A stretch of DNA of 64,000 nucleotides from Oxalicibacterium solurbis (GTDB lineage Bacteria > Pseudomonadota > Gammaproteobacteria > Burkholderiales > Burkholderiaceae_D), in assembly GCF_014635845.1 (NCBI RefSeq), contig NZ_BMDP01000002.1:496001-560000 (forward strand). Reading direction: 5' to 3'. The notes beneath the pieces were generated by a model that was given only the letters and a program-made list of their open reading frames with translations, had not been told where the DNA came from and did not search any database. The position numbers and the translations under genes are program-made. Below, one piece after another: positions 1 through 64,000 of this stretch. How positions within the stretch are numbered: the first letter of the stretch is position 1; every line of letters begins with the position of its first letter.

Positions 1-1
1 C

Positions 2-559
2 CGTCACGCAGTGCCGATGGCAAAGGCGCTGACAGCCGGCGGCATCCGCGTGCTGGAAGTCACGTTGCGCACGCCACACGGCATTGCCGCGATCCGCGCG
101 ATTGCGGAGCAGGTGCCGGAAGCCATCGTCGGCGTCGGCACGCTGACGCGGCCGGAAGAGTTTGCGCAGGCGCGCGATGCGGGTGCGGTGTTCGGCGTTT
201 CGCCGGGGCTGACGACTGCATTGATCCAGGCTGCTGCCGCCAGCGGACTGCCGCTGCTGCCCGGCGTGATGACGCCGTCCGAAATTCTCGCGGCACGCGA
301 GGCCGGCTTCCATCAGGTCAAGCTGTTTCCGGCAGTGCCGGCGGGCGGCGTCGGCATGCTGAATGCGATTGCGGGGCCGATTCCCGACATGCTGTTCTGT
401 CCGACTGGCGGCATCACGCAGCAGACGGCTGCACAATTCCTCGCCTGCAAGAACGTCGCCTGCGTCGGCGGCTCATGGCTGACGCCGAAGGATGCGCTGG
501 CGGCCGGCGACTGGCAGCGGATTACGGAAATGGCGAAGGCGGCAGCGGCGCTGCGCTGA
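2..559 (+). CDS. eda: KDPG/KHG aldolase, 5' end outside window
   Basis: 2-Dehydro-3-deoxy-6-phosphogluconate aldolase is a cytoplasmic class I aldolase. It splits KDPG into pyruvate and glyceraldehyde-3-phosphate at the end of the Entner-Doudoroff pathway. The reading frame is open to the left edge: bases 2-13 already encode RHAV, matching the family's HAVPMAKAL stretch, so the GTG at 11 is probably not the start and roughly 25-30 residues are missing. Numbered from that GTG, the visible hallmarks are Glu16 in VLEVTLRT, the GVGTLT loop at 41-46, the Schiff-base Lys104 in VKLFPA, and CPTGGI followed by GGSWL near the C terminus. The rest matches E. coli Eda almost segment by segment. It converges with the diguanylate cyclase gene, with no clear terminator in the 15-base gap. 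Confidence 0.95.
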   Translation, partial: RHAVPMAKALTAGGIRVLEVTLRTPHGIAAIRAIAEQVPEAIVGVGTLTRPEEFAQARDAGAVFGVSPGLTTALIQAAAASGLPLLPGVMTPSEILAAREAGFHQVKLFPAVPAGGVGMLNAIAGPIPDMLFCPTGGITQQTAAQFLACKNVACVGGSWLTPKDALAAGDWQRITEMAKAAAALR

Positions 560-574
560 TTTGGAGAATCTGAT

Positions 575-1726
575 TCAAGCTGCAGCACTGGCGATGCGGT
601 TGCGACCGCCGGCCTTGGCCTGATAGAGAGCGGTATCGGCACGCCGCATCAGGTCGGCGACAGATTCCTGTTCCGTGCGTACCGCCATGCCGATGCTGAC
701 CGTGCAGGGCACCAGACGAATCTGCGCTGCATCCGGGACTGCCGCCAGTGTCAGGCGCAATCGTTCGGCAATGACCATGGCTGCAGCGGCATCGGTTTCC
801 GGCAGCAGTACTGCAAACTCCTCGCCGCCTACGCGCGCGATGCAATCCATGCCGCGAATTTCCTTTTCCACGCGCTGGACGATTTCCTGCAAGACACGAT
901 CGCCGACTGCGTGGCCGTGTGTATCGTTGATCTGCTTGAAGTGATCAACGTCGAACAGCAGCAGCGACAGTGCCCGGCCGGTGCGGCGCACGCGCACCAG
1001 TTCGCGTTCGGCCAGCTCGAAGAAGGCGCGGCGCGACCAGGCGCCCGTCAGAAAATCCCGGTTGGCGGCAGCCATCGCCTGTTCCATCATGCGATTGTGG
1101 ACGATCATGATGATGCCCATCGAGAACACGGGAATCACCATCGTGCCCATCGAGATGAACAGCAGGTTCACCGGCGACGATTGGAATGCCGATGACAATT
1201 GCTCGAGATTGCTGCCGTGCACGATGCCGCGAACGCCATGGCAGAACGCAAAAAAGATCGCCATGCAGCCGGTGAAACGGCGGGAATAGCGCGCCGTATC
1301 GTCGGATGAGGCACGCAGTACGAGCAGGCCGATGACCAGGCACAGTGCGCCATGAAACAGCGAGACCAGCGCGATGCGCACGTGCAGCATGTCACGACCG
1401 TAATGGAACAGTGAGAGCAATGCGATCAGCAGCGCCAGCGAGCCGGCCAGCGTTTTCACCGGGATCGGGCGCGACAGGAAGCGGCAGAACCCGGTGTAGA
1501 GCAGGCAGATGGCGGCGGCATATAAAGTATTTGCCAGCTCGATGGTCAGGATGGGAGCAATCTTGCCACGGCCGGCGAACAGCAGCAGCGCGACGACGGC
1601 ACTCACGATTGCCAGCAGCCAGTCGCGCACGCCGGGAATGCCGCTGCGCATCAGCGACAGCAGAACGAACAGCATGACGACACCGAAGGCGGCGGTGAGC
1701 AGCAGGAGATTGAAGGAGTTGAGCAT
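575..1726 (-). CDS. Membrane-anchored diguanylate cyclase (GGDEF)
   Basis: This is a 383-residue inner-membrane protein that should make cyclic di-GMP from two GTP. The first 210 or so residues hold about six or seven hydrophobic segments (for example 5-27, 36-52, 64-84, 93-107, 116-138, 152-165, 186-209) and look like an integral-membrane sensor without a recognised ligand. A C-terminal GGDEF domain follows, starting at DFLTGAWSRR near 224. It has an intact GGEEF active site at 300-304 and an inhibitory I-site RxxD at 291-294, spaced five residues before it. The cyclase is therefore predicted to be active and product-inhibited. The ATG at 1726 directly precedes a hydrophobic stretch, which fits a membrane N terminus. 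The input signal cannot be told from sequence. Confidence 0.9.
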   Translation of the reverse strand: MLNSFNLLLLTAAFGVVMLFVLLSLMRSGIPGVRDWLLAIVSAVVALLLFAGRGKIAPILTIELANTLYAAAICLLYTGFCRFLSRPIPVKTLAGSLALLIALLSLFHYGRDMLHVRIALVSLFHGALCLVIGLLVLRASSDDTARYSRRFTGCMAIFFAFCHGVRGIVHGSNLEQLSSAFQSSPVNLLFISMGTMVIPVFSMGIIMIVHNRMMEQAMAAANRDFLTGAWSRRAFFELAERELVRVRRTGRALSLLLFDVDHFKQINDTHGHAVGDRVLQEIVQRVEKEIRGMDCIARVGGEEFAVLLPETDAAAAMVIAERLRLTLAAVPDAAQIRLVPCTVSIGMAVRTEQESVADLMRRADTALYQAKAGGRNRIASAAA

Positions 1727-1895
1727 GAATTGATCTGGAGGCGGGGCGTAGTATAGCCGCGTTATGCCGGCGCAAGATCATTGTGTGGGTACCGGAATCA
1801 TCCCGTGCAAGTTGAAGACGGTCGACAGCGGCAATGGATATCTTCCCGTCTGCGCAATCCGGCGGGCGGCTTCAGACTTGGGGAAGAGGTGGCTT

Positions 1896-3650
1896 ATGCA
1901 CGGAGCGGAATTTATCCAGGATCTGGCGGTGATCATGCTGATCGCTGCCATCGTCACGCTGCTGTTCCGCTGGCTCAGGCAGCCGGTGGTGCTGGGCTAC
2001 ATCCTGGCGGGTGTCATCATCGGCCCGCATACGCCGCCGTTCGAATTGATTCAGGACGACCACACGATCAAGATCGTGGCCGAACTGGGCGTCGTGTTCC
2101 TGATGTTTTCGCTGGGGCTGGAATTCAACCTGAAGAAGCTGACCAGCGTCGGCGTGACGGCCTTCGTCTGCGCGATGGCCGAGATCGTGCTGATGACGTG
2201 GATCGGCTACGAGATCGGCCGCTACTTCGGCTGGAACGCGATGGATTCGCTGTTCCTCGGCGCGATGCTGGCGATTTCCTCCACCACCATCATCGTCAAG
2301 GCGCTCGACGAACTGGGCATGAAGCAGGAGCGCTTCGCGCAACTGATCTTCGGCATCCTGATCGTGGAAGACATTCTGGCAATCGGCATGATTGCACTGC
2401 TGTCCGGTATCGCAATGAACGGCTCGGTCGATGCCGGCGACGTGTTCGCCACCGTCGGCAAGCTGTCGTTGTTCATGATCGTCGCGCTGGTGCTAGGCCT
2501 GCTGATGGTACCGCGGCTGCTGGCCTGGGTGGCGCGCTTCGAGAGCCGGGAAATGTTCCTGATCGCCGTGCTCGGCTTGTGTTTCGGCTTCTGCCTGCTG
2601 GTGCTGAAGCTGGATTACAGCATCGCGCTGGGTGCGTTCATGATCGGCGCCATCATGGCGGAAGCGCGCCAGTTGCATTTGATCGAACGGCTGATCGGGC
2701 CGATACGCGACATGTTCAGCGCGCTGTTCTTCGTCGGCGTCGGGCTGCTGTTCAACCCGGCGGTGCTGATCGATTACGCGCTGCCGATCGCACTGATCAC
2801 GGTGGCGGTGGTGCTGGGCAAGATGGTGTCGTGCGGGCTGGGCGCTTTCGTCACCGGCAATGGCGGCCGTACTTCGCTACGGGTCGGCATGGGGCTGTCG
2901 CAGATCGGCGAATTCTCTTTCATCATCGCCTCCCTCGGCCTGTCGCTGCAGGTGACCAGCGAATTCCTGTATCCGATCGTGGTTGCCGTGTCGGCAGTGA
3001 CCACGCTGCTGACGCCTTATCTGATCAGGCTGGCCGATCCGTTGTCGAAGCACGCGGCGGAGGGGATGCCGACGTCGATTGCCAATGTCGCGAACCGCTA
3101 TACGACATGGCTGCACAGCAGCCAGCCGGAAGGCGATCGCGCCATGCTGATCCGCATCGTGCTGCGCATTGTCGCGCAGGTGCTGGTGAATTTCGCGATG
3201 ACGGTGGCCGTGTTCGTCGCCGGCATCTACATCTTCGGCGTGATCGAACTGAATCTGGCGTCATCGATTTCGGATGAACAGATTCAGAAGGCCATCGTCT
3301 GGGGCGGTGCGCTGGCAATATCGCTGCCGTTCCTGATTGCCGCCTACCGCAAGCTGAAGGCATTGAGCCTGCTGTTTGCGGAATTGACGATCAGCGATGC
3401 CGGCAGCGTTGGACGTGTGCTGCGGCGGGTGACTGCGGAAGTGATCCCGATCGTTTCGATTGCGGTAATCCTGATGCTGATTGCATCGCTGAGCCGGCGT
3501 ATTCTGCCGTCGCCCGAGATGCTGATGATCATCCTGGTCTGTGCTGCATCGCTGACCGTATTGATGTGGCGGCCTTTCGTACGCTGGCATTCGCGGCTGC
3601 AGATCGCATTGTTCGATACGTTGAGAGAAGAGCCGGACAGCAATGCGTGA
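1896..3650 (+). CDS. CPA2-family cation/proton antiporter without RCK domain
   Basis: This 584-residue membrane protein belongs to the monovalent cation:proton antiporter-2 (KefB/YbaL) family and would exchange K+ or Na+ for protons. The ATG at 1896 is chosen because GGGGAAGAGG lies just upstream and the next residues run straight into the first membrane helix. The frame stays open to 1764, but that extra 44-residue stretch is polar and unlike the family. Typical CPA2 segments are visible: QPVVLGYILAGVIIGPHTPP, FSLGLEFNLKKL, SSTTIIVKAL and SQIGEFSFIIASLGL. After the usual exchanger core (about 400 residues) there is no TrkA-N/RCK nucleotide-binding domain. Instead there are about four further hydrophobic segments (about 435-560). 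The transported ion is not deducible. Confidence 0.85.
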   Translation: MHGAEFIQDLAVIMLIAAIVTLLFRWLRQPVVLGYILAGVIIGPHTPPFELIQDDHTIKIVAELGVVFLMFSLGLEFNLKKLTSVGVTAFVCAMAEIVLMTWIGYEIGRYFGWNAMDSLFLGAMLAISSTTIIVKALDELGMKQERFAQLIFGILIVEDILAIGMIALLSGIAMNGSVDAGDVFATVGKLSLFMIVALVLGLLMVPRLLAWVARFESREMFLIAVLGLCFGFCLLVLKLDYSIALGAFMIGAIMAEARQLHLIERLIGPIRDMFSALFFVGVGLLFNPAVLIDYALPIALITVAVVLGKMVSCGLGAFVTGNGGRTSLRVGMGLSQIGEFSFIIASLGLSLQVTSEFLYPIVVAVSAVTTLLTPYLIRLADPLSKHAAEGMPTSIANVANRYTTWLHSSQPEGDRAMLIRIVLRIVAQVLVNFAMTVAVFVAGIYIFGVIELNLASSISDEQIQKAIVWGGALAISLPFLIAAYRKLKALSLLFAELTISDAGSVGRVLRRVTAEVIPIVSIAVILMLIASLSRRILPSPEMLMIILVCAASLTVLMWRPFVRWHSRLQIALFDTLREEPDSNA

Positions 3651-3762
3651 AGCTGAGCATCGCCGGCAGGCAGCCGTGCAGGCATGTCCCCGGCAGCGGC
3701 GAGGCAGGTACATCCGCTAAAATAGCGCTCTTCCGATCCAGATTCCCTTTTTCCGAATTGCA

Positions 3763-4434
3763 ATGACCCAAGACGAAATGAAACAGGCGGTGGCGCGTGC
3801 CGCCATCGAATACGTGGTGTCCGGCGAGATCATCGGTGTCGGCACCGGTTCCACGGCTAACTTCTTCATCGACGAACTCGGTGCGATCAAGGATCGCATC
3901 AAGGGCGCGGTGGCGTCTTCCGAAGCGACAGCGGAGCGCCTGCGCGGCCACGGCATCCAGGTGTTCGACCTGAACGACGTCGATTCGCTGGCCGTCTACA
4001 TCGACGGTGCGGACGAGATCACGCTGCAGGGCGCGATGATCAAGGGCGGCGGCGCGGCGCTGACGCGCGAGAAGATCGTCGCCTCGGTGGCGCGCCAGTT
4101 CGTCTGCATCGCCGACGGCTCCAAGCTGGTCAAGGTGCTGGGCAGGTTCCCGTTGCCGGTCGAGGTGATTCCGATGGCGCATGCCACCGTGGCGCGCAGC
4201 CTTCGCGCGCTGGGCGGCGATCCGCAATTGCGTGCGAAGGACGGCAAGCCGGTCGTCACCGATAACGGTTGCTACATTCTTGACGTGCACGGCATGCAGA
4301 TCGCCGACCCGGTGACGACAGAGCAGCAGATCAACCAGATCGTCGGCGTGGTGACGGTCGGCCTGTTCGCGCAGCGCGGCGCCAACATCGGCCTGCTGGG
4401 CACGGCGGAAGGCGTGAAGCGCATGACGTTCTGA
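3763..4434 (+). CDS. rpiA: Ribose-5-phosphate isomerase A
   Basis: RpiA interconverts ribose-5-phosphate and ribulose-5-phosphate in the non-oxidative pentose phosphate pathway, in the cytoplasm. The 223-residue length matches the family (E. coli 219). The phosphate-binding loop GTGST is at 27-31, DGADE at 81-85 and KGGGAAL at 94-100. The known catalytic positions Asp81, Asp84, Lys94 and Glu103 are all present at the same numbers as in E. coli. A TAAAAT hexamer near 3717-3723 is a plausible -10 element for its own promoter. The gene ends just before a strong GC-rich hairpin terminator shared with the convergent GGDEF-EAL gene. Confidence 0.97.
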
Positions 4435-4453
4435 CGTTTCTTCACTGAACGTG

Positions 4454-4483
4454 AAAAGGCCGGCATGTTTGCCGGCCTTTTTT
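4454..4483. terminator. Bidirectional intrinsic terminator after rpiA
   Basis: A perfect inverted repeat (AAAGGCCGGC, six-base loop, GCCGGCCTTT) is followed by a run of T on the plus strand and by a shorter T run on the minus strand. It lies between the convergent rpiA and GGDEF-EAL genes and can serve both. Confidence 0.9.
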
Positions 4484-4524
4484 CTTGCGGTTTGCCTGTT
4501 TGTGTGCAGCGTTCGACTGGATTG

Positions 4525-6648
4525 TCAGCGATTCAGCAGTTTCAGGAAATCCTGTTCCGGCACCGGCCGGCTGATCAGGTAGCCTTGCCCTTCGTTGCAG
4601 CCGTTCTGCCGCAGCAGCGCGGATTGCTCTGCGGTTTCTATGCCTTCGGCCAGCACGTTCAGATTCAGGTTGTGGCCGAGCGAGACGATGGCGCGCACGA
4701 TGGCAGCGCTGTTGCCGTCGATGGCGATGTCGCGCACGAAGGACTGGTCGATCTTCAGCGTATCGACCGGGAAGCGTTTCAGGTAGCTGAGGCTGGAATA
4801 GCCGGTGCCGAAATCGTCCAGCGAGATGCGCACGCCCATCGCGCGCAGTTCCGTCAGCATTGCGAACGATTTCTCGACGTCGGTCGCCATTACGCTTTCG
4901 GTGATTTCCAGTTCCAGCCATTGCGCATCCAGCCCGGTCTCCGCCAGCACGCGCTCGACCTGCTGCACGATGTCGCCGCGCGCCAGTTGGCGCGGCGACA
5001 GGTTGACCGAGATGACAACCGGCGGATAGCCGGCATCCTGCCACGCGCGGTTGCGCCGGCAGGCCGTCTGCAGCACCCATTCGCCGATCGGGATGATAAG
5101 GCCGGTTTCTTCCGCCAGCGGGATGAAGGCGCCGGGGGAGACCAGGCCGGAATGCGGACTGTTCCAGCGGATCAGCGCCTCGACGCCGATGATCTCGCCG
5201 CTGGCGAGGTTCAGCTTCGGCTGATAATGCAGCACCAGTTCGTCGTTCGGAATCGCCTGCCGCAGCCGGTTCAGCAATTCGAGGCGGTCGGTGACGGTGG
5301 AATTCATCTCGGCCGAGTAGTACTGGAACATGTTGCGGCCCAGTTCCTTGGCCTTGTACATCGCCGAATCCGCATGCTTGAGCAGCGTTTCCGCATCGCG
5401 GCCGTCGTTCGGATACAGCGTGATGCCGACGCTGCAGGTAATACGGAATTCCAGATCGTTGGCGGTCCACGGCTGCGCCACTTCGTGCAGCACGCGCTGC
5501 ATGGTCTGCGTGATCGATTCCTCGTTCGGCTGGCTGGTCAGCAGCAGCACGAATTCGTCGCCGCCCTGGCGCGCCACGGTATCGCTTTCGCGCAGGCAGG
5601 ATTTCAACCGCTGCGCGGTGATCTTCAGCAGTTCATCGCCGACCTGATGGCCGAGGCTGTCGTTGATGAACTTGAACTGGTCCAGATCGAGGAAGGCGAT
5701 CGCCGTCAGATTGCCGTAGCGCTGCGAATGCAGCATCGCCTGTTGCATGCGGTCGTACAGCAGCGTTCGGTTGGGCAGGCCGGTCAGCGCGTCGTGTGTG
5801 GCCTGGAAGCGGATCTCGGCTTCGTGCAGCTTGCGCTCGGTGATCGCTTCCACCGTGCCTTCGAAGAACAGCAGCTTGCCGCTGCTGTCGTGCACGGCGC
5901 GGGCGTTTTCGGAAATCCAGATGATCTCGCCGTTGCGACGGTAGATGCGCGATTCGAAATTGGTGACGACGTTGTCCTGTTCCATCAGCCGCACGAATTC
6001 GGCGCGGCGATGCGGATCGACGTAGAGCTGGTGATCGATGTCGCGCAGCACGGCAATCATTTCCTGCGGTGAAGCATAACCATACATGCGTGCCAGCGCC
6101 GGGTTTACGGCGAGGTAGCCGTCGTTCGGTGTCGATTGATAAATCCCCTCGATCGCATTCTCGAAGATGCTGCGGTAGCGGCGCTCGGCCTCGCGCAGGG
6201 CTTCGTCGGCCTGCTTGCGTTCGGTGATGTCCTGGATGAAGCCTTCCAGCACGTCGCGTGTGATGTTGGTGCCGCGTTCCCACACCCAGCGGATGCTGCC
6301 GTCTGCGCGCACGATGCGGTATTCGATGTCGAATCGACAATTGCGGGCGACCGCTTCCAGGATCGTTGTGCGCACGTGCCGGCGATCGTCCGGATGCGTG
6401 ATCTGGTCGTAGGAGATACGGCTGTTGAACAGGATGTCTTCTTCGCGATAGCCGGTCAGCGCCAGACAGCCTTCGCTGACGAATTCCATCGTCCAGTGTT
6501 CATCCAGTCGGCAGCGATAGACCATGCCTTCCAGATTGGCGAGCAGCGTGCCGAGCATGCGCGCTTGCAGCGCAGGATCGGCAGGAGTGGAGGGCATCGA
6601 CAGCAGCATGGATGGAGAACGATGTGAATCAGGGTTGCGGCAATTCAT
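4525..6648 (-). CDS. PAS-PAS-GGDEF-EAL cyclic di-GMP regulator
   Basis: This 707-residue protein has no membrane segment and couples two sensory PAS domains to both c-di-GMP domains. PAS 1 spans about 30-145 and ends in a PAC-type motif, GFIQDITERK. PAS 2 spans about 155-275 and ends in EAITERK. The GGDEF domain (about 285-440) has an intact GGDEF at 362-366 and an I-site RESD at 353-356. The EAL domain (about 455-705) keeps EAL at 490-492, ITES, DDFGTGYS at 611-618 and AEGIE near 670. By motif both activities are possible, so the protein may be bifunctional or one domain may regulate the other. The start is uncertain: Met14 and Met18 are alternatives to the first Met. The PAS ligand is unknown. 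Confidence 0.92.
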   Translation of the reverse strand: MNCRNPDSHRSPSMLLSMPSTPADPALQARMLGTLLANLEGMVYRCRLDEHWTMEFVSEGCLALTGYREEDILFNSRISYDQITHPDDRRHVRTTILEAVARNCRFDIEYRIVRADGSIRWVWERGTNITRDVLEGFIQDITERKQADEALREAERRYRSIFENAIEGIYQSTPNDGYLAVNPALARMYGYASPQEMIAVLRDIDHQLYVDPHRRAEFVRLMEQDNVVTNFESRIYRRNGEIIWISENARAVHDSSGKLLFFEGTVEAITERKLHEAEIRFQATHDALTGLPNRTLLYDRMQQAMLHSQRYGNLTAIAFLDLDQFKFINDSLGHQVGDELLKITAQRLKSCLRESDTVARQGGDEFVLLLTSQPNEESITQTMQRVLHEVAQPWTANDLEFRITCSVGITLYPNDGRDAETLLKHADSAMYKAKELGRNMFQYYSAEMNSTVTDRLELLNRLRQAIPNDELVLHYQPKLNLASGEIIGVEALIRWNSPHSGLVSPGAFIPLAEETGLIIPIGEWVLQTACRRNRAWQDAGYPPVVISVNLSPRQLARGDIVQQVERVLAETGLDAQWLELEITESVMATDVEKSFAMLTELRAMGVRISLDDFGTGYSSLSYLKRFPVDTLKIDQSFVRDIAIDGNSAAIVRAIVSLGHNLNLNVLAEGIETAEQSALLRQNGCNEGQGYLISRPVPEQDFLKLLNR

Positions 6649-6820
6649 CGTTCCCTTGAAGCAATAACGATGCCACCGGCATGAGGTGGCGGTTTTGCAC
6701 TGCGATGGCGCAAGTTTCTTGCAGAGGGGGCAAGAGATTATCGATGCTGCAACGGTATTGCAGAAAATGAAACTGCAGATTTGCAGTGGAGGAGAACGGA
6801 GCAGGGAGATTGAGAATGAA

Positions 6821-6848
6821 AAAACGGCGGCTCCATGGCCGCCGTTTT
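6821..6848 (-). terminator. Intrinsic terminator for the small acidic protein gene
   Basis: An 11-base perfect stem (AAAACGGCGGC / GCCGCCGTTTT) encloses a six-base loop. Read on the minus strand it runs into six T residues, so it mainly terminates the minus-strand gene ending at 6884. Confidence 0.85.
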
Positions 6849-6883
6849 CATACGTGAAGTATGCGCGAAGTATGTGCGAAAGT

Positions 6884-7054
6884 TCAGCGCGGACGATCGG
6901 TGATCTCGCGCGCCATCCTGTCCTGTCGATCGTAGAAATCGCGCGTGCCGATGTCGCCGCGATTGCGTTGGCGATCCGGCACGAGAAATTCGAGATCGTG
7001 GATCAGTTCGTCGTCGATCTCCGCGTCTTCATCATTGCCCCAACTGGTATTCAT
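6884..7054 (-). CDS. Small acidic hypothetical protein, 56 residues
   Basis: I do not recognise this protein. The start at 7054 is chosen because AAGGAGA lies eight bases upstream; the frame is open a little further to 7078. The product (MNTSWGNDEDAEIDDELIHD at its N terminus) is acidic in the first half, with the run DEDAEIDDE. It is basic and arginine-rich in the second half, with DRQRNRGDIG and DRQDRMAREI. It has no membrane segment and no cysteine. The good ribosome-binding site and the dedicated terminator immediately downstream support a real gene transcribed on its own. Confidence 0.65.
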   Translation of the reverse strand: MNTSWGNDEDAEIDDELIHDLEFLVPDRQRNRGDIGTRDFYDRQDRMAREITDRPR

Positions 7055-7118
7055 AAGCTTCTCCTTGCAGGCCGCCATTGTACGATGCCGGCGTCATCGC
7101 TGCCCATCGCAACGACGC

Positions 7119-7448
7119 TCAGCCGAGCGAGTCTGGCACTTCGCCGTTGCCCGGCAGTTTTGCCGCCATCACATCCATGCGCTCGATGGCCAGCGGCTTG
7201 GCCAGCAGTTCGCCGGCGCGCTGGCCGAGCGCTTTTGCGATTTCGCCTTCCAGATGCGCCTTGCGGCCGGCCTCGTCGGCAAAGGCATCGAAGATGCCGA
7301 AGGTGCGGTCATCGAACTTAACGGCAAACCACGAGACGGTTGCCGGCTCGCCCAGCGCATAGGACAGCTGCGCACGCAGAAATTCTTCCAGTTCCTTTTC
7401 CTTGCCGGGCTTGGCTTCGAGACGGACTTGCAGTGCGACATTCACCAT
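7119..7448 (-). CDS. Antibiotic biosynthesis monooxygenase (ABM) family protein
   Basis: This 109-residue cytoplasmic protein is a small dimeric alpha+beta-barrel of the ABM/YgiN type. The opening strand MVNVALQVRLEAKPGKEKELEEFL, the central TVSWFAVKFDDRTFGIFDAF and the following AHLEGEIAKAL helix are the usual family layout. Relatives oxidise quinols or act on reactive metabolites without a cofactor, but the substrate cannot be assigned here. AGGAGACC precedes the ATG at a normal distance. It appears monocistronic, with the iron-uptake genes upstream on the same strand but separated by about 110 bases. Confidence 0.85.
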   Translation of the reverse strand: MVNVALQVRLEAKPGKEKELEEFLRAQLSYALGEPATVSWFAVKFDDRTFGIFDAFADEAGRKAHLEGEIAKALGQRAGELLAKPLAIERMDVMAAKLPGNGEVPDSLG

Positions 7449-7561
7449 GATGGTCTCCTATCGAAATGGACGGGATACAACAACAACGTGGATATCGTCG
7501 ATTCTATTACGGTTCCGCCGCGAGGTAATGTGCGGTGAAAAACCGAAGCCGGCCAAAAGTT

Positions 7562-7735
7562 CTAGCGTCTCGCCAGACCGTACCAGCAGGCCACGGCCAC
7601 CGGGATTGCAAGCGCGACGGCCGACAGCACATCCCATACGTCGTCGCCGAGCAGGGCGGAGATCAGGCCGACGGCTGTGACGATGCCGATCAGGACAGGC
7701 ACGCCCCACATACGTTTGAAGGCGGCGTTCATCAT
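7562..7735 (-). CDS. Small two-helix membrane protein in iron-uptake operon
   Basis: This 57-residue protein has two hydrophobic segments (about 11-29 and 36-53) joined by a short acidic turn, LLGDDVWD. It starts at an ATG overlapping the stop of the PepSY gene (ATGA), so it is translationally coupled to it. I know similar small proteins beside PepSY genes in TonB receptor loci of Burkholderia and Pseudomonas relatives, but no function is established that I can name. It is probably a partner or stabiliser of the PepSY membrane protein. It sits inside a longer open frame (to 7939) in a different frame from the PepSY gene; that extension is not coding. Confidence 0.75.
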   Translation of the reverse strand: MMNAAFKRMWGVPVLIGIVTAVGLISALLGDDVWDVLSAVALAIPVAVACWYGLARR

Positions 7736-8877
7736 GCTTCCTTTCCTGCTGCGGCCAGTGCCGGCGATGCGGCTTCGTTGGCCTTCGGCACTTTCTTGCG
7801 CTTGAGCCACAGGTACAGGCCGCTGCCGAGCACGATGATGGTTGCAATATCCAGCAGCGCCCACAGGATCTGCATCGGCAGGCCGCCGTAATCGCCGAAG
7901 TGCAGCGGCTGCGAGATCAGCAGCGCCGTTGCGTACCACGGCAGCGTGCGGCTGTCCGTCACCTTGGCGGTTTGCGCATCGACCAGCACCGGCTTCAGCA
8001 GGCGCGATGTCGCCGGCGTCTCGCCGCGCATGAAAATCCCGTAATGATGCGGGCTGGAAAACGATGTGCCGGGAAAGGCGATGAAAGACAGTTTCATGCC
8101 GGGTTCCAGCGCCTGCGCCGCGACGACCGACTGCTGCAGCGAACCGAGGCGTTCAGGCGGCGGCAGGTTCTTGTATGGCGCGACCATTTCGCCCATCTGG
8201 TCGTAGCGCCAGTAGGCGATGATCGGATCGGCCAGCGTATTGATGATGCCGGTCAGCGTCACGACCGATGCCCACACCAGCGTGACGATGCCGAGCAGGT
8301 TGTGCAGGTCCAGCCATTTGACGCGCGGCGAATTATCGCGGCGTACGGTACCGAAATCCAGCTTGCGCATGAACGGCGAATAGAGAATCACGCCGGAGAC
8401 GATCGCCACTGCCAGCAGCAATCCCATGAAGCCGAGAAACAGCGTGCCGGGCAGGCCGGCGAACAGGTCCACATGCAGGCGGAACATCAGGTTGATGAAG
8501 CCGCCGTCCAGTCTCGGCAGCCCCAGCACGGCGCCGGTACGCGCATCGACGGCAACCTGCTTCAGGTCGGTTTCGGAGGTCGGCGTCGTGCTCATCGTGA
8601 CGTACCAGATGCGGTCGTCGTCATCTTCCTGTGAAACGAACATGCCGCCCTTGTCGGGAAACTGCGATTTCGCGACTTCCATCACGCGATCCAGGCTGAC
8701 ACGCGGCGTATCGGCAGGAAGTTCCGGCGCCTCGATCTCGTCGCCCAGCAGATGGCCGATCTCGTGATGGAAGATCAGCGGCAGGCCGGTCAGGCACAGC
8801 AGCAGCATGAATACGGTGCAGACCAGGCTGCTCCATTTGTGTATCCATGCCCATTGGCGGAGGCGGTGGGCTTTCAT
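7732..8877 (-). CDS. PepSY-associated membrane protein, iron uptake
   Basis: This 381-residue inner-membrane protein is of the PepSY_TM type that accompanies TonB-dependent siderophore receptors. In some relatives it takes part in reductive iron release or uptake. The start at 8877 is preferred because AGGA precedes it and MKAHRLRQWAWIHKWSSLV is the typical N terminus. An upstream ATG at 8919 would add an atypical 14 residues. Four main hydrophobic segments are visible: about 16-36, 137-160, 187-210 and 340-362. A periplasmic loop carries the PepSY-like region (SLDRVMEVAKSQFPDKG and the following part). It is divergent from the receptor gene, with candidate Fur boxes in between. Confidence 0.88.
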   Translation of the reverse strand: MKAHRLRQWAWIHKWSSLVCTVFMLLLCLTGLPLIFHHEIGHLLGDEIEAPELPADTPRVSLDRVMEVAKSQFPDKGGMFVSQEDDDDRIWYVTMSTTPTSETDLKQVAVDARTGAVLGLPRLDGGFINLMFRLHVDLFAGLPGTLFLGFMGLLLAVAIVSGVILYSPFMRKLDFGTVRRDNSPRVKWLDLHNLLGIVTLVWASVVTLTGIINTLADPIIAYWRYDQMGEMVAPYKNLPPPERLGSLQQSVVAAQALEPGMKLSFIAFPGTSFSSPHHYGIFMRGETPATSRLLKPVLVDAQTAKVTDSRTLPWYATALLISQPLHFGDYGGLPMQILWALLDIATIIVLGSGLYLWLKRKKVPKANEAASPALAAAGKEA

Positions 8878-8909
8878 GTCGATCCTGTTGTATGAATGAC
8901 GAATATTAA

Positions 8910-8924
8910 TGCAAATCATTCCTA
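8910..8924. promoter_or_regulatory. Candidate Fur box, PepSY-proximal
   Basis: TGCAAATCATTCCTA fits the 7-1-7 Fur pattern TGATAAT-N-ATTATCA at about nine of fourteen positions. It lies just upstream of the PepSY start, in the divergent iron-gene promoter region. Weaker than the second site. Confidence 0.5.
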
Positions 8925-8945
8925 TTTGAAATCGTGGCGACTACA

Positions 8946-8962
8946 ATGAGAATCTTTCTCAT
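8946..8962. promoter_or_regulatory. Candidate Fur box, receptor-proximal
   Basis: ATGAGAA-TCT-TTCTCAT is a perfect seven-base inverted repeat. The core TGAGAATCTTTCTCA matches the 7-1-7 Fur consensus well. It lies 23 bases before the receptor ATG, where bound Fur-Fe2+ would block transcription in iron-replete cells. Divergent iron-uptake genes on both sides support the call. Confidence 0.75.
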
Positions 8963-8985
8963 CTTTGAATGACAGGTATTTCTTC

Positions 8986-11223
8986 ATGTCCTCCCGATTC
9001 CGACGCTCTCCCATCGCCATTGCCGCCTTTCTCGTAGCAGGCGGCGCCTTTGCGCAACAACCAGCCGATACGGCCGTTACGACTCCTGAGCAGACGCTCG
9101 GCACCATCGTCGTCAATGCGTCGGCCGATGCCTCGGCGGAAGGTTTGTCGAAGCCTTATGCCGGCGGGCAGGTGGCGCGTGGCGGGCGTATCGGCATTTT
9201 GGGTACGCAGGACAATATGGATGTGCCGTTCAATGTCACGAGTTATACGAATGAACTGATTCAGAACCAGCAGGCACGCAGTGTTGCAGACGTTCTGCGC
9301 AATGATCCTTCAGTAAGGGTGGCGCGCGGTTTCGGAAATTTTCAGGAGTCTTATTTCATTCGTGGCTTTTTGCTTGGATCAGATGAGGTCGCCTATAACG
9401 GCCTATACAGTTTGCTACCTCGTCAATATGTTGCTGCGGAGTTGTTTGAGCGTGTAGAGGTCTTGAAAGGTGCCAGTGCCTTTTTGACCGGTGCCTCACC
9501 CGGAGGCGGGGGGGTTGGTGGTTCGATTAACTTATTGCCGAAGCGAGCGCCAAATGATCCGCTTACGCAAGTGACGGTTGGGGGCGGCATTGGTACCCAA
9601 GGTAGCGTAGCTGCTGACATCGCAAGAAGATTTGGCCCTGATGGTAATACAGGTGTTCGGCTGAACGCGGTACGTCGGGAAGGAAATACTGGTGTAGATG
9701 ATGAAAAAACAGAATTGAGTGTGCTTGCTCTGGGTGTGGATTGGCGCAGTCGCGATGTGCGTTTGTCTGCCGATATCGGTCATCAGGATAATAAACTGAA
9801 GCGAGCCCGTACCAATGTCACGCTCGGTTCCGGTTTGACTTCTGTTCCCACGGCACCTGACAACGACAGTAACTGGGCGCAGGATTGGTCGTATTCCAAT
9901 GAGAGGGATACTTTCGGTACTTTCAGGGCCGAGTATGACCTTTCTACCGATACGACGGCCTGGGGCGCATTTGGTATGCGCCGTTCGACCGAGGAGAATT
10001 CGCTCGCCAACATTACTGTCACCGATCCGATTACCGGTGATGGCAATACACGACGCGCTGACAACTACCGTGAAGATATCGTCAAGAGCGCTGAAATCGG
10101 TATTCGTACCAAATTAAGAACGGGCTCCGTCGGACATACTTTGGTGGCTTCGGCATCGACATATTATTTGTCGTCGGAAAATGCCTATTCCTGGAGTCCG
10201 GGCGGTGGTATTTCGACTAACTTGTACAACCCGACTAAAAGCGCGCGACCTGCGACGACAACACCTGTTACGTCAGGTGGCGATATGAATGACCCCAATG
10301 TCACGACAAGAAAGCAATTCAACAGCATTGCAGTGGGAGACACACTTTCCTTTGCTGATGACCGTGTGTTGCTCACTTTGGGCGTTCGTCAACAAAAGCT
10401 TGATGTGCGTAGCTACAACTACTATACCGGTGAGCAGAATACAGGTGGTTCTGGCGGTTACGACAAGTCGCGTATATCGCCGGTGGTGGGCTTGGTCTGG
10501 AAAGCAACGGATCGCCTTTCTGCTTACGCAAACTATATTGAAAGCCTTGCGCAAGGTGCTGTCGCTCCAATGGCGGATGGCTCGAGAACTGTCACAAACG
10601 CAAATACGGTTTTCTCTCCTTACGTTGCCAAACAAAAAGAAATTGGCGTCAAATATGATGCGGGAAGAATCGGCGGCGGGGTTGCCTTCTTCACGACTGA
10701 CAAGCCCAGCTCTCTTCTTACGCAAACATCTCCGACGACGAGCGTATTCAGCGTGAATGGCGAAGATCGTCATCAAGGGGTGGAATTCACAGTTTACGGA
10801 GAAGCTACCCGCAATCTGAAATTGCTGGGTGGTTTGACACTTCTAGATGCTAAACAAAAGAAAACAAGCAATGGCCTGACTGATGGTAATAAGGTCATCG
10901 GGGTGCCGGATGTACAGGCAAATATCGGGCTCGAATGGAAAGTCCCCGGAATCCAAGGCTTGTCGCTCGACTCCCAAATTATTTCTACGGGTCGTGTGTA
11001 TGCAGACAACGCAAACACCCTGCGTGTACCGGGCTGGACACGCCTGGATTTAGGCGCGCGTTATCTGTCCGAGATCGGTGGCCGTTTGGTGACATGGCGT
11101 GCTCGCATCAATAACGCTACGGATAAAGATTATTGGGCTTCTGTTGGAGGATATCCAGGAAGCGGATATTTGGTGCTTGGTACTCCACGTACTGTTGTTG
11201 TCAGTGCAACGATAGATTTTTGA
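8986..11223 (+). CDS. TonB-dependent siderophore receptor
   Basis: This 745-residue outer-membrane receptor should import a ferric siderophore using TonB energy. The ATG at 8986 gives a clean signal peptide (basic RRSP, then hydrophobic core, cleavage near AFA|QQ at about 25). A plug domain follows (about 60-185), with ELIQNQQARSVADVLRNDPSV, GFLLGSDEVAYNGLYSLLPR and RVEVLKGASAFLTGASPGGG. The rest is a 22-strand barrel ending in the expected C-terminal Phe. The plug resembles FpvA/FhuE-type receptors for hydroxamate siderophores, but the ligand is not certain. There is no N-terminal signalling domain, so it is not a transducer. From about 9240 onward the DNA is more AT-rich than the first 250 bases and than the neighbours. 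Confidence 0.93.
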   Translation: MSSRFRRSPIAIAAFLVAGGAFAQQPADTAVTTPEQTLGTIVVNASADASAEGLSKPYAGGQVARGGRIGILGTQDNMDVPFNVTSYTNELIQNQQARSVADVLRNDPSVRVARGFGNFQESYFIRGFLLGSDEVAYNGLYSLLPRQYVAAELFERVEVLKGASAFLTGASPGGGGVGGSINLLPKRAPNDPLTQVTVGGGIGTQGSVAADIARRFGPDGNTGVRLNAVRREGNTGVDDEKTELSVLALGVDWRSRDVRLSADIGHQDNKLKRARTNVTLGSGLTSVPTAPDNDSNWAQDWSYSNERDTFGTFRAEYDLSTDTTAWGAFGMRRSTEENSLANITVTDPITGDGNTRRADNYREDIVKSAEIGIRTKLRTGSVGHTLVASASTYYLSSENAYSWSPGGGISTNLYNPTKSARPATTTPVTSGGDMNDPNVTTRKQFNSIAVGDTLSFADDRVLLTLGVRQQKLDVRSYNYYTGEQNTGGSGGYDKSRISPVVGLVWKATDRLSAYANYIESLAQGAVAPMADGSRTVTNANTVFSPYVAKQKEIGVKYDAGRIGGGVAFFTTDKPSSLLTQTSPTTSVFSVNGEDRHQGVEFTVYGEATRNLKLLGGLTLLDAKQKKTSNGLTDGNKVIGVPDVQANIGLEWKVPGIQGLSLDSQIISTGRVYADNANTLRVPGWTRLDLGARYLSEIGGRLVTWRARINNATDKDYWASVGGYPGSGYLVLGTPRTVVVSATIDF

Positions 11224-11255
11224 TCTTTTTACCGATATCTCTGACTCCTTACATG

Positions 11256-11301
11256 AGGGCGGACATCAATTGTCATGAGTTTGGCAATTGATGTCCGCCC
11301 T
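11256..11301 (+). terminator. Long hairpin after the TonB receptor gene
   Basis: A perfect 17-base inverted repeat (AGGGCGGACATCAATTG and its complement) encloses a 12-base loop, 32 bases after the receptor stop. The T tract is short (TTT), so it may act as a terminator or as an mRNA-stabilising hairpin. Confidence 0.7.
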
Positions 11302-11353
11302 TTGATTTGACGAATGCCGTATCATCATGGCCCTTTCACCAATGGAACGCGCC

Positions 11354-12604
11354 ATGACAAATGCATGCGGTGTCGATTTCGGCACATCGAACTCGACCTT
11401 CGGCTGGCATCGGCCGGGGCAATCGCCGCTGCTGCAGCTGGAAGACGGCAAGGTCACGCTGCCGTCCGTCGTTTTCTTCAATGCCGACGAAGAGCAGGTC
11501 TATTACGGCCGTGCGGCGCTGTCCAACTATCTTGAAGGCTACGAAGGCCGCCTGATGCGGTCACTGAAGAGCCTGCTCGGAACCAGCCTGATCGACGACC
11601 AGACCGAAGTGATGGGAACGGTGCTGCCGTTTCGCATGCTGCTGACGCAATTCATCGGGGAACTGAAGCGCCGCGCGGAAGCGGCGGCGGGGCGCGAATT
11701 CACGAATGCGGTATTGGGACGTCCCGTGCATTTTGTCGATGGCGACGAAGAGGCGGATACGCTGGCCGAAGACACGCTATATGAAATCGCGCAATCGGTC
11801 GGCTTCAGGGAAATCGAGTTCCAGTACGAACCGATTGCTGCCGCTTTCGATTACGAATCCCAACTCGAACGAGAAGAACTGGTACTGATCGCCGATATCG
11901 GCGGCGGCACGTCGGATTTCTCGCTGGTGCGTCTGTCGCCACAGCGTGCGAAACAGGCCGATCGCCGCAGCGATATCCTGGCTTCCGGCGGCATCCACAT
12001 CGGCGGCACCGATTTCGACAAATACCTGAGCCTGGACAGCATCATGCCGCTGCTCGGACTCGGATCGCGTCTCGCCAGCGGCACGGAAGTGCCGTCCAGC
12101 TATTACTTCAACCTGGCGACCTGGCACACGATCAATCTTGCCTACACGCAGAAGACCTGGCTGCAGATCAAGGACATCTACCGCGATGCGCGCGAGAAGG
12201 AAAAGCTGGATCGCCTGCTGAACGTGATCGAGCAGCGCGCCGGCCATTGGCTGGCGCTGAAGGCGGAAGAGGGCAAGATTGCGCTGTCGTCGCAGCGCCA
12301 GACCGAATTGCGCCTCGATCGCCTGCAGCCGGCGGAGATGCTGCTGCTGGAACGCGACGGATTCGAGCAGGCCATCGGCAAGCTGGTTGAATCCATCGAG
12401 ACGACGGTGACGCGCCTGCTGGCTGACGCCGGCATCGCAGCGCAGGATGTCGATACCGTCGTGTTCACCGGCGGCTCCAGCGGTGTGCATCTGCTGCGCG
12501 AACGCATTGCAGCCTTGCTGCCCGAGGCGCGTCGTGTCGAAGGCGATTTGTTCGGTAGCATCGGCGCGGGGCTGGCGCTGGATGCAGCAAGAAAATTCGG
12601 CTGA
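11354..12604 (+). CDS. Hsp70-like ATPase of the YegD type
   Basis: This 416-residue protein consists of an Hsp70/actin-fold nucleotide-binding domain and lacks a normal DnaK substrate-binding domain and lid. It follows E. coli YegD through most of its length: GVDFGTSNSTFGW (phosphate 1 loop), AVLGRPVHF, FQYEPIAAAFDYE, VLIADIGGGTSDFSLV (phosphate 2) and VFTGGSSGVHLLRE (adenosine loop). It can be expected to bind ATP, but its partner and role are unknown. The ATG at 11354 is chosen because GGAACG precedes it; in-frame starts at 11327 and 11342 are possible. It stands alone between the iron locus and ppx. Confidence 0.85.
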   Translation: MTNACGVDFGTSNSTFGWHRPGQSPLLQLEDGKVTLPSVVFFNADEEQVYYGRAALSNYLEGYEGRLMRSLKSLLGTSLIDDQTEVMGTVLPFRMLLTQFIGELKRRAEAAAGREFTNAVLGRPVHFVDGDEEADTLAEDTLYEIAQSVGFREIEFQYEPIAAAFDYESQLEREELVLIADIGGGTSDFSLVRLSPQRAKQADRRSDILASGGIHIGGTDFDKYLSLDSIMPLLGLGSRLASGTEVPSSYYFNLATWHTINLAYTQKTWLQIKDIYRDAREKEKLDRLLNVIEQRAGHWLALKAEEGKIALSSQRQTELRLDRLQPAEMLLLERDGFEQAIGKLVESIETTVTRLLADAGIAAQDVDTVVFTGGSSGVHLLRERIAALLPEARRVEGDLFGSIGAGLALDAARKFG

Positions 12605-12925
12605 CGCATATTGATTCCATTTTGGCCGCTGCATCGCTGTATGAGCTACGCATACGCCGCGTCTTCATTTGCCATTTTCTCGACATGGATGCGACATGCA
12701 TCACGAAGCATGTTTCCTGTTTTGCCGGGACGAAGCTAAAATGGTATAAATAATTTCCGTATTTTTCGATACGTGGTTCGATGTGCGAGTCGGTGCGCGA
12801 TTCGGCTGCCATTCGTTTGCGTCCCGAATCGTCATCAAGCCGTCACAATACGGGATTATCTTCACGAACTTTTCGTCGCGGCACGATGCTGCCGTGAACA
12901 GGAAAACCAGGCCTGAAAGGATCAG
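12605..12925. other. 321-base intergenic region before ppx
   Basis: No convincing gene is seen here. The open frames in it are out-of-frame or antisense extensions of its neighbours. The only recognisable element is the Pho box near 12829-12847; a ribosome-binding AAAGGA lies just before ppx. Confidence 0.6.
12829..12847 (+). promoter_or_regulatory. Pho box upstream of ppx
   Basis: TCGTCAT-CAAG-CCGTCAC is a direct repeat with an 11-base period. It closely follows the PhoB consensus CTGTCAT-AWAW-CTGTCAY. It lies about 80 bases before the ppx start, with an AT-rich GATTATC about ten bases downstream as a possible -10 region. Confidence 0.75.
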
Positions 12926-14380
12926 ATGTTTGCGGCAGTGGATTTGGGATCGAACAGTTTTCGCCTGCATATCGGCAGACACGATGGCGAGACGATGCGC
13001 ATCATCAAGAGTGCGCGCGATCCGATCCGCCTCGGTTCCGGGCTGGACAGCAAGGGCAATCTGACCGCTGCGGCGATGGATAGCGCCGTCGAATCGCTGG
13101 CCCGTTTCAATTCCATTCTGAGCACTTATCCGTTGAATGCGGTACGCGTGGTTGCCACCAACACGATGCGCATCGCGAAGAATGCCTCGGCATTCCTGCC
13201 GCGGGCGGAAGCGGCGATCGGCTATCCGATCGAAATCATCTCCGGCGAGGAAGAAGGGCGGCTGATCTATCTGGGCGTCGCCAGCGCCTTGCCGTCGAAC
13301 GAGCGCAGGCTGGTGCTGGACATCGGCGGCGGCTCGACCGAACTGATCCTCGGCACGGGGACCGAAATCGAAGTCGTCGAATCGTTCAGCATCGGCACGG
13401 TGCCGCAGACGAACGGCTTCTTTGCGGACGGCAATATCGATGCGGCCGCCTTCGACGCCGCCATCCTGTCCGCCCGTTCGCGCTTCGAGGATGCCGCGCC
13501 GCAGTACCGCGAGAAATCGTGGACGAACGCTTATGGTTCGTCCGGCACGATACGGGCGATCGCCGATGCGATTGCGCGCAACGGGATCGGCGACGGTGCG
13601 GAGCTGACGTTGAAAAGCCTGGAGGCGATGAAGCGCCGCCTGATCCAGTTCGGCCACGCCAGCCGCATCGATCTGGCCGGCATGAAGGCCGATCGCGCGA
13701 CCAGCATCACCGGCGGCCTTGCCACGTTGATCGGCATCATGCAGGAACTGGGCATCCGTTCGATGAAGCCGGTGGAGGCCGGCCTGCGGATGGGCGTGCT
13801 GTGGGATCTGCAATTGCGGGCCACGCGGCGCGACCGGCGCGAACTGTCTGTGCGCGATTTTCTGCAGCGCTTTCACGCAGATGAAAGCCGCGCCGATCGC
13901 GCCGCCTATATCGCGGCGACCATGTTCGCATTGCTGAAACCGAACGACGATGCCTATGCGCGCTTGCTGTACTGGAGCGCGCTGCTGCACGAGATCGGCC
14001 TGTCCGTCTCGCACAGCGGCTATCACAAGCACGGCGCCTACATGATCGAGAATGCCGATCTGTCCGGCTTCACCACGCGCGAGCAGCGCACGATGGGGCG
14101 TTTCGTGCTGGCGCAGAAGGGCAATCTGCGCAAGATCGGCGACAGCCTGGCAGATGCCGATTTCGCCAAGGCGGTGGTGGCTCTGCGGCTGGCAGTGACG
14201 CTGATGCATGCGCGCATCGATGTCACCCCGGATGCGGTACGCATCAAGATGAAGAACCGCATCGAACTGGAAGTGCCGCGCGTCTGGGCGGAAAGTCATC
14301 CGACCGTTTCCTACTGGATTTCCAAGGAGCCGGAAGCCTGGAGCGAGGTCGGCATCGATTTTTCGGTTCGCCTGACGTGA
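12926..14380 (+). CDS. ppx: Exopolyphosphatase (Ppx/GppA family)
   Basis: Ppx releases phosphate from the ends of polyphosphate; paralogous GppA proteins hydrolyse pppGpp. The 484-residue protein opens with the ASKHA fold phosphate loop DLGSNSFRLHIGRHDG. It continues with VATNTMRIAKN, EIISGEEEGRLIYLGV, LVLDIGGGSTELIL (second phosphate loop) and YGSSGTIRAI. The C-terminal third holds an HD-like helical domain with LLHEIGLSVSHSGYHKHGAYMI. AAAGGATC precedes the ATG. The Pho box upstream, and ppk 6 kb away, fit an exopolyphosphatase serving phosphate homeostasis. GppA activity cannot be excluded from sequence alone. Confidence 0.9.
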   Translation: MFAAVDLGSNSFRLHIGRHDGETMRIIKSARDPIRLGSGLDSKGNLTAAAMDSAVESLARFNSILSTYPLNAVRVVATNTMRIAKNASAFLPRAEAAIGYPIEIISGEEEGRLIYLGVASALPSNERRLVLDIGGGSTELILGTGTEIEVVESFSIGTVPQTNGFFADGNIDAAAFDAAILSARSRFEDAAPQYREKSWTNAYGSSGTIRAIADAIARNGIGDGAELTLKSLEAMKRRLIQFGHASRIDLAGMKADRATSITGGLATLIGIMQELGIRSMKPVEAGLRMGVLWDLQLRATRRDRRELSVRDFLQRFHADESRADRAAYIAATMFALLKPNDDAYARLLYWSALLHEIGLSVSHSGYHKHGAYMIENADLSGFTTREQRTMGRFVLAQKGNLRKIGDSLADADFAKAVVALRLAVTLMHARIDVTPDAVRIKMKNRIELEVPRVWAESHPTVSYWISKEPEAWSEVGIDFSVRLT

Positions 14381-14519
14381 TGATCTGAACGCGGCATCGC
14401 CGGCTGAACCTTTGCCGGCGCATCCTCTCTGAATCAGCGCGGGCAATTCAGCGTCGCAATCGTGCCATGCGCCATTACAATGGCGGGCGGCAATCCCCCG
14501 ACTTTTTCCGGAGCGCATC

Positions 14520-15119
14520 TTGTTCGACAGCATTACCGACATCGTTTCACAAAGCGGTTATCTGGGCATCTTCCTGCTGATGCTGGCGGAAAACGTGTTT
14601 CCGCCGATCCCATCCGAACTCATCATGCCGCTGGCCGGCTTTGTCGCAGCACGCGGCGAACTGGATTTGATTCTGGTGATCCTGTCCGGCACGGCCGGCT
14701 CCGTGGTCGGTGCGCTGCCGTGGTATTACGCCGGTGCCTTGTTCGGCAAGGACAGATTGAAGCGGATGGCGAACCGTTTCGGCCGCTGGATGACAGTCTC
14801 GCCGGCAGACATCGACATGGCTTCAGACTGGTTCGAACGGCACGAGGGTGCGGCGGTTTTCTTCGGCCGCCTGGTGCCGGCGATCCGTACGCTGATCTCG
14901 GTACCGGCCGGCATCATCCGCATGCCGATGCTGCCGTTTCTCGCCTATTCGACGATCGGTTCGCTGATCTGGACCACGTTGCTGACGATGGCCGGCTTCC
15001 TGCTCGAATCGCAGTACGAAGTGGTGGAAGGATACGTCGATCCGTTATCCAAGCTGGTAGTGCTGACGGTCATTGCGGTCTACGTTTACCGCTTCATCCG
15101 CTTCAAGCCGCAGCACTGA
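14520..15119 (+). CDS. DedA-family membrane protein
   Basis: This 199-residue inner-membrane protein of the DedA/SNARE-associated (VTT) family has relatives that act as undecaprenyl-phosphate or phospholipid flippases and help keep the proton motive force. The family signature is clear: ENVFPPIPSELIMPLAGFVAARGELD near 23-48, the GSVVGALPWYYAGALFG segment, and VFFGRLVPAIRTLISVPAGIIRMP around 116-140 with its conserved FGRxxPxxR. The start is a TTG at 14520, preceded by GGAG at seven bases; no ATG fits the family's N terminus. The stop codon directly abuts the stop of the convergent binding-protein gene. Confidence 0.9.
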   Translation: MFDSITDIVSQSGYLGIFLLMLAENVFPPIPSELIMPLAGFVAARGELDLILVILSGTAGSVVGALPWYYAGALFGKDRLKRMANRFGRWMTVSPADIDMASDWFERHEGAAVFFGRLVPAIRTLISVPAGIIRMPMLPFLAYSTIGSLIWTTLLTMAGFLLESQYEVVEGYVDPLSKLVVLTVIAVYVYRFIRFKPQH

Positions 15120-16241
15120 TCAGAACACCAGCGCGCCTTTCATGAACAGCGCGATATCCACGTAATCGGACAGCCGGTTGTCCGGCTTGGCGATTGCCGC
15201 CAGGCCGCCAAGTTCGATCACGGTACCCGGCTTCGTCAATTCCTGCATGGCGTCGCCGGGGCGCTTGGCACGACGGATGGCCAGCGCCAGCGTCTTGGCG
15301 ACGGCAAAGCCTTCCAGCGTCAATGCCGACGGCGGCTCGTCGCGGTATTTCTTCATCATGTTCAGGTGTTCCAGTTGCAGCGCCGTCTTGCCGTTGTTGG
15401 GATTGGGCACGACCTGCGAGAACACTGTCCATTCCACTGCACGCTGGCCGGCGAGTTCGCGCAGCGTTTCCAGATTGGTCAGCGAGGTGCCGGCGACGAA
15501 GGTCTGCGGCGCCGATTTACGGAATTCCTTCAGGAACAGCGCCGTGCCGATCGCATCGCCGATCGCAATCACGAAGCCGGGTTTGGCAGCGGCCAGTTGT
15601 GCGATTTCCTGCACATTGCGTTTCTCGTCGGTGCCGATGCGTACTGCGCCGCGTAGCTGCAGCTTGCGCTGCTTCAGTTCGGCGGACAGTGCCTGGAACG
15701 CCTGCTGCGAAGAGGAATCGTCCTGATAGACGACGCCGACATCCTGCATGCCCAGCGGCGCGAAGTGCGACAGGATGTGGCGAATTTCCTGCAGATAGTC
15801 TGGACGCCAGAACACGACGCGCGTGCTGGCAATGCCGGTGGATGCCACCAGCGGCGCGAACAGTTGCAGATGGCTGCGCTTGAAGGCCGGCGCATCCAGG
15901 ATTCCCTGTGTGACACCGCCGCCGACGCCGCCTAGCAGGTAATCGACGCGATCGCGCTCGATCAGTTCGGTGGCCGCGCGTGCCGCGGCCTGAGGTGAGG
16001 CCTGGTCGTCACGCGTGACGTAGCGTATCCGCTTGCCGTTGATGCCGCCGGCGGCATTCAGCGCATCGAAATAGGTCTTGATGCCGGCTACGTAATCTCG
16101 GCCGATGGCGGCATTCGGGCTGGAAAGATCGATGACCTGGCCGATTACGATGGTATCCGGTTCGTCGGCCGGGAAGGCCGGAGTCGTGATCAGAAGCGCG
16201 GTGGACGCAATGGAGAGAAGGCGAAAAAGGCGTGGCAGCAT
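15120..16241 (-). CDS. Periplasmic branched-chain amino acid-type binding protein
   Basis: This 373-residue solute-binding protein belongs to the LivJ/type 1 periplasmic-binding family. The ATG at 16241 gives a signal peptide (MLPRLFRLLSIASTALLITT, cleavage near FPA|DE), although the frame stays open far upstream, antisense to the next gene. Mature segments such as IVIGQVIDLSSPNAAIGRDY, AGGINGKRIRYVTRDDQ, VDYLLGGVGGGVTQGIL and GVVYQDDSSSQQAF are typical. No permease or ATPase gene is adjacent. It is therefore either an orphan binding protein sharing a distant transporter or a chemo/sensory subunit. The ligand is unknown. Confidence 0.85.
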   Translation of the reverse strand: MLPRLFRLLSIASTALLITTPAFPADEPDTIVIGQVIDLSSPNAAIGRDYVAGIKTYFDALNAAGGINGKRIRYVTRDDQASPQAAARAATELIERDRVDYLLGGVGGGVTQGILDAPAFKRSHLQLFAPLVASTGIASTRVVFWRPDYLQEIRHILSHFAPLGMQDVGVVYQDDSSSQQAFQALSAELKQRKLQLRGAVRIGTDEKRNVQEIAQLAAAKPGFVIAIGDAIGTALFLKEFRKSAPQTFVAGTSLTNLETLRELAGQRAVEWTVFSQVVPNPNNGKTALQLEHLNMMKKYRDEPPSALTLEGFAVAKTLALAIRRAKRPGDAMQELTKPGTVIELGGLAAIAKPDNRLSDYVDIALFMKGALVF

Positions 16242-16356
16242 GTATTGGCGCAGGGTTGTCCTATTGGAGCGCAATTCTGCTTGCCGATTGTGACGGGTTG
16301 ATGAATGGCGCCGAAGGCCGAAACCAAAACCGCTCGAATTGCATCGGCCGTAAGTC

Positions 16357-16385
16357 TTGCTTAAATTGAATAAACTATATATATT
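16357..16385 (+). promoter_or_regulatory. Sigma70-like promoter for the histone-like gene
   Basis: TTGCTT and TATATT are separated by exactly 17 bases in a strikingly AT-rich stretch, 32 bases before the GTG start at 16417. Their position argues against the longer open frame beginning at 16357. Confidence 0.6.
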
Positions 16386-16416
16386 ATTTATACGATTTAT
16401 TCTTGAGGAGGGTGGC

Positions 16417-17037
16417 GTGAAGGAAAATGCAGACAAGTCGTCGGACAAGCCGGCAGCGGAAAGGGAAGCGATTGCCGCTTCGAAGGACAAACCGGTAGCG
16501 GCCGGCAAGACATCCAGGACCGCAAAAAAAGCACCGGCAGTGAAACAGCCTGCAGCGAAGCGGTCGCCGGCACGGCAGCCAGCGAAAAAGGCGACGCCGG
16601 TAAAGACCGCTTCCGCAGCGAAACAGCCGGCACGCAAGACCGCAACCAAGGCGGCGACTAAAGCCACAACGCCAACCAAGTCGACAAAATCGACCGGGCC
16701 AACCAGGTCGGCCAAGGTATCGAAGTCGACGACGGCCAAACCGACGTCGCAGCCTGCAGCAAAGCCGGCACCGAAAACCCAGCCGAAGCAGGCCGAAGTG
16801 AAGGAAAAGGTCAAGAAGGCGAAGCTGGTACGCGACAGCTTCACGATGCCGGAATCCGAATATCAGGTGCTGGCGGATGTGAAGAAGGCTTTCCTGAAAA
16901 AAGGCGTCTCGGTCAAGAAGAGCGAACTGCTGCGTGCAGGCCTTGTGCTGATCCGCACGATGGATATGGGCAAGCTCAATGGCGTGATCCAGGCACTGGC
17001 ACCGATCAAGGCTGGTCGCCCTAAGAAGGAAAAATAA
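16417..17037 (+). CDS. Lysine/alanine-rich histone H1-like protein
   Basis: This 206-residue very basic protein starts with a GTG preceded by GAGGAGGG, a strong ribosome-binding site. Residues from about 25 to 140 are low-complexity repeats of Lys, Ala, Pro, Thr and Ser (AKKAP, AAKRSPA, KKATPVKT, KAATKA), like the tails of eukaryotic H1 and of bacterial Hc1/AlgP-type proteins. Such tails bind DNA or polyanions non-specifically. The last 65 residues are ordered: LVRDSFTMPESEYQVLADVKK, then SVKKSELLRAGLVLI, then KAGRPKKEK. This resembles a ribbon-helix-helix-like or dimerisation module. Its neighbours are Pho-regulated, so polyphosphate is an attractive ligand, but that is inference. Confidence 0.8.
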   Translation: MKENADKSSDKPAAEREAIAASKDKPVAAGKTSRTAKKAPAVKQPAAKRSPARQPAKKATPVKTASAAKQPARKTATKAATKATTPTKSTKSTGPTRSAKVSKSTTAKPTSQPAAKPAPKTQPKQAEVKEKVKKAKLVRDSFTMPESEYQVLADVKKAFLKKGVSVKKSELLRAGLVLIRTMDMGKLNGVIQALAPIKAGRPKKEK

Positions 17038-17106
17038 CGATCTGCAACTATTGCCTTGCGGACGGCAAGGCGCAGAAATGTACGGAAAAAATGTACGAAG
17101 ATACAA

Positions 17107-17137
17107 GGCCGGCGCGGTAATACGCACCGGCTTTTTT
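17107..17137 (+). terminator. Intrinsic terminator after the histone-like gene
   Basis: GCCGGCGCG, six-base loop, CGCACCGGC form a nine-base stem with one mismatch, followed by six T residues. It separates the histone-like gene from the Pho-regulated lipid operon. Confidence 0.85.
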
Positions 17138-17149
17138 CATCTGTTGTCG

Positions 17150-17193
17150 TGTCATCAAACTGACATGACGCTGTCATTTTGCTGAAGTAATCG
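17150..17193 (+). promoter_or_regulatory. Tandem Pho box before the lipid-remodelling operon
   Basis: Four consecutive 11-base units are readable: TGTCATCAAAC, TGACATGACGC, TGTCATTTTGC and TGAAGTAATCG. Units 1 and 3 are near-perfect PhoB half-sites and units 2 and 4 are degenerate. The strict 11-base period is that of PhoB dimers on DNA. The array ends about 40 bases before the ATG at 17234. Confidence 0.8.
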
Positions 17194-17233
17194 GTAGTTA
17201 CGCTTCGTCCCGTCACACTACAAAGGACGAAAC

Positions 17234-18001
17234 ATGCAGACACTGACGACCTCCGCCGATGCAGCCGCTTCCTCCTCGCGCCTGACGTTGAGTTTTGCCA
17301 GCACGCCGGAAGAAGTGCGTGAAGTGCAGCGCTTGCGCTACAAGGTGTTCATCGAGTCGATGGGATTGACCGCGCTTGCCAACGCGGAAGGCCTGGATCG
17401 CGACGAATACGACACCTATTGCGACCACCTGATCGTGCGCGATGCCGAAACGCTGAAAGTGGTCGGCACCTATCGCGTGCTGAGCCCGCAGGGCGCACGC
17501 CGTGCCGGCCGCTTCTACTCCGAGCAGGAATTCGACCTCGGTCGCCTGCATCACCTGCGCAACCGCATTGCCGAAGCGGGCCGTGCCTGCATCGATCCCG
17601 CCTATCGCAGCGGCGCCGTCATCATGATGCTGTGGGCCGGCCTGGCCGCTTTCATGCAGCGTGAAAAATGCGAATACCTGATCGGTTGCGCCAGCATCAG
17701 TCTGGCGGACGGCGGCCACAACGCCGCGGCGCTGTACCGCAAGGTCAGCGAAAGCAATCTGGCGCCGACCGAATACCGTGTCCGCCCGCATCTGCCGTTT
17801 CCGCTGGATGATCGCGACGCCACGCAGGCACCGACGATTCCGCCGCTGATCAAGGGTTACCTGCGCAGCGGCGCCTGGATCTGTGGCGAACCGGCATGGG
17901 ATCCTGATTTCCACAGCGCGGATCTGTTCATGATGCTGCCGCTCGCCAAGCTGGACAGTCGCTACGCCCGCCACTACCTGAAGGAGAGCCAGCCAGCATG
18001 A
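17234..18001 (+). CDS. olsB: OlsB-like N-acyltransferase (ornithine lipid synthesis)
   Basis: This 255-residue GNAT-fold acyltransferase belongs to the group that includes OlsB, which transfers a 3-hydroxyacyl chain from acyl-carrier protein to ornithine to give lyso-ornithine lipid. Supporting segments are EVREVQRLRYKVFIESMG near 25-43, DHLIVRD followed by VVGTYRVLSP, RIAEAGRACIDPAYRSGAVI around 115-134 and IPPLIKGYLRSGAWICGEPAWD near 202-224. These are the usual blocks of this family. It is first in a three-gene operon behind a tandem Pho box and overlaps the next gene by four bases (ATGA). No OlsA partner lies in the window, so the second acylation must come from elsewhere. Another N-acylated amino acid is possible as product. 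Confidence 0.75.
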   Translation: MQTLTTSADAAASSSRLTLSFASTPEEVREVQRLRYKVFIESMGLTALANAEGLDRDEYDTYCDHLIVRDAETLKVVGTYRVLSPQGARRAGRFYSEQEFDLGRLHHLRNRIAEAGRACIDPAYRSGAVIMMLWAGLAAFMQREKCEYLIGCASISLADGGHNAAALYRKVSESNLAPTEYRVRPHLPFPLDDRDATQAPTIPPLIKGYLRSGAWICGEPAWDPDFHSADLFMMLPLAKLDSRYARHYLKESQPA

Positions 18002-18864
18002 AACCGCGCGATCCCTTTCTGACGGCAGATTTCATCGGTGCGGACATCGAGTCCGGTTCCGGCAAGCGCGAACCGGTCCGCTTCCGCACCATCTGGATTT
18101 CGGACGTGCATTTGGGGACGACGGGGTGTCAGGCGCAACGTCTGCTGGAATTCCTGCGCCGTACCGAATCGGAGACGCTGTACCTGGTCGGCGACATCAT
18201 CGACGGCTGGCAGCTGAAGCGCCGCTGGTACTGGGAGCAGTCGCACAACGATGTGGTGCAGACGGTGCTGAAGAAGGCGAAGAAGGGTACCGAAGTCATC
18301 TTCGTGCCGGGTAATCACGACGAAGCGGTGCGCCAGTTTATCGATCTGGATTTCGGCGGCATCCGCGTGCGCGACGAACTCGTGCATACGACGGCGCAGG
18401 GCAAGCGCATGCTGGTGCTGCACGGCGACCGTTTCGACGGTGTGATCGCCTGCGCCAAGTGGCTGGCCTATGTGGGCGACAGCCTGTACACGATGATCCT
18501 GAAGTGGAATCAGTGGTTGAACAGCTGGCGTGCGCGCGCCGGCCTGCCGTACTGGTCGCTGTCGCAATACCTGAAGCTGAAGGTGAAGAACGCGGTCAGC
18601 TACATCTCGTCGTTCGAGCAAGCACTGGCCGAAGAGGCGCAGCGACGCGGGCTGGATGGCGTCATCTGCGGCCATATCCACAAACCGGAAATCCGCAGCA
18701 TCGACGGCATTCTCTACTGCAACGACGGCGACTGGGTGGAAAGCCTGTCGGCGCTGGTGGAAGAGCATTCCGGTGAACTGCGGCTGGTGAGCTGGCAGGA
18801 AATCGTTGCACCGTCGGCCGCCGCCAAGCAAAAAATGGAGGAAGCATGCGTATCGCCATCGTGA
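17998..18864 (+). CDS. plcP: PlcP-type phospholipase C (metallophosphoesterase)
   Basis: This 288-residue calcineurin-fold phosphoesterase carries all metal-binding motifs: DVH at 36-38, GDIID at 65-69, GNHDE at 105-109, HGD at 142-144 and GHIH at 225-228. Proteins of this type are often labelled UDP-2,3-diacylglucosamine hydrolase (LpxH). However, the segments TTGCQAQRLLEFLR, RRWYWEQSHNDVVQ and LPYWSLSQYLKLKVKNAV are those of rhizobial PlcP, which removes the phosphate head group of phospholipids during phosphate starvation and leaves diacylglycerol. The operon context (Pho box, glycosyltransferase downstream) agrees. The gene overlaps olsB by four bases and the next gene by 19 bases, a sign of tight translational coupling. 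Confidence 0.82.
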   Translation: MKPRDPFLTADFIGADIESGSGKREPVRFRTIWISDVHLGTTGCQAQRLLEFLRRTESETLYLVGDIIDGWQLKRRWYWEQSHNDVVQTVLKKAKKGTEVIFVPGNHDEAVRQFIDLDFGGIRVRDELVHTTAQGKRMLVLHGDRFDGVIACAKWLAYVGDSLYTMILKWNQWLNSWRARAGLPYWSLSQYLKLKVKNAVSYISSFEQALAEEAQRRGLDGVICGHIHKPEIRSIDGILYCNDGDWVESLSALVEEHSGELRLVSWQEIVAPSAAAKQKMEEACVSPS

Positions 18865-19883
18865 CGGATGCCTGGGCGCCGCAGGTCAACGGCGTCGTCA
18901 ATACATTGAAGGCCACGCGTCGCCAGTTGCGCGCGTCAGGCCACGCGGTGTTGATGCTGACTCCGGAAAACATGCGCAGCTACGCCTGCCCGACCTATCC
19001 GGAAATCCGGCTGGCCTACAAGCCCTATGCAAAAGTGGCGGCGGCGTTGAAGGCGTTCGATCCCGATTGCATCCACATCGCCACCGAAGGACCGATGGGA
19101 TTGGCGGCACGCCGCTATTGCCTGAACAACGGGCTGGATTTCACGACCGCCTATCACACGCGCTTTCCGGAATACTTGCGTGCGCGTTTCCGCCTGCCTC
19201 TGGCGATTTCATACCGCTGGTTGAAGTGGTTCCACCGGCCGTCGAAATCGGTCATGGTACCGACGCCGCGCATGCGGGAAGCGCTGGAACGCAGCGGTTT
19301 CCGCAACGTGGTGCTGTGGAGCCGCGGCGTCGATACGCAGCATTTCAAGCCGGGACCGCGCGAGGAATTGACGCACGAACGGCCGTTGTACCTGTACGTA
19401 GGCCGCGTCGCGGTCGAGAAGAATATCGAAGCATTCCTGCAGATGGACCTGCCCGGCGCGAAATGGGTCATCGGCGACGGCCCGATGCGCGAAGAGCTGG
19501 AGGCGAAGTATCCGCACGTGCGTTTCCTCGGCGCGAAGACACACGAAATGCTGCCAGCGTATTACAACTGTGCCGACGTGTTCGTATTCCCCAGCCGTAC
19601 CGATACCTTCGGCCTGGTCATGATCGAGGCGATGGCTTGCGGCGTGCCGGTGGCAGCCTATCCAGTCGAAGGGCCGGTGGACGTAGTGGCGCACGGCAAG
19701 TCAGGCGTGCTGGACGAGGATCTGTCCAAGGCCTGCTTTGCGGCGCTGGGCCTGAAGCGTTCGACGGTGCGCGAACATGCGCTTTGCTATTCGTGGGAAG
19801 AGGCGACGCAGCAGTTCGTTCGGCATCTGCATCCGGTGCGTCGCATCAAGCCGCTGCCGGCGGTGCGCTCGTCGATCGCCTGA
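18846..19883 (+). CDS. GT4 glycosyltransferase, probable diacylglycerol glycosyltransferase (Agt-like)
   Basis: This 345-residue GT-B fold, family 4 glycosyltransferase begins with MRIAIVTDAWAPQVNGVVNTL, typical of the Agt/MgdA/SqdX-like lipid glycosyltransferases. The donor-binding half shows LYLYVGRVAVEKNIEAFL, VIGDGPMREELE, and FVFPSRTDTFGLVMIEAMACGVPVAAYPVEGP with the conserved E-x7-E. Downstream of a PlcP phospholipase C, the expected acceptor is the diacylglycerol that PlcP releases, giving mono- or diglycosyl or glucuronosyl diacylglycerol. The sugar donor cannot be read from sequence; UDP-glucuronate would be available from ugd in this window. It is the last gene of the operon, ending before a terminator. 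Confidence 0.82.
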   Translation: MRIAIVTDAWAPQVNGVVNTLKATRRQLRASGHAVLMLTPENMRSYACPTYPEIRLAYKPYAKVAAALKAFDPDCIHIATEGPMGLAARRYCLNNGLDFTTAYHTRFPEYLRARFRLPLAISYRWLKWFHRPSKSVMVPTPRMREALERSGFRNVVLWSRGVDTQHFKPGPREELTHERPLYLYVGRVAVEKNIEAFLQMDLPGAKWVIGDGPMREELEAKYPHVRFLGAKTHEMLPAYYNCADVFVFPSRTDTFGLVMIEAMACGVPVAAYPVEGPVDVVAHGKSGVLDEDLSKACFAALGLKRSTVREHALCYSWEEATQQFVRHLHPVRRIKPLPAVRSSIA

Positions 19884-19903
19884 CGATTACGGCAGGAATG
19901 AAA

Positions 19904-19931
19904 AAAGCGGGAGGCGTTTGCCTCCCGCTTT
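19904..19931. terminator. Bidirectional terminator between agt-like gene and sixA
   Basis: A perfect stem of AAGCGGGAGGC and its complement encloses a four-base loop. Read on the minus strand it runs into six T residues, so it is strongest for the ppk-sixA transcript. On the plus strand only TTT follows. Confidence 0.85.
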
Positions 19932-19994
19932 GCATTGGGACACTGGTATTGGTCGCTGTGTTACTTCGTCATATTACGTTGCCTACTTTGTCAG

Positions 19995-20450
19995 CTATTT
20001 TGCAAGATCCGGCCCCATCACCGAACGGATGAAATGTTCGGCAACGCCTTCACGCTCGCGCTGCACGATCCACCAGATGTTGCCTTTGCGGATCGTCCAG
20101 TCCTGCGGTGCGCCGGTCAGCAGCGTGGCGGCGACCTGGCCTAGCGTCGGCTGGTGGCCGATGATGAGCACCGGCTCACGGCTGTCCGGCCAGTGGGCGG
20201 CGGCGAGTATTCGCTCGGCTGTCGAATCGGGGGCGAGGTCGGGAACGATCTTGAACTTGCGGTTTAGCGCTTCGGCCGTCTGCACGGCGCGCGTGGCGGG
20301 ACTGACCAGGATGCGGCAACTGTTGGGCAGGTTGCGGTCCAGCCATTCGGCCATCTTCGATGCCTGCTTGTGACCCTTGGCCGTCAGCGCGCGTCCTTCG
20401 TCGGGTTCACCCATTTCCGCTTCTGCATGTCGCCACAGGATCAGTTCCAT
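19995..20450 (-). CDS. sixA: Phosphohistidine phosphatase SixA
   Basis: This 151-residue histidine phosphatase of the SixA branch has the nucleophile motif RHAE at 7-10, the second arginine in SPATRAVQTAE and the second histidine in LIIGHQPTLGQ. The short form, lacking inserts, matches SixA rather than phosphoglycerate mutase. E. coli SixA dephosphorylates phosphohistidine proteins (ArcB HPt, PTS-Ntr). It follows ppk by only four bases and should be co-transcribed with it under the Pho box upstream of ppk. Confidence 0.88.
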   Translation of the reverse strand: MELILWRHAEAEMGEPDEGRALTAKGHKQASKMAEWLDRNLPNSCRILVSPATRAVQTAEALNRKFKIVPDLAPDSTAERILAAAHWPDSREPVLIIGHQPTLGQVAATLLTGAPQDWTIRKGNIWWIVQREREGVAEHFIRSVMGPDLAK

Positions 20451-20454
20451 TTCG

Positions 20455-22572
20455 CTACTCCACCGGGGTGCCCAGTATCTGCATCAGATATTGCTGCGCG
20501 CCGAACGCGGCCAGTTTTCCGCGGGGCTTTCTCTTGTGATAGTTGCCGTCCGAATCGAGTTCCCAGGCGTTGACGTTATCTTTCAGGTAGGGATTCAGGC
20601 CTTCGTTGATGACGCGTTTCTTCAATGCGGGGTCGAGAACCGGGAAGGCGACCTCGATGCGGCGGAACAGGTTGCGGTTCATCCAGTCGGCGCTGGACAG
20701 GTAGACGTCGTGCGCCAGATCGTTGCGGAAGTAATAGATGCGGCTGTGTTCGAGGAAACGGCCGACGATGGAACGCACGCGGATGTTTTCCGACAGCCCC
20801 GGCACGCCGGGACGCAGCGCGCAGGCGCCGCGCACGATCAGGTCGATCTTCACGCCATCGGCGGAAGCCGCGTACAGCGCGCGGATCACCGATTCGTCCA
20901 GCAGCGCATTCATCTTGGCGATGATGCGGCCGGGGCGGCCGGCCTTGGCGATCTTGGCCTCGTTGCGGATGGCGCGGATGAATTCCTTCTGCAGCGCGAA
21001 CGGCGCCAGCCACAGGTGATGCAGCGTTTTCGGCTTGGTCAGGCTGGTCAGGTGGATGAAGACTTCGTTGACCTCGGTGGAAATCGCCGGATTGGCCGTC
21101 ATCAGACCGAAATCGGTGTAGAACTTGGTGGTGCTCGGATGGTAGTTGCCGGTGCCGAGGTGGGCGTAGTAGCGGAACGTGCCTTCCTCGCGGCGGATGA
21201 CGAGCGCCAGCTTGGCGTGCGTCTTCAGGCCGACGACGCCGTAGACGACTTGCGCGCCGGCGCGTTCCAGCCGGTCGGCCCAGTTAATGTTGGCTTCCTC
21301 GTCGAAACGTGCCATCAGTTCGACGATGACGGTGACTTCCTTGCCGCGCTGGGCGGCCAGGATCAGCGATTCCATCAGGTCCGAGTTCATGCCGGTGCGG
21401 TAGATCGTCTGCTTGATGGCGACCACGTCCGGATCGAGCGCTGCCTCGCGCACGAATTCCAGCACCGGCTGGAACGATTGATAAGGATGGTGCAACAGCA
21501 CATCCTGCTTGCGGATGGCGGCGAATAGGTCGACGTTCGCCAGCCGCGGCGGATAGGTCGGCGAGTAGGGCGGGAAGCGCAGTTCCGGCTTCGATGCGTG
21601 ATCGATGATTTCGGACAGGCGCACCAGGTTCACCGGGCCGTCCACCGCGTACAGGCGCGATTTGTCGATCGAGAATTGCTGCAGCAGGAAATCGGACAAC
21701 TGCTGCGGGCAGTTCTTGGCAACTTCCAGCCGTACTGCAACACCGAAGTTGCGGCTTTGCAATTCACCCTGCAGCGCCTGGCGCAAGTTCTTCACTTCTT
21801 CTTCATCGACCCACAGATCGCTGTTGCGGGTGACGCGGAATTGCGAGTACGACATGACCTCGCGCCCCGGAAACAGATCGTTGATATGCGCGTGGATGAC
21901 GGAAGACAACAGGCAGAACGCGACGCCGTTTTTCGACAGCTCCGGCGGCAATTGAATGACGCGCGGCAAGACGCGTGGCGCTTTCAGGATGGCAATCCCG
22001 GTGCCGCGGCCGAACGCATCCTTGCCGGACAGTTCGACGATGAAATTCAGACTTTTGTTGACGACCTGCGGGAAGGGATGTGCCGGATCGAGGCCGATCG
22101 GCGTCAAGAGCGGGCGGACTTCGCGGTCGAAATACTGCTTGACCCAGGCGCGCTGTTCGTCGCTGCGATCCTGGTCGCGTAACAGATAGATGCCTTCCTT
22201 CGCCAGTTGCGGCAGGATACTTTCGTTCAGTACGCGGTATTGATGTTCGACCAGGCGGTGACATTCAGTCGCGGCAATGTTCAAGGCGGCTGAAATCGAC
22301 GGTACTTCGGCCGGTTCGATTTCCATATGGTTGTTCGCCAGCAGGCTGGCGATGCGCACTTCGAACAACTCGTCGAGATTGTTACTGACGATGCACAGAT
22401 ATTTCAGACGTTCCAGCAGCGGCACATGCAGGTTTTCTGCCTGCGCCAGTACGCGCCGGTTGAAGGCGAGTTGTGACAGCTCGCGATTCAGATAAATGGC
22501 GGACTTCGGCGGGACATGGGCTGGCACGACATCGAGTACGGCTTTCTTGTGCATTTTTCTGGATTTCTTCAT
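20455..22572 (-). CDS. ppk: Polyphosphate kinase 1
   Basis: PPK1 reversibly polymerises the gamma-phosphate of ATP into polyphosphate. The 705-residue length and domain order (N, head, C1, C2) fit. SAIYLNRELSQLAFNRRVL opens the N domain. The two active-site histidines are His452 in GLKTHAKLAL and His471 in YYAHLGTGNYHP, 19 residues apart as in E. coli (435 and 454). IKQTIYRTGMNSDL and VELMARFDEEANINWADRLE belong to the C1 domain. Met7 is an alternative start. The gene is divergent from pstS, with its own minus-strand Pho box, and is followed closely by sixA. Confidence 0.97.
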   Translation of the reverse strand: MKKSRKMHKKAVLDVVPAHVPPKSAIYLNRELSQLAFNRRVLAQAENLHVPLLERLKYLCIVSNNLDELFEVRIASLLANNHMEIEPAEVPSISAALNIAATECHRLVEHQYRVLNESILPQLAKEGIYLLRDQDRSDEQRAWVKQYFDREVRPLLTPIGLDPAHPFPQVVNKSLNFIVELSGKDAFGRGTGIAILKAPRVLPRVIQLPPELSKNGVAFCLLSSVIHAHINDLFPGREVMSYSQFRVTRNSDLWVDEEEVKNLRQALQGELQSRNFGVAVRLEVAKNCPQQLSDFLLQQFSIDKSRLYAVDGPVNLVRLSEIIDHASKPELRFPPYSPTYPPRLANVDLFAAIRKQDVLLHHPYQSFQPVLEFVREAALDPDVVAIKQTIYRTGMNSDLMESLILAAQRGKEVTVIVELMARFDEEANINWADRLERAGAQVVYGVVGLKTHAKLALVIRREEGTFRYYAHLGTGNYHPSTTKFYTDFGLMTANPAISTEVNEVFIHLTSLTKPKTLHHLWLAPFALQKEFIRAIRNEAKIAKAGRPGRIIAKMNALLDESVIRALYAASADGVKIDLIVRGACALRPGVPGLSENIRVRSIVGRFLEHSRIYYFRNDLAHDVYLSSADWMNRNLFRRIEVAFPVLDPALKKRVINEGLNPYLKDNVNAWELDSDGNYHKRKPRGKLAAFGAQQYLMQILGTPVE

Positions 22573-22600
22573 GAAGATGCCGCTGAGTCTATTGTTCGTT

Positions 22601-22619
22601 TATGACAACTTGATGACAG
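22601..22619 (-). promoter_or_regulatory. Pho box for ppk
   Basis: Read on the minus strand the site is CTGTCAT-CAAG-TTGTCAT, matching the PhoB consensus at nearly every specified base with the 11-base period. It lies 30-47 bases upstream of the ppk start. Confidence 0.85.
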
Positions 22620-22659
22620 GAAAATCGCGATTTTTCGCATTTATGACACGATTTTTGCG

Positions 22660-22693
22660 GCGTCATAAAGCTGTCACAATTGCTGGGTAGAGT
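22660..22693 (+). promoter_or_regulatory. Pho box and -10 element for pstS
   Basis: GCGTCAT-AAAG-CTGTCAC (22660-22677) is an excellent PhoB box. TAGAGT at 22688-22693 lies about ten bases further on, where the -10 of a PhoB-activated promoter lacking a -35 is expected. The pstS ATG with AAGGAG follows about 45 bases later. Confidence 0.88.
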
Positions 22694-22736
22694 CTCGCAT
22701 GTCTCATCAAGTTGGTTTTTTAACTAAGGAGCAGTT

Positions 22737-23780
22737 ATGCGATTGAATCTCTTCGTGAAATCCGCTGTCATCGCTGCAGGTGCGGCTTTGACGATTACTT
22801 CGGCAATGGCGGCAGACATCACCGGCGCCGGCGCAACCTTCCCGTATCCGATCTATTCGAAATGGGCAGAGTCCTATAAAGCAGCAACCGGCACCGGCCT
22901 GAACTATCAGTCGATCGGCTCCGGCGGCGGCATCAAGCAAATCAAGGCCAAGACCGTCGACTTCGGCGCATCCGACATGCCGCTGAAGCCTGAAGACCTG
23001 AAAGAATCCGGTCTGATGCAGTTCCCTGCCATCATGGGCGGCGTGGTTCCTATCGTCAACCTGGAAGGCGTGGCGCCAGGCCAGATGAAGATGACGCCGG
23101 AAGTGTTGGCTAACATCTACCTGGGCAAGATCACCAAGTGGAACGACGGCAAGATCAGCGCGCTCAACCCGGGCGTGAAGCTGCCGGACAGCGACATCAC
23201 CGTCGTTCACCGTTCGGACGGTTCGGGTACGTCCTTCCTGTGGACCAATTTCCTGTCGCAAACCAATGCTGACTTCAAGAGCGAAGTCGGTGCAGGTACG
23301 GCCGTCAAATGGCCGGTCGGCGTAGGCGGCAAGGGTAACGAAGGCGTCGCCGCCAACGTTCAGCGTATCAAGGGTTCGATCGGTTACGTCGAATACGCTT
23401 ACGCGCACAAGAACAAGCTGTCGCACACGCAGCTGCAAAACCGCGAAGGCAACTTCGTCCAGCCTGACGACACCAGCTTCAAGGCTGCTGCTGCCGGTGC
23501 TGACTGGGCCAAGACCCCGGGCATGCAGATCGTGCTGACCAACCAGCCGGGCAAGGCAAGCTGGCCGATCACCGGTGCTTCGTTCATCCTGATGCACACC
23601 ACGCAAGCTTCGGCTGAACGTGCGAAGGAAGTCCTGAAGTTCTTCGAATGGTCGTACAAGAACGGTGGCGCAATGGCTTCCGAACTGGATTACGTCGCGA
23701 TGCCGGAATCGGTCGTGAAACTGGTCGAACAAGCCTGGAAAGCCGACCTCAAGGACGCTTCCGGCAAGGCGATCTGGTAA
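22737..23780 (+). CDS. pstS: Phosphate ABC transporter, periplasmic phosphate-binding protein
   Basis: PstS captures inorganic phosphate in the periplasm for the PstCAB importer. The 347-residue precursor has a signal peptide of about 24 residues ending AMA|AD. The mature N terminus ITGAGATFPYPIYSKWAE and the loops IGSGGGIKQIKAKTVDFGASDMP and VVHRSDGSGTSFLW line the phosphate pocket in this family. AAGGAG at a good distance supports the start. A Pho box directly upstream makes it first gene of a pstSCAB-phoU-phoBR run. The 98-base gap to pstC is longer than the other gaps, as is common when pstS is expressed above the rest. Confidence 0.98.
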   Translation: MRLNLFVKSAVIAAGAALTITSAMAADITGAGATFPYPIYSKWAESYKAATGTGLNYQSIGSGGGIKQIKAKTVDFGASDMPLKPEDLKESGLMQFPAIMGGVVPIVNLEGVAPGQMKMTPEVLANIYLGKITKWNDGKISALNPGVKLPDSDITVVHRSDGSGTSFLWTNFLSQTNADFKSEVGAGTAVKWPVGVGGKGNEGVAANVQRIKGSIGYVEYAYAHKNKLSHTQLQNREGNFVQPDDTSFKAAAAGADWAKTPGMQIVLTNQPGKASWPITGASFILMHTTQASAERAKEVLKFFEWSYKNGGAMASELDYVAMPESVVKLVEQAWKADLKDASGKAIW

Positions 23781-23878
23781 TCGCTTCCTTCCACGCTATC
23801 TAACATGACGGGCCGGCCGCAATGACGAAATCCGACAAGGGTTCCGCCTTGCGCCGGCCCAATTCGCCTGAGAAGACC

Positions 23879-24907
23879 ATGAGCGCACGTCCCGATACTC
23901 TTCCCGCTCCGGCCATGATGGGCCAGGATGCCAAAACACAGGGCGCCGTTTTCAGCAAATCGCTGATGGCCACGATGCGCCGCCAGCGGTTGCAGGATTT
24001 TCTGTTTCATAAGGTTACCTTCCTGTTCGCACTCTCCGTGCTGCTCGTTCTGCTGGGGATCATCGCATCGCTGATGATCAATGCCTGGCCGGCCTTGAAG
24101 GCCTTCGGCCTGCCGTTCATCACGAGCATCGAATGGGATCCCGTCAACGACCAGTACGGTGCGGCGATCGCCATCGTCGGCACGCTGGTTACTTCGCTTA
24201 TCGCCTTGCTGATCGCGTTTCCGGTCAGCTTCGGCATTGCATTGTTCCTCACCGAAATCTGCCCGGCCTGGCTGAAGCGCCCGCTGGGCACTGCGGTCGA
24301 ACTGCTGGCTGGTGTGCCCAGCATCATCTACGGCATGTGGGGGCTGTTCGTCTTCGCACCGCTGTTTTCCGATTACATCCAGCCGGCGCTGGCGGCGACG
24401 CTGGGTAAGCTGCCGATCATCGGCAACCTGTTTGCCGGCCCGCACATGGGCATTGGCATTTTGGCCGCCGGCATCATCCTCGCCGTCATGATCATCCCGT
24501 TCATCGCTTCAGTGATGCGCGACGTGTTCGAGATCGTGCCGCCGGTACTGAAAGAATCCGCCTATGCGCTGGGCTGCACGAAGTGGGAAGTCGTGCGCAA
24601 GGTGGTGCTGCCATATACGCGCATCGGCGTGGTCGGCGGAGTGATGCTGGGCCTGGGCCGCGCGCTGGGCGAGACGATGGCGATTACCTTCGTCATCGGC
24701 AATGCACACAAGCTGTCGTGGTCGCTGTTTTCGGCCGGTAACAGTATCGCCTCGACGCTGGCCAATGAATTCGCCGAAGCGGAAACGACGCTGCACGTAT
24801 CGTCGTTGTTCGCGCTCGGCCTGATCCTGTTCGTGATTACTTTCCTCGTCCTGTCGGCCGCCAAGCTGATGCTGATGGGCATGGCCCGCAAGGAGGGCGC
24901 GAAATGA
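23879..24907 (+). CDS. pstC: Phosphate ABC transporter permease PstC
   Basis: PstC is one of the two membrane channel subunits of the phosphate importer. Its 342 residues include six hydrophobic segments and the inner-membrane EAA loop, seen as [25 protein letters not shown] near 230-255. The motif [17 protein letters not shown] is also typical. An in-frame ATG at 23822 exists; 23879 is preferred since the extra 19 residues are not family-like, though the ribosome-binding site (GAGAAG) is weak. The stop overlaps the pstA start (ATGA). Confidence 0.93.
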
Positions 24908-25779
24908 CCGATACCGTCATGCAAAAAGAGCAGATCAACCCGGTCTACCGCAAACGCCTGTTCATCCATCGCGTTGGCATTGCGCTGTCGTTCCTGGCGA
25001 TGGTGCTCGGCCTGTTCTTCCTGATGTGGATTCTGTTCACGCTGATCGTCAAGGGCGTGGGCGCAATCGACCTGGCCATCTTCACGCAAACCACGCCGGC
25101 ACCGGGCAGCGAAGGCGGCGGCCTGATGAATGCGATCGTCGGCAGCCTGCTGATGGTTGGCGCGGCGACGTTGATCAGCACGCCGATTGGCGTCTTTGCC
25201 GGCGTCTATCTGGCCGAATACGGCGAGGTCAGCCTGTTTGCCAAGGTCACACGCTTCGTGACGGACATCATGCTGTCGGCACCGTCCATCGTGATCGGCC
25301 TGTTTATCTATGCGATATACGTCGCCAATGTGCAGCACTTCTCCGGCTGGGCTGGCAGCTTCGCGATCTCGCTGATCGCGATCCCTGTCGTCGTGCGTAC
25401 TACTGACAACATGCTGGGCATGGTGCCGACCAGCCTGCGTGAAGCGGCATTCGCACTGGGTGCGCCGCGCTGGCGTGTTTCCACCTTCGTGCGGCTGCGT
25501 GCAGTGAAGGCCGGCGTCATCACCGGCGTGCTGCTGGCGGTGGCGCGTATTTCCGGCGAAACCGCACCGCTGCTGTTCACCGCTCTGAACAACCAGTTCT
25601 ACAGCGCGAACATGAATGCGCCGATGGCCAATCTGCCGGTCGTTATCTACCAGTTCGCGATGAGCCCATATGAAAACTGGCGCGCACTGGCGTGGGGCGG
25701 CGCGTTGCTGATCACGTTCAGCGTGCTGGCGCTCAACATTCTGTCGCGTTCGCTGTTCAATCAAAAGATCAATCACTGA
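24904..25779 (+). CDS. pstA: Phosphate ABC transporter permease PstA
   Basis: PstA is the second membrane subunit of the phosphate importer, 291 residues with six hydrophobic segments. [23 protein letters not shown] near 85-107 and [17 protein letters not shown] are family blocks. The EAA loop reads [29 protein letters not shown]. Its start codon overlaps the pstC stop by four bases, which couples equal translation of the two partner permeases. pstB follows after 25 bases. Confidence 0.96.
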
Positions 25780-25804
25780 AACTGAATTCTTCCGGGCTAA
25801 CTCT

Positions 25805-26584
25805 ATGACTACGTCTGCAGAAACGATCAACAAAAAGACCCTCGAGATCCAGAATCTCAACTTCTACTATGGCGGTTTCCAGGGATTGAAGAACATCAAC
25901 CTGGACATCCACGACAAGAAGGTAACGGCTTTCATTGGCCCGTCCGGCTGCGGCAAATCGACGCTGCTGCGCACCTTCAACCGCATGTACGACCTGTATC
26001 CGGGCCAGCGTGCGGAAGGCGCCATCCTGTACCACGGCGCCAATATTCTCGAACCGGGCCAGGACGTGAACATGCTGCGTGCCAAGGTCGGCATGGTGTT
26101 CCAGAAGCCGACGCCGTTTCCGATGTCGATCTACGACAACATCGCCTTTGGCGTGCGTCTGTATGAAAACCTGCCGAAGGGCGAAATGGACGAACGTGTC
26201 GAATGGGCGCTGAACAAGGCGGCGCTGTGGAGCGAAGTGAAGGACAAGCTGAACAAGAGCGGCCTGTCATTGTCCGGCGGCCAGCAACAACGCCTGTGCA
26301 TCGCGCGTGGCGTGGCAGTGAAACCGGACGTGCTGCTGCTGGATGAACCGACTTCGGCGCTGGACCCGATCTCGACCGCCAAGATCGAGGAACTGATCAG
26401 CGAACTGAAGGGCGACTACACGATCGCCATCGTCACGCACAACATGCAGCAGGCCGCGCGCTGCTCGGATTACACCGCCTACATGTATCTGGGCGAACTG
26501 GTCGAATTCGGCGAGACGGATCAGATCTTCATGAATCCGGCCAAGAAGGATACGCAGGACTACATTACCGGCCGCTTCGGTTGA
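25805..26584 (+). CDS. pstB: Phosphate ABC transporter ATPase PstB
   Basis: PstB drives phosphate import and takes part in signalling to PhoR. The 259-residue ABC ATPase has Walker [10 protein letters not shown] at 45-53, Q-loop [18 protein letters not shown], signature [14 protein letters not shown], Walker [14 protein letters not shown] and the switch histidine in [21 protein letters not shown] and [14 protein letters not shown] are specific to PstB among ABC ATPases. phoU follows after 56 bases with its own AGGAG. Confidence 0.98.
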
Positions 26585-26640
26585 TTGCGTCCAGAAGAAC
26601 ATCAACAAGCGACCCGTAAATCGAATATTCAGGAGAAACC

Positions 26641-27351
26641 ATGACAGGCGAACACTCTTCCAAGCAATACGACATGGATCTGGAAACCATCCGCTCCAAG
26701 GTGTTGCTGATGGGCGGTCTGGTCGAAAGCCAGTTTCAGGACGCCGTTTCCGCCTTCCGCAGCGGCAATGTGGCGCAGGCCGACCAGATCATCAAGGCCG
26801 ATGAAAACGTCAACAACCTCGAAGTCTCGCTGGACGATGCGTGCAGCCATCTGATCGTCAAGCGGCAGCCAGCCGCCAACGACTTGCGCACCGTGATGGC
26901 GACGATCAAGGTCATCACCGACCTTGAGCGCGTCGGCGACGAATCGACCAAGATCGCACGCGCAGCCAAGAGCATCAGCGAACGCGGCGTAACGGCGATC
27001 AATCACTATGAAACGATTCGCGTCATGGCCGCCAGTGCAGGTAATATGCTGCATGATGCGCTTGACGCTTTTGCACGCCTGGACGGCAAGCAGGCGATCA
27101 AGCTGATTGCGCAGGATGAAGCGGTCGATCACGAATTCCGTTCCATCATGCGTGCGCTGATCACCTTCATGATGGAAGACCCGCGCACGATTTCCGGCGC
27201 GCTGGATACATTGTGGGTTGCCAAGGCGATCGAGCGCATTGGCGACCATGCAAAGAACATCGCCGAATATGTGATCTATATTGTCGAAGGCAAGGACATC
27301 CGCCATACCGACTATGCCGTTTCCCGCCTGGATGAACGTACTGCCAGCTAA
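26641..27351 (+). CDS. phoU: Phosphate signalling protein PhoU
   Basis: PhoU links the Pst transporter to PhoR and keeps the Pho regulon off when phosphate is plentiful. The 236-residue protein is two copies of a three-helix bundle. The conserved metal-binding segments are VIKADENVNNLEVSLDD and TDLERVGDESTKIAR in the first repeat, and IAQDEAVDHEFRSIMR and KAIERIGDHAKNIAEYVIY in the second. The start is preceded by AGGAG. phoB begins six bases after its stop. Confidence 0.97.
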   Translation: MTGEHSSKQYDMDLETIRSKVLLMGGLVESQFQDAVSAFRSGNVAQADQIIKADENVNNLEVSLDDACSHLIVKRQPAANDLRTVMATIKVITDLERVGDESTKIARAAKSISERGVTAINHYETIRVMAASAGNMLHDALDAFARLDGKQAIKLIAQDEAVDHEFRSIMRALITFMMEDPRTISGALDTLWVAKAIERIGDHAKNIAEYVIYIVEGKDIRHTDYAVSRLDERTAS

Positions 27352-27357
27352 CCGAAT

Positions 27358-28047
27358 ATGCCCGCTGAAAAACCAACGATCCTGATTGTCGAAGACGAAC
27401 TGCCCATCATCGAACTGGTGACGTTCACGCTGAAAGGCGCCGGCTGGAACGTCGCTTCCGCGCAAAACGCAGCCGAAGCGTGGGAATTCCTGCAGCAGCG
27501 CCTGCCGCAACTGATCCTGCTGGACTGGATGCTGCCGGATCAGAGCGGCCTGCGCCTGCTGTCGCGCATCCGCAGCGACCGCCAGTTCAACGAACTGCCG
27601 ATCATCATGCTGACGGCCAAGAGCATGGAAGAAGACAAGATCGCCGGCCTGGACAACGGTGCGGACGACTATGTCACCAAGCCGTTCTCGCCGCGCGAAC
27701 TGACGGCACGCATCAACGCACTGCTGCGCCGCAAGACCCCCGAACATTCGCAGACGCTGATGAATGCCGGCCCGATCACGCTTGACCCGATCAGCTGCAG
27801 CGTCACGCTGAAGGGCGACAAGATCGATATCGGCCATGCCGAATTCAAGCTGCTGAAGTTCCTGCTGGCGCATCCGGAGCGCGTGTTCTCGCGCAACCAG
27901 CTGCTGGACAAGGTGTGGGGCGATCACGTCGTCATTGAGGAACGTACGGTCGATGTCCACGTGCTGCGCCTGCGCAAGGCATTGAAGGATGCGGAGCATC
28001 TGATCAAGACGGTTCGTAGTGTAGGCTATATGCTCTCTGAAAAATAA
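27358..28047 (+). CDS. phoB: Phosphate response regulator PhoB
   Basis: PhoB is the OmpR-type activator that binds the Pho boxes found in this window. The receiver domain (about 6-122) has the acidic pair Glu12/Asp13, phosphoacceptor Asp56 in LLDWMLPDQSG and the conserved Lys in VTKPFSPREL. The winged-helix domain (about 135-227) shows FKLLKFLLAHPERVFSRNQLLDKVWG and the recognition part ERTVDVHVLRLRKAL. The 229 residues match E. coli PhoB throughout. phoR follows after 18 bases. Confidence 0.98.
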   Translation: MPAEKPTILIVEDELPIIELVTFTLKGAGWNVASAQNAAEAWEFLQQRLPQLILLDWMLPDQSGLRLLSRIRSDRQFNELPIIMLTAKSMEEDKIAGLDNGADDYVTKPFSPRELTARINALLRRKTPEHSQTLMNAGPITLDPISCSVTLKGDKIDIGHAEFKLLKFLLAHPERVFSRNQLLDKVWGDHVVIEERTVDVHVLRLRKALKDAEHLIKTVRSVGYMLSEK

Positions 28048-28065
28048 GCCGAAACTATCCCGTCC

Positions 28066-29355
28066 ATGAGTCCACAGTTGCTGTTCTGGGTGCCTGCCGC
28101 GCTGCGGCTTTGCCTCGTCCTGATCGGCGCGGCAGTCGTCGCCTGGCTCTTCGGTCCGATTGCCGGTCTGGCTGCAGGTTTTCTCTGCGCGATCGTCTTG
28201 ATCCTCGTCCAGCTCAATTATCTGTACCTGTTGTCCGGCTGGCTGGATCGTCCCGATAGCGAAAAGCTGCCGGACGGCTGGGGTGCATGGACCGACATTT
28301 TTTCCCGTCTGTACAAGCTGCGCCGTGATGACGAACGCAACCGTGCCGAACTGAGCGAATGGCTGGCGCGCTTCCGCCAGGCGATGAGCCTGCTGCCGGA
28401 TGGCGTCGCCATCATGGACGACGTGCTGTTTCTCGAATGGTGCAATCCTGCCGCCGAGCGGCATCTGGGCCTGAACAACAGCCGCGACAAGGGCATGCGT
28501 GTCACCAACCTGATCCGCAGCCCCGATTTCATCGACTACATCATCCTCGGCCGCTACGAACAGCCGCTGACGCTGAGCCTGCGCGACCGTAAGTTGATCG
28601 TGCAGATCATCCCGTTCGAGAACCGCCGGCAGATCCTCGTCACGCACGATGCGACCGAATCCGAACGCATCGAGATGATGCGGCGCGACTTCATCGCCAA
28701 CGCATCGCACGAATTGCGCACACCGCTGACCGTCATCAACGGCTTCCTGGAAATCGCCTACAGCCAGCCGGATCTGGCGCAGGAAACGCGCATGGGGCAC
28801 CTGAAACTGATGATCGAGCAGGGCGAGCGGATGCAAAACCTCGTCGAAGACATGTTGACACTGACACGGCTGGAATCGATCGATTATCCGTTGCGTGCCG
28901 AATCCGTCAACGTCCACAACCTGCTGGAGCAGATCCTGCAAGAAGCCAGAGCGCTATCCGGCGGCCGCCATACGATTTCGTTGTTGGTCGACGGACCGGA
29001 CGTGCAGGGCAGCAGCGACGAGCTGCGCAGCGCCTTCAGCAATCTCGTTTCCAATGCCGTGCGCTACACACCGGAAGGCGGTCACATCGACATCGCATGG
29101 AAAAACGGTGAAACTGGCCCGGAATTCTCCGTCCGGGACGATGGCATCGGCATCAGCGCCGAACATATCGCGCGCCTGACAGAACGTTTCTATCGCGTCG
29201 ACAAGAGCCGCTCCCGCGAAACGCAGGGGACAGGCCTGGGATTGGCTATCGTCAAGCACGTGCTGCTGCGGCATGGCGCCGTGCTGGCGATCGAATCGGA
29301 GCCGGAGCAGGGCAGCACGTTTACCGTGCGTTTTAATTCCCCATCCTTTAGCTGA
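28066..29355 (+). CDS. phoR: Phosphate regulon sensor kinase PhoR
   Basis: PhoR phosphorylates PhoB under phosphate limitation. The 429-residue protein has two closely spaced N-terminal membrane helices (about 14-34 and 36-58) with almost no periplasmic loop, then a charged linker and a PAS domain (about 100-190), as in E. coli PhoR. The HisKA motif NASHELRTPLTV places the phospho-histidine at 215. The ATPase domain has N box NLVSNAVRYTPEGG, G1 DDGIGI, and GTGLGLAIVKHV. It is the last gene of the pst-pho run. Confidence 0.97.
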   Translation: MSPQLLFWVPAALRLCLVLIGAAVVAWLFGPIAGLAAGFLCAIVLILVQLNYLYLLSGWLDRPDSEKLPDGWGAWTDIFSRLYKLRRDDERNRAELSEWLARFRQAMSLLPDGVAIMDDVLFLEWCNPAAERHLGLNNSRDKGMRVTNLIRSPDFIDYIILGRYEQPLTLSLRDRKLIVQIIPFENRRQILVTHDATESERIEMMRRDFIANASHELRTPLTVINGFLEIAYSQPDLAQETRMGHLKLMIEQGERMQNLVEDMLTLTRLESIDYPLRAESVNVHNLLEQILQEARALSGGRHTISLLVDGPDVQGSSDELRSAFSNLVSNAVRYTPEGGHIDIAWKNGETGPEFSVRDDGIGISAEHIARLTERFYRVDKSRSRETQGTGLGLAIVKHVLLRHGAVLAIESEPEQGSTFTVRFNSPSFS

Positions 29356-29540
29356 CCCCTTCTTTCCTTTGCAAATAGGCAAGCTCTTTCCCGAGCGGAA
29401 GGGTATTCCTGTGACCGGATGTAAATAGATAACAAAAAGGCATGGGGTTGTGGCAAAATCGCTGCACCTAAAAGCTTTCCATTCCTCAATTTCCCAACAA
29501 AAACAAATGAGGTGGAAGTAGGCAGTAGTGGATTATTTGT

Positions 29541-30722
29541 ATGCCGGAGACTAAATTGAAAATAGCCGTTGCCGGCACAGGTTATGTGGGGATGTCGAAC
29601 GCCGTTTTGCTGGCGCAGCACCACGAGGTTGTTGCAATCGATATCAATTCCGAACGTGTAACACTAATCAATCGCCGCGAATCTCCGATCATTGATGCCG
29701 AGATTGAGGATTTCCTGAAAAATCGCAGCCTGAACCTGAAGGCGACGCTGGATAAACAGGAAGCGTATGCCGGTGCTGATTTCGTCGTGATCGCCACGCC
29801 GACCGACTACGATACCGAAACCAACTACTTCAATACCAGTTCCGTCGAATCGGTGATCGCCGATGTGATGGCCGTCAATCCGCAGGCCGTCATGGTGATC
29901 AAATCCACCGTTCCGGTCGGCTACACCGCTGCGATCAAAACCAAAACGGGTAGCGACAACATCGTCTTTTCTCCGGAATTTCTGCGGGAAGGCAAGGCAC
30001 TGTACGACAATCTTTACCCATCGCGCATCATCGTCGGTGAGCGTTCCGATCGAGCCAAGGTTTTCGCCGATCTGCTTCTGGAAGGCGCGGTCAAGAAGGA
30101 TGCCCCCGTTCTGTTCACGGATTCCACCGAAGCCGAGGCCGTCAAGCTTTTCTCGAACACCTACCTCGCCATGCGCGTGGCCTATTTCAACGAGCTGGAT
30201 AGCTATGCCGCCACGCATGGGCTGGATACGCGCCAGATCATCGAAGGCGTCTCGCTGGATCCGCGCATCGGCAATCACTATAACAACCCTTCTTTCGGCT
30301 ACGGCGGCTATTGCCTGCCCAAGGATACGAAGCAGTTGCTGGCGAATTACCAGAATGTGCCGCAGACCCTGATGCGGGCGATTGTGGATTCCAATACGAC
30401 GCGCAAGGATTTCGTCGCAGATTCCATCGTTCGGATGAATCCGAAGGTGGTCGGTATCTATCGCCTGATCATGAAAGCCGGTTCGGACAATTTTCGGGCT
30501 TCCAGCATCCAGGGAATCATGAAGCGTATCAAGGCCAAAGGTATCGATGTCATCATTTATGAGCCTGTGTTGCAGGAGAAGGAATTCTTCCGGTCACGGG
30601 TGGTGCGAGACTTGGCTGCATTCAAGCGGGAGGCAGAGGTGATCGTTGCCAATCGCCTGGATGCGCAACTGGCGGATGTGAAGGACAAGGTTTATACGCG
30701 GGACCTGTTCGGTAACGACTAA
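29541..30722 (+). CDS. ugd: UDP-glucose 6-dehydrogenase
   Basis: Ugd oxidises UDP-glucose to UDP-glucuronate with two NAD+. This 393-residue protein is of the shorter E. coli/Klebsiella type. The NAD-binding motif [18 protein letters not shown] is at 9-26, [11 protein letters not shown] near 119, [21 protein letters not shown] near 143, the lysine-bearing [22 protein letters not shown], and the nucleophile cysteine in [15 protein letters not shown]. It is the first gene of the polysaccharide region. The product could feed the surface polysaccharide and possibly the Pho-dependent glycolipid enzyme. The ATG lies 11 bases after a weak GTAGTGG rather than a strong ribosome-binding site. Confidence 0.95.
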
Positions 30723-30816
30723 CCATACATTGCCGTATGGAACTTTTGTTAAATCGACGTGCCGATGCATTAGCACTTTGATACGTTCCATAAGACACAC
30801 TTCAGGATTTTCCTTC

Positions 30817-31671
30817 ATGACAGAAAATATTAAATCGCCGCAGAACGATGATTTTATTGATCTTTCGCTAATTATTAACGTGCTGAAGGATCAATGGCGG
30901 TTGTTTATCGTTATTCTGCTTGGCGCACTCATTGTGGGGACAATTGCTTATTCTCTTGTGCCACCGCGTTGGCAGGCTGAAGCAACATTGCGGGTCGGTG
31001 AAATTGCGTCGGCTTCTCCCGGGGAGTCGACAAGCGATACGGAGTTAATCGAGCCAGTAGGTGAGGCTATCGCCCGAATGTATTTGGCACAGTTCCAGGA
31101 CACTGTGATTTCGTCCCCCACTTTGCGAGGCCTTGAACAAGGCGAGATTGGCTTATTCAAAAGAACATTCGAGGCTGAGCCGGTGAAAGGCACCTACTTC
31201 ATTCACGTCAGCGTTTCTGGTAATTCGCCACAGACTGCGCGCAAGATGTTGGAAGCGGTAATTGAAACATTATTCCTTGCCCATCAAGTCAAGATGAAAC
31301 TTGCTATTCAACAGGTACAAGATCGGATAAAGAGTCTGAATGGTCGCATTGCTCTGAAGCAGAAAAGTTTGGGCCAGTTGAAGCAAATATTAGGCGAGAA
31401 ACTCACAGGAAATACCATACGCGCGCTCGATTTACTTGACCGACAACAGACGGATATTCAGCAATTAATGGATCAACGTTCGGCAATGGAAAGTATGTTG
31501 CATCCCCCGCAAACATTCAACACGACTGTTGTGGATGCAGTCAGAGCCGGAAGGAAGCCATATTTTCCCCGGCTAAGCATGTTCCTGATCGCATCGGTTC
31601 TAGTCGGCGGCCTGCTAGGTTTTCTGACCTCACTCTGTTGTTACCGGAAAAAACGGCAATTACCCGCATAA
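30817..31671 (+). CDS. Wzz-type polysaccharide chain-length determinant
   Basis: This 284-residue inner-membrane co-polymerase of the Wzz family controls the modal length of chains made by Wzy. It has one N-terminal membrane helix (about 29-51) and one at the C terminus (about 250-272), with a long coiled-coil-prone periplasmic part between (for example KMKLAIQQVQDRIKSLNGRI). FIDLSLIINVLKDQWRLFIVI is the usual cytoplasmic start. No tyrosine-kinase domain is attached. ATG 30817 is preceded by AGGA. The gene is visibly more AT-rich than ugd. Confidence 0.87.
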   Translation: MTENIKSPQNDDFIDLSLIINVLKDQWRLFIVILLGALIVGTIAYSLVPPRWQAEATLRVGEIASASPGESTSDTELIEPVGEAIARMYLAQFQDTVISSPTLRGLEQGEIGLFKRTFEAEPVKGTYFIHVSVSGNSPQTARKMLEAVIETLFLAHQVKMKLAIQQVQDRIKSLNGRIALKQKSLGQLKQILGEKLTGNTIRALDLLDRQQTDIQQLMDQRSAMESMLHPPQTFNTTVVDAVRAGRKPYFPRLSMFLIASVLVGGLLGFLTSLCCYRKKRQLPA

Positions 31672-31811
31672 AGCACAATTCCCACGGGGTGACGTTTGAT
31701 CTGGGATATGATCTCTCCCTGCTAAATTTCCGTGTTTGCAAGTTTTATCTTGTGAATACGGATGATATTAAAATAACAATAATCTAACGACTGTTTCATA
31801 AAATTTGACCG

Positions 31812-33215
31812 ATGCTGATCCCCATTATCCTATCCGGCGGGGCGGGTACCAGGCTGTGGCCTGTATCCCGGGAAGCCCACCCCAAGCCATTCATGTGCAT
31901 CGGCCAGGAAGGCAAGACCCTTCTTTACCAGACGTACGAGCGAGCAGTTAGTGTGACGAGGAAAGCGCCCCTGATCGTGACAAATCGCGATTACTATTTT
32001 CTTTCCCGTGACGAACTGGCAGGCCAGCCACTCAAGCCGCGCTATTTGCTGGAGCCTACTGGCCGCAATACCGCACCGGCGATAGCTCTTGCTGCGCTTT
32101 GGGCACTTGAACAGGGCAGCGATCCGTGCATGCTCGTGATGCCAGCCGATCATCTGATCACCAAGCATGATGCCTTCGCAGAAGCGATAAGCCATGCGGC
32201 CACATTCGCAGAGCAAGGTGGATTGATTTTGTTCGGTATCAGTCCCAGCGGCCCTGAAACGGGATTCGGCTATATCGAAATGGCGGGGAAGATTGCTCCT
32301 CATGCGAACGCAGTCAGGCGGTTCGTCGAGAAGCCGGACCTGGCCACCGCAATCGACTATATCGCGCAGGGTAACTATGTATGGAACAGCGGCATGTTCT
32401 GTTTCAAGGCCAGCTCGATCATCGATGCCTTTGCGCAACATGCACCGCAATTGCTGGAAGCCGCGCGCACGATTTGGAAAGCCAGCGAAGAGAACGGTGA
32501 CAGAATAGATCTACCTGCTGACTTTGCGGAACTTGAAAACATCTCCATCGACTACGCTGTTATGGAAAAGACGGCGAACATTGCAGTCGTATCCGGGGAT
32601 TTCGGCTGGAGCGATATCGGCTCATGGAGTGCCGTCGCACAGGCAATTCCGGCAGACCCAATGGGAAATACGGCAACTGGTCAAAGCATCGTCATCGACA
32701 GCCGCAATACACACATTGAAAGCCAGGACAGATTGGTGGCGGCAATCGGGCTCGATAATCTGCTGATCATCGATACGCCAGATGCGTTGCTGGTGGCGGA
32801 CAAAACAAAGAGCCAGGATGTGCGGAAGATTGTCAGCCACCTGAAGGCGACAGACAACGACGCCTACAAGGTGCATCGCACTGTTGCACGCCCGTGGGGA
32901 ACGTACACGGTATTGGAAGAAGGCACCGGATTCAAGATCAAACGCATCGTAGTCAAACCGGGGCAGTCACTTTCACTGCAGATGCACCATCGACGCAGCG
33001 AGCATTGGGTTGTTGTGTCTGGAACCGCCAATGTGACGATCGACCACGATACGACTTTGGTTAGTCCTAACCAATCGACCTACATTCCGATTGGTGCCAA
33101 GCACAGGTTGAACAATCCGGAAAGTACCGATCTGATTATGATCGAGGTGCAGTGCGGCAGCTATCTCGGCGAGGACGATATCGTTCGATTCAATGACGAT
33201 TACGGCAGGGTCTAG
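31812..33215 (+). CDS. manC: Mannose-1-phosphate guanylyltransferase / mannose-6-phosphate isomerase
   Basis: This 467-residue bifunctional type II enzyme makes GDP-mannose. The N-terminal nucleotidyltransferase has LSGGAGTRLWPVSREAHPKPF at 7-27 with the GDP-mannose signature, and GFGYIEMAG and FVEKPDLATA further on. The C-terminal cupin (about 355-465) carries GQSLSLQMHHRRSEHWVVVSG, the metal site of the isomerase domain. It directly precedes gmd and fcl, so its GDP-mannose is probably turned into GDP-fucose. A 140-base gap upstream may hold its own promoter, but I cannot name convincing -35 and -10 boxes. Confidence 0.95.
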   Translation: MLIPIILSGGAGTRLWPVSREAHPKPFMCIGQEGKTLLYQTYERAVSVTRKAPLIVTNRDYYFLSRDELAGQPLKPRYLLEPTGRNTAPAIALAALWALEQGSDPCMLVMPADHLITKHDAFAEAISHAATFAEQGGLILFGISPSGPETGFGYIEMAGKIAPHANAVRRFVEKPDLATAIDYIAQGNYVWNSGMFCFKASSIIDAFAQHAPQLLEAARTIWKASEENGDRIDLPADFAELENISIDYAVMEKTANIAVVSGDFGWSDIGSWSAVAQAIPADPMGNTATGQSIVIDSRNTHIESQDRLVAAIGLDNLLIIDTPDALLVADKTKSQDVRKIVSHLKATDNDAYKVHRTVARPWGTYTVLEEGTGFKIKRIVVKPGQSLSLQMHHRRSEHWVVVSGTANVTIDHDTTLVSPNQSTYIPIGAKHRLNNPESTDLIMIEVQCGSYLGEDDIVRFNDDYGRV

Positions 33216-33287
33216 CCGCCGTAATCTCAATACGCGTTCGCCATGCGATATTCAGACGCGCTATGAAAATGATAAACAGGAGCAGCA

Positions 33288-34409
33288 ATGAACAAGGTAG
33301 CATTGATAACGGGGATCACCGGGCAGGATGGGTCGTATCTGGCGGAATTTTTGCTGGAAAAGGGTTATGAGGTACATGGTATCAAACGCCGTGCTTCACT
33401 ATTCAATACCGATCGCATTGACCATATCTACCAGGATCCGCATATTCCCAACCCCAAGTTGATTCTGCATTACGGCGATCTGGCCGATACCTCTAATCTC
33501 ACGCGCATCCTGCAACAGGTGCAACCGGATGAAGTCTATAACCTCGGCGCGATGAGCCATGTGGCAGTTTCATTTGAATCGCCAGAATATACTGCAGATG
33601 TCGATGCGGTAGGCACGCTCAGATTGCTTGAGGCTATCCGTATATTGGGATTGGAAAAGAAAACACGCTTTTATCAGGCGTCCACCTCCGAGTTGTACGG
33701 TCTGGTGCAAGAGATTCCGCAAAAGGAAACCACGCCGTTTTATCCACGCAGCCCGTATGCGGTCGCCAAACTCTATGCCTACTGGATCACTGTCAACTAT
33801 CGTGAGGCATATGGCATCTATGCCTGCAACGGTATTCTCTTCAATCATGAATCGTCACGTCGTGGTGAAACCTTCGTCACACGTAAGATCACGCGTGCTC
33901 TTGCCAATATTGCGCAGGGTCTGGAACAAACGCTCTACTTGGGCAACATGGATGCATTGCGCGATTGGGGACATGCCAAGGATTATGTCGAGATGCAATG
34001 GCTGATGCTGCAGCAGGAAAAACCGGAGGACTTTGTCATTGCCACTGGCGTGCAGTATTCGGTACGTCAGTTCGTTGAAGTGGCTGCGGCCGAGTTGGGC
34101 ATCGAGATCGCATGGCAGGGCAATGGAGTTGAGGAAAAAGGCACCGTCTCTGCTGTTACAGGCGACAAGGCTCCGGGTGTTGTCGTTGGACAGGAAATTG
34201 TTGCGATCGACCCCAAATACTTTCGTCCGACGGAAGTTGAGACGCTACTGGGTGATCCTAGCAAGGCCAAGAATAAACTGGGCTGGACGCCGAAAATCAC
34301 CTTTGCAGAAATGGTGCAGGAGATGGTGGCAAAAGATCTGGATGAGGCAAAACGGCATGCGTTGCTCAAGGCTCACGGCTACAACATCTCTATCTCGCTT
34401 GAGAAATAA
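33288..34409 (+). CDS. gmd: GDP-mannose 4,6-dehydratase
   Basis: Gmd converts GDP-mannose to GDP-4-keto-6-deoxymannose. This 373-residue extended SDR has [29 protein letters not shown] at 8-36 (NADP-binding loop with the RR pair typical of Gmd). The catalytic STSELYG is near 127-133, with [10 protein letters not shown] following. [17 protein letters not shown], the GDP-mannose-binding part, is also present. AGGAGCAGC precedes the ATG. fcl follows after two bases, completing a GDP-L-fucose branch. Confidence 0.96.
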
Positions 34410-34411
34410 TC

Positions 34412-35392
34412 ATGCCCATGGAAGAAAAAAAGAAGCGAATCTATGTTGCAGGTCATCGAGGAATGGTTGGCTCGGCAATTGTTCGTGCATTAAACGTCCG
34501 CGGGTATGCAGATATTGTCACGCGGACTCATGCAGAACTTGATTTGACCAACCAAGCGCAGGTGGCTGATTTCTTTGCTTCGGAAAGAATAGATGAGGTT
34601 TATCTTGCTGCAGCCAAGGTAGGGGGCATTCATGCGAATGCCACTTATCCTGCGGAATTTATCTATCAAAACCTGATGATCGAGACGAATGTCATTCATC
34701 AGGCGTGGAAGACCGGCATTAATAAATTACTGTTTCTTGGATCATCGTGCATTTATCCAAGGCTGGCCACGCAGCCAATGGCAGAAAATGCCTTGCTGAC
34801 CGGACCACTGGAACCGACTAATGAACCATATGCAATCGCAAAAATAGCGGGCATCAAACTATGTGAAAGCTACAACCGTCAATACGGTACTGATTATCGA
34901 AGCGTGATGCCTACTAATTTGTATGGTCCGGGGGACAATTATCATCCAGAAAACAGCCATGTTATTCCCGCATTGATTCGTCGCTTTCACGAAGCAAAGC
35001 ACGCATCTTCTAAAGAGGTCGTTATTTGGGGAACTGGGACACCAAAACGAGAATTCCTGTATGTCGATGATATGGCCGACGCCAGCGTATATGTGATGGA
35101 GCTTGAACGTGAGGCTTACGATTTGCATACTCGCCCGATGCAATCTCATATTAACGTTGGTACAGGGGAAGACATCACAATTCGTGAATTGGCAGAAGCA
35201 GTTAAAGAAACAGTTGGTTTCATGGGAGCGCTTGTGTTTGATGCGGACAAGCCAGATGGAGCACCTAGAAAATTGATGGATGTTTCGAATCTGGCAGGGA
35301 TGGGGTGGACTGCCAAAACATCGCTCATGTCGGGACTGAAAAGAACGTACGAACATTTTCAGAATCCAGATTCGACCAATTCATCTGAATAA
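34412..35392 (+). CDS. fcl: GDP-L-fucose synthase
   Basis: Fcl (WcaG) is the bifunctional epimerase-reductase that turns GDP-4-keto-6-deoxymannose into GDP-L-fucose. The 326 residues include [17 protein letters not shown] near 10-26 (NADP loop), [36 protein letters not shown] with the catalytic Ser/Cys, [16 protein letters not shown] (Tyr-x3-Lys) and [23 protein letters not shown]. This is the standard order for the family. Base composition drops here compared with gmd, marking entry into the AT-rich part of the locus. Confidence 0.96.
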
Positions 35393-35396
35393 TCGA

Positions 35397-37211
35397 ATGT
35401 CACAGAAACCGAAATCGTCGCCCTTCCGTAAAATATGGAAGCTTCTTACCTCTGCAGAGAAGAAAAATGCAGCGGTGGTGTTGTGCCTGATGTTTGTTGG
35501 CATGGCGCTGGAAACATTGGGTGTAAGCCTCGTCATTCCAGCACTTGCCTTGTTCACTCAAGACGATATAGCACACGCACATCCCGGTCTTCAGCCTTTT
35601 CTAAATGCGATTGGCAATCCATCTCAAAGTAACCTTGTGATCGGAGGGATGCTGGTACTCGTTGGCGTTTATCTGGTTAAGACGTTATTTTTAGCCTTTC
35701 TGGCTTGGTGGCAGACGCGTTTTGCGTTTGGAGTACAAGCACAATTGTCGCAGCGCCTTTTTAATATTTATCTTGGTCAGCCTTATACCTTTCATTTACA
35801 ACGTAATTCGGCTCAGTTGATAAGGAATGTTTTTAACGAGGTGAACTTGTTCACCTTTAACTGCCTTCTTCCAGGGATGCTGATTCTTGCCGAATCGCTG
35901 GTCATGCTCGGGCTGTGTAGTTTGTTGCTTGTGGTTGAACCAATCGGAACGGTTGTCCTTGTGATGACATTTGGAGGAGCCGCCTGGGGATTCAACAAGA
36001 TGACGAGGAGTCATATAACGAAATGGGGAAAAGCCAGACAGAGTCATGATGGGTTGCGCCTTCAACACTTGCAACAGGGGCTGGGTGGTGTGAAGGATGT
36101 CAAGTTATTAGGGCGAGAGGCGGAATTTTCCAGACAATTTACGTTTCATAATTTTCATAGCGCTAAAGCGGCGCAGTTGCAGGCAACCCTTCAGCAGCTT
36201 CCGCGATTATGGTTGGAGCTGCTTGCCGTCGGTGCACTCGCGATTCTCGTGGTGGTCATGCTTATACAAGGGAGAGGACTTGACGGTATTCTTCCCACAC
36301 TTGGGCTATTTGCTGCCGCTGCTTTTCGATTGATGCCTTCTGTAAATAGGGTTCTTACCTCCATACAGGCTATGCGATACGGATTGCCCGTTATCGAGAC
36401 ACTGCATGAAGAACTTGAATTGAAAGAGAGCAGGCTGGTTGCAGCAACACCTTCGGATGGCATATTTAGTAACGCGCTGGAATTTGTCGATGTTTCATAT
36501 TCATACCCGGATGCGGTAAGTCCTTCCCTTAACCATATCTCGATAACAATGTGTCGTGGGGAATCAATCGGTTTTATCGGTGCCAGCGGCGCAGGAAAAA
36601 GTACGCTGGTAGATGTTCTCTTGGGATTGCTGCAGCCTGATCATGGTGAGATCAGAGTGGATGGGAAAAATATTCAAGAGAACCTTCGCACTTGGCAATC
36701 GCAGATAGGCTATGTACCCCAATCAATTTTTCTTACCGATGATACGTTAAGGCGAAATGTGGCATTCGGTCTGCCGGAAGAGCGCATTGATGATGATGCG
36801 ATCATGAGGGCGATAAAGGCTGCCCAATTGGAGGAGTTCCTGACCGGATTGCCTGATGGTCTTGAGACGATGGTCGGTGAGCGGGGCATTCGTTTATCAG
36901 GAGGGCAGCGTCAGCGAATTGGCATTGCGCGCGCGCTTTATCACGATCCTGGAATATTGGTTTTGGATGAAGCAACCAGTTCCCTTGATACGTCGACCGA
37001 GCAAGATGTAATGGAGGCAGTGCGTGCATTGCAAGGAAAAAAGACCACCATCATAGTTGCTCATCGTCTTTCCACCATTGCTCACTGCGATCGTCTGTAT
37101 CGATTGCAAGGTGGAATAATAGTCGAAGAAGGCGCACCCGATTCCATGTTGAACGATAAAACTGGTCCAGAGATTTCAACAGAGACGGGAATGTCATCCA
37201 GGAAGTCTTGA
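35397..37211 (+). CDS. ABC transporter, MsbA/PglK-type flippase
   Basis: This 604-residue fused membrane-ATPase ABC exporter has about six hydrophobic segments over residues 20-320. An ATPase domain follows with Walker A GASGAGKST near 395, signature LSGGQRQRIGIARAL, Walker B ILVLDEATSSLD and the H-loop IIVAHRLSTIAH. The membrane part is of the kind seen in PglK, which flips lipid-linked oligosaccharide, and in lipid A exporter relatives. It lies inside a polysaccharide locus that has Wzy and Wzz but no recognisable Wzx, so it is the best candidate for the undecaprenyl-PP-glycan flippase. This role is inferred from context. Confidence 0.85.
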   Translation: MSQKPKSSPFRKIWKLLTSAEKKNAAVVLCLMFVGMALETLGVSLVIPALALFTQDDIAHAHPGLQPFLNAIGNPSQSNLVIGGMLVLVGVYLVKTLFLAFLAWWQTRFAFGVQAQLSQRLFNIYLGQPYTFHLQRNSAQLIRNVFNEVNLFTFNCLLPGMLILAESLVMLGLCSLLLVVEPIGTVVLVMTFGGAAWGFNKMTRSHITKWGKARQSHDGLRLQHLQQGLGGVKDVKLLGREAEFSRQFTFHNFHSAKAAQLQATLQQLPRLWLELLAVGALAILVVVMLIQGRGLDGILPTLGLFAAAAFRLMPSVNRVLTSIQAMRYGLPVIETLHEELELKESRLVAATPSDGIFSNALEFVDVSYSYPDAVSPSLNHISITMCRGESIGFIGASGAGKSTLVDVLLGLLQPDHGEIRVDGKNIQENLRTWQSQIGYVPQSIFLTDDTLRRNVAFGLPEERIDDDAIMRAIKAAQLEEFLTGLPDGLETMVGERGIRLSGGQRQRIGIARALYHDPGILVLDEATSSLDTSTEQDVMEAVRALQGKKTTIIVAHRLSTIAHCDRLYRLQGGIIVEEGAPDSMLNDKTGPEISTETGMSSRKS

Positions 37212-37246
37212 TTCACTTAATAATTTAGTCTCGCCTATAACAAATC

Positions 37247-38245
37247 ATGCTTAACGAAAAATCTATCCTTATTACTGGCGGCACAGGTTCTTTTGGCCAT
37301 GCTTTCGTACCAATGGCACTGGCAAAATACAATCCTCGTAGATTGGTTATTTACTCCCGTGATGAAATGAAACAATGGGAGATGGCAAAAATTTATGGCA
37401 ACGATGACAGGGTACGTTTTTTTATCGGAGATGTACGCGATAAGGATCGTTTATCTCGTGCATTAAATGGAATCGATTTTGTCGTTCATGCGGCGGCCAC
37501 AAAAATTGTACCTACAGCCGAATACAATCCATTCGAATGTGTAAAGACAAACGTAATGGGGGCGATGAATCTTATAGATGCATGCATCGATCAAGGAGTG
37601 AAGCGGGTTGTCGCTCTATCGACAGACAAGGCCAGCAGTCCGGCAAACTTGTACGGGGCGACTAAACTGGTCTCAGACAAACTATTCATCGCTGGCAACT
37701 CATACTCCGGGGCCGACGCGACTCGCTTCGCGGTGGTTCGTTATGGCAATGTAATGGGGTCGCGTGGCTCGATTATTCCATTCTTTCGCTCTATTGCTGA
37801 TAAAGGTGTATTGCCGATTACCGATGAACGGATGACGCGTTTCATGATTTCTCTGGAAGAGGGCGTCAATCTCGTATGGCGTGCATTTGAAGACATGGTG
37901 GGTGGGGAAATTTATGTCAAAAAAATACCTTCGATGAAGGTGACTGATGTTGCGCAAGCAGTGGCATCGCAAGCCCGACATGAAATTATCGGTATTCGCC
38001 CGGGCGAGAAGTTACATGAGCAAATGATCGGCCCAGAGGATGCATTGCATACGTACGAGTACGAAGATTATTACAAAATCCTTCCGGCAATTCATAGTTG
38101 GAGTCAGGATCCAGAGCGCATTAATGGTGGGAAAAAAGTGGCTCCTGATTTCACCTATAGTTCAGATAACAATAATGACTGGATGAGCGTCGAGACATTG
38201 CGAATGTGGATCGATAAAAATAGCGACAAGATTGGCAAAATTTGA
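37247..38245 (+). CDS. pseB: UDP-GlcNAc 4,6-dehydratase (inverting), PseB
   Basis: PseB starts pseudaminic acid synthesis by converting UDP-GlcNAc to UDP-2-acetamido-2,6-dideoxy-beta-L-arabino-hexos-4-ulose. The 332-residue SDR has ILITGGTGSFGHAFVPMAL at 6-24, SRDEMKQWEMAK, AATKIVPTAEYNPFECVKTNVMGAMN, the catalytic TDKASSPANLYGATKL (Tyr and Lys) and YGNVMGSRGSIIPFF. The short cytosolic form, without membrane helices, separates it from the WbpM-like enzyme at 55962. pseC follows seven bases after the stop. Confidence 0.95.
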   Translation: MLNEKSILITGGTGSFGHAFVPMALAKYNPRRLVIYSRDEMKQWEMAKIYGNDDRVRFFIGDVRDKDRLSRALNGIDFVVHAAATKIVPTAEYNPFECVKTNVMGAMNLIDACIDQGVKRVVALSTDKASSPANLYGATKLVSDKLFIAGNSYSGADATRFAVVRYGNVMGSRGSIIPFFRSIADKGVLPITDERMTRFMISLEEGVNLVWRAFEDMVGGEIYVKKIPSMKVTDVAQAVASQARHEIIGIRPGEKLHEQMIGPEDALHTYEYEDYYKILPAIHSWSQDPERINGGKKVAPDFTYSSDNNNDWMSVETLRMWIDKNSDKIGKI

Positions 38246-38252
38246 GTGCGTG

Positions 38253-39428
38253 ATGATTCCCTACGGCCGTCAAAATATTAGTGAAGCCGATATCCAGGCA
38301 GTAGTGGATGTGTTGCGTTCAGACTTTCTTACGCAAGGGCCTGCCGTACCTGCTTTTGAACAAGCTGTCGCGACCTACTGCGGTGTAAAACATGCGGTGG
38401 CGGTCAATAGCGCTACTAGCGCCCTTCATATCGCGTGCCTGGCATTAGGTGTTAAGTCGGGCGATTGGGTATGGACCAGTCCGATTACATTTGTGGCAAG
38501 TGCAAATTGTGCCTTGTATTGCGGAGCTCAGGTTGATTTCGTGGATATTGATCCACTTACGTATAACTTGAGCGTCGAATGCTTGGAAGAGAAGCTGAAG
38601 TTGGCGGAATCGCTCGGACGTCTGCCTAAGGTAGTGATTCCAGTACATCTTTGCGGTCAATCATGTGACATGGTTGGCATTCATGCGTTGAGTCAGCGCT
38701 ACGGTTTTAAAGTTATTGAAGATGCCTCGCATGCTATCGGCGGTAAATATCGTAATGAACCAATCGGTAATTGCCGCTATAGCGATATCACCGTGTTCAG
38801 TTTCCATCCGGTAAAAATTATCACGACGGGTGAGGGAGGTATGGCGGTAACCAATGAGGCGAGGTTGGCAAAAAAAATGCAGTTGTTTCGTAGTCATGGC
38901 ATCACTCGGAATGCAAACGAGATGACGCAAGCACCGGATGGCCCATGGTATTACGAGCAAATCGAGCTTGGTTTTAATTATCGAATGACGGATATTCAGG
39001 CAGCTCTTGGCCTGAATCAAATGAAGCGCCTTGATAATGTGGTGACTAAAAGAAACGAGATTGCTAAAGATTACGATAGAGCTCTTGCCGATACTGAATT
39101 CGTCATACCGTTTCAAGATGTTGATCGTTATTCAGCATTTCATCTATACGTAGTCAGACTGCGATCTGATGATCGCGGGCGGAGTCGTAAGAAAATATTT
39201 GAGGCTTTGCGAGACTCTGAAATCGGTGTGAATGTGCATTACATACCTGTATATCAGCAACCATACTATAAGAAATTGGGATTCATAAAAGATGATTATC
39301 CTGAGGCGGAAAAATATTATTTTGAGGCGATTAGTTTACCTATGTACCCTGATTTAACTCCTGATCAGCAAAGATATGTTTGCCGGATATTGAAAGAAAA
39401 ATTAGCAGTGATATCAAGTAGTAATTGA
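38253..39428 (+). CDS. pseC: UDP-4-keto-6-deoxy-AltNAc transaminase PseC
   Basis: PseC is a PLP-dependent aminotransferase of the DegT/DnrJ/EryC1 family that places the 4-amino group on the PseB product. The 391 residues show IPYGRQNISEADIQAVVDVL, NSATSALHIACLALG (PLP phosphate site), VIEDASHAIGGKY with the PLP aspartate and FSFHPVKIITTGEGGMAV with the Schiff-base lysine. The YGRQ start and the SFHPVK motif are characteristic of PseC. A TTG at 38232 would extend it into pseB; the ATG at 38253 is preferred. Confidence 0.95.
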   Translation: MIPYGRQNISEADIQAVVDVLRSDFLTQGPAVPAFEQAVATYCGVKHAVAVNSATSALHIACLALGVKSGDWVWTSPITFVASANCALYCGAQVDFVDIDPLTYNLSVECLEEKLKLAESLGRLPKVVIPVHLCGQSCDMVGIHALSQRYGFKVIEDASHAIGGKYRNEPIGNCRYSDITVFSFHPVKIITTGEGGMAVTNEARLAKKMQLFRSHGITRNANEMTQAPDGPWYYEQIELGFNYRMTDIQAALGLNQMKRLDNVVTKRNEIAKDYDRALADTEFVIPFQDVDRYSAFHLYVVRLRSDDRGRSRKKIFEALRDSEIGVNVHYIPVYQQPYYKKLGFIKDDYPEAEKYYFEAISLPMYPDLTPDQQRYVCRILKEKLAVISSSN

Positions 39429-39432
39429 ATAT

Positions 39433-40509
39433 ATGAACGAAGACCTAAAAATTACAAAGACCGATGAGGAGTTATTGCATACCTTGGAGTTGATGCTTTC
39501 GGATATGCATATGCAAGATGATATTTATAAACCGACTAACTTTTGGCTTCACGCCTCGGAACCAATTGTTCAAGATTTGAAGAAATACGGTTTCAGTAAT
39601 TTTCGGAATTTGTCGAGCACGAGAAATTTCTTCGTCCCCACGTATGGCTCCCCTGGCAATGCGCTGAGTGATGAGGATATGACGAGACTGAATCTTCTGG
39701 TTAATGAACTAGCTGAAGAGGGAACTAAGAATTATCGTTTTCTTGCTCATATGCTTTCAGGAGAATCTTGGGCGCTATCCGACTATAGAGTCTATCGTGC
39801 GGCAAATAATGATGATGTACATCCAAGGACAACTTTCTTTAGTGAGTCGCAAGCAGGAAATCCATCAGAGCTGTTTTGTTTTGAAAAACAGCAATTTAGT
39901 AGATCTTCACTAAATTATCTGAATGGGCTGAGTTTTTTAAAACAACATGTGGATACAACGTCTATTAAGACTGTTTTAGAAGTGGGGGGCGGGTTCGGCA
40001 CTTTAGGTGAAATTCTGCATGCCGCAGGCGGCATTTCATACGTTAACGTCGATATACCTCCCACGTCTATTGTTTCAACTTTTTATTTGAAGCAAATACC
40101 AGCATTAAAGATGTCAGACTATCGAGTTACACGGGAGATGGAGGAAATCAATATTCCATTAGAACCCGTGCAAATGGTTCTCTGTCCGTGGCAGCTTCCT
40201 GCATTACGGGGAACGGTAGATCTATTTGTTAACTTCATTTCATTTCAGGAAATGGAGCCGACTGTAGTAAAGAATTATCTTGAACATGTAAATCGGTTGA
40301 AGACTAAATATGTTTTATTAAGAAATATGCGTGAAGGTAAAGCTCCAAAATCTTCTGGCGCAAAATATGGAGTTGAAACTCCTATTAAAGGAGATGACTA
40401 TGACCAATTTCTGGCTAATTATCGTTTATTAGCAACGAATGTTTTTCCATTCGGTTATAAAACCATGGACGGCTTTCACTCTGAACTTCGTTTGTATGAA
40501 CGTAAATAA
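39433..40509 (+). CDS. Putative sugar O-methyltransferase
   Basis: This 358-residue protein of the putative sugar O-methyltransferase type is found in polysaccharide loci. A SAM-binding motif I is visible as VLEVGGGFGTLGEIL near 180-194, followed by YVNVDIPPTSIVSTFYL (motif II region with an acidic residue) and LFVNFISFQEMEP. The N-terminal 170 residues form a family-specific part with FFVPTYGSPGN and HPRTTFFSESQAGNPSELF. It sits between pseC and pseF in the same transcript, so it may methylate pseudaminic acid or another residue of the glycan. The exact acceptor is unknown. Confidence 0.75.
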   Translation: MNEDLKITKTDEELLHTLELMLSDMHMQDDIYKPTNFWLHASEPIVQDLKKYGFSNFRNLSSTRNFFVPTYGSPGNALSDEDMTRLNLLVNELAEEGTKNYRFLAHMLSGESWALSDYRVYRAANNDDVHPRTTFFSESQAGNPSELFCFEKQQFSRSSLNYLNGLSFLKQHVDTTSIKTVLEVGGGFGTLGEILHAAGGISYVNVDIPPTSIVSTFYLKQIPALKMSDYRVTREMEEINIPLEPVQMVLCPWQLPALRGTVDLFVNFISFQEMEPTVVKNYLEHVNRLKTKYVLLRNMREGKAPKSSGAKYGVETPIKGDDYDQFLANYRLLATNVFPFGYKTMDGFHSELRLYERK

Positions 40510-40512
40510 CAA

Positions 40513-41208
40513 ATGAATATTGCGATTATTCCTGCGCGCGGTGGCAGCAAACGAATTCCACGTAAAAATATTAAAGATTTTTGTGGCAAGCCAATGATTG
40601 CATGGTCTATTGAGACCGCAAAGGTTTCCGGATTATTTGATCGAATTATCGTAACTACTGATGACTATGAAATTGCCGATGTTGCTCAGAAGTGGGGGGC
40701 TGAGGTTCCCTTTATGCGACCTGCTGAACTGTCGGATGATTATGTGGGAATCACTGAAGTCGTCGGACATGTAACGCAGTTGATATTGAATCAAGGAGCG
40801 ACATTAAGGGCGGTATGCTGTATTTATGCTACGGCACCATTCGTTAATGTGAAGGATTTAGCGCGTGGATTAGAAGCGTTAAATTCAGGTAATTGGTTAT
40901 ATTCGTTTGGTGTGACAGATTTTCCGGCGCCGATTTTCCGATCTTTTCAACAAACTGGCGAAGGTAATGTAGAAATGTTTTTTCCTGAACATTTTTTTAC
41001 TCGTTCTCAGGATTTACCAACTGCATTCCATGATGCAGGCCAATTCTGCTGGGGACGACCAGATGCATGGATTGAAGGAAGGCGTGTTTTTGATACGCAT
41101 TCAACCTCGGTAATAATCCCGCGTTGGCGCGTTCAGGATATTGATACCGAAGACGATTGGCAGCGTGCGGAAATCCTTGCACCAGCGATTCTTGCTGCAA
41201 AAGCCTAG
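40513..41208 (+). CDS. pseF: Pseudaminic acid cytidylyltransferase PseF
   Basis: PseF activates pseudaminic acid with CTP to CMP-Pse. The 231-residue protein starts with the CMP-sugar synthetase signature IIPARGGSKRIPRKNIKDFCGKP. It continues with RIIVTTDDYEIADVAQKWGAEVPFMRPAELSDD, ATAPFVNVKDL, and HDAGQFCWGRPDAW, which is characteristic of PseF as opposed to NeuA or LegF. The gene begins three bases after the methyltransferase stop and precedes pseG. Confidence 0.93.
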   Translation: MNIAIIPARGGSKRIPRKNIKDFCGKPMIAWSIETAKVSGLFDRIIVTTDDYEIADVAQKWGAEVPFMRPAELSDDYVGITEVVGHVTQLILNQGATLRAVCCIYATAPFVNVKDLARGLEALNSGNWLYSFGVTDFPAPIFRSFQQTGEGNVEMFFPEHFFTRSQDLPTAFHDAGQFCWGRPDAWIEGRRVFDTHSTSVIIPRWRVQDIDTEDDWQRAEILAPAILAAKA

Positions 41209-41216
41209 GAGTAAGA

Positions 41217-42272
41217 ATGCGTTTGGCCATCCGTGTTGACGCGTCTACTGAGATGGGTACGGGGCATTTCATGCGTTGTATGACTTTGGCGGCTGAGTTT
41301 CGTTCTCGAGGCGCCAAAATTTGCTTTATTAGTTGGGATTTGCCTGAGCATTTAGCAAATTTTCTGATGGCGGAAGGGTATGAGTTCGCGGCATTAGACG
41401 GGAATCGAACTACTCGAGAGTCACATACAAATCAAGAGGTCGACGCGAAAAGCACAATACAGGCTCTCTTGGGTTGCGAATGGGACTGGCTTGTCGTGGA
41501 TCATTACTCCTTGGACATTGAGTGGGAAATATTAATCCGCCCTTACGTTCAAAAACTAATGGTCATCGATGATCTTGCCAATCGATTACACGATTGTGAT
41601 TTATTGCTTGATCAAAATTATTATGCAAATTCCGAGTCTCGCTATCGAGAACTTATTTCCGATAATTGTGTTTGCCTTCTAGGTCCACAATTTGCCTTGT
41701 TGCGGTCAGAATTTTCTGATGCTCTAGGAAAATTTAAAATAAGAAGTTTGGGGGTAAGGCGGCTTCTAATCTTTTTCGGTGGAACAGATCCGACTAATGA
41801 AACGAGAAAAGCTTTAGACGCACTAAAATTATTAGCTTGTCCTGAAATGTTGGCAGATGTCATTGTCGGAACAGGAAATCCGCACAAAAATCAAATTAGG
41901 GAAATGTGTGAGCAAATCTCAAATGTAAAATATCATTGTCAAGTATCCAATATGGCTGAACTTATTGGTGCTGCGGATTTAGCTATTGGGGCCGGTGGGG
42001 CAGTTACTTGGGAACGATGTTTATTGGGACTTCCGAGTCTGACATTAGTATTGGCTGAGAATCAATTTCAAACTACGTTAGATTTGGAAAGGTTTGGGGC
42101 GACAATATTGCTTGGTTGGGCCCATGAAATTACCTCATGTGATTTGGCAAACTCAATTGAAGCGTTGATTCAAAATGAAAAATTGCTACATCATTTATCA
42201 GAAAGAGCGGTTTCTTTAATGAAAGACTGGGCAGGTGCTAGTGCAGTTGTCGATGCGATGGAGTGTTGTTAG
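41217..42272 (+). CDS. pseG: UDP-2,4-diacetamido-2,4,6-trideoxy-altropyranose hydrolase PseG
   Basis: PseG removes UDP from the diacetamido-altropyranose precursor, freeing the sugar for PseI. This GT-B fold hydrolase of 351 residues is longer than the Campylobacter enzyme (about 274). The ATG at 41217 has TAGGAG upstream and starts RLAIRVDASTEMGTGHFMRCMTLA, the family's glycine-rich loop with its His. VVDHYSLDIEWE, LIFFGGTDPTNETRKAL and DLAIGAGGAVTWERCLLGLPSL follow. There is no fused GNAT (PseH) domain at either end. Confidence 0.92.
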   Translation: MRLAIRVDASTEMGTGHFMRCMTLAAEFRSRGAKICFISWDLPEHLANFLMAEGYEFAALDGNRTTRESHTNQEVDAKSTIQALLGCEWDWLVVDHYSLDIEWEILIRPYVQKLMVIDDLANRLHDCDLLLDQNYYANSESRYRELISDNCVCLLGPQFALLRSEFSDALGKFKIRSLGVRRLLIFFGGTDPTNETRKALDALKLLACPEMLADVIVGTGNPHKNQIREMCEQISNVKYHCQVSNMAELIGAADLAIGAGGAVTWERCLLGLPSLTLVLAENQFQTTLDLERFGATILLGWAHEITSCDLANSIEALIQNEKLLHHLSERAVSLMKDWAGASAVVDAMECC

Positions 42273-42360
42273 TTATTGTTATTGATAGCGTCAATTTCAG
42301 TTTGATGATTGGCTGCATTGTAATTGGGAATTCTTAGTAGTGGTCCTATCGAGGTATATT

Positions 42361-43269
42361 TTGAGTGAAAATTTGGAAAGAATTTTAGACGCGCGTCTTG
42401 TTCGTCACCCTCTGGGCTTTTTGCAAGTCGGGAATGTTCCGTCGGAGGCCGAGCTAAAAGAATACTATGCTGACAAATATTATCAAACAGAAAAAGCGAA
42501 TTTTCGAAAAACGTATCCGCCGGAAGAAATCGAATATTTCAAAATAAAAATTCAACAACGTGCTTATAAGGCGCAGCAAATATCATCACAGGACAAGGGA
42601 AATTTTTTGGATGTCGGTTGCGGGGAAGGATTCGCATTGGCATGGTTTAAGGAGAAAGGCTGGAATGTCGAAGGAATTGACTTCTCCAGTGCTGGTCTTG
42701 AGCAAATGAATCCGTCATTGATGGAAAATTTTAAGGTAGGCAATGTTTTTGAACTTCTCGAAGAGAAGATAAAAGAACAAAAAAAATATGATTTGGTTTG
42801 GTTAGGAAATGTGCTCGAGCATGTTGTTGATCCAGTTTCACTTTTACGCTCTTTGAGCGCATTAATAACAAAAGCGGGGTGTCTTGTTGTTACTGTGCCC
42901 AATGATGGATCCCTGTACCAAGAGAGACTCCTTAAAGAAGGAAATATTAATCAGCGATTCTGGATTGCTGTTCCGGATCATTTGGCATATTTCACATATG
43001 AAAGCCTGAAAAATACTTCCGAAGAAACAGGGTGGATCTGTCATGAGATACATGCTGATTTCCCAATCGATTGGTTTTTATTGCATCCCGGGTCCAATTA
43101 TGTAGTTAATGGTGCCGCTGGACGAGATGCACATAAAGCAAGAGTAAATATGGAGCTTTTGATTGGTGAGTATTCTCCAGATATTGTGAATGAATTTTAT
43201 TGTTCGATGGCAAAAATAGGGATGGGACGTAGCCTTACAGCTTTTTTGACTCCAAATAAATTAGGGTGA
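42361..43269 (+). CDS. Class I SAM-dependent methyltransferase
   Basis: This 302-residue methyltransferase has SAM motif I FLDVGCGEGFALAWFKEKG near 85-103, then VEGIDFSSAGLEQ, and YDLVWLGNVLEHVVDPVSLLRSL (motif IV region). The N terminus HPLGFLQVGNVPSEAELKEYYADKYYQ is the start often seen in methyltransferases of O-antigen clusters. The start is uncertain: the TTG at 42361 has GAGG six bases upstream and is preferred over the GTG at 42340. The acceptor sugar is unknown. DNA here is strongly AT-rich. Confidence 0.82.
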   Translation: MSENLERILDARLVRHPLGFLQVGNVPSEAELKEYYADKYYQTEKANFRKTYPPEEIEYFKIKIQQRAYKAQQISSQDKGNFLDVGCGEGFALAWFKEKGWNVEGIDFSSAGLEQMNPSLMENFKVGNVFELLEEKIKEQKKYDLVWLGNVLEHVVDPVSLLRSLSALITKAGCLVVTVPNDGSLYQERLLKEGNINQRFWIAVPDHLAYFTYESLKNTSEETGWICHEIHADFPIDWFLLHPGSNYVVNGAAGRDAHKARVNMELLIGEYSPDIVNEFYCSMAKIGMGRSLTAFLTPNKLG

Positions 43270-43276
43270 ATTTTTA

Positions 43277-44044
43277 ATGAGTACTCAAGAAAACGATAAG
43301 CAAGAAATTAGGGTGCTTTTAGGATCTACAAAATATGAAGAGGAAAATAAAAAAGCCTTCGCTACGTCGCTAAAAAACACACGAATTCCTAATGAGGAGT
43401 TGCTTGACAATATTGGACTATATTTAACGCGCCAAGCACTTTCTAGGATTAATTTCATTCAAAAATTGTATGAACTTATTGTTCCTGTTCATGGTGTAGT
43501 AATGGAATTTGGTGTGCGTTGGGGGCAGAACATGTCTCTGTTTTCTGTCTTGCGTGGCATACATGAACCTTTTAACTATAACCGTAAGATTATTGGGTTT
43601 GACACTTTTTCTGGATTTCCGTCTATTACAAAAGAGGATGGAAGCAGCGTAGGAACAGGCGATTATTCTGTGCCATCAGGATGGGAAAATGATCTAGAAA
43701 AAATTCTTTCATTCCACGAACAAAATGCTCCGATCGCGCATAAGAAAAAATATGAATTAGTCATAGGCGATGCGACCTTAACATTGCCAGCTTATTTGGA
43801 ACAACATCCAGAAACGATTATTGCATTTGCCTATTTTGATTTTGATATATATGAGCCAACAAAAAAATGTCTTGAGGCAATTTTGCCTCATTTGACCAAG
43901 GGTTCTGTTTTGGCATTTGATGAATTAAATTGCGCTCAATTTCCTGGGGAAACTCGAGCGGTTCGTGAAGTTTTGGGACTTTCAAAGTACGCCATTCGGA
44001 GAGATGTTTCTAATCCGCTGATGTCATATTTAATTATCGAATAG
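43277..44044 (+). CDS. TylF/MycF-like methyltransferase family protein
   Basis: This 255-residue protein resembles TylF/MycF-type (macrocin O-methyltransferase) proteins. GVVMEFGVRWGQNMSLFSVLRG near 73-94 is the SAM loop, IIGFDTFSGFPSI near 103 the next strand, and IAFAYFDFDIYEPTKKCLEAILPHL with LAFDELNCAQFPGETRAVRE the metal and acceptor side. These enzymes methylate sugar hydroxyls in a metal-dependent way. It begins eight bases after the preceding methyltransferase gene, so the two are probably made together. The substrate cannot be assigned. Confidence 0.72.
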   Translation: MSTQENDKQEIRVLLGSTKYEEENKKAFATSLKNTRIPNEELLDNIGLYLTRQALSRINFIQKLYELIVPVHGVVMEFGVRWGQNMSLFSVLRGIHEPFNYNRKIIGFDTFSGFPSITKEDGSSVGTGDYSVPSGWENDLEKILSFHEQNAPIAHKKKYELVIGDATLTLPAYLEQHPETIIAFAYFDFDIYEPTKKCLEAILPHLTKGSVLAFDELNCAQFPGETRAVREVLGLSKYAIRRDVSNPLMSYLIIE

Positions 44045-44122
44045 ATAGCGATTGATCGGAATTGAGTAGGCAAATGTGTGTTGAAATGAAGGCCGAAATA
44101 CTAGCTGCCAGAGTAATTGATA

Positions 44123-45097
44123 ATGAATAAAGTTGTCCGTGGTCATATTTTGGTGACCAGCGCATCGAGAAAAATTTCTTTGATGCAAGCGGTCCGGCGG
44201 GCGGCTCATAAGATTGATGACGACATCAAAATCTTCGCTGGGGATATCGATAAGAATGCGATGGCGCGTTATGTTGCTGACGATTTTTGGGTGATGCCGA
44301 CAGTAGATACGTCAGCAATAAACGCGCTGATTGCCGGCTGCAAAAAGAGAAATATTCAAATTGTCGTGCCGACTCGTGATGGCGAACTTTTATTTTGGGC
44401 ACGTCATAAAACACATTTTGCGGCAGAGGGAATTTTCGTTCTCGTATCTGAAGAGAGTGGCATAAGAACATGTCTCGACAAGCTCGCGTTTTCTGAAATT
44501 GGATTACGGTTTGGATTGCCATTTATTCCGTCTTCGCGTAGTCCAGAAAGGCTGGGCCCTGAACCATATGTGGTCAAGGAGCGATTTGGTGCGGGGTCAC
44601 GTGCTATTGGGCTGAACTTGACCTTGGAAGAGGCTCGTGAGCATGCTCAATTTTTGAATGACCCTATTTATCAACCGTTTATAAACGGTATAGAAATAAG
44701 TGCGGATGCTTGGTTGGATAGGAATAGCAAGATAAAAGGAATCGTACTTCGTAAGCGAGATATGGTGATTTCTGGGGAGTCGGTAGTAACAACTACTTTT
44801 CAAGACTCTCAAATTGAGGCGGTTGTTATTCAGGCTCTGACTAGATTGAATTTGATGGGGCCGATTGTTATGCAAATTTTGCTTGATAGAGATAGGGGCT
44901 CTCATATTATCGAGTGTAATGCTCGATTTGGCGGCGCCTCTACGGCTTCTATTCAGGTTGGACTTGATACATTTTATTGGGGATTTCTCGAGGCGTTCGG
45001 TTTTGATTTAAACGAAAAACCTTTTGAGCGAATGCCAGGAGAAATTCGTCAAATCCGACTTACTCATGATATTTATATCGATGGTAATAATTTTTGA
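44123..45097 (+). CDS. ATP-grasp ligase-like protein
   Basis: This 324-residue ATP-grasp protein of the CarB/PylC-like group joins a carboxylate to an amine or thiol through an acyl-phosphate. An N-terminal Rossmann-like part reads ILVTSASRKISLMQAVRRA and FAGDIDKNAMARYVADDFWVMP. The grasp domain has PYVVKERFGAGSRAIGLNLT with the ATP lysine, then YQPFINGIEISADAWLD, and IECNARFGGAS with the Mg-binding Glu/Asn. The ATG at 44123 is preferred over a TTG at 44117. Its 3' end overlaps the HAD gene by 17 bases. Between pseG and pseI, a role in acylating an amino sugar is attractive but unproven. Confidence 0.82.
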   Translation: MNKVVRGHILVTSASRKISLMQAVRRAAHKIDDDIKIFAGDIDKNAMARYVADDFWVMPTVDTSAINALIAGCKKRNIQIVVPTRDGELLFWARHKTHFAAEGIFVLVSEESGIRTCLDKLAFSEIGLRFGLPFIPSSRSPERLGPEPYVVKERFGAGSRAIGLNLTLEEAREHAQFLNDPIYQPFINGIEISADAWLDRNSKIKGIVLRKRDMVISGESVVTTTFQDSQIEAVVIQALTRLNLMGPIVMQILLDRDRGSHIIECNARFGGASTASIQVGLDTFYWGFLEAFGFDLNEKPFERMPGEIRQIRLTHDIYIDGNNF

Positions 45098-45746
45098 TCT
45101 TGACGATACGCTCTATAACGAACGAACTTACGTTGAAGGTGGCATACGGGCTGTAGCTACATTTGGGGAAGAGAAATTCGGCTGGAATGGCGAAACATCT
45201 TTCCGTTTTATGATGGATGAATTGGATGCAAGGGGGCGAGGCGCTATTTTTAATCAATGGCTCTGGTCACACGATAAGTTTAGTAAGGCACTGGTTGAAC
45301 GTTGTGTTCAGGTATATCGTCAACATATTCCAATATTAGAACCGGATGAAGAAGCACTGAAATTGCTTTCAGCTATTTCAAAGTATCCTAAGTATATTGT
45401 TACCGATGGACATAAAATTGTTCAAAGAAACAAAATAATGGCGCTGGATCTTAATCATTTTTTTCGAAAAATATTTATCACTCATCGATACGGACTTCAG
45501 CATGCTAAGCCATCAATTTACTGCTTCGAAAAAATTAAAAAAATGGAAGCTTGTAATTGGCACGACATGTTTTATGTCGGTGATAACCCTTCAAAAGATT
45601 TCGTAAATTTAAATCCATTAGGCGTAAGAACTGTCAGAGTACTTACTGGCGTACATAGAGATGTAAACGCTAAGCCTGGTTACGATGCATTACATACAAT
45701 TGAAAGCTTGAAGCTATTTCCAAAATTGCTGGAACATAAATCATGA
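45081..45746 (+). CDS. HAD-superfamily hydrolase
   Basis: This 221-residue haloacid dehalogenase-type phosphatase begins at once with the catalytic motif I, IIFDLDDTLYNERTYVEGG. It has a helical C1 cap, motif II YIVTDGHKIVQRNKI, the lysine of motif III in QHAKPSIYCFEKI, and motif IV MFYVGDNPSKDFVNLNPLGV. The start ATG at 45081 lies inside the 3' end of the ATP-grasp gene, and the stop overlaps the pseI start (ATGA). Translation of ATP-grasp, HAD and PseI is thus coupled. A phosphorylated sugar or acyl donor may be the substrate, but this is inference. Confidence 0.87.
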   Translation: MVIIFDLDDTLYNERTYVEGGIRAVATFGEEKFGWNGETSFRFMMDELDARGRGAIFNQWLWSHDKFSKALVERCVQVYRQHIPILEPDEEALKLLSAISKYPKYIVTDGHKIVQRNKIMALDLNHFFRKIFITHRYGLQHAKPSIYCFEKIKKMEACNWHDMFYVGDNPSKDFVNLNPLGVRTVRVLTGVHRDVNAKPGYDALHTIESLKLFPKLLEHKS

Positions 45747-46801
45747 CTACAACATCAATAAACATAGATGGTCGCCTAGTTGGCCTAGATCAGCCTCCGC
45801 TCATTATTGCGGAAATGTCCGGAAATCATAATCATTCGCTATCGCGTGCGATGGAGATTGTCGACGCTGCTGCGGCAGCAGGAGCTCATGCACTTAAGCT
45901 TCAAACGTACACCGCGGATACGATGACTTTGAATATTAATGAAGGTGAATTCTATATTGATGATTCTTCAAGTCTTTGGGCAGGTAATTCGCTCTACAAT
46001 CTTTATTGTGAGGCTTACACTCCATGGGATTGGCACGAAGCTATTTTTAAGCGTGCTCGTGAATTGGGAATGATTCCATTTAGTACGCCTTTTGATGATA
46101 CCGCGGTGGATTTTCTTGAAGACTTGAATGTGCCTTGTTACAAGATAGCTTCTTTCGAAAATACTGATATACCGTTGATTCGAAGAGTTGCGGCCACCGG
46201 AAAACCTTTAATTATCTCTACAGGTATGGCTACTGTAGCTGAGCTCGACGAAACAGTTCGTGCGGCACGTGGGGCTGGCTGTAAAGATCTGATTTTACTC
46301 AAGTGCACAAGTACATATCCGGCGACGCCACAGAATACAAATATTCTGACGATTCCTCACATGCGTAAATTATTCAACTGCGAGATAGGATTGTCTGATC
46401 ACACGATGGGAATAGGCGTATCGGTTGCCAGTGTGTCTTTGGGGGCTACTGTGATTGAAAAGCACTTTACCTTATGTCGCGCAGACGGTGGTGTCGATAG
46501 CACTTTCTCTATGGAGCCTGCTGAATTGGCGCAGTTGGTGACAGAGAGCGAACGTGCGTGGCAGGCTTTAGGAATTATAAATTATGGGCCGACTGAGGCA
46601 GAAAAAAAATCTCTTCAACATCGTCGCTCTTTGTATGTAGTGAAAAATATCAAAATGGGAGAGGCTTTAACTCGAGAAAACGTACGCGCAATTCGCCCTG
46701 GTTTAGGTTTGCCAACGAAGTATATGGATCATGTGCTTGGAAAGCGGGTAAGTCGTGACGTGGAAAAGGGAACAGCATTGAACTGGAATTTGCTGGGATG
46801 A
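45743..46801 (+). CDS. pseI: Pseudaminic acid synthase PseI
   Basis: PseI condenses the altropyranose product of PseG with phosphoenolpyruvate to give pseudaminic acid. The 352-residue NeuB-family enzyme has PPLIIAEMSGNHNHSLSRAME, a start typical of PseI rather than NeuB. ALKLQTYTADTMTL, FSTPFDDTAVDFLEDL, YKIASFENTDIPLI, LSDHTMGIGVSVASV and EKHFTLCRADGGVDSTFSMEP follow. A C-terminal SAF/antifreeze-like domain starts at about 290 (RRSLYVVKNIKMGEALTRENVR). It is the last pse gene of the locus. Confidence 0.95.
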   Translation: MTTTSINIDGRLVGLDQPPLIIAEMSGNHNHSLSRAMEIVDAAAAAGAHALKLQTYTADTMTLNINEGEFYIDDSSSLWAGNSLYNLYCEAYTPWDWHEAIFKRARELGMIPFSTPFDDTAVDFLEDLNVPCYKIASFENTDIPLIRRVAATGKPLIISTGMATVAELDETVRAARGAGCKDLILLKCTSTYPATPQNTNILTIPHMRKLFNCEIGLSDHTMGIGVSVASVSLGATVIEKHFTLCRADGGVDSTFSMEPAELAQLVTESERAWQALGIINYGPTEAEKKSLQHRRSLYVVKNIKMGEALTRENVRAIRPGLGLPTKYMDHVLGKRVSRDVEKGTALNWNLLG

Positions 46802-46840
46802 AAGGATATTTCGCCGCTCTATTTATTTCGAGAATAAATC

Positions 46841-47833
46841 GTGTTTTCTAATAATTTGCCAAACGATATAAAAGCGATTCTTCCAGAAATTAAAATCGAT
46901 AAGCTAAGAGGTGAAGCTGATTTTTATGGAATTTCATCAGTTATCGCGAAGCAACTTGGACTACTTAAAGTGCCAAGAAGCTATTCAATGTGGCGACATG
47001 GGTGGATGCATCAGCCTCTAGAATTTGTAGAGCAAGTAATATGGCAATCTGGACATCAATTCAAGTACCTCGTCGCTACGAAAGAGCATGCGAACTTCCT
47101 GAAAACTAAAGGAATAAACAATGCAAGAGCAGTCGGATTACCGTTCGTTTATATTCCCGACCAAAAGGTACACCGTAAAAAAAATAGTCTTTTGCTTATG
47201 CCGGCACATTCATTGCCTTACGTGAATCTATCAGGCTATGACGATGAAGAGGCCATGATTTCGATGGCAATATCCCTGCAGAATGAATTTGAGTTGGTAT
47301 GTTTTTGTGTGCATGGGGATTGTGTTAAAAACGGACGATATATTAAACGGCTGGATGAGTTGCAAATTCCATGGTTTGTAGGGGCATCGGCTAGTGATTC
47401 AAACTCATTAATACGACTACGTCGCATCTTTGAGTATTTTGATGTTGTCGGTAGCAACGTCGTGGGATCACATATGGTCTATTCACAATATTGTGGAGCG
47501 CGTTTTTTTTTCATTGAACCGTACTTTACATATCGTTCAGATATGTTTCGTGAAGATCGGTTATTTCGAGAAGAGAGTCCATTAAAATCGCATCTTTTAA
47601 AATATTCGAGCCTCGAAGAAGTTAGGAAAAATTTCAAGAATTATTTTGTAAAGCCTCATGAGGCCATCTGCGATCAGGCCTTTTCCGCATCGGAATGTGG
47701 CGCTGATTGCAAAATCCCTGTGAATGAACTGCGATATCTTTTGGGATGGAGTCTTGGCGTACAACTATTGGGATTTATTCGATCCAGCTTACAAAGATGT
47801 ATCCGGTTGGGAAGTCGGCTTCGTAATTGTTAG
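46841..47833 (+). CDS. Hypothetical protein in polysaccharide locus, 330 residues
   Basis: I do not recognise a family for this protein. It starts with GTG at 46841, with a modest GAG-containing site upstream, and has no signal peptide or clear membrane helix until a weakly hydrophobic stretch near 307-319. Secondary-structure-like alternation and pieces such as YLVATKEHANFLKTKGI, NSLLLMPAHSLPYVNLSGYDDEE, ELVCFCVHGDCVKNGRYI and FDVVGSNVVGSHMVYSQYCGARFFFIEPYF hint at a GT-B-like or CDP-glycerol/polysialyl-transferase-like two-domain fold. The last phrase resembles a donor-side motif. It directly follows pseI, so a Pse-transferase role is worth testing, but no catalytic residues can be named. 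Confidence 0.6.
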   Translation: MFSNNLPNDIKAILPEIKIDKLRGEADFYGISSVIAKQLGLLKVPRSYSMWRHGWMHQPLEFVEQVIWQSGHQFKYLVATKEHANFLKTKGINNARAVGLPFVYIPDQKVHRKKNSLLLMPAHSLPYVNLSGYDDEEAMISMAISLQNEFELVCFCVHGDCVKNGRYIKRLDELQIPWFVGASASDSNSLIRLRRIFEYFDVVGSNVVGSHMVYSQYCGARFFFIEPYFTYRSDMFREDRLFREESPLKSHLLKYSSLEEVRKNFKNYFVKPHEAICDQAFSASECGADCKIPVNELRYLLGWSLGVQLLGFIRSSLQRCIRLGSRLRNC

Positions 47834-47901
47834 GGAAGTTTGGCTTTATTGATTTCTACAATTCTCTAGTGAGTCATATTTGAAGGAAGATAGGTAATGC
47901 A

Positions 47902-48807
47902 ATGCGTGTTTTTAAAAAAATAATAAGTATAGTCAGATCGATTAAAGTTATAGAGGAGAGGCTGGAGAAAATTCAGCGTACTTTAGGAAGAATTGAAGAG
48001 CGGCAGTTGGCAAATTCTCCTCATAATAAATTCAGCGATTATGAGTATCAGGTCTCATCTCAGTGGGGAGAGGACGGCTTAATTCAGTATTTAATACGCA
48101 ATGTTAAAGTCGGCAGTCCTATTTTTATTGAATTCGGTGTGGAAAATTACACCGAATCAAATACCAGATTTTTACTCACCAACAATAATTGGTCCGGCCT
48201 GGTTATAGATGGTTCTCCGGAGAATATTCAATATATTAAGGATGATCCAATCTATTGGCGTCATAACCTAAAAGCAGAGTGCGCGTTTATCGATAAGGAT
48301 AATATCAACGAGCTATTTGCAAAGAACGGTATTGCTGGTGAAATTGGTCTGCTTTCGGTTGATATTGACGGTAACGATTATTGGGTGTGGGAGGCAATCG
48401 ATTCTGTTAATCCAGCAATCGTTATCACCGAATACAATGCGCGATTTGGTGCGCAGCAGGCATTAACTGTTCCCTATGATCCGAATTTTGTGCGATCAAA
48501 AGCGCATTATTCAATGATTTACTATGGCGCTTCCTTGGCGGCGCTTTGTCAATTGGGCCAGCGCAAAGGTTATGCATTTGTTGGCTGCAATACTGCAGGG
48601 AACAATGCATTTTTCGTCCGTCGAGATTTGATGGGGGCTGCCTTAAAGGAATTGACACCCGAAGAGGGGTTTGTGGCAAACAAATTTCGGGAATCGAGAG
48701 ATGCCAATGGAGAATTGACTTTCTTAACGGTGGAGCAAGAGCAAGCATTATTGCAAACTCTGCCGTTGGTTAAAGTTGACTCCAACATTTTGGCTTCAGG
48801 TGCCTGA
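47902..48807 (+). CDS. FkbM/methyltransferase-like protein with N-terminal coiled coil
   Basis: This 301-residue protein starts with a short charged helix (KVIEERLEKIQRTLGRIEER, about 16-35) likely to be a coiled coil. The core SQWGEDGLIQYLIRN, IFIEFGVENYTESNTRFLL (glycine-poor SAM-loop-like), WSGLVIDGSPENIQYIK and GLLSVDIDGNDYWVWEAI follows the order of FkbM-type methyltransferase-like proteins. Similar proteins are common in glycan gene clusters, but their reaction is generally not established. The next gene begins two bases after the stop. AT-rich composition matches the surrounding island. Confidence 0.65.
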   Translation: MRVFKKIISIVRSIKVIEERLEKIQRTLGRIEERQLANSPHNKFSDYEYQVSSQWGEDGLIQYLIRNVKVGSPIFIEFGVENYTESNTRFLLTNNNWSGLVIDGSPENIQYIKDDPIYWRHNLKAECAFIDKDNINELFAKNGIAGEIGLLSVDIDGNDYWVWEAIDSVNPAIVITEYNARFGAQQALTVPYDPNFVRSKAHYSMIYYGASLAALCQLGQRKGYAFVGCNTAGNNAFFVRRDLMGAALKELTPEEGFVANKFRESRDANGELTFLTVEQEQALLQTLPLVKVDSNILASGA

Positions 48808-48808
48808 A

Positions 48809-49726
48809 GTGAAAAAAACGGTACTAATAACGGGGGCGCACGGTTTTCTGGGGCGACATGCAGCGCGCTATTTTGCCGATGCTGGTTATACCGTTACAGG
48901 AATCGGTCACGGCTCCTGGGATAGCAAGGAGTTCGCTCGATTCGGTTTGACGTTTTGGCATGCCGCAGATATTACTCTTGATGCATTAGTTACATATGCG
49001 GGTGAGCCGGATATGATCGTGCATTGTGCGGGAAGCGGATCCGTCGCATTTTCGATGACGCATCCATATCAAGATTACGGGCGTACGGTTTCGAGCATGG
49101 CAGCAGTCTTGGAATATGTAAGATTGCATTCACCAAAGACTTCGGTGATTTATCCATCAAGCGCTGCGGTATATGGCGTAGTCGAAAAATTGCCGATTAT
49201 GGAGGCTTCTCCATTGCATCCGGTTTCTCCTTATGGGGTACATAAACAGATTGCTGAAATGCTTTGTCAATCATACGCGAGCAGCTTTCACGTATCTGTA
49301 GCAATCATTCGGTTCTTTTCAATTTATGGCCCGGGTTTGCAAAAGCAACTTCTTTGGGATGCATGCTCAAAGGCTGAAAGAGGCGACACTGCTTTTTCAG
49401 GCACAGGCTTGGAGTTGCGTGACTGGCTGCATGTGATTGATGCTGCGTCGCTTCTTGGTGCCGTTGCGTCACATGCGTCACCAGAATGTCCTGTATTTAA
49501 TGGTGGCAGTGGCGAGGGAGTGACAGTCAAAGAGGTTCTTGACGAAATTGTGCAGGCATATGGTTTAAATAGTGGCCCGAAATTTAGTGGGAAATCTCGT
49601 CCAGGAGATCCAATAGGTTATCAAGCAGATATGGACAACACTATTCGTTTGGGCTGGAAGCCGACGATTGATTGGCGTAGCGGCGTCAGTGATTACGTCA
49701 AGTGGTTTAAGGGAGCTTGCTTATGA
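48809..49726 (+). CDS. NAD-dependent sugar epimerase/dehydratase (SDR)
   Basis: This 305-residue extended SDR acts on a nucleotide sugar. The GTG at 48809 lies just past the preceding stop and gives VKKTVLITGAHGFLGRHAARYF, the NAD-binding loop at the N terminus. The catalytic part shows VIYPSSAAVYGVVEKLPI and PVSPYGVHKQIAEMLCQSY (Tyr-x3-Lys), then IIRFFSIYGPGLQKQLLWD and LRDWLHVIDAA. This pattern is of the UDP-glucose 4-epimerase-like group, but product and substrate are not deducible. Its stop overlaps the next start (ATGA). Confidence 0.82.
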   Translation: MKKTVLITGAHGFLGRHAARYFADAGYTVTGIGHGSWDSKEFARFGLTFWHAADITLDALVTYAGEPDMIVHCAGSGSVAFSMTHPYQDYGRTVSSMAAVLEYVRLHSPKTSVIYPSSAAVYGVVEKLPIMEASPLHPVSPYGVHKQIAEMLCQSYASSFHVSVAIIRFFSIYGPGLQKQLLWDACSKAERGDTAFSGTGLELRDWLHVIDAASLLGAVASHASPECPVFNGGSGEGVTVKEVLDEIVQAYGLNSGPKFSGKSRPGDPIGYQADMDNTIRLGWKPTIDWRSGVSDYVKWFKGACL

Positions 49727-50889
49727 TCCGCGTCGGCTTTGTTCTTGAAACCGATGGCTGGATGGGGGGCATAAATTATTATCGTAATCTTTTCTCGGCG
49801 TTGAAGTTGTTGTCCTCCCCGACGATACAACCGGTTATTTTTGTCGGGACGCACGTATCTGATGACGTGTTAGGTAATTTTCGCGATGCAGAGATCGTAC
49901 GATCTCCATTGTTGGATACGCATACGTTGAGCGGAACACTTCGACGCCTCCTCAACAAGGTAACAAGCCGGCAGGATATCTTGTTGAAACAACTGCTTGT
50001 GCGCCATGACATCAAAGTCCTGTCCCATTTGGGAAGATTTTTTAATGTTGGTTCAATCAAGACGATTGGCTGGATTACCGATTTTCAGCATCTGCATTTA
50101 CCGCAATTTTTCAGTGAAAAAGAGCGTAAGCAACGCGATACGGATTTTAGGGCGATTGCGCAATATTGTGATTGCGTACTATTAAGCAGCGAGTCTGCAA
50201 AGAACGATTTGGCAAACTTTGCGCTGGCTGCACTTCCCAGAGCAAAAGTATTGCAGTTCGTGCCAGAAATTGACTCAATGCTCGAATTTACGTCGATCCA
50301 AGAATTGGAAAGTAAGTACGGGGTTACTCGCCCCTTTTTTTATGTCCCCAACCAATTCTGGATTCATAAAAATCACAGTGTCGTTATTGATGCATTAGCG
50401 CATCTTCAGGCTCAAGGTATTCAGGCGACTGTCCTTTCGACAGGAAGTACAAAAGACTATCGGCACCCGGATCATTTCGAAAAGCTGATGACTCGTATCA
50501 GCGAGCTAGGGCTGCATAATTCATTTAAAGCATTGGGCCTGGTTCCTTATAAAGACCTGCTGTCTCTGATGCATTATTCATTAGCAATAATTAACCCCTC
50601 CTTTTTTGAAGGCTGGAGCTCAACTGTAGAAGAAGCGAAGGCGCTTGGAAAAACCATATTACTGTCGAATTTGCCCGTTCATAAAGAGCAGAATCCTGCA
50701 GGGGGAATATTCTTTGATCCGAAGAATTCTCAAGAATTGGCAGAAAAAATGCATTTAATTCTTACGTCAATTGGTAATGTTTCTGATATCGATGATTTGA
50801 ATTTGAAAATTGCAGATTCTTATATTGCCGCACGATTGTCTTTTGGAGAGAAATATCAACATATAGTGGAAAGCTCCATGGGTAAGTAA
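49723..50889 (+). CDS. Glycosyltransferase family 4
   Basis: This 388-residue GT-B glycosyltransferase begins MIRVGFVLETDGWMGGINYYRNL, a family-4 N terminus. The C-terminal half shows PFFYVPNQFWIHKNHSVVIDAL and SLAIINPSFFEGWSSTVEEAKALGKTILLSNLP, where the E-x7-E pattern of GT4 is partly kept. It should add one sugar of the repeat unit at the cytoplasmic membrane face. The ATG at 49723 overlaps the preceding stop; a TTG at 49717 is an alternative. The transferred sugar is unknown. Confidence 0.85.
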   Translation: MIRVGFVLETDGWMGGINYYRNLFSALKLLSSPTIQPVIFVGTHVSDDVLGNFRDAEIVRSPLLDTHTLSGTLRRLLNKVTSRQDILLKQLLVRHDIKVLSHLGRFFNVGSIKTIGWITDFQHLHLPQFFSEKERKQRDTDFRAIAQYCDCVLLSSESAKNDLANFALAALPRAKVLQFVPEIDSMLEFTSIQELESKYGVTRPFFYVPNQFWIHKNHSVVIDALAHLQAQGIQATVLSTGSTKDYRHPDHFEKLMTRISELGLHNSFKALGLVPYKDLLSLMHYSLAIINPSFFEGWSSTVEEAKALGKTILLSNLPVHKEQNPAGGIFFDPKNSQELAEKMHLILTSIGNVSDIDDLNLKIADSYIAARLSFGEKYQHIVESSMGK

Positions 50890-50946
50890 TTTGGTTTGGA
50901 TGTAAAAACCCCTACTATTGAATGCCTCAATTCGAGAAACAATTCC

Positions 50947-52170
50947 ATGTCGAGTTGGACTATTTCCCTTCAAAGTAATCAGCTGCCTTATTCGCGCAGC
51001 ATGGTGCTGCTTCTCCTTTTTTATTCGCTTATTGCTGTATCTCCAATATTTTTTGCGTTAGGTGTACATGGGAGACACCTATTAATTTTTTCTGTGTTGT
51101 GGCTTATAGCCACATGTATTTTTAATAAACGAAAACCTAAAAAATGGTTGGCGCTAAGTGCTGGGGCATTATTTATCCCTGCACTCATTTCTTCCTTATA
51201 TTGGAATGAACCGAGGTTCGCTTTACTCCCAGCATTTTTATTTTTGGCCATGTTATTACTGGCGCAGGCGAGTTCTAAAGAGGTAGATCGCTATATCGAC
51301 TATGCGTCGTGGTTCTTAATAATAATGTTGACTGGTTGTGTGATAGGTTATTTATTAGTTTGTGTTCACATTGAGCCGGTCTTTGCATTTCAAAATCCGG
51401 ATGGAAGATTAAATTACTTTTTCTATACAACGTTTACGAACGTATACCAAGGCGACTATATTCGCCCCTCTGGAATATATGATGAGCCGGGAGCGCTATC
51501 ATTTTTTGTGTGTGCCATCGCATTTGCGAGACATAAGGCAGGTAAAAATTCGTCGATGACGTGGGTCTTGCTTGGCTTGGGATTAATCACCTTTAGTCTG
51601 ATGCATTTGATTTACTTGGCTATTTTTTTTATATCAGAAAAAGTATCTATTAAAGGGGTATTGCGGATAATTTTCTCGTTGATTATCGCTGCTGCCGTTC
51701 TGTTCTCCACAGGAGCCTGGGGAACATTTGAAGAAAAATTATTGGCTCGTTTGGATGTAGATGAAAGCGGGCGCATGGTTGGAGATAATCGTTCAACTTT
51801 AATGTTGAATGCGTTTAGAGCATTAAAAGAAGAGGAAACTGCTTGGATAGTTGGGGTCGGTCCTGAATGCACATTTAATGTTAGACAGTGCAGGGAAAAG
51901 TGGGGGGCAATGATTGCGAATCCTTTGGATCCACTTGTATCTCAAGGAATCTTACTTTCGTGGTCATATTATTTGTTCATCCTTCTAACTTGTGCTTGTC
52001 TTTTGAGAGGGAGAGACGGCCTCAAGTTTTTTGCCATTGGCTTGTTGTTTGCGCAGCGACCTTACGTATGGGTTATTGGATATAGTTTTCTTGCTGTGGT
52101 GGTTGTGTGGTTGTATTTTTCCGTTCGATCCACAAGGCAAGCAACTGCTATAACAGAAATTCCAACCTAA
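50947..52170 (+). CDS. O-antigen/polysaccharide polymerase, Wzy-like
   Basis: This 407-residue polytopic membrane protein has about ten to twelve hydrophobic segments spread over its whole length. The motif YIRPSGIYDEPGALSFFVCAIAF near 175-197 is the RxxGxxxEPG-type loop common in Wzy and ligase-like proteins. A periplasmic loop follows with LARLDVDESGRMVGDNRSTLMLNAF. It would polymerise undecaprenyl-linked repeat units in the periplasm, with the Wzz protein setting length. The start is uncertain: TTG 50896 would add 17 residues. An O-antigen ligase function is possible but less likely inside such a locus. Confidence 0.82.
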   Translation: MSSWTISLQSNQLPYSRSMVLLLLFYSLIAVSPIFFALGVHGRHLLIFSVLWLIATCIFNKRKPKKWLALSAGALFIPALISSLYWNEPRFALLPAFLFLAMLLLAQASSKEVDRYIDYASWFLIIMLTGCVIGYLLVCVHIEPVFAFQNPDGRLNYFFYTTFTNVYQGDYIRPSGIYDEPGALSFFVCAIAFARHKAGKNSSMTWVLLGLGLITFSLMHLIYLAIFFISEKVSIKGVLRIIFSLIIAAAVLFSTGAWGTFEEKLLARLDVDESGRMVGDNRSTLMLNAFRALKEEETAWIVGVGPECTFNVRQCREKWGAMIANPLDPLVSQGILLSWSYYLFILLTCACLLRGRDGLKFFAIGLLFAQRPYVWVIGYSFLAVVVVWLYFSVRSTRQATAITEIPT

Positions 52171-52189
52171 ATTTTTCACGAAAATAAGA

Positions 52190-52954
52190 ATGAAGAAAAT
52201 CCTATCCGTGAATGCGACCCCTCGAATATCGATAGTGACGGTTACCAGAAATGATGCGGTTGGTTTGACGGAAACCATCCACAGTGTATTGGAACAGGAT
52301 TATGAGAATCTTCAGTTCGTGGTGGTGGACGGGGCATCCACGGATCGTTCTGTCGACGTATTGGAATCCAAGAAAAATGAAATAGATGTGGTTCTGATAG
52401 AGCCGGATATAGGCATTTATCACGCTATGAATAAGGCGATCGATTTGGCTGACGGCGAGTGGCTTCTTTTCATGAATGCCGGAGATGTTTTTTTTAACAA
52501 AGGCAGCTTATCTTCTGCCGCAGCAAAGATCCTCGATGATATCGATGTGGTTTATGCAGACTGGATATACCGTGATTCCGGTTTCCGTGTGCAAGCCAAT
52601 TTAAAAAAATTGAATGTGAGGCATCAATCCGTTCTGTATAGAAAAGATCTGCATTCTTTATATGGGAATTATGTTGTGGGCAAGGGAGTATCTATTTCCG
52701 ACTATATTTTCTTTCTATCGATTTCTGAAAAAAAATGGATATATTCTCAAGAACCTCTCTCGATCTGTAATCAGGATGGTGTATCTGCCAGGCCGTCACA
52801 CCTTTATCAACGTATTGCCAGCGAAATTATTTATGGTAGACGAAGCCGAGTTGATGGGGCATTTATTCTTTTTGCTTATCCGATGTACAGGTTCCTCAAA
52901 AAAAGAATTTTTTTCCCGTTGATCTCTTTAATGAAACGGCGCAATCGATCATGA
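52190..52954 (+). CDS. Glycosyltransferase family 2
   Basis: This 254-residue GT-A glycosyltransferase has the fold start RISIVTVTRNDAVGLTETIHSVLEQDYENLQFVVVDGAS near 12-50, DIGIYHAMNKAIDLADGEWLLFMNAGDVF with the NAGD in place of the usual DxD, and a C-terminal hydrophobic, basic tail suitable for membrane association. It belongs to the WcaA/WcaE-like branch. Its stop overlaps the next start by four bases (ATGA), and it is the first of three GT2 genes in a row. Sugar and linkage are unknown. Confidence 0.87.
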   Translation: MKKILSVNATPRISIVTVTRNDAVGLTETIHSVLEQDYENLQFVVVDGASTDRSVDVLESKKNEIDVVLIEPDIGIYHAMNKAIDLADGEWLLFMNAGDVFFNKGSLSSAAAKILDDIDVVYADWIYRDSGFRVQANLKKLNVRHQSVLYRKDLHSLYGNYVVGKGVSISDYIFFLSISEKKWIYSQEPLSICNQDGVSARPSHLYQRIASEIIYGRRSRVDGAFILFAYPMYRFLKKRIFFPLISLMKRRNRS

Positions 52955-53688
52955 TTTCTGTTTGTATTGCGACGTTTAACGGAGAGGCATTTGTCAAGGA
53001 GCAACTTCTTTCTGTATTAAATCAATTGTCGGGCTCTGATGAGATTGTGATTGCAGACGACGGGTCTGTAGATGGCACTGTTGCTGCGGTAAATAGTATC
53101 GGAGATAAAAGAATACGATGGGTCGCTGGAGGGCAGAGGCTCGGTGTCGTAAAAAACTTTGAGGCTGCGTTATCGGCAGCACGTGGGGAAATTATTTTCT
53201 TATGTGATCAGGACGATATCTGGCTACCGGGAAAAGTGGCTCATTGCGTGCAGGTTCTGAAAACACATTTATTAGTGGTTACTGACTGCGTGGTAGTTGA
53301 TGAATCGCTGAATGAGCTTTCTCCATCTTTTTTTGCGATAAGGAAATCAGAAAAAGGGATAGTGCGAAATCTCTGGAAAAATAGCTATCTAGGGTGTTGT
53401 ATGGCTTTCCATAGGGAATTGCTGGATTTATGTTTGCCTATCCCTAAAGCAATCCCTATGCACGACATGTGGATTGGTTTGTTGGCAAACATTCGTGGGA
53501 GTGTAAAATTTTCTCCCCAAAAATGTTCCCTGTATAGAAGGCATGGAAAAAATGCTTCCCAAACTACAGGGAAGAGTAACTTCGGTTTCTATCAAAAGCT
53601 ACGTATTCGATTTATTTTGATTGTTCAAATTCTCCTTCGCTTGCTCAAGGATGAATCGCGCGGTTCCAACAAAGGCAGAATAGTTTGA
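52951..53688 (+). CDS. Glycosyltransferase family 2, rhamnosyltransferase-like
   Basis: This 245-residue GT-A enzyme starts ISVCIATFNGEAFVKEQLLSVLNQL and has VIADDGSVDGTV and LCDQDDIWLPGKV. That combination is typical of rhamnosyltransferase-like GT2 proteins in O-antigen loci. PMHDMWIGLLANIRGSVKF and LYRRHGKNAS follow in the usual order. dTDP-rhamnose made by rfbBADC downstream is a reasonable donor, though this is inferred. Starts and stops overlap both neighbours, indicating coupled translation. Confidence 0.85.
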   Translation: MISVCIATFNGEAFVKEQLLSVLNQLSGSDEIVIADDGSVDGTVAAVNSIGDKRIRWVAGGQRLGVVKNFEAALSAARGEIIFLCDQDDIWLPGKVAHCVQVLKTHLLVVTDCVVVDESLNELSPSFFAIRKSEKGIVRNLWKNSYLGCCMAFHRELLDLCLPIPKAIPMHDMWIGLLANIRGSVKFSPQKCSLYRRHGKNASQTTGKSNFGFYQKLRIRFILIVQILLRLLKDESRGSNKGRIV

Positions 53689-54446
53689 TTATTTCCATCA
53701 TTACTGTTTGTTATAACAGTGCGGCTACTATCAAAGATACTCTCCAGTCGGTTGCTATTCAGACTTACCCATCTATTGAGCATCTCATCGTAGATGGCCT
53801 TTCAAAGGACGCAACGATGGACGTAGTACGTCAATTTCCACATGTTACCCACGCCGTGTCTGAGCAAGATGGTGGAATCTACGATGCAATGAACAAGGGA
53901 ATTGCCATGGCGACAGGCAATGTGATTGGATTCGTTAATGCAGACGATTTTTATGCATCGCCGGATGTACTTGCGTCTGTCATGCAGGTGTTTGAAGATC
54001 CAACGGTAGAGGCCTGCTATGGGGACTTATGTTATGTGAAACAGGAAGAGACAAGTAGCGTAGTGCGTTACTGGCGTTCTTTCGATTTCAAGCCAGGTCT
54101 TTTTCTTCGCGGTTGGTGCCCTCCGCACCCGACATTTTTTGTACGTAAGGACGTATACGAGCGCTGTGGAGGTTTTGACCTGAATTACAAAATTGCTGCC
54201 GACGTAGAGTTGATGATGCGCTTTCTTGAGGCTCAAAGTGTACGTTCGCGGTACATACCTAAAATACTAGTAAACATGCGAATGGGCGGAACGACTAATC
54301 GCAGTATTAAAAATGTCGTCAATCAGAACCGCGAAATTTGGCGGGCATTTCAAAAAAATGGATTAAAACCTTCCTTCGGACGTTTTGCCATTGGCAAATT
54401 ATTGTCGCGCGGGAAGCAGTTTATTTCTCGCCCGCAACGTGTCTAA
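53685..54446 (+). CDS. Glycosyltransferase family 2 (WcaA/WcaE-like)
   Basis: This 253-residue GT-A glycosyltransferase starts at a TTG overlapping the previous stop (TTGA). The N terminus ISIITVCYNSAATIKDTLQSVAIQTYPSIEHLIVDGLS, the DGGIYDAMNKGIAMATGNVIGFVNADDFY segment with the metal-binding acidic motif and the late RGWCPPHPTFFVRKDVYE are typical. IAADVELMMRFLE near the C-terminal third carries the likely catalytic acidic residues. It is the last low-GC glycosyltransferase of the island; the next gene overlaps it by eight bases. Confidence 0.87.
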   Translation: MIISIITVCYNSAATIKDTLQSVAIQTYPSIEHLIVDGLSKDATMDVVRQFPHVTHAVSEQDGGIYDAMNKGIAMATGNVIGFVNADDFYASPDVLASVMQVFEDPTVEACYGDLCYVKQEETSSVVRYWRSFDFKPGLFLRGWCPPHPTFFVRKDVYERCGGFDLNYKIAADVELMMRFLEAQSVRSRYIPKILVNMRMGGTTNRSIKNVVNQNREIWRAFQKNGLKPSFGRFAIGKLLSRGKQFISRPQRV

Positions 54447-55386
54447 ATCAAAAATTCTTGTAACAGGAGCTAATGGATTTGTTGGCTCAGCCTTGTGCGC
54501 ACGACTGAAACAGAAAGATTTTCCGGTTTTTGGTGCCGTGCGAACGAAAAATGGTTTATTTAACCAATTTGAGATTGGTGAATTAACCGCTGGAGTGGAT
54601 TGGTCTACGCCATTGTCAGGTTGCGATGCGGTTATTCATTTGGCTGCGCGCGTACACATAATGAATGATCGCGTGGCTGACCCACTAGCAGTATTTCGCA
54701 CTGTGAATGTAGACGCCACTAAAGATCTGGCTCGTCAGGCTGCTCGACATGGTGTGCATCGTTTCGTCTTTGTAAGCAGCATCAAAGTCAATGGCGAAAT
54801 GACGCAGTATGCGTCATTCAAGGCATCGGACGTGCCAGCGCCGCTGGACGCTTACGGTCAGTCCAAACTGGAAGCGGAACTGGCATTGCAGCAGATCTCT
54901 CGCGAAACCGGTTTAGAGGTGGTGATCGTTCGGCCTCCGCTGGTATACGGGCCCGGAGTGGGAGCGAATTTTCTTCGCTTGATGCAACTTGTCCAAAAGG
55001 GCATTCCTTTGCCGCTGGGGGCGATTCACAATCTTCGTAGCCTGGTTGCACTCGATAATCTGGTGGATTTGCTGATTGTCTGTGCCGAGAACCTTGCGGC
55101 GGCAGGCAGGACATTTCTGGTTTCCGACGACCATGATGTCAGCACACCCGAATTGGTGCGTATGTTGGCGACGGCGATGGGGCGGCGGGCAAGGCTGGTG
55201 CCGGTACCTGTCGGCTGCTTGGCGGCCGGTGCCGCATTGCTGGGCAAATCCGCGGCAGCTGACCGCTTGCTTGGTTCGTTGCAGGTCGATATCCGGGAAA
55301 CGAGATCCGTCCTGGGGTGGGAGCCGGTAGTGAGCACGGAAGAGGCAATTGGTGCTACTGTTGCGCATTTTTTATCGCGTGCGTGA
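54439..55386 (+). CDS. SDR sugar reductase/epimerase (WbpV/WreQ-like)
   Basis: This 315-residue extended SDR starts at a GTG at 54439, overlapping the preceding gene by eight bases. KILVTGANGFVGSALCARLK is the NAD loop. HLAARVHIMNDRVADPLA is a segment typical of the WbpV/WreQ/FnlB-like group that reduces or epimerises 4-keto-6-deoxy-GlcNAc to UDP-QuiNAc or UDP-FucNAc. FVSSIKVNGEMTQY and YGQSKLEAELALQQI (Tyr-x3-Lys) follow. Its position beside a PglC-like transferase and a WbpM-like dehydratase agrees. The first 350 bases are AT-rich and the rest GC-rich, a sharp composition break inside one gene. Confidence 0.82.
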   Translation: MSKSKILVTGANGFVGSALCARLKQKDFPVFGAVRTKNGLFNQFEIGELTAGVDWSTPLSGCDAVIHLAARVHIMNDRVADPLAVFRTVNVDATKDLARQAARHGVHRFVFVSSIKVNGEMTQYASFKASDVPAPLDAYGQSKLEAELALQQISRETGLEVVIVRPPLVYGPGVGANFLRLMQLVQKGIPLPLGAIHNLRSLVALDNLVDLLIVCAENLAAAGRTFLVSDDHDVSTPELVRMLATAMGRRARLVPVPVGCLAAGAALLGKSAAADRLLGSLQVDIRETRSVLGWEPVVSTEEAIGATVAHFLSRA

Positions 55387-55395
55387 ATCTTCCGT

Positions 55396-55956
55396 ATGAA
55401 AAGAGCGTTCGATTTCTGGCTCGCCTTGGCGGCTTCGGTGTTGCTGTTAGTCCCGATCGTGATGGTGGCGCTGTTGGTCAGGCTGACATCCAAAGGGCCG
55501 GCCATTTACTGGTCGGATCGGGTGGGGCGGCACAATGCCATTTTCCGGATGCCGAAATTCCGGACCATGCGAATAGATACACCGGCTGTCGCAACACACT
55601 TATTATCTAATCCACAACAATTTTTGACGCCGATCGGGGCGTTCCTCCGTAAATCCAGTCTGGACGAACTGCCCCAGCTCTGGAGCATCCTGAAGGGCGA
55701 TATGAGTTTCGTCGGCCCACGTCCCGCTTTGTTCAATCAGGACGATCTGATATCGTTACGGACAAGTTATGGTGTTGATAACATCCGGCCCGGCTTGACC
55801 GGCTGGGCACAGATTAACGGCCGTGATGAGCTTCCCATTCCGCAGAAGGTAGAGCTGGATGTGGAATACATGCAGCGGCAGTCGTTTGGACTCGATCTGC
55901 GCATCATCTTTCTTACCTTCTGGAAGGTGTTTCGCCGGGACGGCATTACTCATTGA
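55396..55956 (+). CDS. Initiating phosphoglycosyl transferase, PglC-like
   Basis: This 186-residue monotopic phosphoglycosyl transferase transfers a sugar-1-phosphate to undecaprenyl phosphate, starting repeat-unit assembly. It has the single N-terminal re-entrant membrane helix (about 7-29), then RVGRHNAIFRMPKFRTM, RKSSLDELPQLWSILKGDMSFVGPRPAL with the catalytic Asp-Glu pair, and RPGLTGWAQINGRDELPIPQKVELD. It is the minimal form without the extra helices of WcaJ/WbaP. Next to a QuiNAc/FucNAc-type pathway, the transferred sugar is probably that residue. Confidence 0.9.
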   Translation: MKRAFDFWLALAASVLLLVPIVMVALLVRLTSKGPAIYWSDRVGRHNAIFRMPKFRTMRIDTPAVATHLLSNPQQFLTPIGAFLRKSSLDELPQLWSILKGDMSFVGPRPALFNQDDLISLRTSYGVDNIRPGLTGWAQINGRDELPIPQKVELDVEYMQRQSFGLDLRIIFLTFWKVFRRDGITH

Positions 55957-55961
55957 AGCGG

Positions 55962-57929
55962 ATGAAATCCTTTATTAATCTGCCGCGGTACCAGAAGCAG
56001 TTGATGGCGGTTGCCCTCGACCTGATATTTCTGCCGCTGACTTTTTATCTGTGCGTACTGCTACGTTACGACAGCAGCACGCCGCAGCTGTTCCAGATGT
56101 ATTTCTGGATAATTCTTGCTGCGCCGCTGATTTCGATCCCGATCTTTATTCGCCTGGGTTTGTACCGTGCCGTCATCCGTTTCATCGATCAGAAGATCGT
56201 ATATGTGGTCGTGCTTGGCGTCACGCTTTCCGTCGTTTGCATGGCAGCCTTGGCTACATTTACGCATACCGTTCATCTGTCGCGGGGCGTATTCGGCATT
56301 TACTGGGTCAGTGCGATTCTGTACGTGGTAGCGAGCCGCTTCATTGCGCGTGGCTACCTGCTGAAAGTAGATCATGGCGGTGGCAATGCAGTGCGCGTTG
56401 CCATTTATGGCGCTGGCCATGCCGGCATGCAACTGGCCAGTGCGTTGCGCGCCGGCCATGAATATTTGCCGGTCGCAATGGTGGATGACAGACGAGAACT
56501 GCACGGTGCCACGATTGCCGGTGTGCGCGTGTGGCCTGCCAAGGAACTGCCGCGGCTTGTGAAGGAAAAGCAGATTCGGGAAATTCTGCTGGCCATGCCG
56601 TCGCTGCGCAAGATTCAGCAACGGGCGATTCTCGAAAGCCTGGAACCGTTGAAGGTCAAGATCAAGGTGACGCCGCCGATCGCCAGCCTGGTCAATGGCG
56701 AACTGCGTGTACAGGATATTCGCGATATCGAAATCGAGGATCTGCTCGGACGAGATGCGGTTGCCCCCGATCCGCAACTGCTTTCTACCTGCATCGAAAA
56801 CAAGGTCGTGATGGTGACGGGAGCCGGCGGCTCCATCGGTTCGGAACTATGCCGCCAGATCGTCCTGCTTTCGCCGTCCCGGCTGATTCTGCTGGACATG
56901 TCGGAATACGCGCTCTATCAGATCGAGCAGGAGCTGCAGGGAATTTTGAAGAGTAAGAATCTCCCGATTGAAGTGCTGCCTTTCCTCGGCTCGGTGCTGG
57001 ATGGCGCCAAGTGCGAGCAGATTTTGCGTACCTTCGCGGTTGATACGATCTATCATGCCGCGGCTTACAAGCATGTGCCGCTAGTGGAGCATAATCCGAT
57101 CCAGGGTGTGCGCAACAATGCATTGGGAACGAAAGTGCTGGCGCAGGCTGCGGTCGATGCGGGCGTTTCGTGTTTCGTATTGATTTCTACCGACAAGGCT
57201 GTGCGTCCAACCAATGTGATGGGCGCGACGAAGCGGCTGGCGGAACTGATCTTGCAGGCTTTTGCGCGTACGCAGCAGACGACGCGTTTTTGCATGGTGC
57301 GCTTCGGTAATGTGCTTGGCTCGTCTGGTTCCGTGGTGCCGCTGTTCCGCAAGCAGATCATGGCAGGCGGGCCGGTTACGGTGACGCATCCGGAAATCAC
57401 ACGCTATTTCATGACGATTCCCGAAGCGGCTCAATTGGTGTTGCAGGCGGGCTCGATGGGTGAGGGCGGAGACGTGTTTGTTCTGGACATGGGCGAGCCG
57501 GTGAAGATTCTTGATTTAGCCCGGCGCATGGTGCACCTAAGCGGGCTGGAAGTGCGCGGCGAGAGCGATGCACCGGACGCGATCGAGATCGAACATGTCG
57601 GGCTTCGGCCGGGTGAGAAGTTGTACGAGGAGTTGCTGATCGGCGCCAACGTCGAAGGTACGCAGCATGCGCTGATCATGCGCGCGCAGGAAACCGAATT
57701 GCCATGGGATGCGTTGAAGACAATTCTGGTGAGATTAGAGGATGCCTGTGAGCGTTTCGATTACCAGGAAATACGCGCATTGCTGCAGCACGCCGTGGAG
57801 GAATATGCGCCGCAATGCGAGATTGAAGATCTTCTCTGGCGTGAAAACAGGGATGCCGGCATGTATCAGAAGAAACAGGAAAACGGCAGGGAAGACCAAG
57901 CGCGATCGCACCTGAAGCAGGTGATCTGA
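55962..57929 (+). CDS. WbpM-like membrane UDP-GlcNAc 4,6-dehydratase
   Basis: This 655-residue long-form 4,6-dehydratase (WbpM/CapD/WreV type) makes UDP-4-keto-6-deoxy-GlcNAc for FucNAc or QuiNAc synthesis. Four N-terminal membrane helices (within about 12-115) are followed by a first Rossmann domain (RVAIYGAGHAGMQLASAL). The catalytic SDR domain has VMVTGAGGSIGSELCRQI near 281-298 and ISTDKAVRPTNVMGATKRLAELI near 406-428, where Met replaces the usual catalytic Tyr, as in this subfamily. ATG 55962 is chosen; a TTG at 55953 overlapping the previous stop would add three residues. Confidence 0.93.
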   Translation: MKSFINLPRYQKQLMAVALDLIFLPLTFYLCVLLRYDSSTPQLFQMYFWIILAAPLISIPIFIRLGLYRAVIRFIDQKIVYVVVLGVTLSVVCMAALATFTHTVHLSRGVFGIYWVSAILYVVASRFIARGYLLKVDHGGGNAVRVAIYGAGHAGMQLASALRAGHEYLPVAMVDDRRELHGATIAGVRVWPAKELPRLVKEKQIREILLAMPSLRKIQQRAILESLEPLKVKIKVTPPIASLVNGELRVQDIRDIEIEDLLGRDAVAPDPQLLSTCIENKVVMVTGAGGSIGSELCRQIVLLSPSRLILLDMSEYALYQIEQELQGILKSKNLPIEVLPFLGSVLDGAKCEQILRTFAVDTIYHAAAYKHVPLVEHNPIQGVRNNALGTKVLAQAAVDAGVSCFVLISTDKAVRPTNVMGATKRLAELILQAFARTQQTTRFCMVRFGNVLGSSGSVVPLFRKQIMAGGPVTVTHPEITRYFMTIPEAAQLVLQAGSMGEGGDVFVLDMGEPVKILDLARRMVHLSGLEVRGESDAPDAIEIEHVGLRPGEKLYEELLIGANVEGTQHALIMRAQETELPWDALKTILVRLEDACERFDYQEIRALLQHAVEEYAPQCEIEDLLWRENRDAGMYQKKQENGREDQARSHLKQVI

Positions 57930-57975
57930 CGACGGCGAGTTTGTCGCTGTCGTGCATCTTTGAGGAATCATTCGG

Positions 57976-59076
57976 ATGATTTTGGTAACGGGCGGAGCCG
58001 GTTTTATCGGCTCCAATTTTGTTCTGGACTGGCTCGCGCAGCACGACGAGCCGGTGGTTAATCTCGACAAACTGACTTACGCCGGCAACCTGAACAATCT
58101 GCGTTCGCTGCAAGACGATGCGCGGCATGTATTCGTGCATGGCGATATCGGCGATACAGATCTGGTGGCGTCGCTGCTGGCGGCGCATCGACCACGCGCA
58201 ATTTTGCATTTCGCGGCGGAGAGCCATGTTGATCGCTCCATCCATGGCCCAGCCGCTTTTGTCGAGACCAATATCAATGGCACTTTCACGCTGTTGCAGG
58301 CGGCATTGAAGTACTGGTCCGGCCTTGAAGAGGCCGAGAAGACCGCGTTCCGTTTTCTACATGTTTCCACTGACGAGGTGTACGGTTCGCTCGGCAAGGA
58401 CGATCCGCCGTTTTCCGAAACGACTGCCTATGCGCCGAACAGCCCATATTCAGCTTCCAAGGCGGCATCTGATCATCTGGTACGTTCTTACCACCATACG
58501 TATGGTTTGCCGACGCTGACGACCAACTGCTCTAATAATTATGGTCCTTACCATTTCCCGGAAAAGCTGATCCCGCTGATGATCGCCAATGCGTTGGTGG
58601 GCAAATCGTTGCCGGTTTATGGCGATGGGCAGCAGGTGCGCGACTGGCTCTACGTGGGCGACCATTGCGCAGCGATTCGCCGCGTGCTGGAGGCCGGCAA
58701 ACCGGGCGAAACCTATAACGTCGGCGGCTGGAACGAGAAGGCCAATCTGGACGTGGTGCATGTGCTGTGCGACATTCTCGATGCATTGTCGCCTGCCTCG
58801 AACGGCAACAGCTATCGCACGCAGATCACTCATGTGACGGATCGGCCTGGTCATGATCGCCGCTATGCGATCGATGCGCGCAAGATCGAGCGTGAGCTAG
58901 GATGGAAGCCGGCGGAGACGTTCGAAACCGGCATCCGCAAAACCGTGCAGTGGTATCTCGACAACCAGGCATGGGTGCGCGATGTGCAATCCGGCGATTA
59001 CATGCATTGGCTGGAACGAAATTACAACCAGAGAGACAGCCTGCCGGGAGCAGGTGAAGCACAGAAGACAGCATGA
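57976..59076 (+). CDS. rfbB: dTDP-glucose 4,6-dehydratase
   Basis: RfbB (RmlB) converts dTDP-glucose to dTDP-4-keto-6-deoxyglucose. The 366-residue SDR has [19 protein letters not shown] at 2-20, [42 protein letters not shown], the catalytic [10 protein letters not shown] and [22 protein letters not shown], and [20 protein letters not shown]. These are diagnostic. GAGGAATC precedes the ATG. GC content is back at host level. The stop overlaps the rfbA start (ATGA). Confidence 0.97.
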
Positions 59077-59978
59077 GCCAGCCTTCCATCAAAGTCAGCG
59101 CCCGCAAGGGCATCATCCTCGCCGGCGGTTCCGGCACGCGCTTGTATCCGGTGACGATTTCGATTTCGAAGCAGTTGCTGCCGGTCTATGACAAGCCGAT
59201 GATCTATTACCCGCTCACCACGCTGATGCTGGCGGGGATACGCGACATTCTGTTGATTTCCACACCGCAGGATACGCCGCGCTTTCGCGAACTGCTTGGC
59301 GATGGCAGCCAATGGGGAATCAATCTGCAATACGCGGTGCAGCCTTCGCCGGATGGCTTGGCACAGGCCTTCATCATCGGGCGCGAGTTCGTCGGTAATG
59401 ATCCTTCGGCACTGATCCTAGGCGACAACATCTACTACGGACATGCATTCGATCGACAGTTGCAGCAGGCGGTACAGTCGACAGAAGGCTCCACCGTGTT
59501 TGCCTATCATGTGCAGGATCCTGAGCGATATGGTGTGGTGGAATTCGACGGCCAGCAACGCGCTATCAGCATCGAGGAAAAACCGGTCGCACCAAAATCC
59601 AATTATGCGGTGACAGGTCTGTATTTCTACGATAACCAGGTGTGCGATATCGCAGCGTCGATCAAACCGTCGGCGCGCGGCGAACTGGAAATCACCGACG
59701 TCAATCGGCATTATCTGGAGCGAGGCCAACTGAACGTGGAGGTCATGGGCCGCGGCATGGCCTGGCTGGATACTGGCACGCACGAATCTTTGATGGAAGC
59801 GGGGCAGTTCATCGCGACCATCGAAAATCGGCAAGGATTGAAGATTGCCTGTCCGGAGGAGATTGCGTTCCGCAAGGGATACATCGATGCGGCGCAACTG
59901 GAAAAGCTGGCCGAACCACTGAAGAAGAACGGCTATGGCCGTTATCTGCTGCGTATCCTGACGGACAAGGTGTTTTAA
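59073..59978 (+). CDS. rfbA: Glucose-1-phosphate thymidylyltransferase
   Basis: RfbA (RmlA) makes dTDP-glucose from dTTP and glucose-1-phosphate. The 301 residues include [41 protein letters not shown] at 13-53, the nucleotidyltransferase signature, then [15 protein letters not shown]-like substrate residues ([12 protein letters not shown]), [14 protein letters not shown], and [36 protein letters not shown] near the C-terminal part is also typical. It overlaps rfbB by four bases and rfbC by one base (TAATG). Confidence 0.97.
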
Positions 59979-60523
59979 TGAATGTAATACGTACAGATAT
60001 CCCCGATGTGCTGGTGGTCGAACCGAAGGTGTTCGGTGACGACCGGGGATTTTTCTTCGAGAGTTTCAACGAGGCGCGCTTTGCTGAAGCGGTAGGCAAG
60101 ACGGTGCCCTTCGTGCAGGACAATCATTCCCGCTCGGCACGCGGAGTGTTGCGTGGTCTGCACTACCAGATCAGGCAGCCTCAAGGAAAGCTGGTGCGTG
60201 TGGTCACCGGCGAGGTTTTCGACGTTGCCGTCGATCTGCGCAAGGACTCTGCTACATTCGGCCGCTGGGTGGGCATAACGTTGTCTGCAGAGAACAAGCG
60301 CCAGATGTGGATTCCTGAAGGTTTTGCACACGGTTTTATCGTGACCAGTGATTCGGCGGAATTTCTCTACAAGACGACCGATTACTGGGCGCCTGAGCAT
60401 GAGCGCTGCATCGCATGGAATGATCCGGCAATCGGCGTCGTCTGGCCGGTCGATGGCGAGCCCATATTGTCCGACAAGGATAAACGTGGCGTATCGCTGG
60501 CCGATGCGGAGGTTTTTGCGTGA
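59978..60523 (+). CDS. rfbC: dTDP-4-dehydrorhamnose 3,5-epimerase
   Basis: RfbC (RmlC) epimerises dTDP-4-keto-6-deoxyglucose at C3 and C5. The 181-residue cupin shows VFGDDRGFFFESFNEARF, VQDNHSRSARGVLRGLHYQ with the catalytic His in LHYQ, GEVFDVAVDLRKDSATFGRW and WIPEGFAHGFIV. The ATG at 59978 shares a base with the rfbA stop; the frame is open further upstream but that part is antisense-like and not family sequence. The stop overlaps the GTG start of rfbD. Confidence 0.97.
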   Translation: MNVIRTDIPDVLVVEPKVFGDDRGFFFESFNEARFAEAVGKTVPFVQDNHSRSARGVLRGLHYQIRQPQGKLVRVVTGEVFDVAVDLRKDSATFGRWVGITLSAENKRQMWIPEGFAHGFIVTSDSAEFLYKTTDYWAPEHERCIAWNDPAIGVVWPVDGEPILSDKDKRGVSLADAEVFA

Positions 60524-61413
60524 GGATTCTGCTTACCGGCAGGAGCGGCCAGGTCGGTTATGAGCTGGAGCGTTCGCTGCAGGGGCTGGGCGAAATCGTT
60601 GCGGTAGACCGGGCGCGTATGGATCTGGCGAACCTGGACCAGGTGCGGGAAGTGATCCGTTCGGTGCGTCCCGCATTGATCGTCAATCCGGCTGCCTATA
60701 CTGCTGTCGATCTGGCGGAGAGCGAGCCGGAACTGGCGATGCGCATCAATGCCGAAGCGCCGGCTGTCATGGCGGAAGAAGCGAAGAAGCTCGGCGCGGC
60801 GCTGATTCATTATTCGACCGACTACGTTTTCGATGGCGCCAAGACAGCAGCTTATGTCGAAGGCGATGCACCGAATCCGCAGAATGTCTACGGTCGCAGC
60901 AAGCTGGCCGGCGAACAGGCGATTGCCGCAAGCGGTGTGTCGCATATCATTTTGCGCACCAGTTGGGTGTACGGCATGCGCGGTCGGAATTTCCTGCGCA
61001 CGGTACAGCGCCTTGCGCGGGAGCGCGACGAGTTGCGTATCGTCGCCGATCAGTTCGGTGCGCCGACCTGGTGCCGGACGATTGCCGAAACGACGGCGCA
61101 TATTGTCATGAAGCTGCAGTCCGTTTCGGGTTCAGCAGGAAATGCGAATATCGCAGAGGAAGTCTGGCGCGATTATTCCGGAATCTATCACCTGACTGCG
61201 CAGGGCAGGACCAGCTGGCACGGTTTTACGCAGGCAATCGTTGATCATGCTTCCACTGTAAGGAAGCCTGTTGTAGTGCCGATTGCAACGCAGGATTATC
61301 CGCTACCAGCCAGACGGCCGCAGGATTCGGTTCTGTCGTCCGACAAGTTGATGCGGACGTTTTGCGGGCTCCCTGATTGGCAGGCGGCATTGCAGCTTTG
61401 CCTGGATGCCTGA
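60520..61413 (+). CDS. rfbD: dTDP-4-dehydrorhamnose reductase
   Basis: RfbD (RmlD) carries out the last step of dTDP-L-rhamnose synthesis. The 297-residue SDR starts at a GTG overlapping the rfbC stop (GTGA). RILLTGRSGQVGYELERSL is at 2-20, NPAAYTAVDLAESEPELAMRINA, HYSTDYVFDGAK, NVYGRSKLAGEQAI (Tyr-x3-Lys) and LRTSWVYGMRGRNFLRTV follow. The rfbBADC order with overlaps indicates one transcript. It is the last gene of the polysaccharide region. Confidence 0.96.
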   Translation: MRILLTGRSGQVGYELERSLQGLGEIVAVDRARMDLANLDQVREVIRSVRPALIVNPAAYTAVDLAESEPELAMRINAEAPAVMAEEAKKLGAALIHYSTDYVFDGAKTAAYVEGDAPNPQNVYGRSKLAGEQAIAASGVSHIILRTSWVYGMRGRNFLRTVQRLARERDELRIVADQFGAPTWCRTIAETTAHIVMKLQSVSGSAGNANIAEEVWRDYSGIYHLTAQGRTSWHGFTQAIVDHASTVRKPVVVPIATQDYPLPARRPQDSVLSSDKLMRTFCGLPDWQAALQLCLDA

Positions 61414-61534
61414 AACAAGCCGGGCGCTTGCCTGAGCCGGTCCATTCCTTCATCTGTTCCCTCTATGCTGGCTGGCACGGCAGCCCCCTGGCCGGAAAAA
61501 GTGTACCCTTCCGTTCTTTGTCCAGAATGACGCC

Positions 61535-62491
61535 ATGATGTTGACAGGTTGTACCCATCGTATCGCTGCCCTTGCGCTTGTAATGACGCTGGCAGGCTGC
61601 TCTTTCCTTTCCAGGCCACGGCCGGAACCGACGCCGTCCTCTCCGGCGGTACAGCCGGAAGCCGTCGCACCGGTAAAAACGAAAATCGCCCTCGTGCTGG
61701 GTGGCGGCGCTGCACGTGGTTTCGCGCATATCGGCGTGATCAAGGTGCTGGAATCGCAGGGTATCGTGCCGGATATGGTGGTCGGTACCAGCGCCGGCAG
61801 CGTGGTCGGCGCACTTTATGCAGCGGGCAACAACGGCTTTGCGTTGCAGAAGATGGCGATGAAGATGGACGAAGCAGCGATTTCCGACTGGTCCGTGCCG
61901 TTCTTTTCCACTTCCAGCGGCGTGCTGAAGGGCGATGCCCTGCAGAATTACGTCAACAGGGCGGTCGGCAACATGCCGATCGAGAAGATGAAGATTCCGT
62001 TCGCAGCCGTTGCAACGGACCTCAACAGTGGCGAACCCATCCTGTTCCAGCGCGGCAATACCGGCATCGCGGTGCGGGCTTCGTCGGCGGTGCCGGGAGT
62101 ATTCCAGCCGGTGAAGATCGGTCGTCACCTGTATGTGGATGGCGGGCTGGCTGCACCGGTGCCGGTCCATTTCGCACGCGACATGGGCGCCGATTTCATC
62201 ATTGCAGTCAATATCTCGGTGCAGCCGGAAGTGCAGGCGGCATCCAGTTCTTTCGATGTGCTACTGCAGACGTTCGCCATCATGGGGCTAAGCATCAACC
62301 GCTATGAACTGGAAGGCGCGGATATCGTCATCCAGCCGGCCTTGGGCGACATGAAAGGCAATGACTTTACAGGACGCAATCGCGCGATTCTGGCGGGTGA
62401 GCAGGCGGCAATGGCGGCGATGCCGGAAATCCGGCGCAAGCTGGATGCCATGCAGGCAAGACCGATGCAGGTGAAACAGGCGCTCCAATAA
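61535..62491 (+). CDS. Patatin-like phospholipase lipoprotein (RssA-like)
   Basis: This 318-residue patatin-domain protein carries a lipoprotein signal: hydrophobic core, then lipobox LAGC with Cys22. A Pro/Ala-rich linker leads to the patatin domain at about 48. The catalytic dyad is intact: oxyanion loop GGGAARGFAH near 56, nucleophile serine in GTSAG near 84 and aspartate in DGG near 206. Relatives of the RssA group are putative membrane or cell-envelope lipases; lipid anchoring suggests action on the periplasmic side. Both substrate and role are unknown. Its stop codon lies inside the following terminator stem. Confidence 0.9.
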   Translation: MMLTGCTHRIAALALVMTLAGCSFLSRPRPEPTPSSPAVQPEAVAPVKTKIALVLGGGAARGFAHIGVIKVLESQGIVPDMVVGTSAGSVVGALYAAGNNGFALQKMAMKMDEAAISDWSVPFFSTSSGVLKGDALQNYVNRAVGNMPIEKMKIPFAAVATDLNSGEPILFQRGNTGIAVRASSAVPGVFQPVKIGRHLYVDGGLAAPVPVHFARDMGADFIIAVNISVQPEVQAASSSFDVLLQTFAIMGLSINRYELEGADIVIQPALGDMKGNDFTGRNRAILAGEQAAMAAMPEIRRKLDAMQARPMQVKQALQ

Positions 62492-62520
62492 AAAACCGCA
62501 CTTCGGTGCGGTTTTTTATT
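62487..62520. terminator. Bidirectional terminator holding both stop codons
   Basis: A perfect 15-base stem (AATAAAAAACCGCAC / GTGCGGTTTTTTATT) encloses a TTCG tetraloop. It ends both the patatin gene (plus) and the NlpC/P60 gene (minus). The TAA of each gene lies in opposite arms and they pair with each other. Confidence 0.93.
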
Positions 62521-63076
62521 GCATGGATGCTTGCGGCATAGTCGGTTCGCTGATACGGCGCGCGCCGTTGAAGCGCTTCTTCCAGTAGCCGACATCCATG
62601 CTTTCGATGCGCACTTTGCCGCCGGTGGAAGGTGCGTGGATGAATTTATGGTCGCCCAGATAGATGCCGACGTGGGAGAAGCGGCGTTTCAGCGTGTTGT
62701 AGAAGACCAGGTCGCCCGGCTGCAGATCCGCCTTGTCGACATGTTCGCCGGTCTGGCTCAGTTCCTTGGCGGTGCGCGGCACGTCCTTGCCCCAGGCTTC
62801 CTTGAAGATCAGGTGCACCAGGCCGCTGCAATCGAGTCCGGTTTCGGGAGTGTTGCCGCCGTACTTGTAATGGATACCCAGCATTCCCATCGCACGCATC
62901 GCCAGTTCGGAGGCGCGATCGGTCAGCTGGTGCAGGCGGGAGACGGGTTTGTCGGAGGGAGGGAATGCCAGGGAAATATCGCTACCCCACGCCGTGCCGG
63001 CCGTCGTCAGGGCAGCCGCAAACATCGCGGCGCGTGTCAGTCGACCGAGGCGAAAAGGGTGTTGAAAAGTTGTCAT
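62516..63076 (-). CDS. NlpC/P60 family cell-wall endopeptidase
   Basis: This 186-residue secreted cysteine peptidase probably cleaves peptidoglycan stem peptides. The start at 63076 (Met21 of a longer open frame to 63136) gives a signal peptide with a basic N region and cleavage near AWG|SD; AGGGA lies upstream. The NlpC/P60 domain (about 60-175) has the catalytic Cys in GLDCSGLVHLIF, the first His in FSHVGIYLGDHKF, and the third residue His in FIHAPSTGGKVR. GIHYKYGGNTPE precedes the Cys as usual. It is like the Spr/YafL-type enzymes of Burkholderiales. Confidence 0.9.
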   Translation of the reverse strand: MTTFQHPFRLGRLTRAAMFAAALTTAGTAWGSDISLAFPPSDKPVSRLHQLTDRASELAMRAMGMLGIHYKYGGNTPETGLDCSGLVHLIFKEAWGKDVPRTAKELSQTGEHVDKADLQPGDLVFYNTLKRRFSHVGIYLGDHKFIHAPSTGGKVRIESMDVGYWKKRFNGARRISEPTMPQASMQ

Positions 63077-63184
63077 CAAAGGAATTTCCCTGCATTGAGA
63101 CGGAAAGAATGTAAGGGAAACTCGAAGTGCTGTCAAAATTTATTCGCCGGCGGTATGCTTGAACGATATTGAAAAGGTAACTGC

Positions 63185-64000
63185 ATGCGTCCTGATTCAT
63201 CCCGCGATCTTTCCCTGAAACCTCGTATTCTGATTGCCGACGATTCGCGCATTGTGCGTGCAGCACTGATCAAGCAGATTGAAGGAATGTTCGAATTTCG
63301 CGAGGCATTGGACGGCGAACAGGCCTGGGAAGCCCTGCTGCTCGACCCCAGTATCCGTGTCGTCATCTCGGACCTGACGATGCCGAAGCTGGACGGCTAC
63401 GGCCTGCTGCAGCGCATCCGTTCGTCCCGGATCGGCCGGATTCGGACCATGCCGGTAGTGGTGGTGTCGGGGAGTGACGAGCAGGCCGAACGCGAACGTG
63501 CCAAGGCGGCGGGTGCGACCGATCTGATCACGAAGGGCATCGGCACGGCGCAACTGTTATCGCAACTGGACATCCTGTCTAAGCTGGTCAGCACGCAGAA
63601 CGAATTCGAGCGTGGCCTGGAAGCCTTGATGCAAAACGATGCCGAGCGTGTCGCGCTGCCGACGCTTCAGGCATGGGAAGAACAGGCCGAGGGAATGCGC
63701 GCAAGCGCGGTACGGCAAAACCGGAATTTCGTGATCCTGAATGCCTGCATCGGCGTACGGCAGGCCGGTGCCGAAATGCCGATCGCGCCGCCGGCCGATA
63801 TCGTCGAGGCAGTCGGACAACTGCTGCATCGCACGGTGCGGCAGACCGATTGCGTGGCGCGTACCGGCGATATCGCATTCACAATCGCCACCGGCAGCAT
63901 TCATTTCGATTCGGCACGGAATTTCGCCGAACGCGTATGCCGCGCGATCGTCCATGCCGATCTGGGCAATGCGGGCAAGACGACGCTGATCGCCAGTTGC
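63185..64000 (+). CDS. Response regulator with degenerate GGDEF-like domain, 3' end cut
   Basis: The open frame runs from ATG 63185 (AAGG upstream) off the right edge, with 272 codons visible. The receiver domain (about 13-130) has Asp19/Asp20, the phosphoacceptor Asp63 in VISDLTMPKLDGYG and Lys117 in DLITKGIG. After a helical linker (about 131-180) a second domain begins, with NFVILNACIGVRQAG and LLHRTVRQTDCVARTGDIAFTIATGS. This follows the layout of GGDEF domains, but the signature GG(D/E)EF position reads TGDIAF, so cyclase activity is unlikely. The missing C terminus prevents a full domain call. Confidence 0.82.
   Translation, partial: MRPDSSRDLSLKPRILIADDSRIVRAALIKQIEGMFEFREALDGEQAWEALLLDPSIRVVISDLTMPKLDGYGLLQRIRSSRIGRIRTMPVVVVSGSDEQAERERAKAAGATDLITKGIGTAQLLSQLDILSKLVSTQNEFERGLEALMQNDAERVALPTLQAWEEQAEGMRASAVRQNRNFVILNACIGVRQAGAEMPIAPPADIVEAVGQLLHRTVRQTDCVARTGDIAFTIATGSIHFDSARNFAERVCRAIVHADLGNAGKTTLIASC

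Follow-up and report, generated by a model that had tools for sequence, protein, structure and literature searches.

Between the polyphosphate genes ppx and ppk of Oxalicibacterium solurbis lie three tightly packed genes whose products resemble enzymes of lipid metabolism. Do these genes form a single phosphate-controlled unit that replaces phospholipids with phosphorus-free lipids? We analyzed the surrounding 64,000 nucleotides (the window), in which the following features were located.

12926..14380, + strand: ppx, exopolyphosphatase/GppA-type gene, neighbor (open reading frame, family models)
17108..17131, + strand: imperfect hairpin with a T run behind it, lying between the Pho box and the gene that precedes it (hairpin listed on the − strand only; + strand T run read from the sequence)
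17149..17188, + strand: Pho box of three consecutive 11-bp repeats, about 46–85 bases 5′ of the olsB start (motif scan, alignment)
17234..18001, + strand: olsB, OlsB-type N-acyltransferase gene (PF13444), first of the unit (ORF list, domain search)
17998..18864, + strand: plcP, predicted PlcP-type intracellular phospholipase C gene (calcineurin-like metallophosphoesterase; ORF list, domain search, motifs)
18846..19883, + strand: gt4, GT4 glycosyltransferase gene, putative Agt/Agt1 type (ORF list, domain search, identity)
19904..19931, no strand assigned: strong GC hairpin of 12 pairs, after gt4 and before the convergent sixA (listed on the − strand only)
19995..20450, − strand: sixA, phosphohistidine phosphatase, neighbor (84.9 bits, above its cut-off)
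20455..22572, − strand: ppk, polyphosphate kinase 1, neighbor with its own Pho box (family models)
22602..22619, − strand: Pho box 5′ of ppk (1 mismatch)
22660..22677, + strand: Pho-box-like site 5′ of pstS (3 mismatches)
22737..23780, + strand: pstS, phosphate-binding protein, neighbor (452.6 bits, above its cut-off)
27358..28047, + strand: phoB, response regulator that presumably controls the unit (296.7 bits, cut-off 296.2)
28066..29355, + strand: phoR, sensor kinase (397.4 bits, above its cut-off)

The Unit and Its Pho Box

The three genes are all read from the + strand and overlap, as the first-pass annotation had described, olsB and plcP by 4 bp (ATGA) and plcP and gt4 by 19 bp. The pst-ppk-ppx setting it proposed is also present: ppx, sixA, ppk and pstS flank the unit, and pstS is followed by two permeases, an ABC ATPase, phoU, phoB and phoR, ending at 29355. 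The names pstC, pstA and pstB for the permeases and the ATPase follow from their domains together with the gene order. A polysaccharide-type cluster starts at about 29.5 kb in the window. The hairpin at 17108..17131 is a possible terminator of the gene upstream of the Pho box, and the one at 19904..19931 is a possible terminator as well.

The Pho repeat 5′ of the unit, originally read as a tandem, proved to be a triple one, with the units TGTCATCAAAC, TGACATGACGC and TGTCATTTTGC at a period of 11 bp. The sites at 17149, 17160 and 17171 differ from CTGTCATNNNNCTGTCAT at 2, 1 and 3 positions, respectively. When at most one mismatch to CTGTCATNNNNCTGTCAT was allowed, two sites were found in the 64 kb, one 5′ of olsB and the other 5′ of ppk, compared with 0.02 expected, and none of 100 shuffles reached two. 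At up to three mismatches, the seven sites in the window are unremarkable (4.64 expected; 20 of 100 shuffles reached seven), and this whole-window count was set aside as uninformative. The Pho block of olsB is conserved across 12 aligned upstream regions, the farther flanks of which have diverged. The promoter of the unit contains a Pho box, which predicts membership of the PhoB regulon; PhoB binding there is putative, by analogy with homologues. No further Pho box was found inside the unit, and the promoter scan listed no sigma-70-type promoter in 16300–20100, which fits a PhoB promoter and proves nothing.

The Acyltransferase and Its Proposed OlsA-Type Partner

The product of the first gene matches Acetyltransf_5 (PF13444) with 123.9 bits (cut-off 22.4). 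Its best family matches are two OlsB equivalog models, NF052554 (158.9 bits, cut-off 350) and NF052555 (155.8 bits, cut-off 320), which look clade-specific, judged by their names. Because both cut-offs were missed, we call the gene OlsB-type and not OlsB. GlsB scored far lower, at 23.3 bits, and a weak match to FeeM fell below the FeeM cut-off. Its identity is 43.6% with a relative linked to OlsA and 31.3% with the S. meliloti relative; no useful relative was found among solved structures. In the OlsB tree (33 rows), the Oxalobacteraceae-type group stays together (100/97) and 15 of the 30 inner branches are open.

OlsB orthologues adjoin an OlsA-type gene in seven of nine fetched loci of other families, and the same pairing occurs in two plasmid records, from Methylomagnum and Kitasatospora. 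No OlsA-type gene is present in the 17234–19883 unit, and no such pairing in the window. The genome search for olsA that had been recommended returned one candidate. Among three PF01553 genes (L004, L005 and L006), L004 (G000:C1:838188) is the sole member of the OlsA clade, where it clusters with olsB-linked OlsA (100/97 support, with a long-branch warning). It lies away from the unit, and no Pho box was found near it in the 3.3 kb examined. The gene preceding L004 belongs to the amidohydrolase family by Pfam and is read as dihydroorotase-like, with the pyrC label assigned by eye. The other two were rejected as the O-acyltransferase partner: the tree places L005 among PlsC-type genes that adjoin a HAD-type phosphatase gene, and L006 has a long branch and, as an impression, seems to sit in an aryl-polyene-type cluster. 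The HAD-type phosphatase gene was labelled gmhB by eye. The initial proposal that ornithine-lipid and glycolipid routes are packed into one unit thus holds in part: OlsB-type, PlcP and GT4 genes do stand together, but judged by sequence only the first aminolipid step resides there, with the OlsA-type step encoded elsewhere.

Homologues point to ornithine as the substrate of the acyltransferase. An operon of the same build could also yield a product other than ornithine lipid, with the acyltransferase using lysine, glutamine, glycine or a mixture, or halting at a lyso-aminolipid or N-acyl amino acid. We regard this as unlikely. In its favor, PF13444-type enzymes include GluB and GlsB, as described in PMC11631085, and Acinetobacter OlsB is reported to yield both ornithine and lysine lipids (PMC11828411). 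The missed equivalog cut-offs, the FeeM match and the absence of OlsA from the unit point in the same direction. Against it stand the lead of the OlsB models over GlsB, the OlsA-type neighbors of the orthologues in other families, and the existence of an OlsA-clade gene in the genome, and we retain ornithine as the favored substrate.

Gene Order and Probable Joint Control in Relatives

We fetched 80 olsB loci, nearly all from Oxalobacteraceae. The first-pass annotation had taken the packing of these genes to be peculiar to this lineage, a view contradicted by the 48 of the 80 loci with olsB directly 5′ of plcP and by other Burkholderiales families, which arrange the same genes differently beside ppk, ppx and pst. 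The olsB-plcP overlap is exactly 4 bp in 44 of the 48, and 21 of 36 plcP-gt4 pairs overlap by exactly 19 bp. The steps are separable, which counts against our reading: 32 of the 80 loci have olsB without an adjoining plcP, and among the 48 loci with olsB-plcP, 12 lack a match to gt4 after plcP. In 116 genomes of the database family, OlsB was found in 58 of 60 with PlcP and in 27 of 56 without it. Fisher tests of the PlcP/OlsB association gave p = 7.9e-5 (order sample) and 1.4e-9 (family sample), values that ignore relatedness and serve as a guide only.

In other families, plcP stands beside gt4 in 13 of 20 loci, and plcP, gt4, dagK, sixA, olsB, ppx and ppk are packed together in some. Within Burkholderiales, the block runs plcP-gt4-dagK-sixA-olsB-ppx-ppk in some lineages and ppk-plcP-gt4 in others; in the Oxalicibacterium solurbis window, olsB-plcP-gt4 sits between ppx and ppk-pst.

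Pho boxes in relatives were scored as matches at ≥11 of 14 positions within 160 bp 5′ of a gene, the olsB sample comprising 81 loci (the 80 named plus L093). A box was scored 5′ of olsB in 58 of the 81, compared with 71 of 4800 random background stretches, and 5′ of none of 49 plcP or 37 gt4 genes in the relatives' loci. Controls gave 13/14 for pstS, 10/15 for ppk and 24/41 for ppx, and 0/25 for sixA, 0/7 for dedA and 0/50 for the gene preceding olsB. Two observations count against the PhoB-driven reading: 19 of the 80 olsB loci reach just 9 or 10 of the 14 positions, 12 of them labelled Herbaspirillum, and in other families a box was scored 5′ of only 7 of 30 plcP and 7 of 19 olsB genes.

These data also bear on whether the Pho box serves olsB alone, with plcP and gt4 transcribed from phosphate-independent promoters of their own. 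A match of at least 11 of 14 positions is kept 5′ of olsB in 29 of the 32 loci without plcP, and Herbaspirillum-type loci retain the gene order despite weak boxes, both in keeping with separate control. We nevertheless consider it quite improbable in view of the conserved 4-bp and 19-bp overlaps, the ability of plcP to own a Pho box in other families and the different orders in which these genes are regrouped elsewhere, and we favor joint control from the promoter 5′ of olsB.

The Phosphoesterase, the Glycosyltransferase and the Proposed Pathway

The product of 17998–18864 matches Metallophos with 50.2 bits. It is 55.9% identical to a P. aeruginosa PlcP and 50.8% to an S. meliloti PlcP, which we take to be the characterized enzymes on the basis of gene context and locus order, versus 22% to the LpxH of its own genome. 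On the LpxH model it scores 41.8 bits against a cut-off of 190.35, whereas the separate genomic LpxH scores 262.9 bits. D36/H38, D66, N106, H142 and H226/H228, the metal motifs pointed out at first reading, are invariant in 27 aligned relatives and are presumably the metal ligands, as in the motifs of the calcineurin-like family. The close relation to PlcP, the separation from LpxH and the complete metal motifs argue for a PlcP-type enzyme, as first suggested, which, going by its homologues, would hydrolyze phospholipids to diacylglycerol when phosphate is scarce. That it is instead a second LpxH-type lipid A enzyme, with GT4 acting on envelope polysaccharide and the acyltransferase making an acyl-amino acid, is hardly credible: LpxH shares the Metallophos family, all nine matched PDB sequences are LpxH (best E 4.5e-7), public plasmid records call such genes UDP-2,3-diacylglucosamine diphosphatase and the polysaccharide-type cluster lies downstream, from about 29.5 kb, but the genome has its own LpxH above cut-off, the identities favor PlcP by a wide gap, and the Pho box and the recurring plcP-GT pairing fit PlcP.

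The product of 18846–19883 has GT4/group 1 domains (83.9 bits) and is 50.9% identical to the glycosyltransferase directly 3′ of a P. aeruginosa PlcP, which by its position is Agt1 (PMC8528852). The domains and this kinship to a characterized Agt suggest an Agt-type enzyme, in line with the lipid-type GT4 envisaged earlier. According to PMC8528852, UDP-glucose is the only donor that Agt1 will use, and monoglucosyl-DAG is lost from plcP and agt1 mutants; through closeness to Agt1, UDP-glucose is the likely donor, with UDP-glucuronate as the alternative. An MGDG-synthase-type glycosyltransferase replaces gt4 3′ of plcP in three loci (L084, L169 and L170) and is fused to PlcP in another (L047).

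The P. aeruginosa plcP-agt1 pair (PA3219-PA3218, PMC8528852) likewise has PlcP followed by a GT4 enzyme, with a Pho box. In the fetched locus (L161), the two proteins are 56% (PlcP) and 51% (GT4) identical to those of the window, but no acyltransferase stands beside them, and P. aeruginosa ornithine lipid is described as coming from a separate olsBA operon (PMC9804370). Marine plcP context types 1–6 (PMC4796936) resemble the window in having plcP directly 5′ of agt-type glycosyltransferases and putative Pho boxes; the partners named are betaine-lipid genes and glycosyltransferases, and the genomic-context section mentions no olsB. Acinetobacter baumannii (PMC11828411) is similar in its Pho box 5′ of olsB and its unlinked olsA without one, but the main text of that paper never uses the words plcP or glycosyltransferase, whereas the window has both genes. 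In Burkholderia sensu lato, of the same order, putative Pho boxes precede olsB in 21 of 43 species searched, in passages concerned with olsB and ornithine lipids (PMC7814305). An aminolipid and a glycolipid have been reported for a Collimonas species (PMC11288634), which we list against our reading; the fetched loci include the genus and not that species. A text search of literature listings and passages found no description of a compact joint olsB-plcP-gt4 operon and no account of the kinship of that arrangement with polyphosphate genes in relatives. The single parts are already known.

The presence and conservation of the Pho box, the lack of a further one inside the unit, the gene overlaps, the family relations and the separate LpxH and OlsA-type genes can be read directly from the DNA, and we conclude with good confidence that the three genes form a PhoB-driven unit, probably translationally coupled, that saves membrane phosphorus. 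Every chemical step, the choice of amino acid and of sugar, and binding by PhoB are carried over from homologues. At low phosphate, PhoR/PhoB, encoded about 7.5–9.5 kb downstream of gt4, would activate the promoter at 17149–17188. The OlsB-type enzyme would acylate an amino acid, most probably ornithine, with a 3-hydroxyacyl chain, and the OlsA-type acyltransferase encoded elsewhere would complete the lyso-aminolipid. PlcP would release phosphorus by cleaving phospholipids, with diacylglycerol and phosphoalcohols as the products, and the Agt1-type glycosyltransferase would cap the diacylglycerol with glucose (or glucuronate).

More tentatively, and with rather less than even confidence, we propose that phosphorus-free lipid, polyphosphate and phosphate-uptake genes constitute a modular "phosphorus economy" block across Burkholderiales, reshuffled yet repeatedly kept together. 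In this lineage, two Pho-boxed units might have merged into one overlapping mRNA, coupling aminolipid to glycolipid output with OlsA left constitutive, and phosphate salvaged from the membrane may be handled together with polyphosphate. Diacylglycerol kinase and the alternative glycosyltransferases are suggested as members of the same module, and plcP genes of this type carry lipid A enzyme labels in public records. The gene order ties membrane remodelling to polyphosphate genes, and the prediction is that in many relatives of this betaproteobacterium from the environment, one switch would bring in two types of phosphorus-free lipid simultaneously in place of membrane phospholipids.

Gene order and Pho box in the window

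The unit and the neighbouring phosphate genes are arranged as follows.

12926-14380 (+): ppx
17149-17188: Pho box
17234-18001 (+): olsB-type N-acyltransferase gene
17998-18864 (+): plcP, predicted phospholipase C gene
18846-19883 (+): gt4, Agt1-type GT4 glycosyltransferase gene
19995-22572 (-): sixA and ppk
22737-23780: pstS

The first-pass annotation had described three overlapping genes preceded by 11-bp repeats, and inspection of the window sequence bore out the genes, the overlaps and the repeats. Strong sequence evidence argues for olsB-plcP-gt4 as one unit, and good evidence of the same kind points to its Pho regulation. Two Pho sites with at most one mismatch were found in the 64 kb against 0.02 expected, one before olsB and the other before ppk; the Pho box before olsB is better than chance. 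A weaker third site lies upstream of pstS, and no site with up to three mismatches was found upstream of ppx in the window. Purine runs, read from the sequence, precede each of the three starts and could be ribosome-binding sites.

Upstream, a Lys/Ala/Pro-rich gene (16357-17037), phasin-like by eye, gave no match in Pfam or NCBIfam; many relatives retain part of it upstream of olsB. Directly after phoR, a UDP-glucose/GDP-mannose dehydrogenase-type gene (29541-30722) is probably the start of a polysaccharide cluster, and could also supply UDP-glucuronate for a glycolipid. The region 34000-54000, which follows Wzz- and ManC-like genes, has a GC content of 0.39-0.47 versus about 0.60 and carries all its ORFs of at least 280 aa on the + strand; it looks like an envelope polysaccharide island.

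Conservation of the unit among relatives

A scan of named genomes returned 333 acyltransferase relatives, of which the best 80 were kept, nearly all labelled Oxalobacteraceae or its genera; the closest among these, at 82%, belong to a Burkholderiales MAG and Herminiimonas fonticola. plcP directly follows olsB in 48 of the 80 loci, and gt4 comes next in 36 of those 48. The genes olsB and plcP share 4 bp in 44/48 loci, and plcP and gt4 share 19 bp in 21/36. Several Undibacterium-labelled loci have olsB-plcP and then no gt4 match.

Scored against the published consensus (at least 11 of 14 matches, up to 160 bp upstream of the gene), a Pho box precedes olsB in 58 of 81 loci versus 71 of 4800 random stretches, while none was found before plcP (0/49), gt4 (0/37), sixA (0/25), dedA (0/7) or the gene that lies ahead of olsB in the window (0/50). 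The positive controls pstS, ppk and ppx gave 13/14, 10/15 and 24/41 at this score. Across 12 selected upstream regions, TGTCAT-n5-TGACAT-n5-TGTCAT-n5-TGAAGTAATC forms a mostly retained block preceded by diverged sequence. When 300 bp were scanned on both strands, the top score before olsB was just 9 or 10 in 19/80 loci (12 labelled Herbaspirillum), several of which have a partly decayed repeat.

PlcP was found in 57, OlsB in 82 and both in 49 of 120 genomes of the order; the corresponding counts for the database family, which may be wider than Oxalobacteraceae, are 60, 85 and 58 of 116. Among its 60 PlcP genomes, olsB lies immediately before plcP in 33 and plcP lies 2-3 kb ahead of olsB in nine. 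In four the two genes lie within 10 kb of each other but on opposite strands, in 12 they are separated or on different contigs, and OlsB was not found in two. In other families, gt4 directly follows plcP in 13/20 chosen PlcP loci, and an OlsA-type gene adjoins OlsB in 7/9 chosen loci without nearby plcP. There, a Pho box scoring at least 11 precedes olsB in 7/19 cases (all seven among those nine loci), plcP in 7/30, gt4 in 1/23 and OlsA-type genes in 1/11.

The order plcP-gt4-dagK-sixA-olsB occurs together with ppx and ppk in five of eight chosen loci (L163, L164, L165, L167 and L168), where lipid replacement and polyphosphate genes are interleaved. The loci L099 and L100 cluster gt4-plcP, ppk, ppx, olsB, sixA and pstS, with a 13/14 Pho site upstream of ppk in both; two further ORFs separate plcP from ppk in L100. 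In loci L094 and L095, plcP-gt4 is followed by dagK and olsB, and the single dagK checked, that of L095, matches prokaryotic diacylglycerol kinase (103.4 bits). A Roseateles-type plasmid carries plcP-ppk1-ppx.

Enzyme identities and the OlsA step

The window phosphoesterase shares 55.9% identity with a P. aeruginosa protein whose next gene encodes a GT4 enzyme (L161), 50.8% with an S. meliloti protein (L088) encoded close to genes for an AHL synthase and a LuxR-type protein, and 22% with LpxH of its own genome; LpxH proper is encoded elsewhere (262.9 bits). From gene context and locus order, we take L161 to hold the characterised PA3219/PA3218 and L088 to hold SMc00171. The window GT4 is 50.9% identical to the P. 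aeruginosa PlcP-neighbour glycosyltransferase and just 31.4% to another P. aeruginosa match. The acyltransferase matches PF13444 at 123.9 bits, its top matches being two OlsB equivalogs, both below cut-off.

Three PF01553 acyltransferases are encoded in the genome. One of them (L004), behind an amidohydrolase-family gene, is an OlsA-clade candidate that clusters with olsB-linked OlsA from other families (tree support 100/97); its top match, an OlsA model, scores 125.6 bits against a cut-off of 300. No Pho site with up to three mismatches was found in the 3.3 kb of its locus that were scanned, which mirrors Acinetobacter, where olsA is reported to be unlinked and not phosphate-regulated (PMC11828411). 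Another genome (G002) carries L004-like genes twice, one beside an amidohydrolase gene and one in an olsB cluster; L004 therefore need not be a relocated olsA.

Proposed function and relation to known systems

An MGDG-synthase-type enzyme lies behind plcP in locus L084, and relatives of it do so in L169 and L170. A metagenome contig labelled Oxalobacteraceae (L047:5355-7340) holds a candidate PlcP-glycosyltransferase fusion, a single frame of 661 residues with Metallophos and MGDG_synth domains. Both the swap and the fusion support a model in which the glycosyltransferase uses the product of PlcP. Next after the MGDG-synthase-type gene comes one for a small putative membrane protein with no Pfam match (L084:8851-9327, L169, L170), and L010:3635-4165 is similar by eye.

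Published work describes PlcP-Agt and OlsBA phosphate-starvation responses in P. aeruginosa (PMC9804370), PlcP together with OlsAB in Pseudomonas BIRD-1 (PMC5082522) and Pho boxes upstream of olsB in the order (PMC7814305). Among the matches listed in our literature search, no title or abstract opening dealt with an operon joining olsB, plcP and agt, or with a connection between such an operon and polyphosphate genes. Within the scope of that search, the parts and their phosphate-starvation responses are known and the olsB-plcP-agt arrangement appears to be new.

In the mechanism we propose, PhoB would turn on one mRNA covering olsB, plcP and gt4, whose products would begin an aminolipid and convert phospholipid to glycolipid; we infer this chemistry from homologues, as described in PMC8528852, PMC4796936 and PMC3972451. 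Among the matches listed, labelled plcP relatives in public plasmid records are named UDP-2,3-diacylglucosamine diphosphatase, a label that conceals a lipid-remodelling role.
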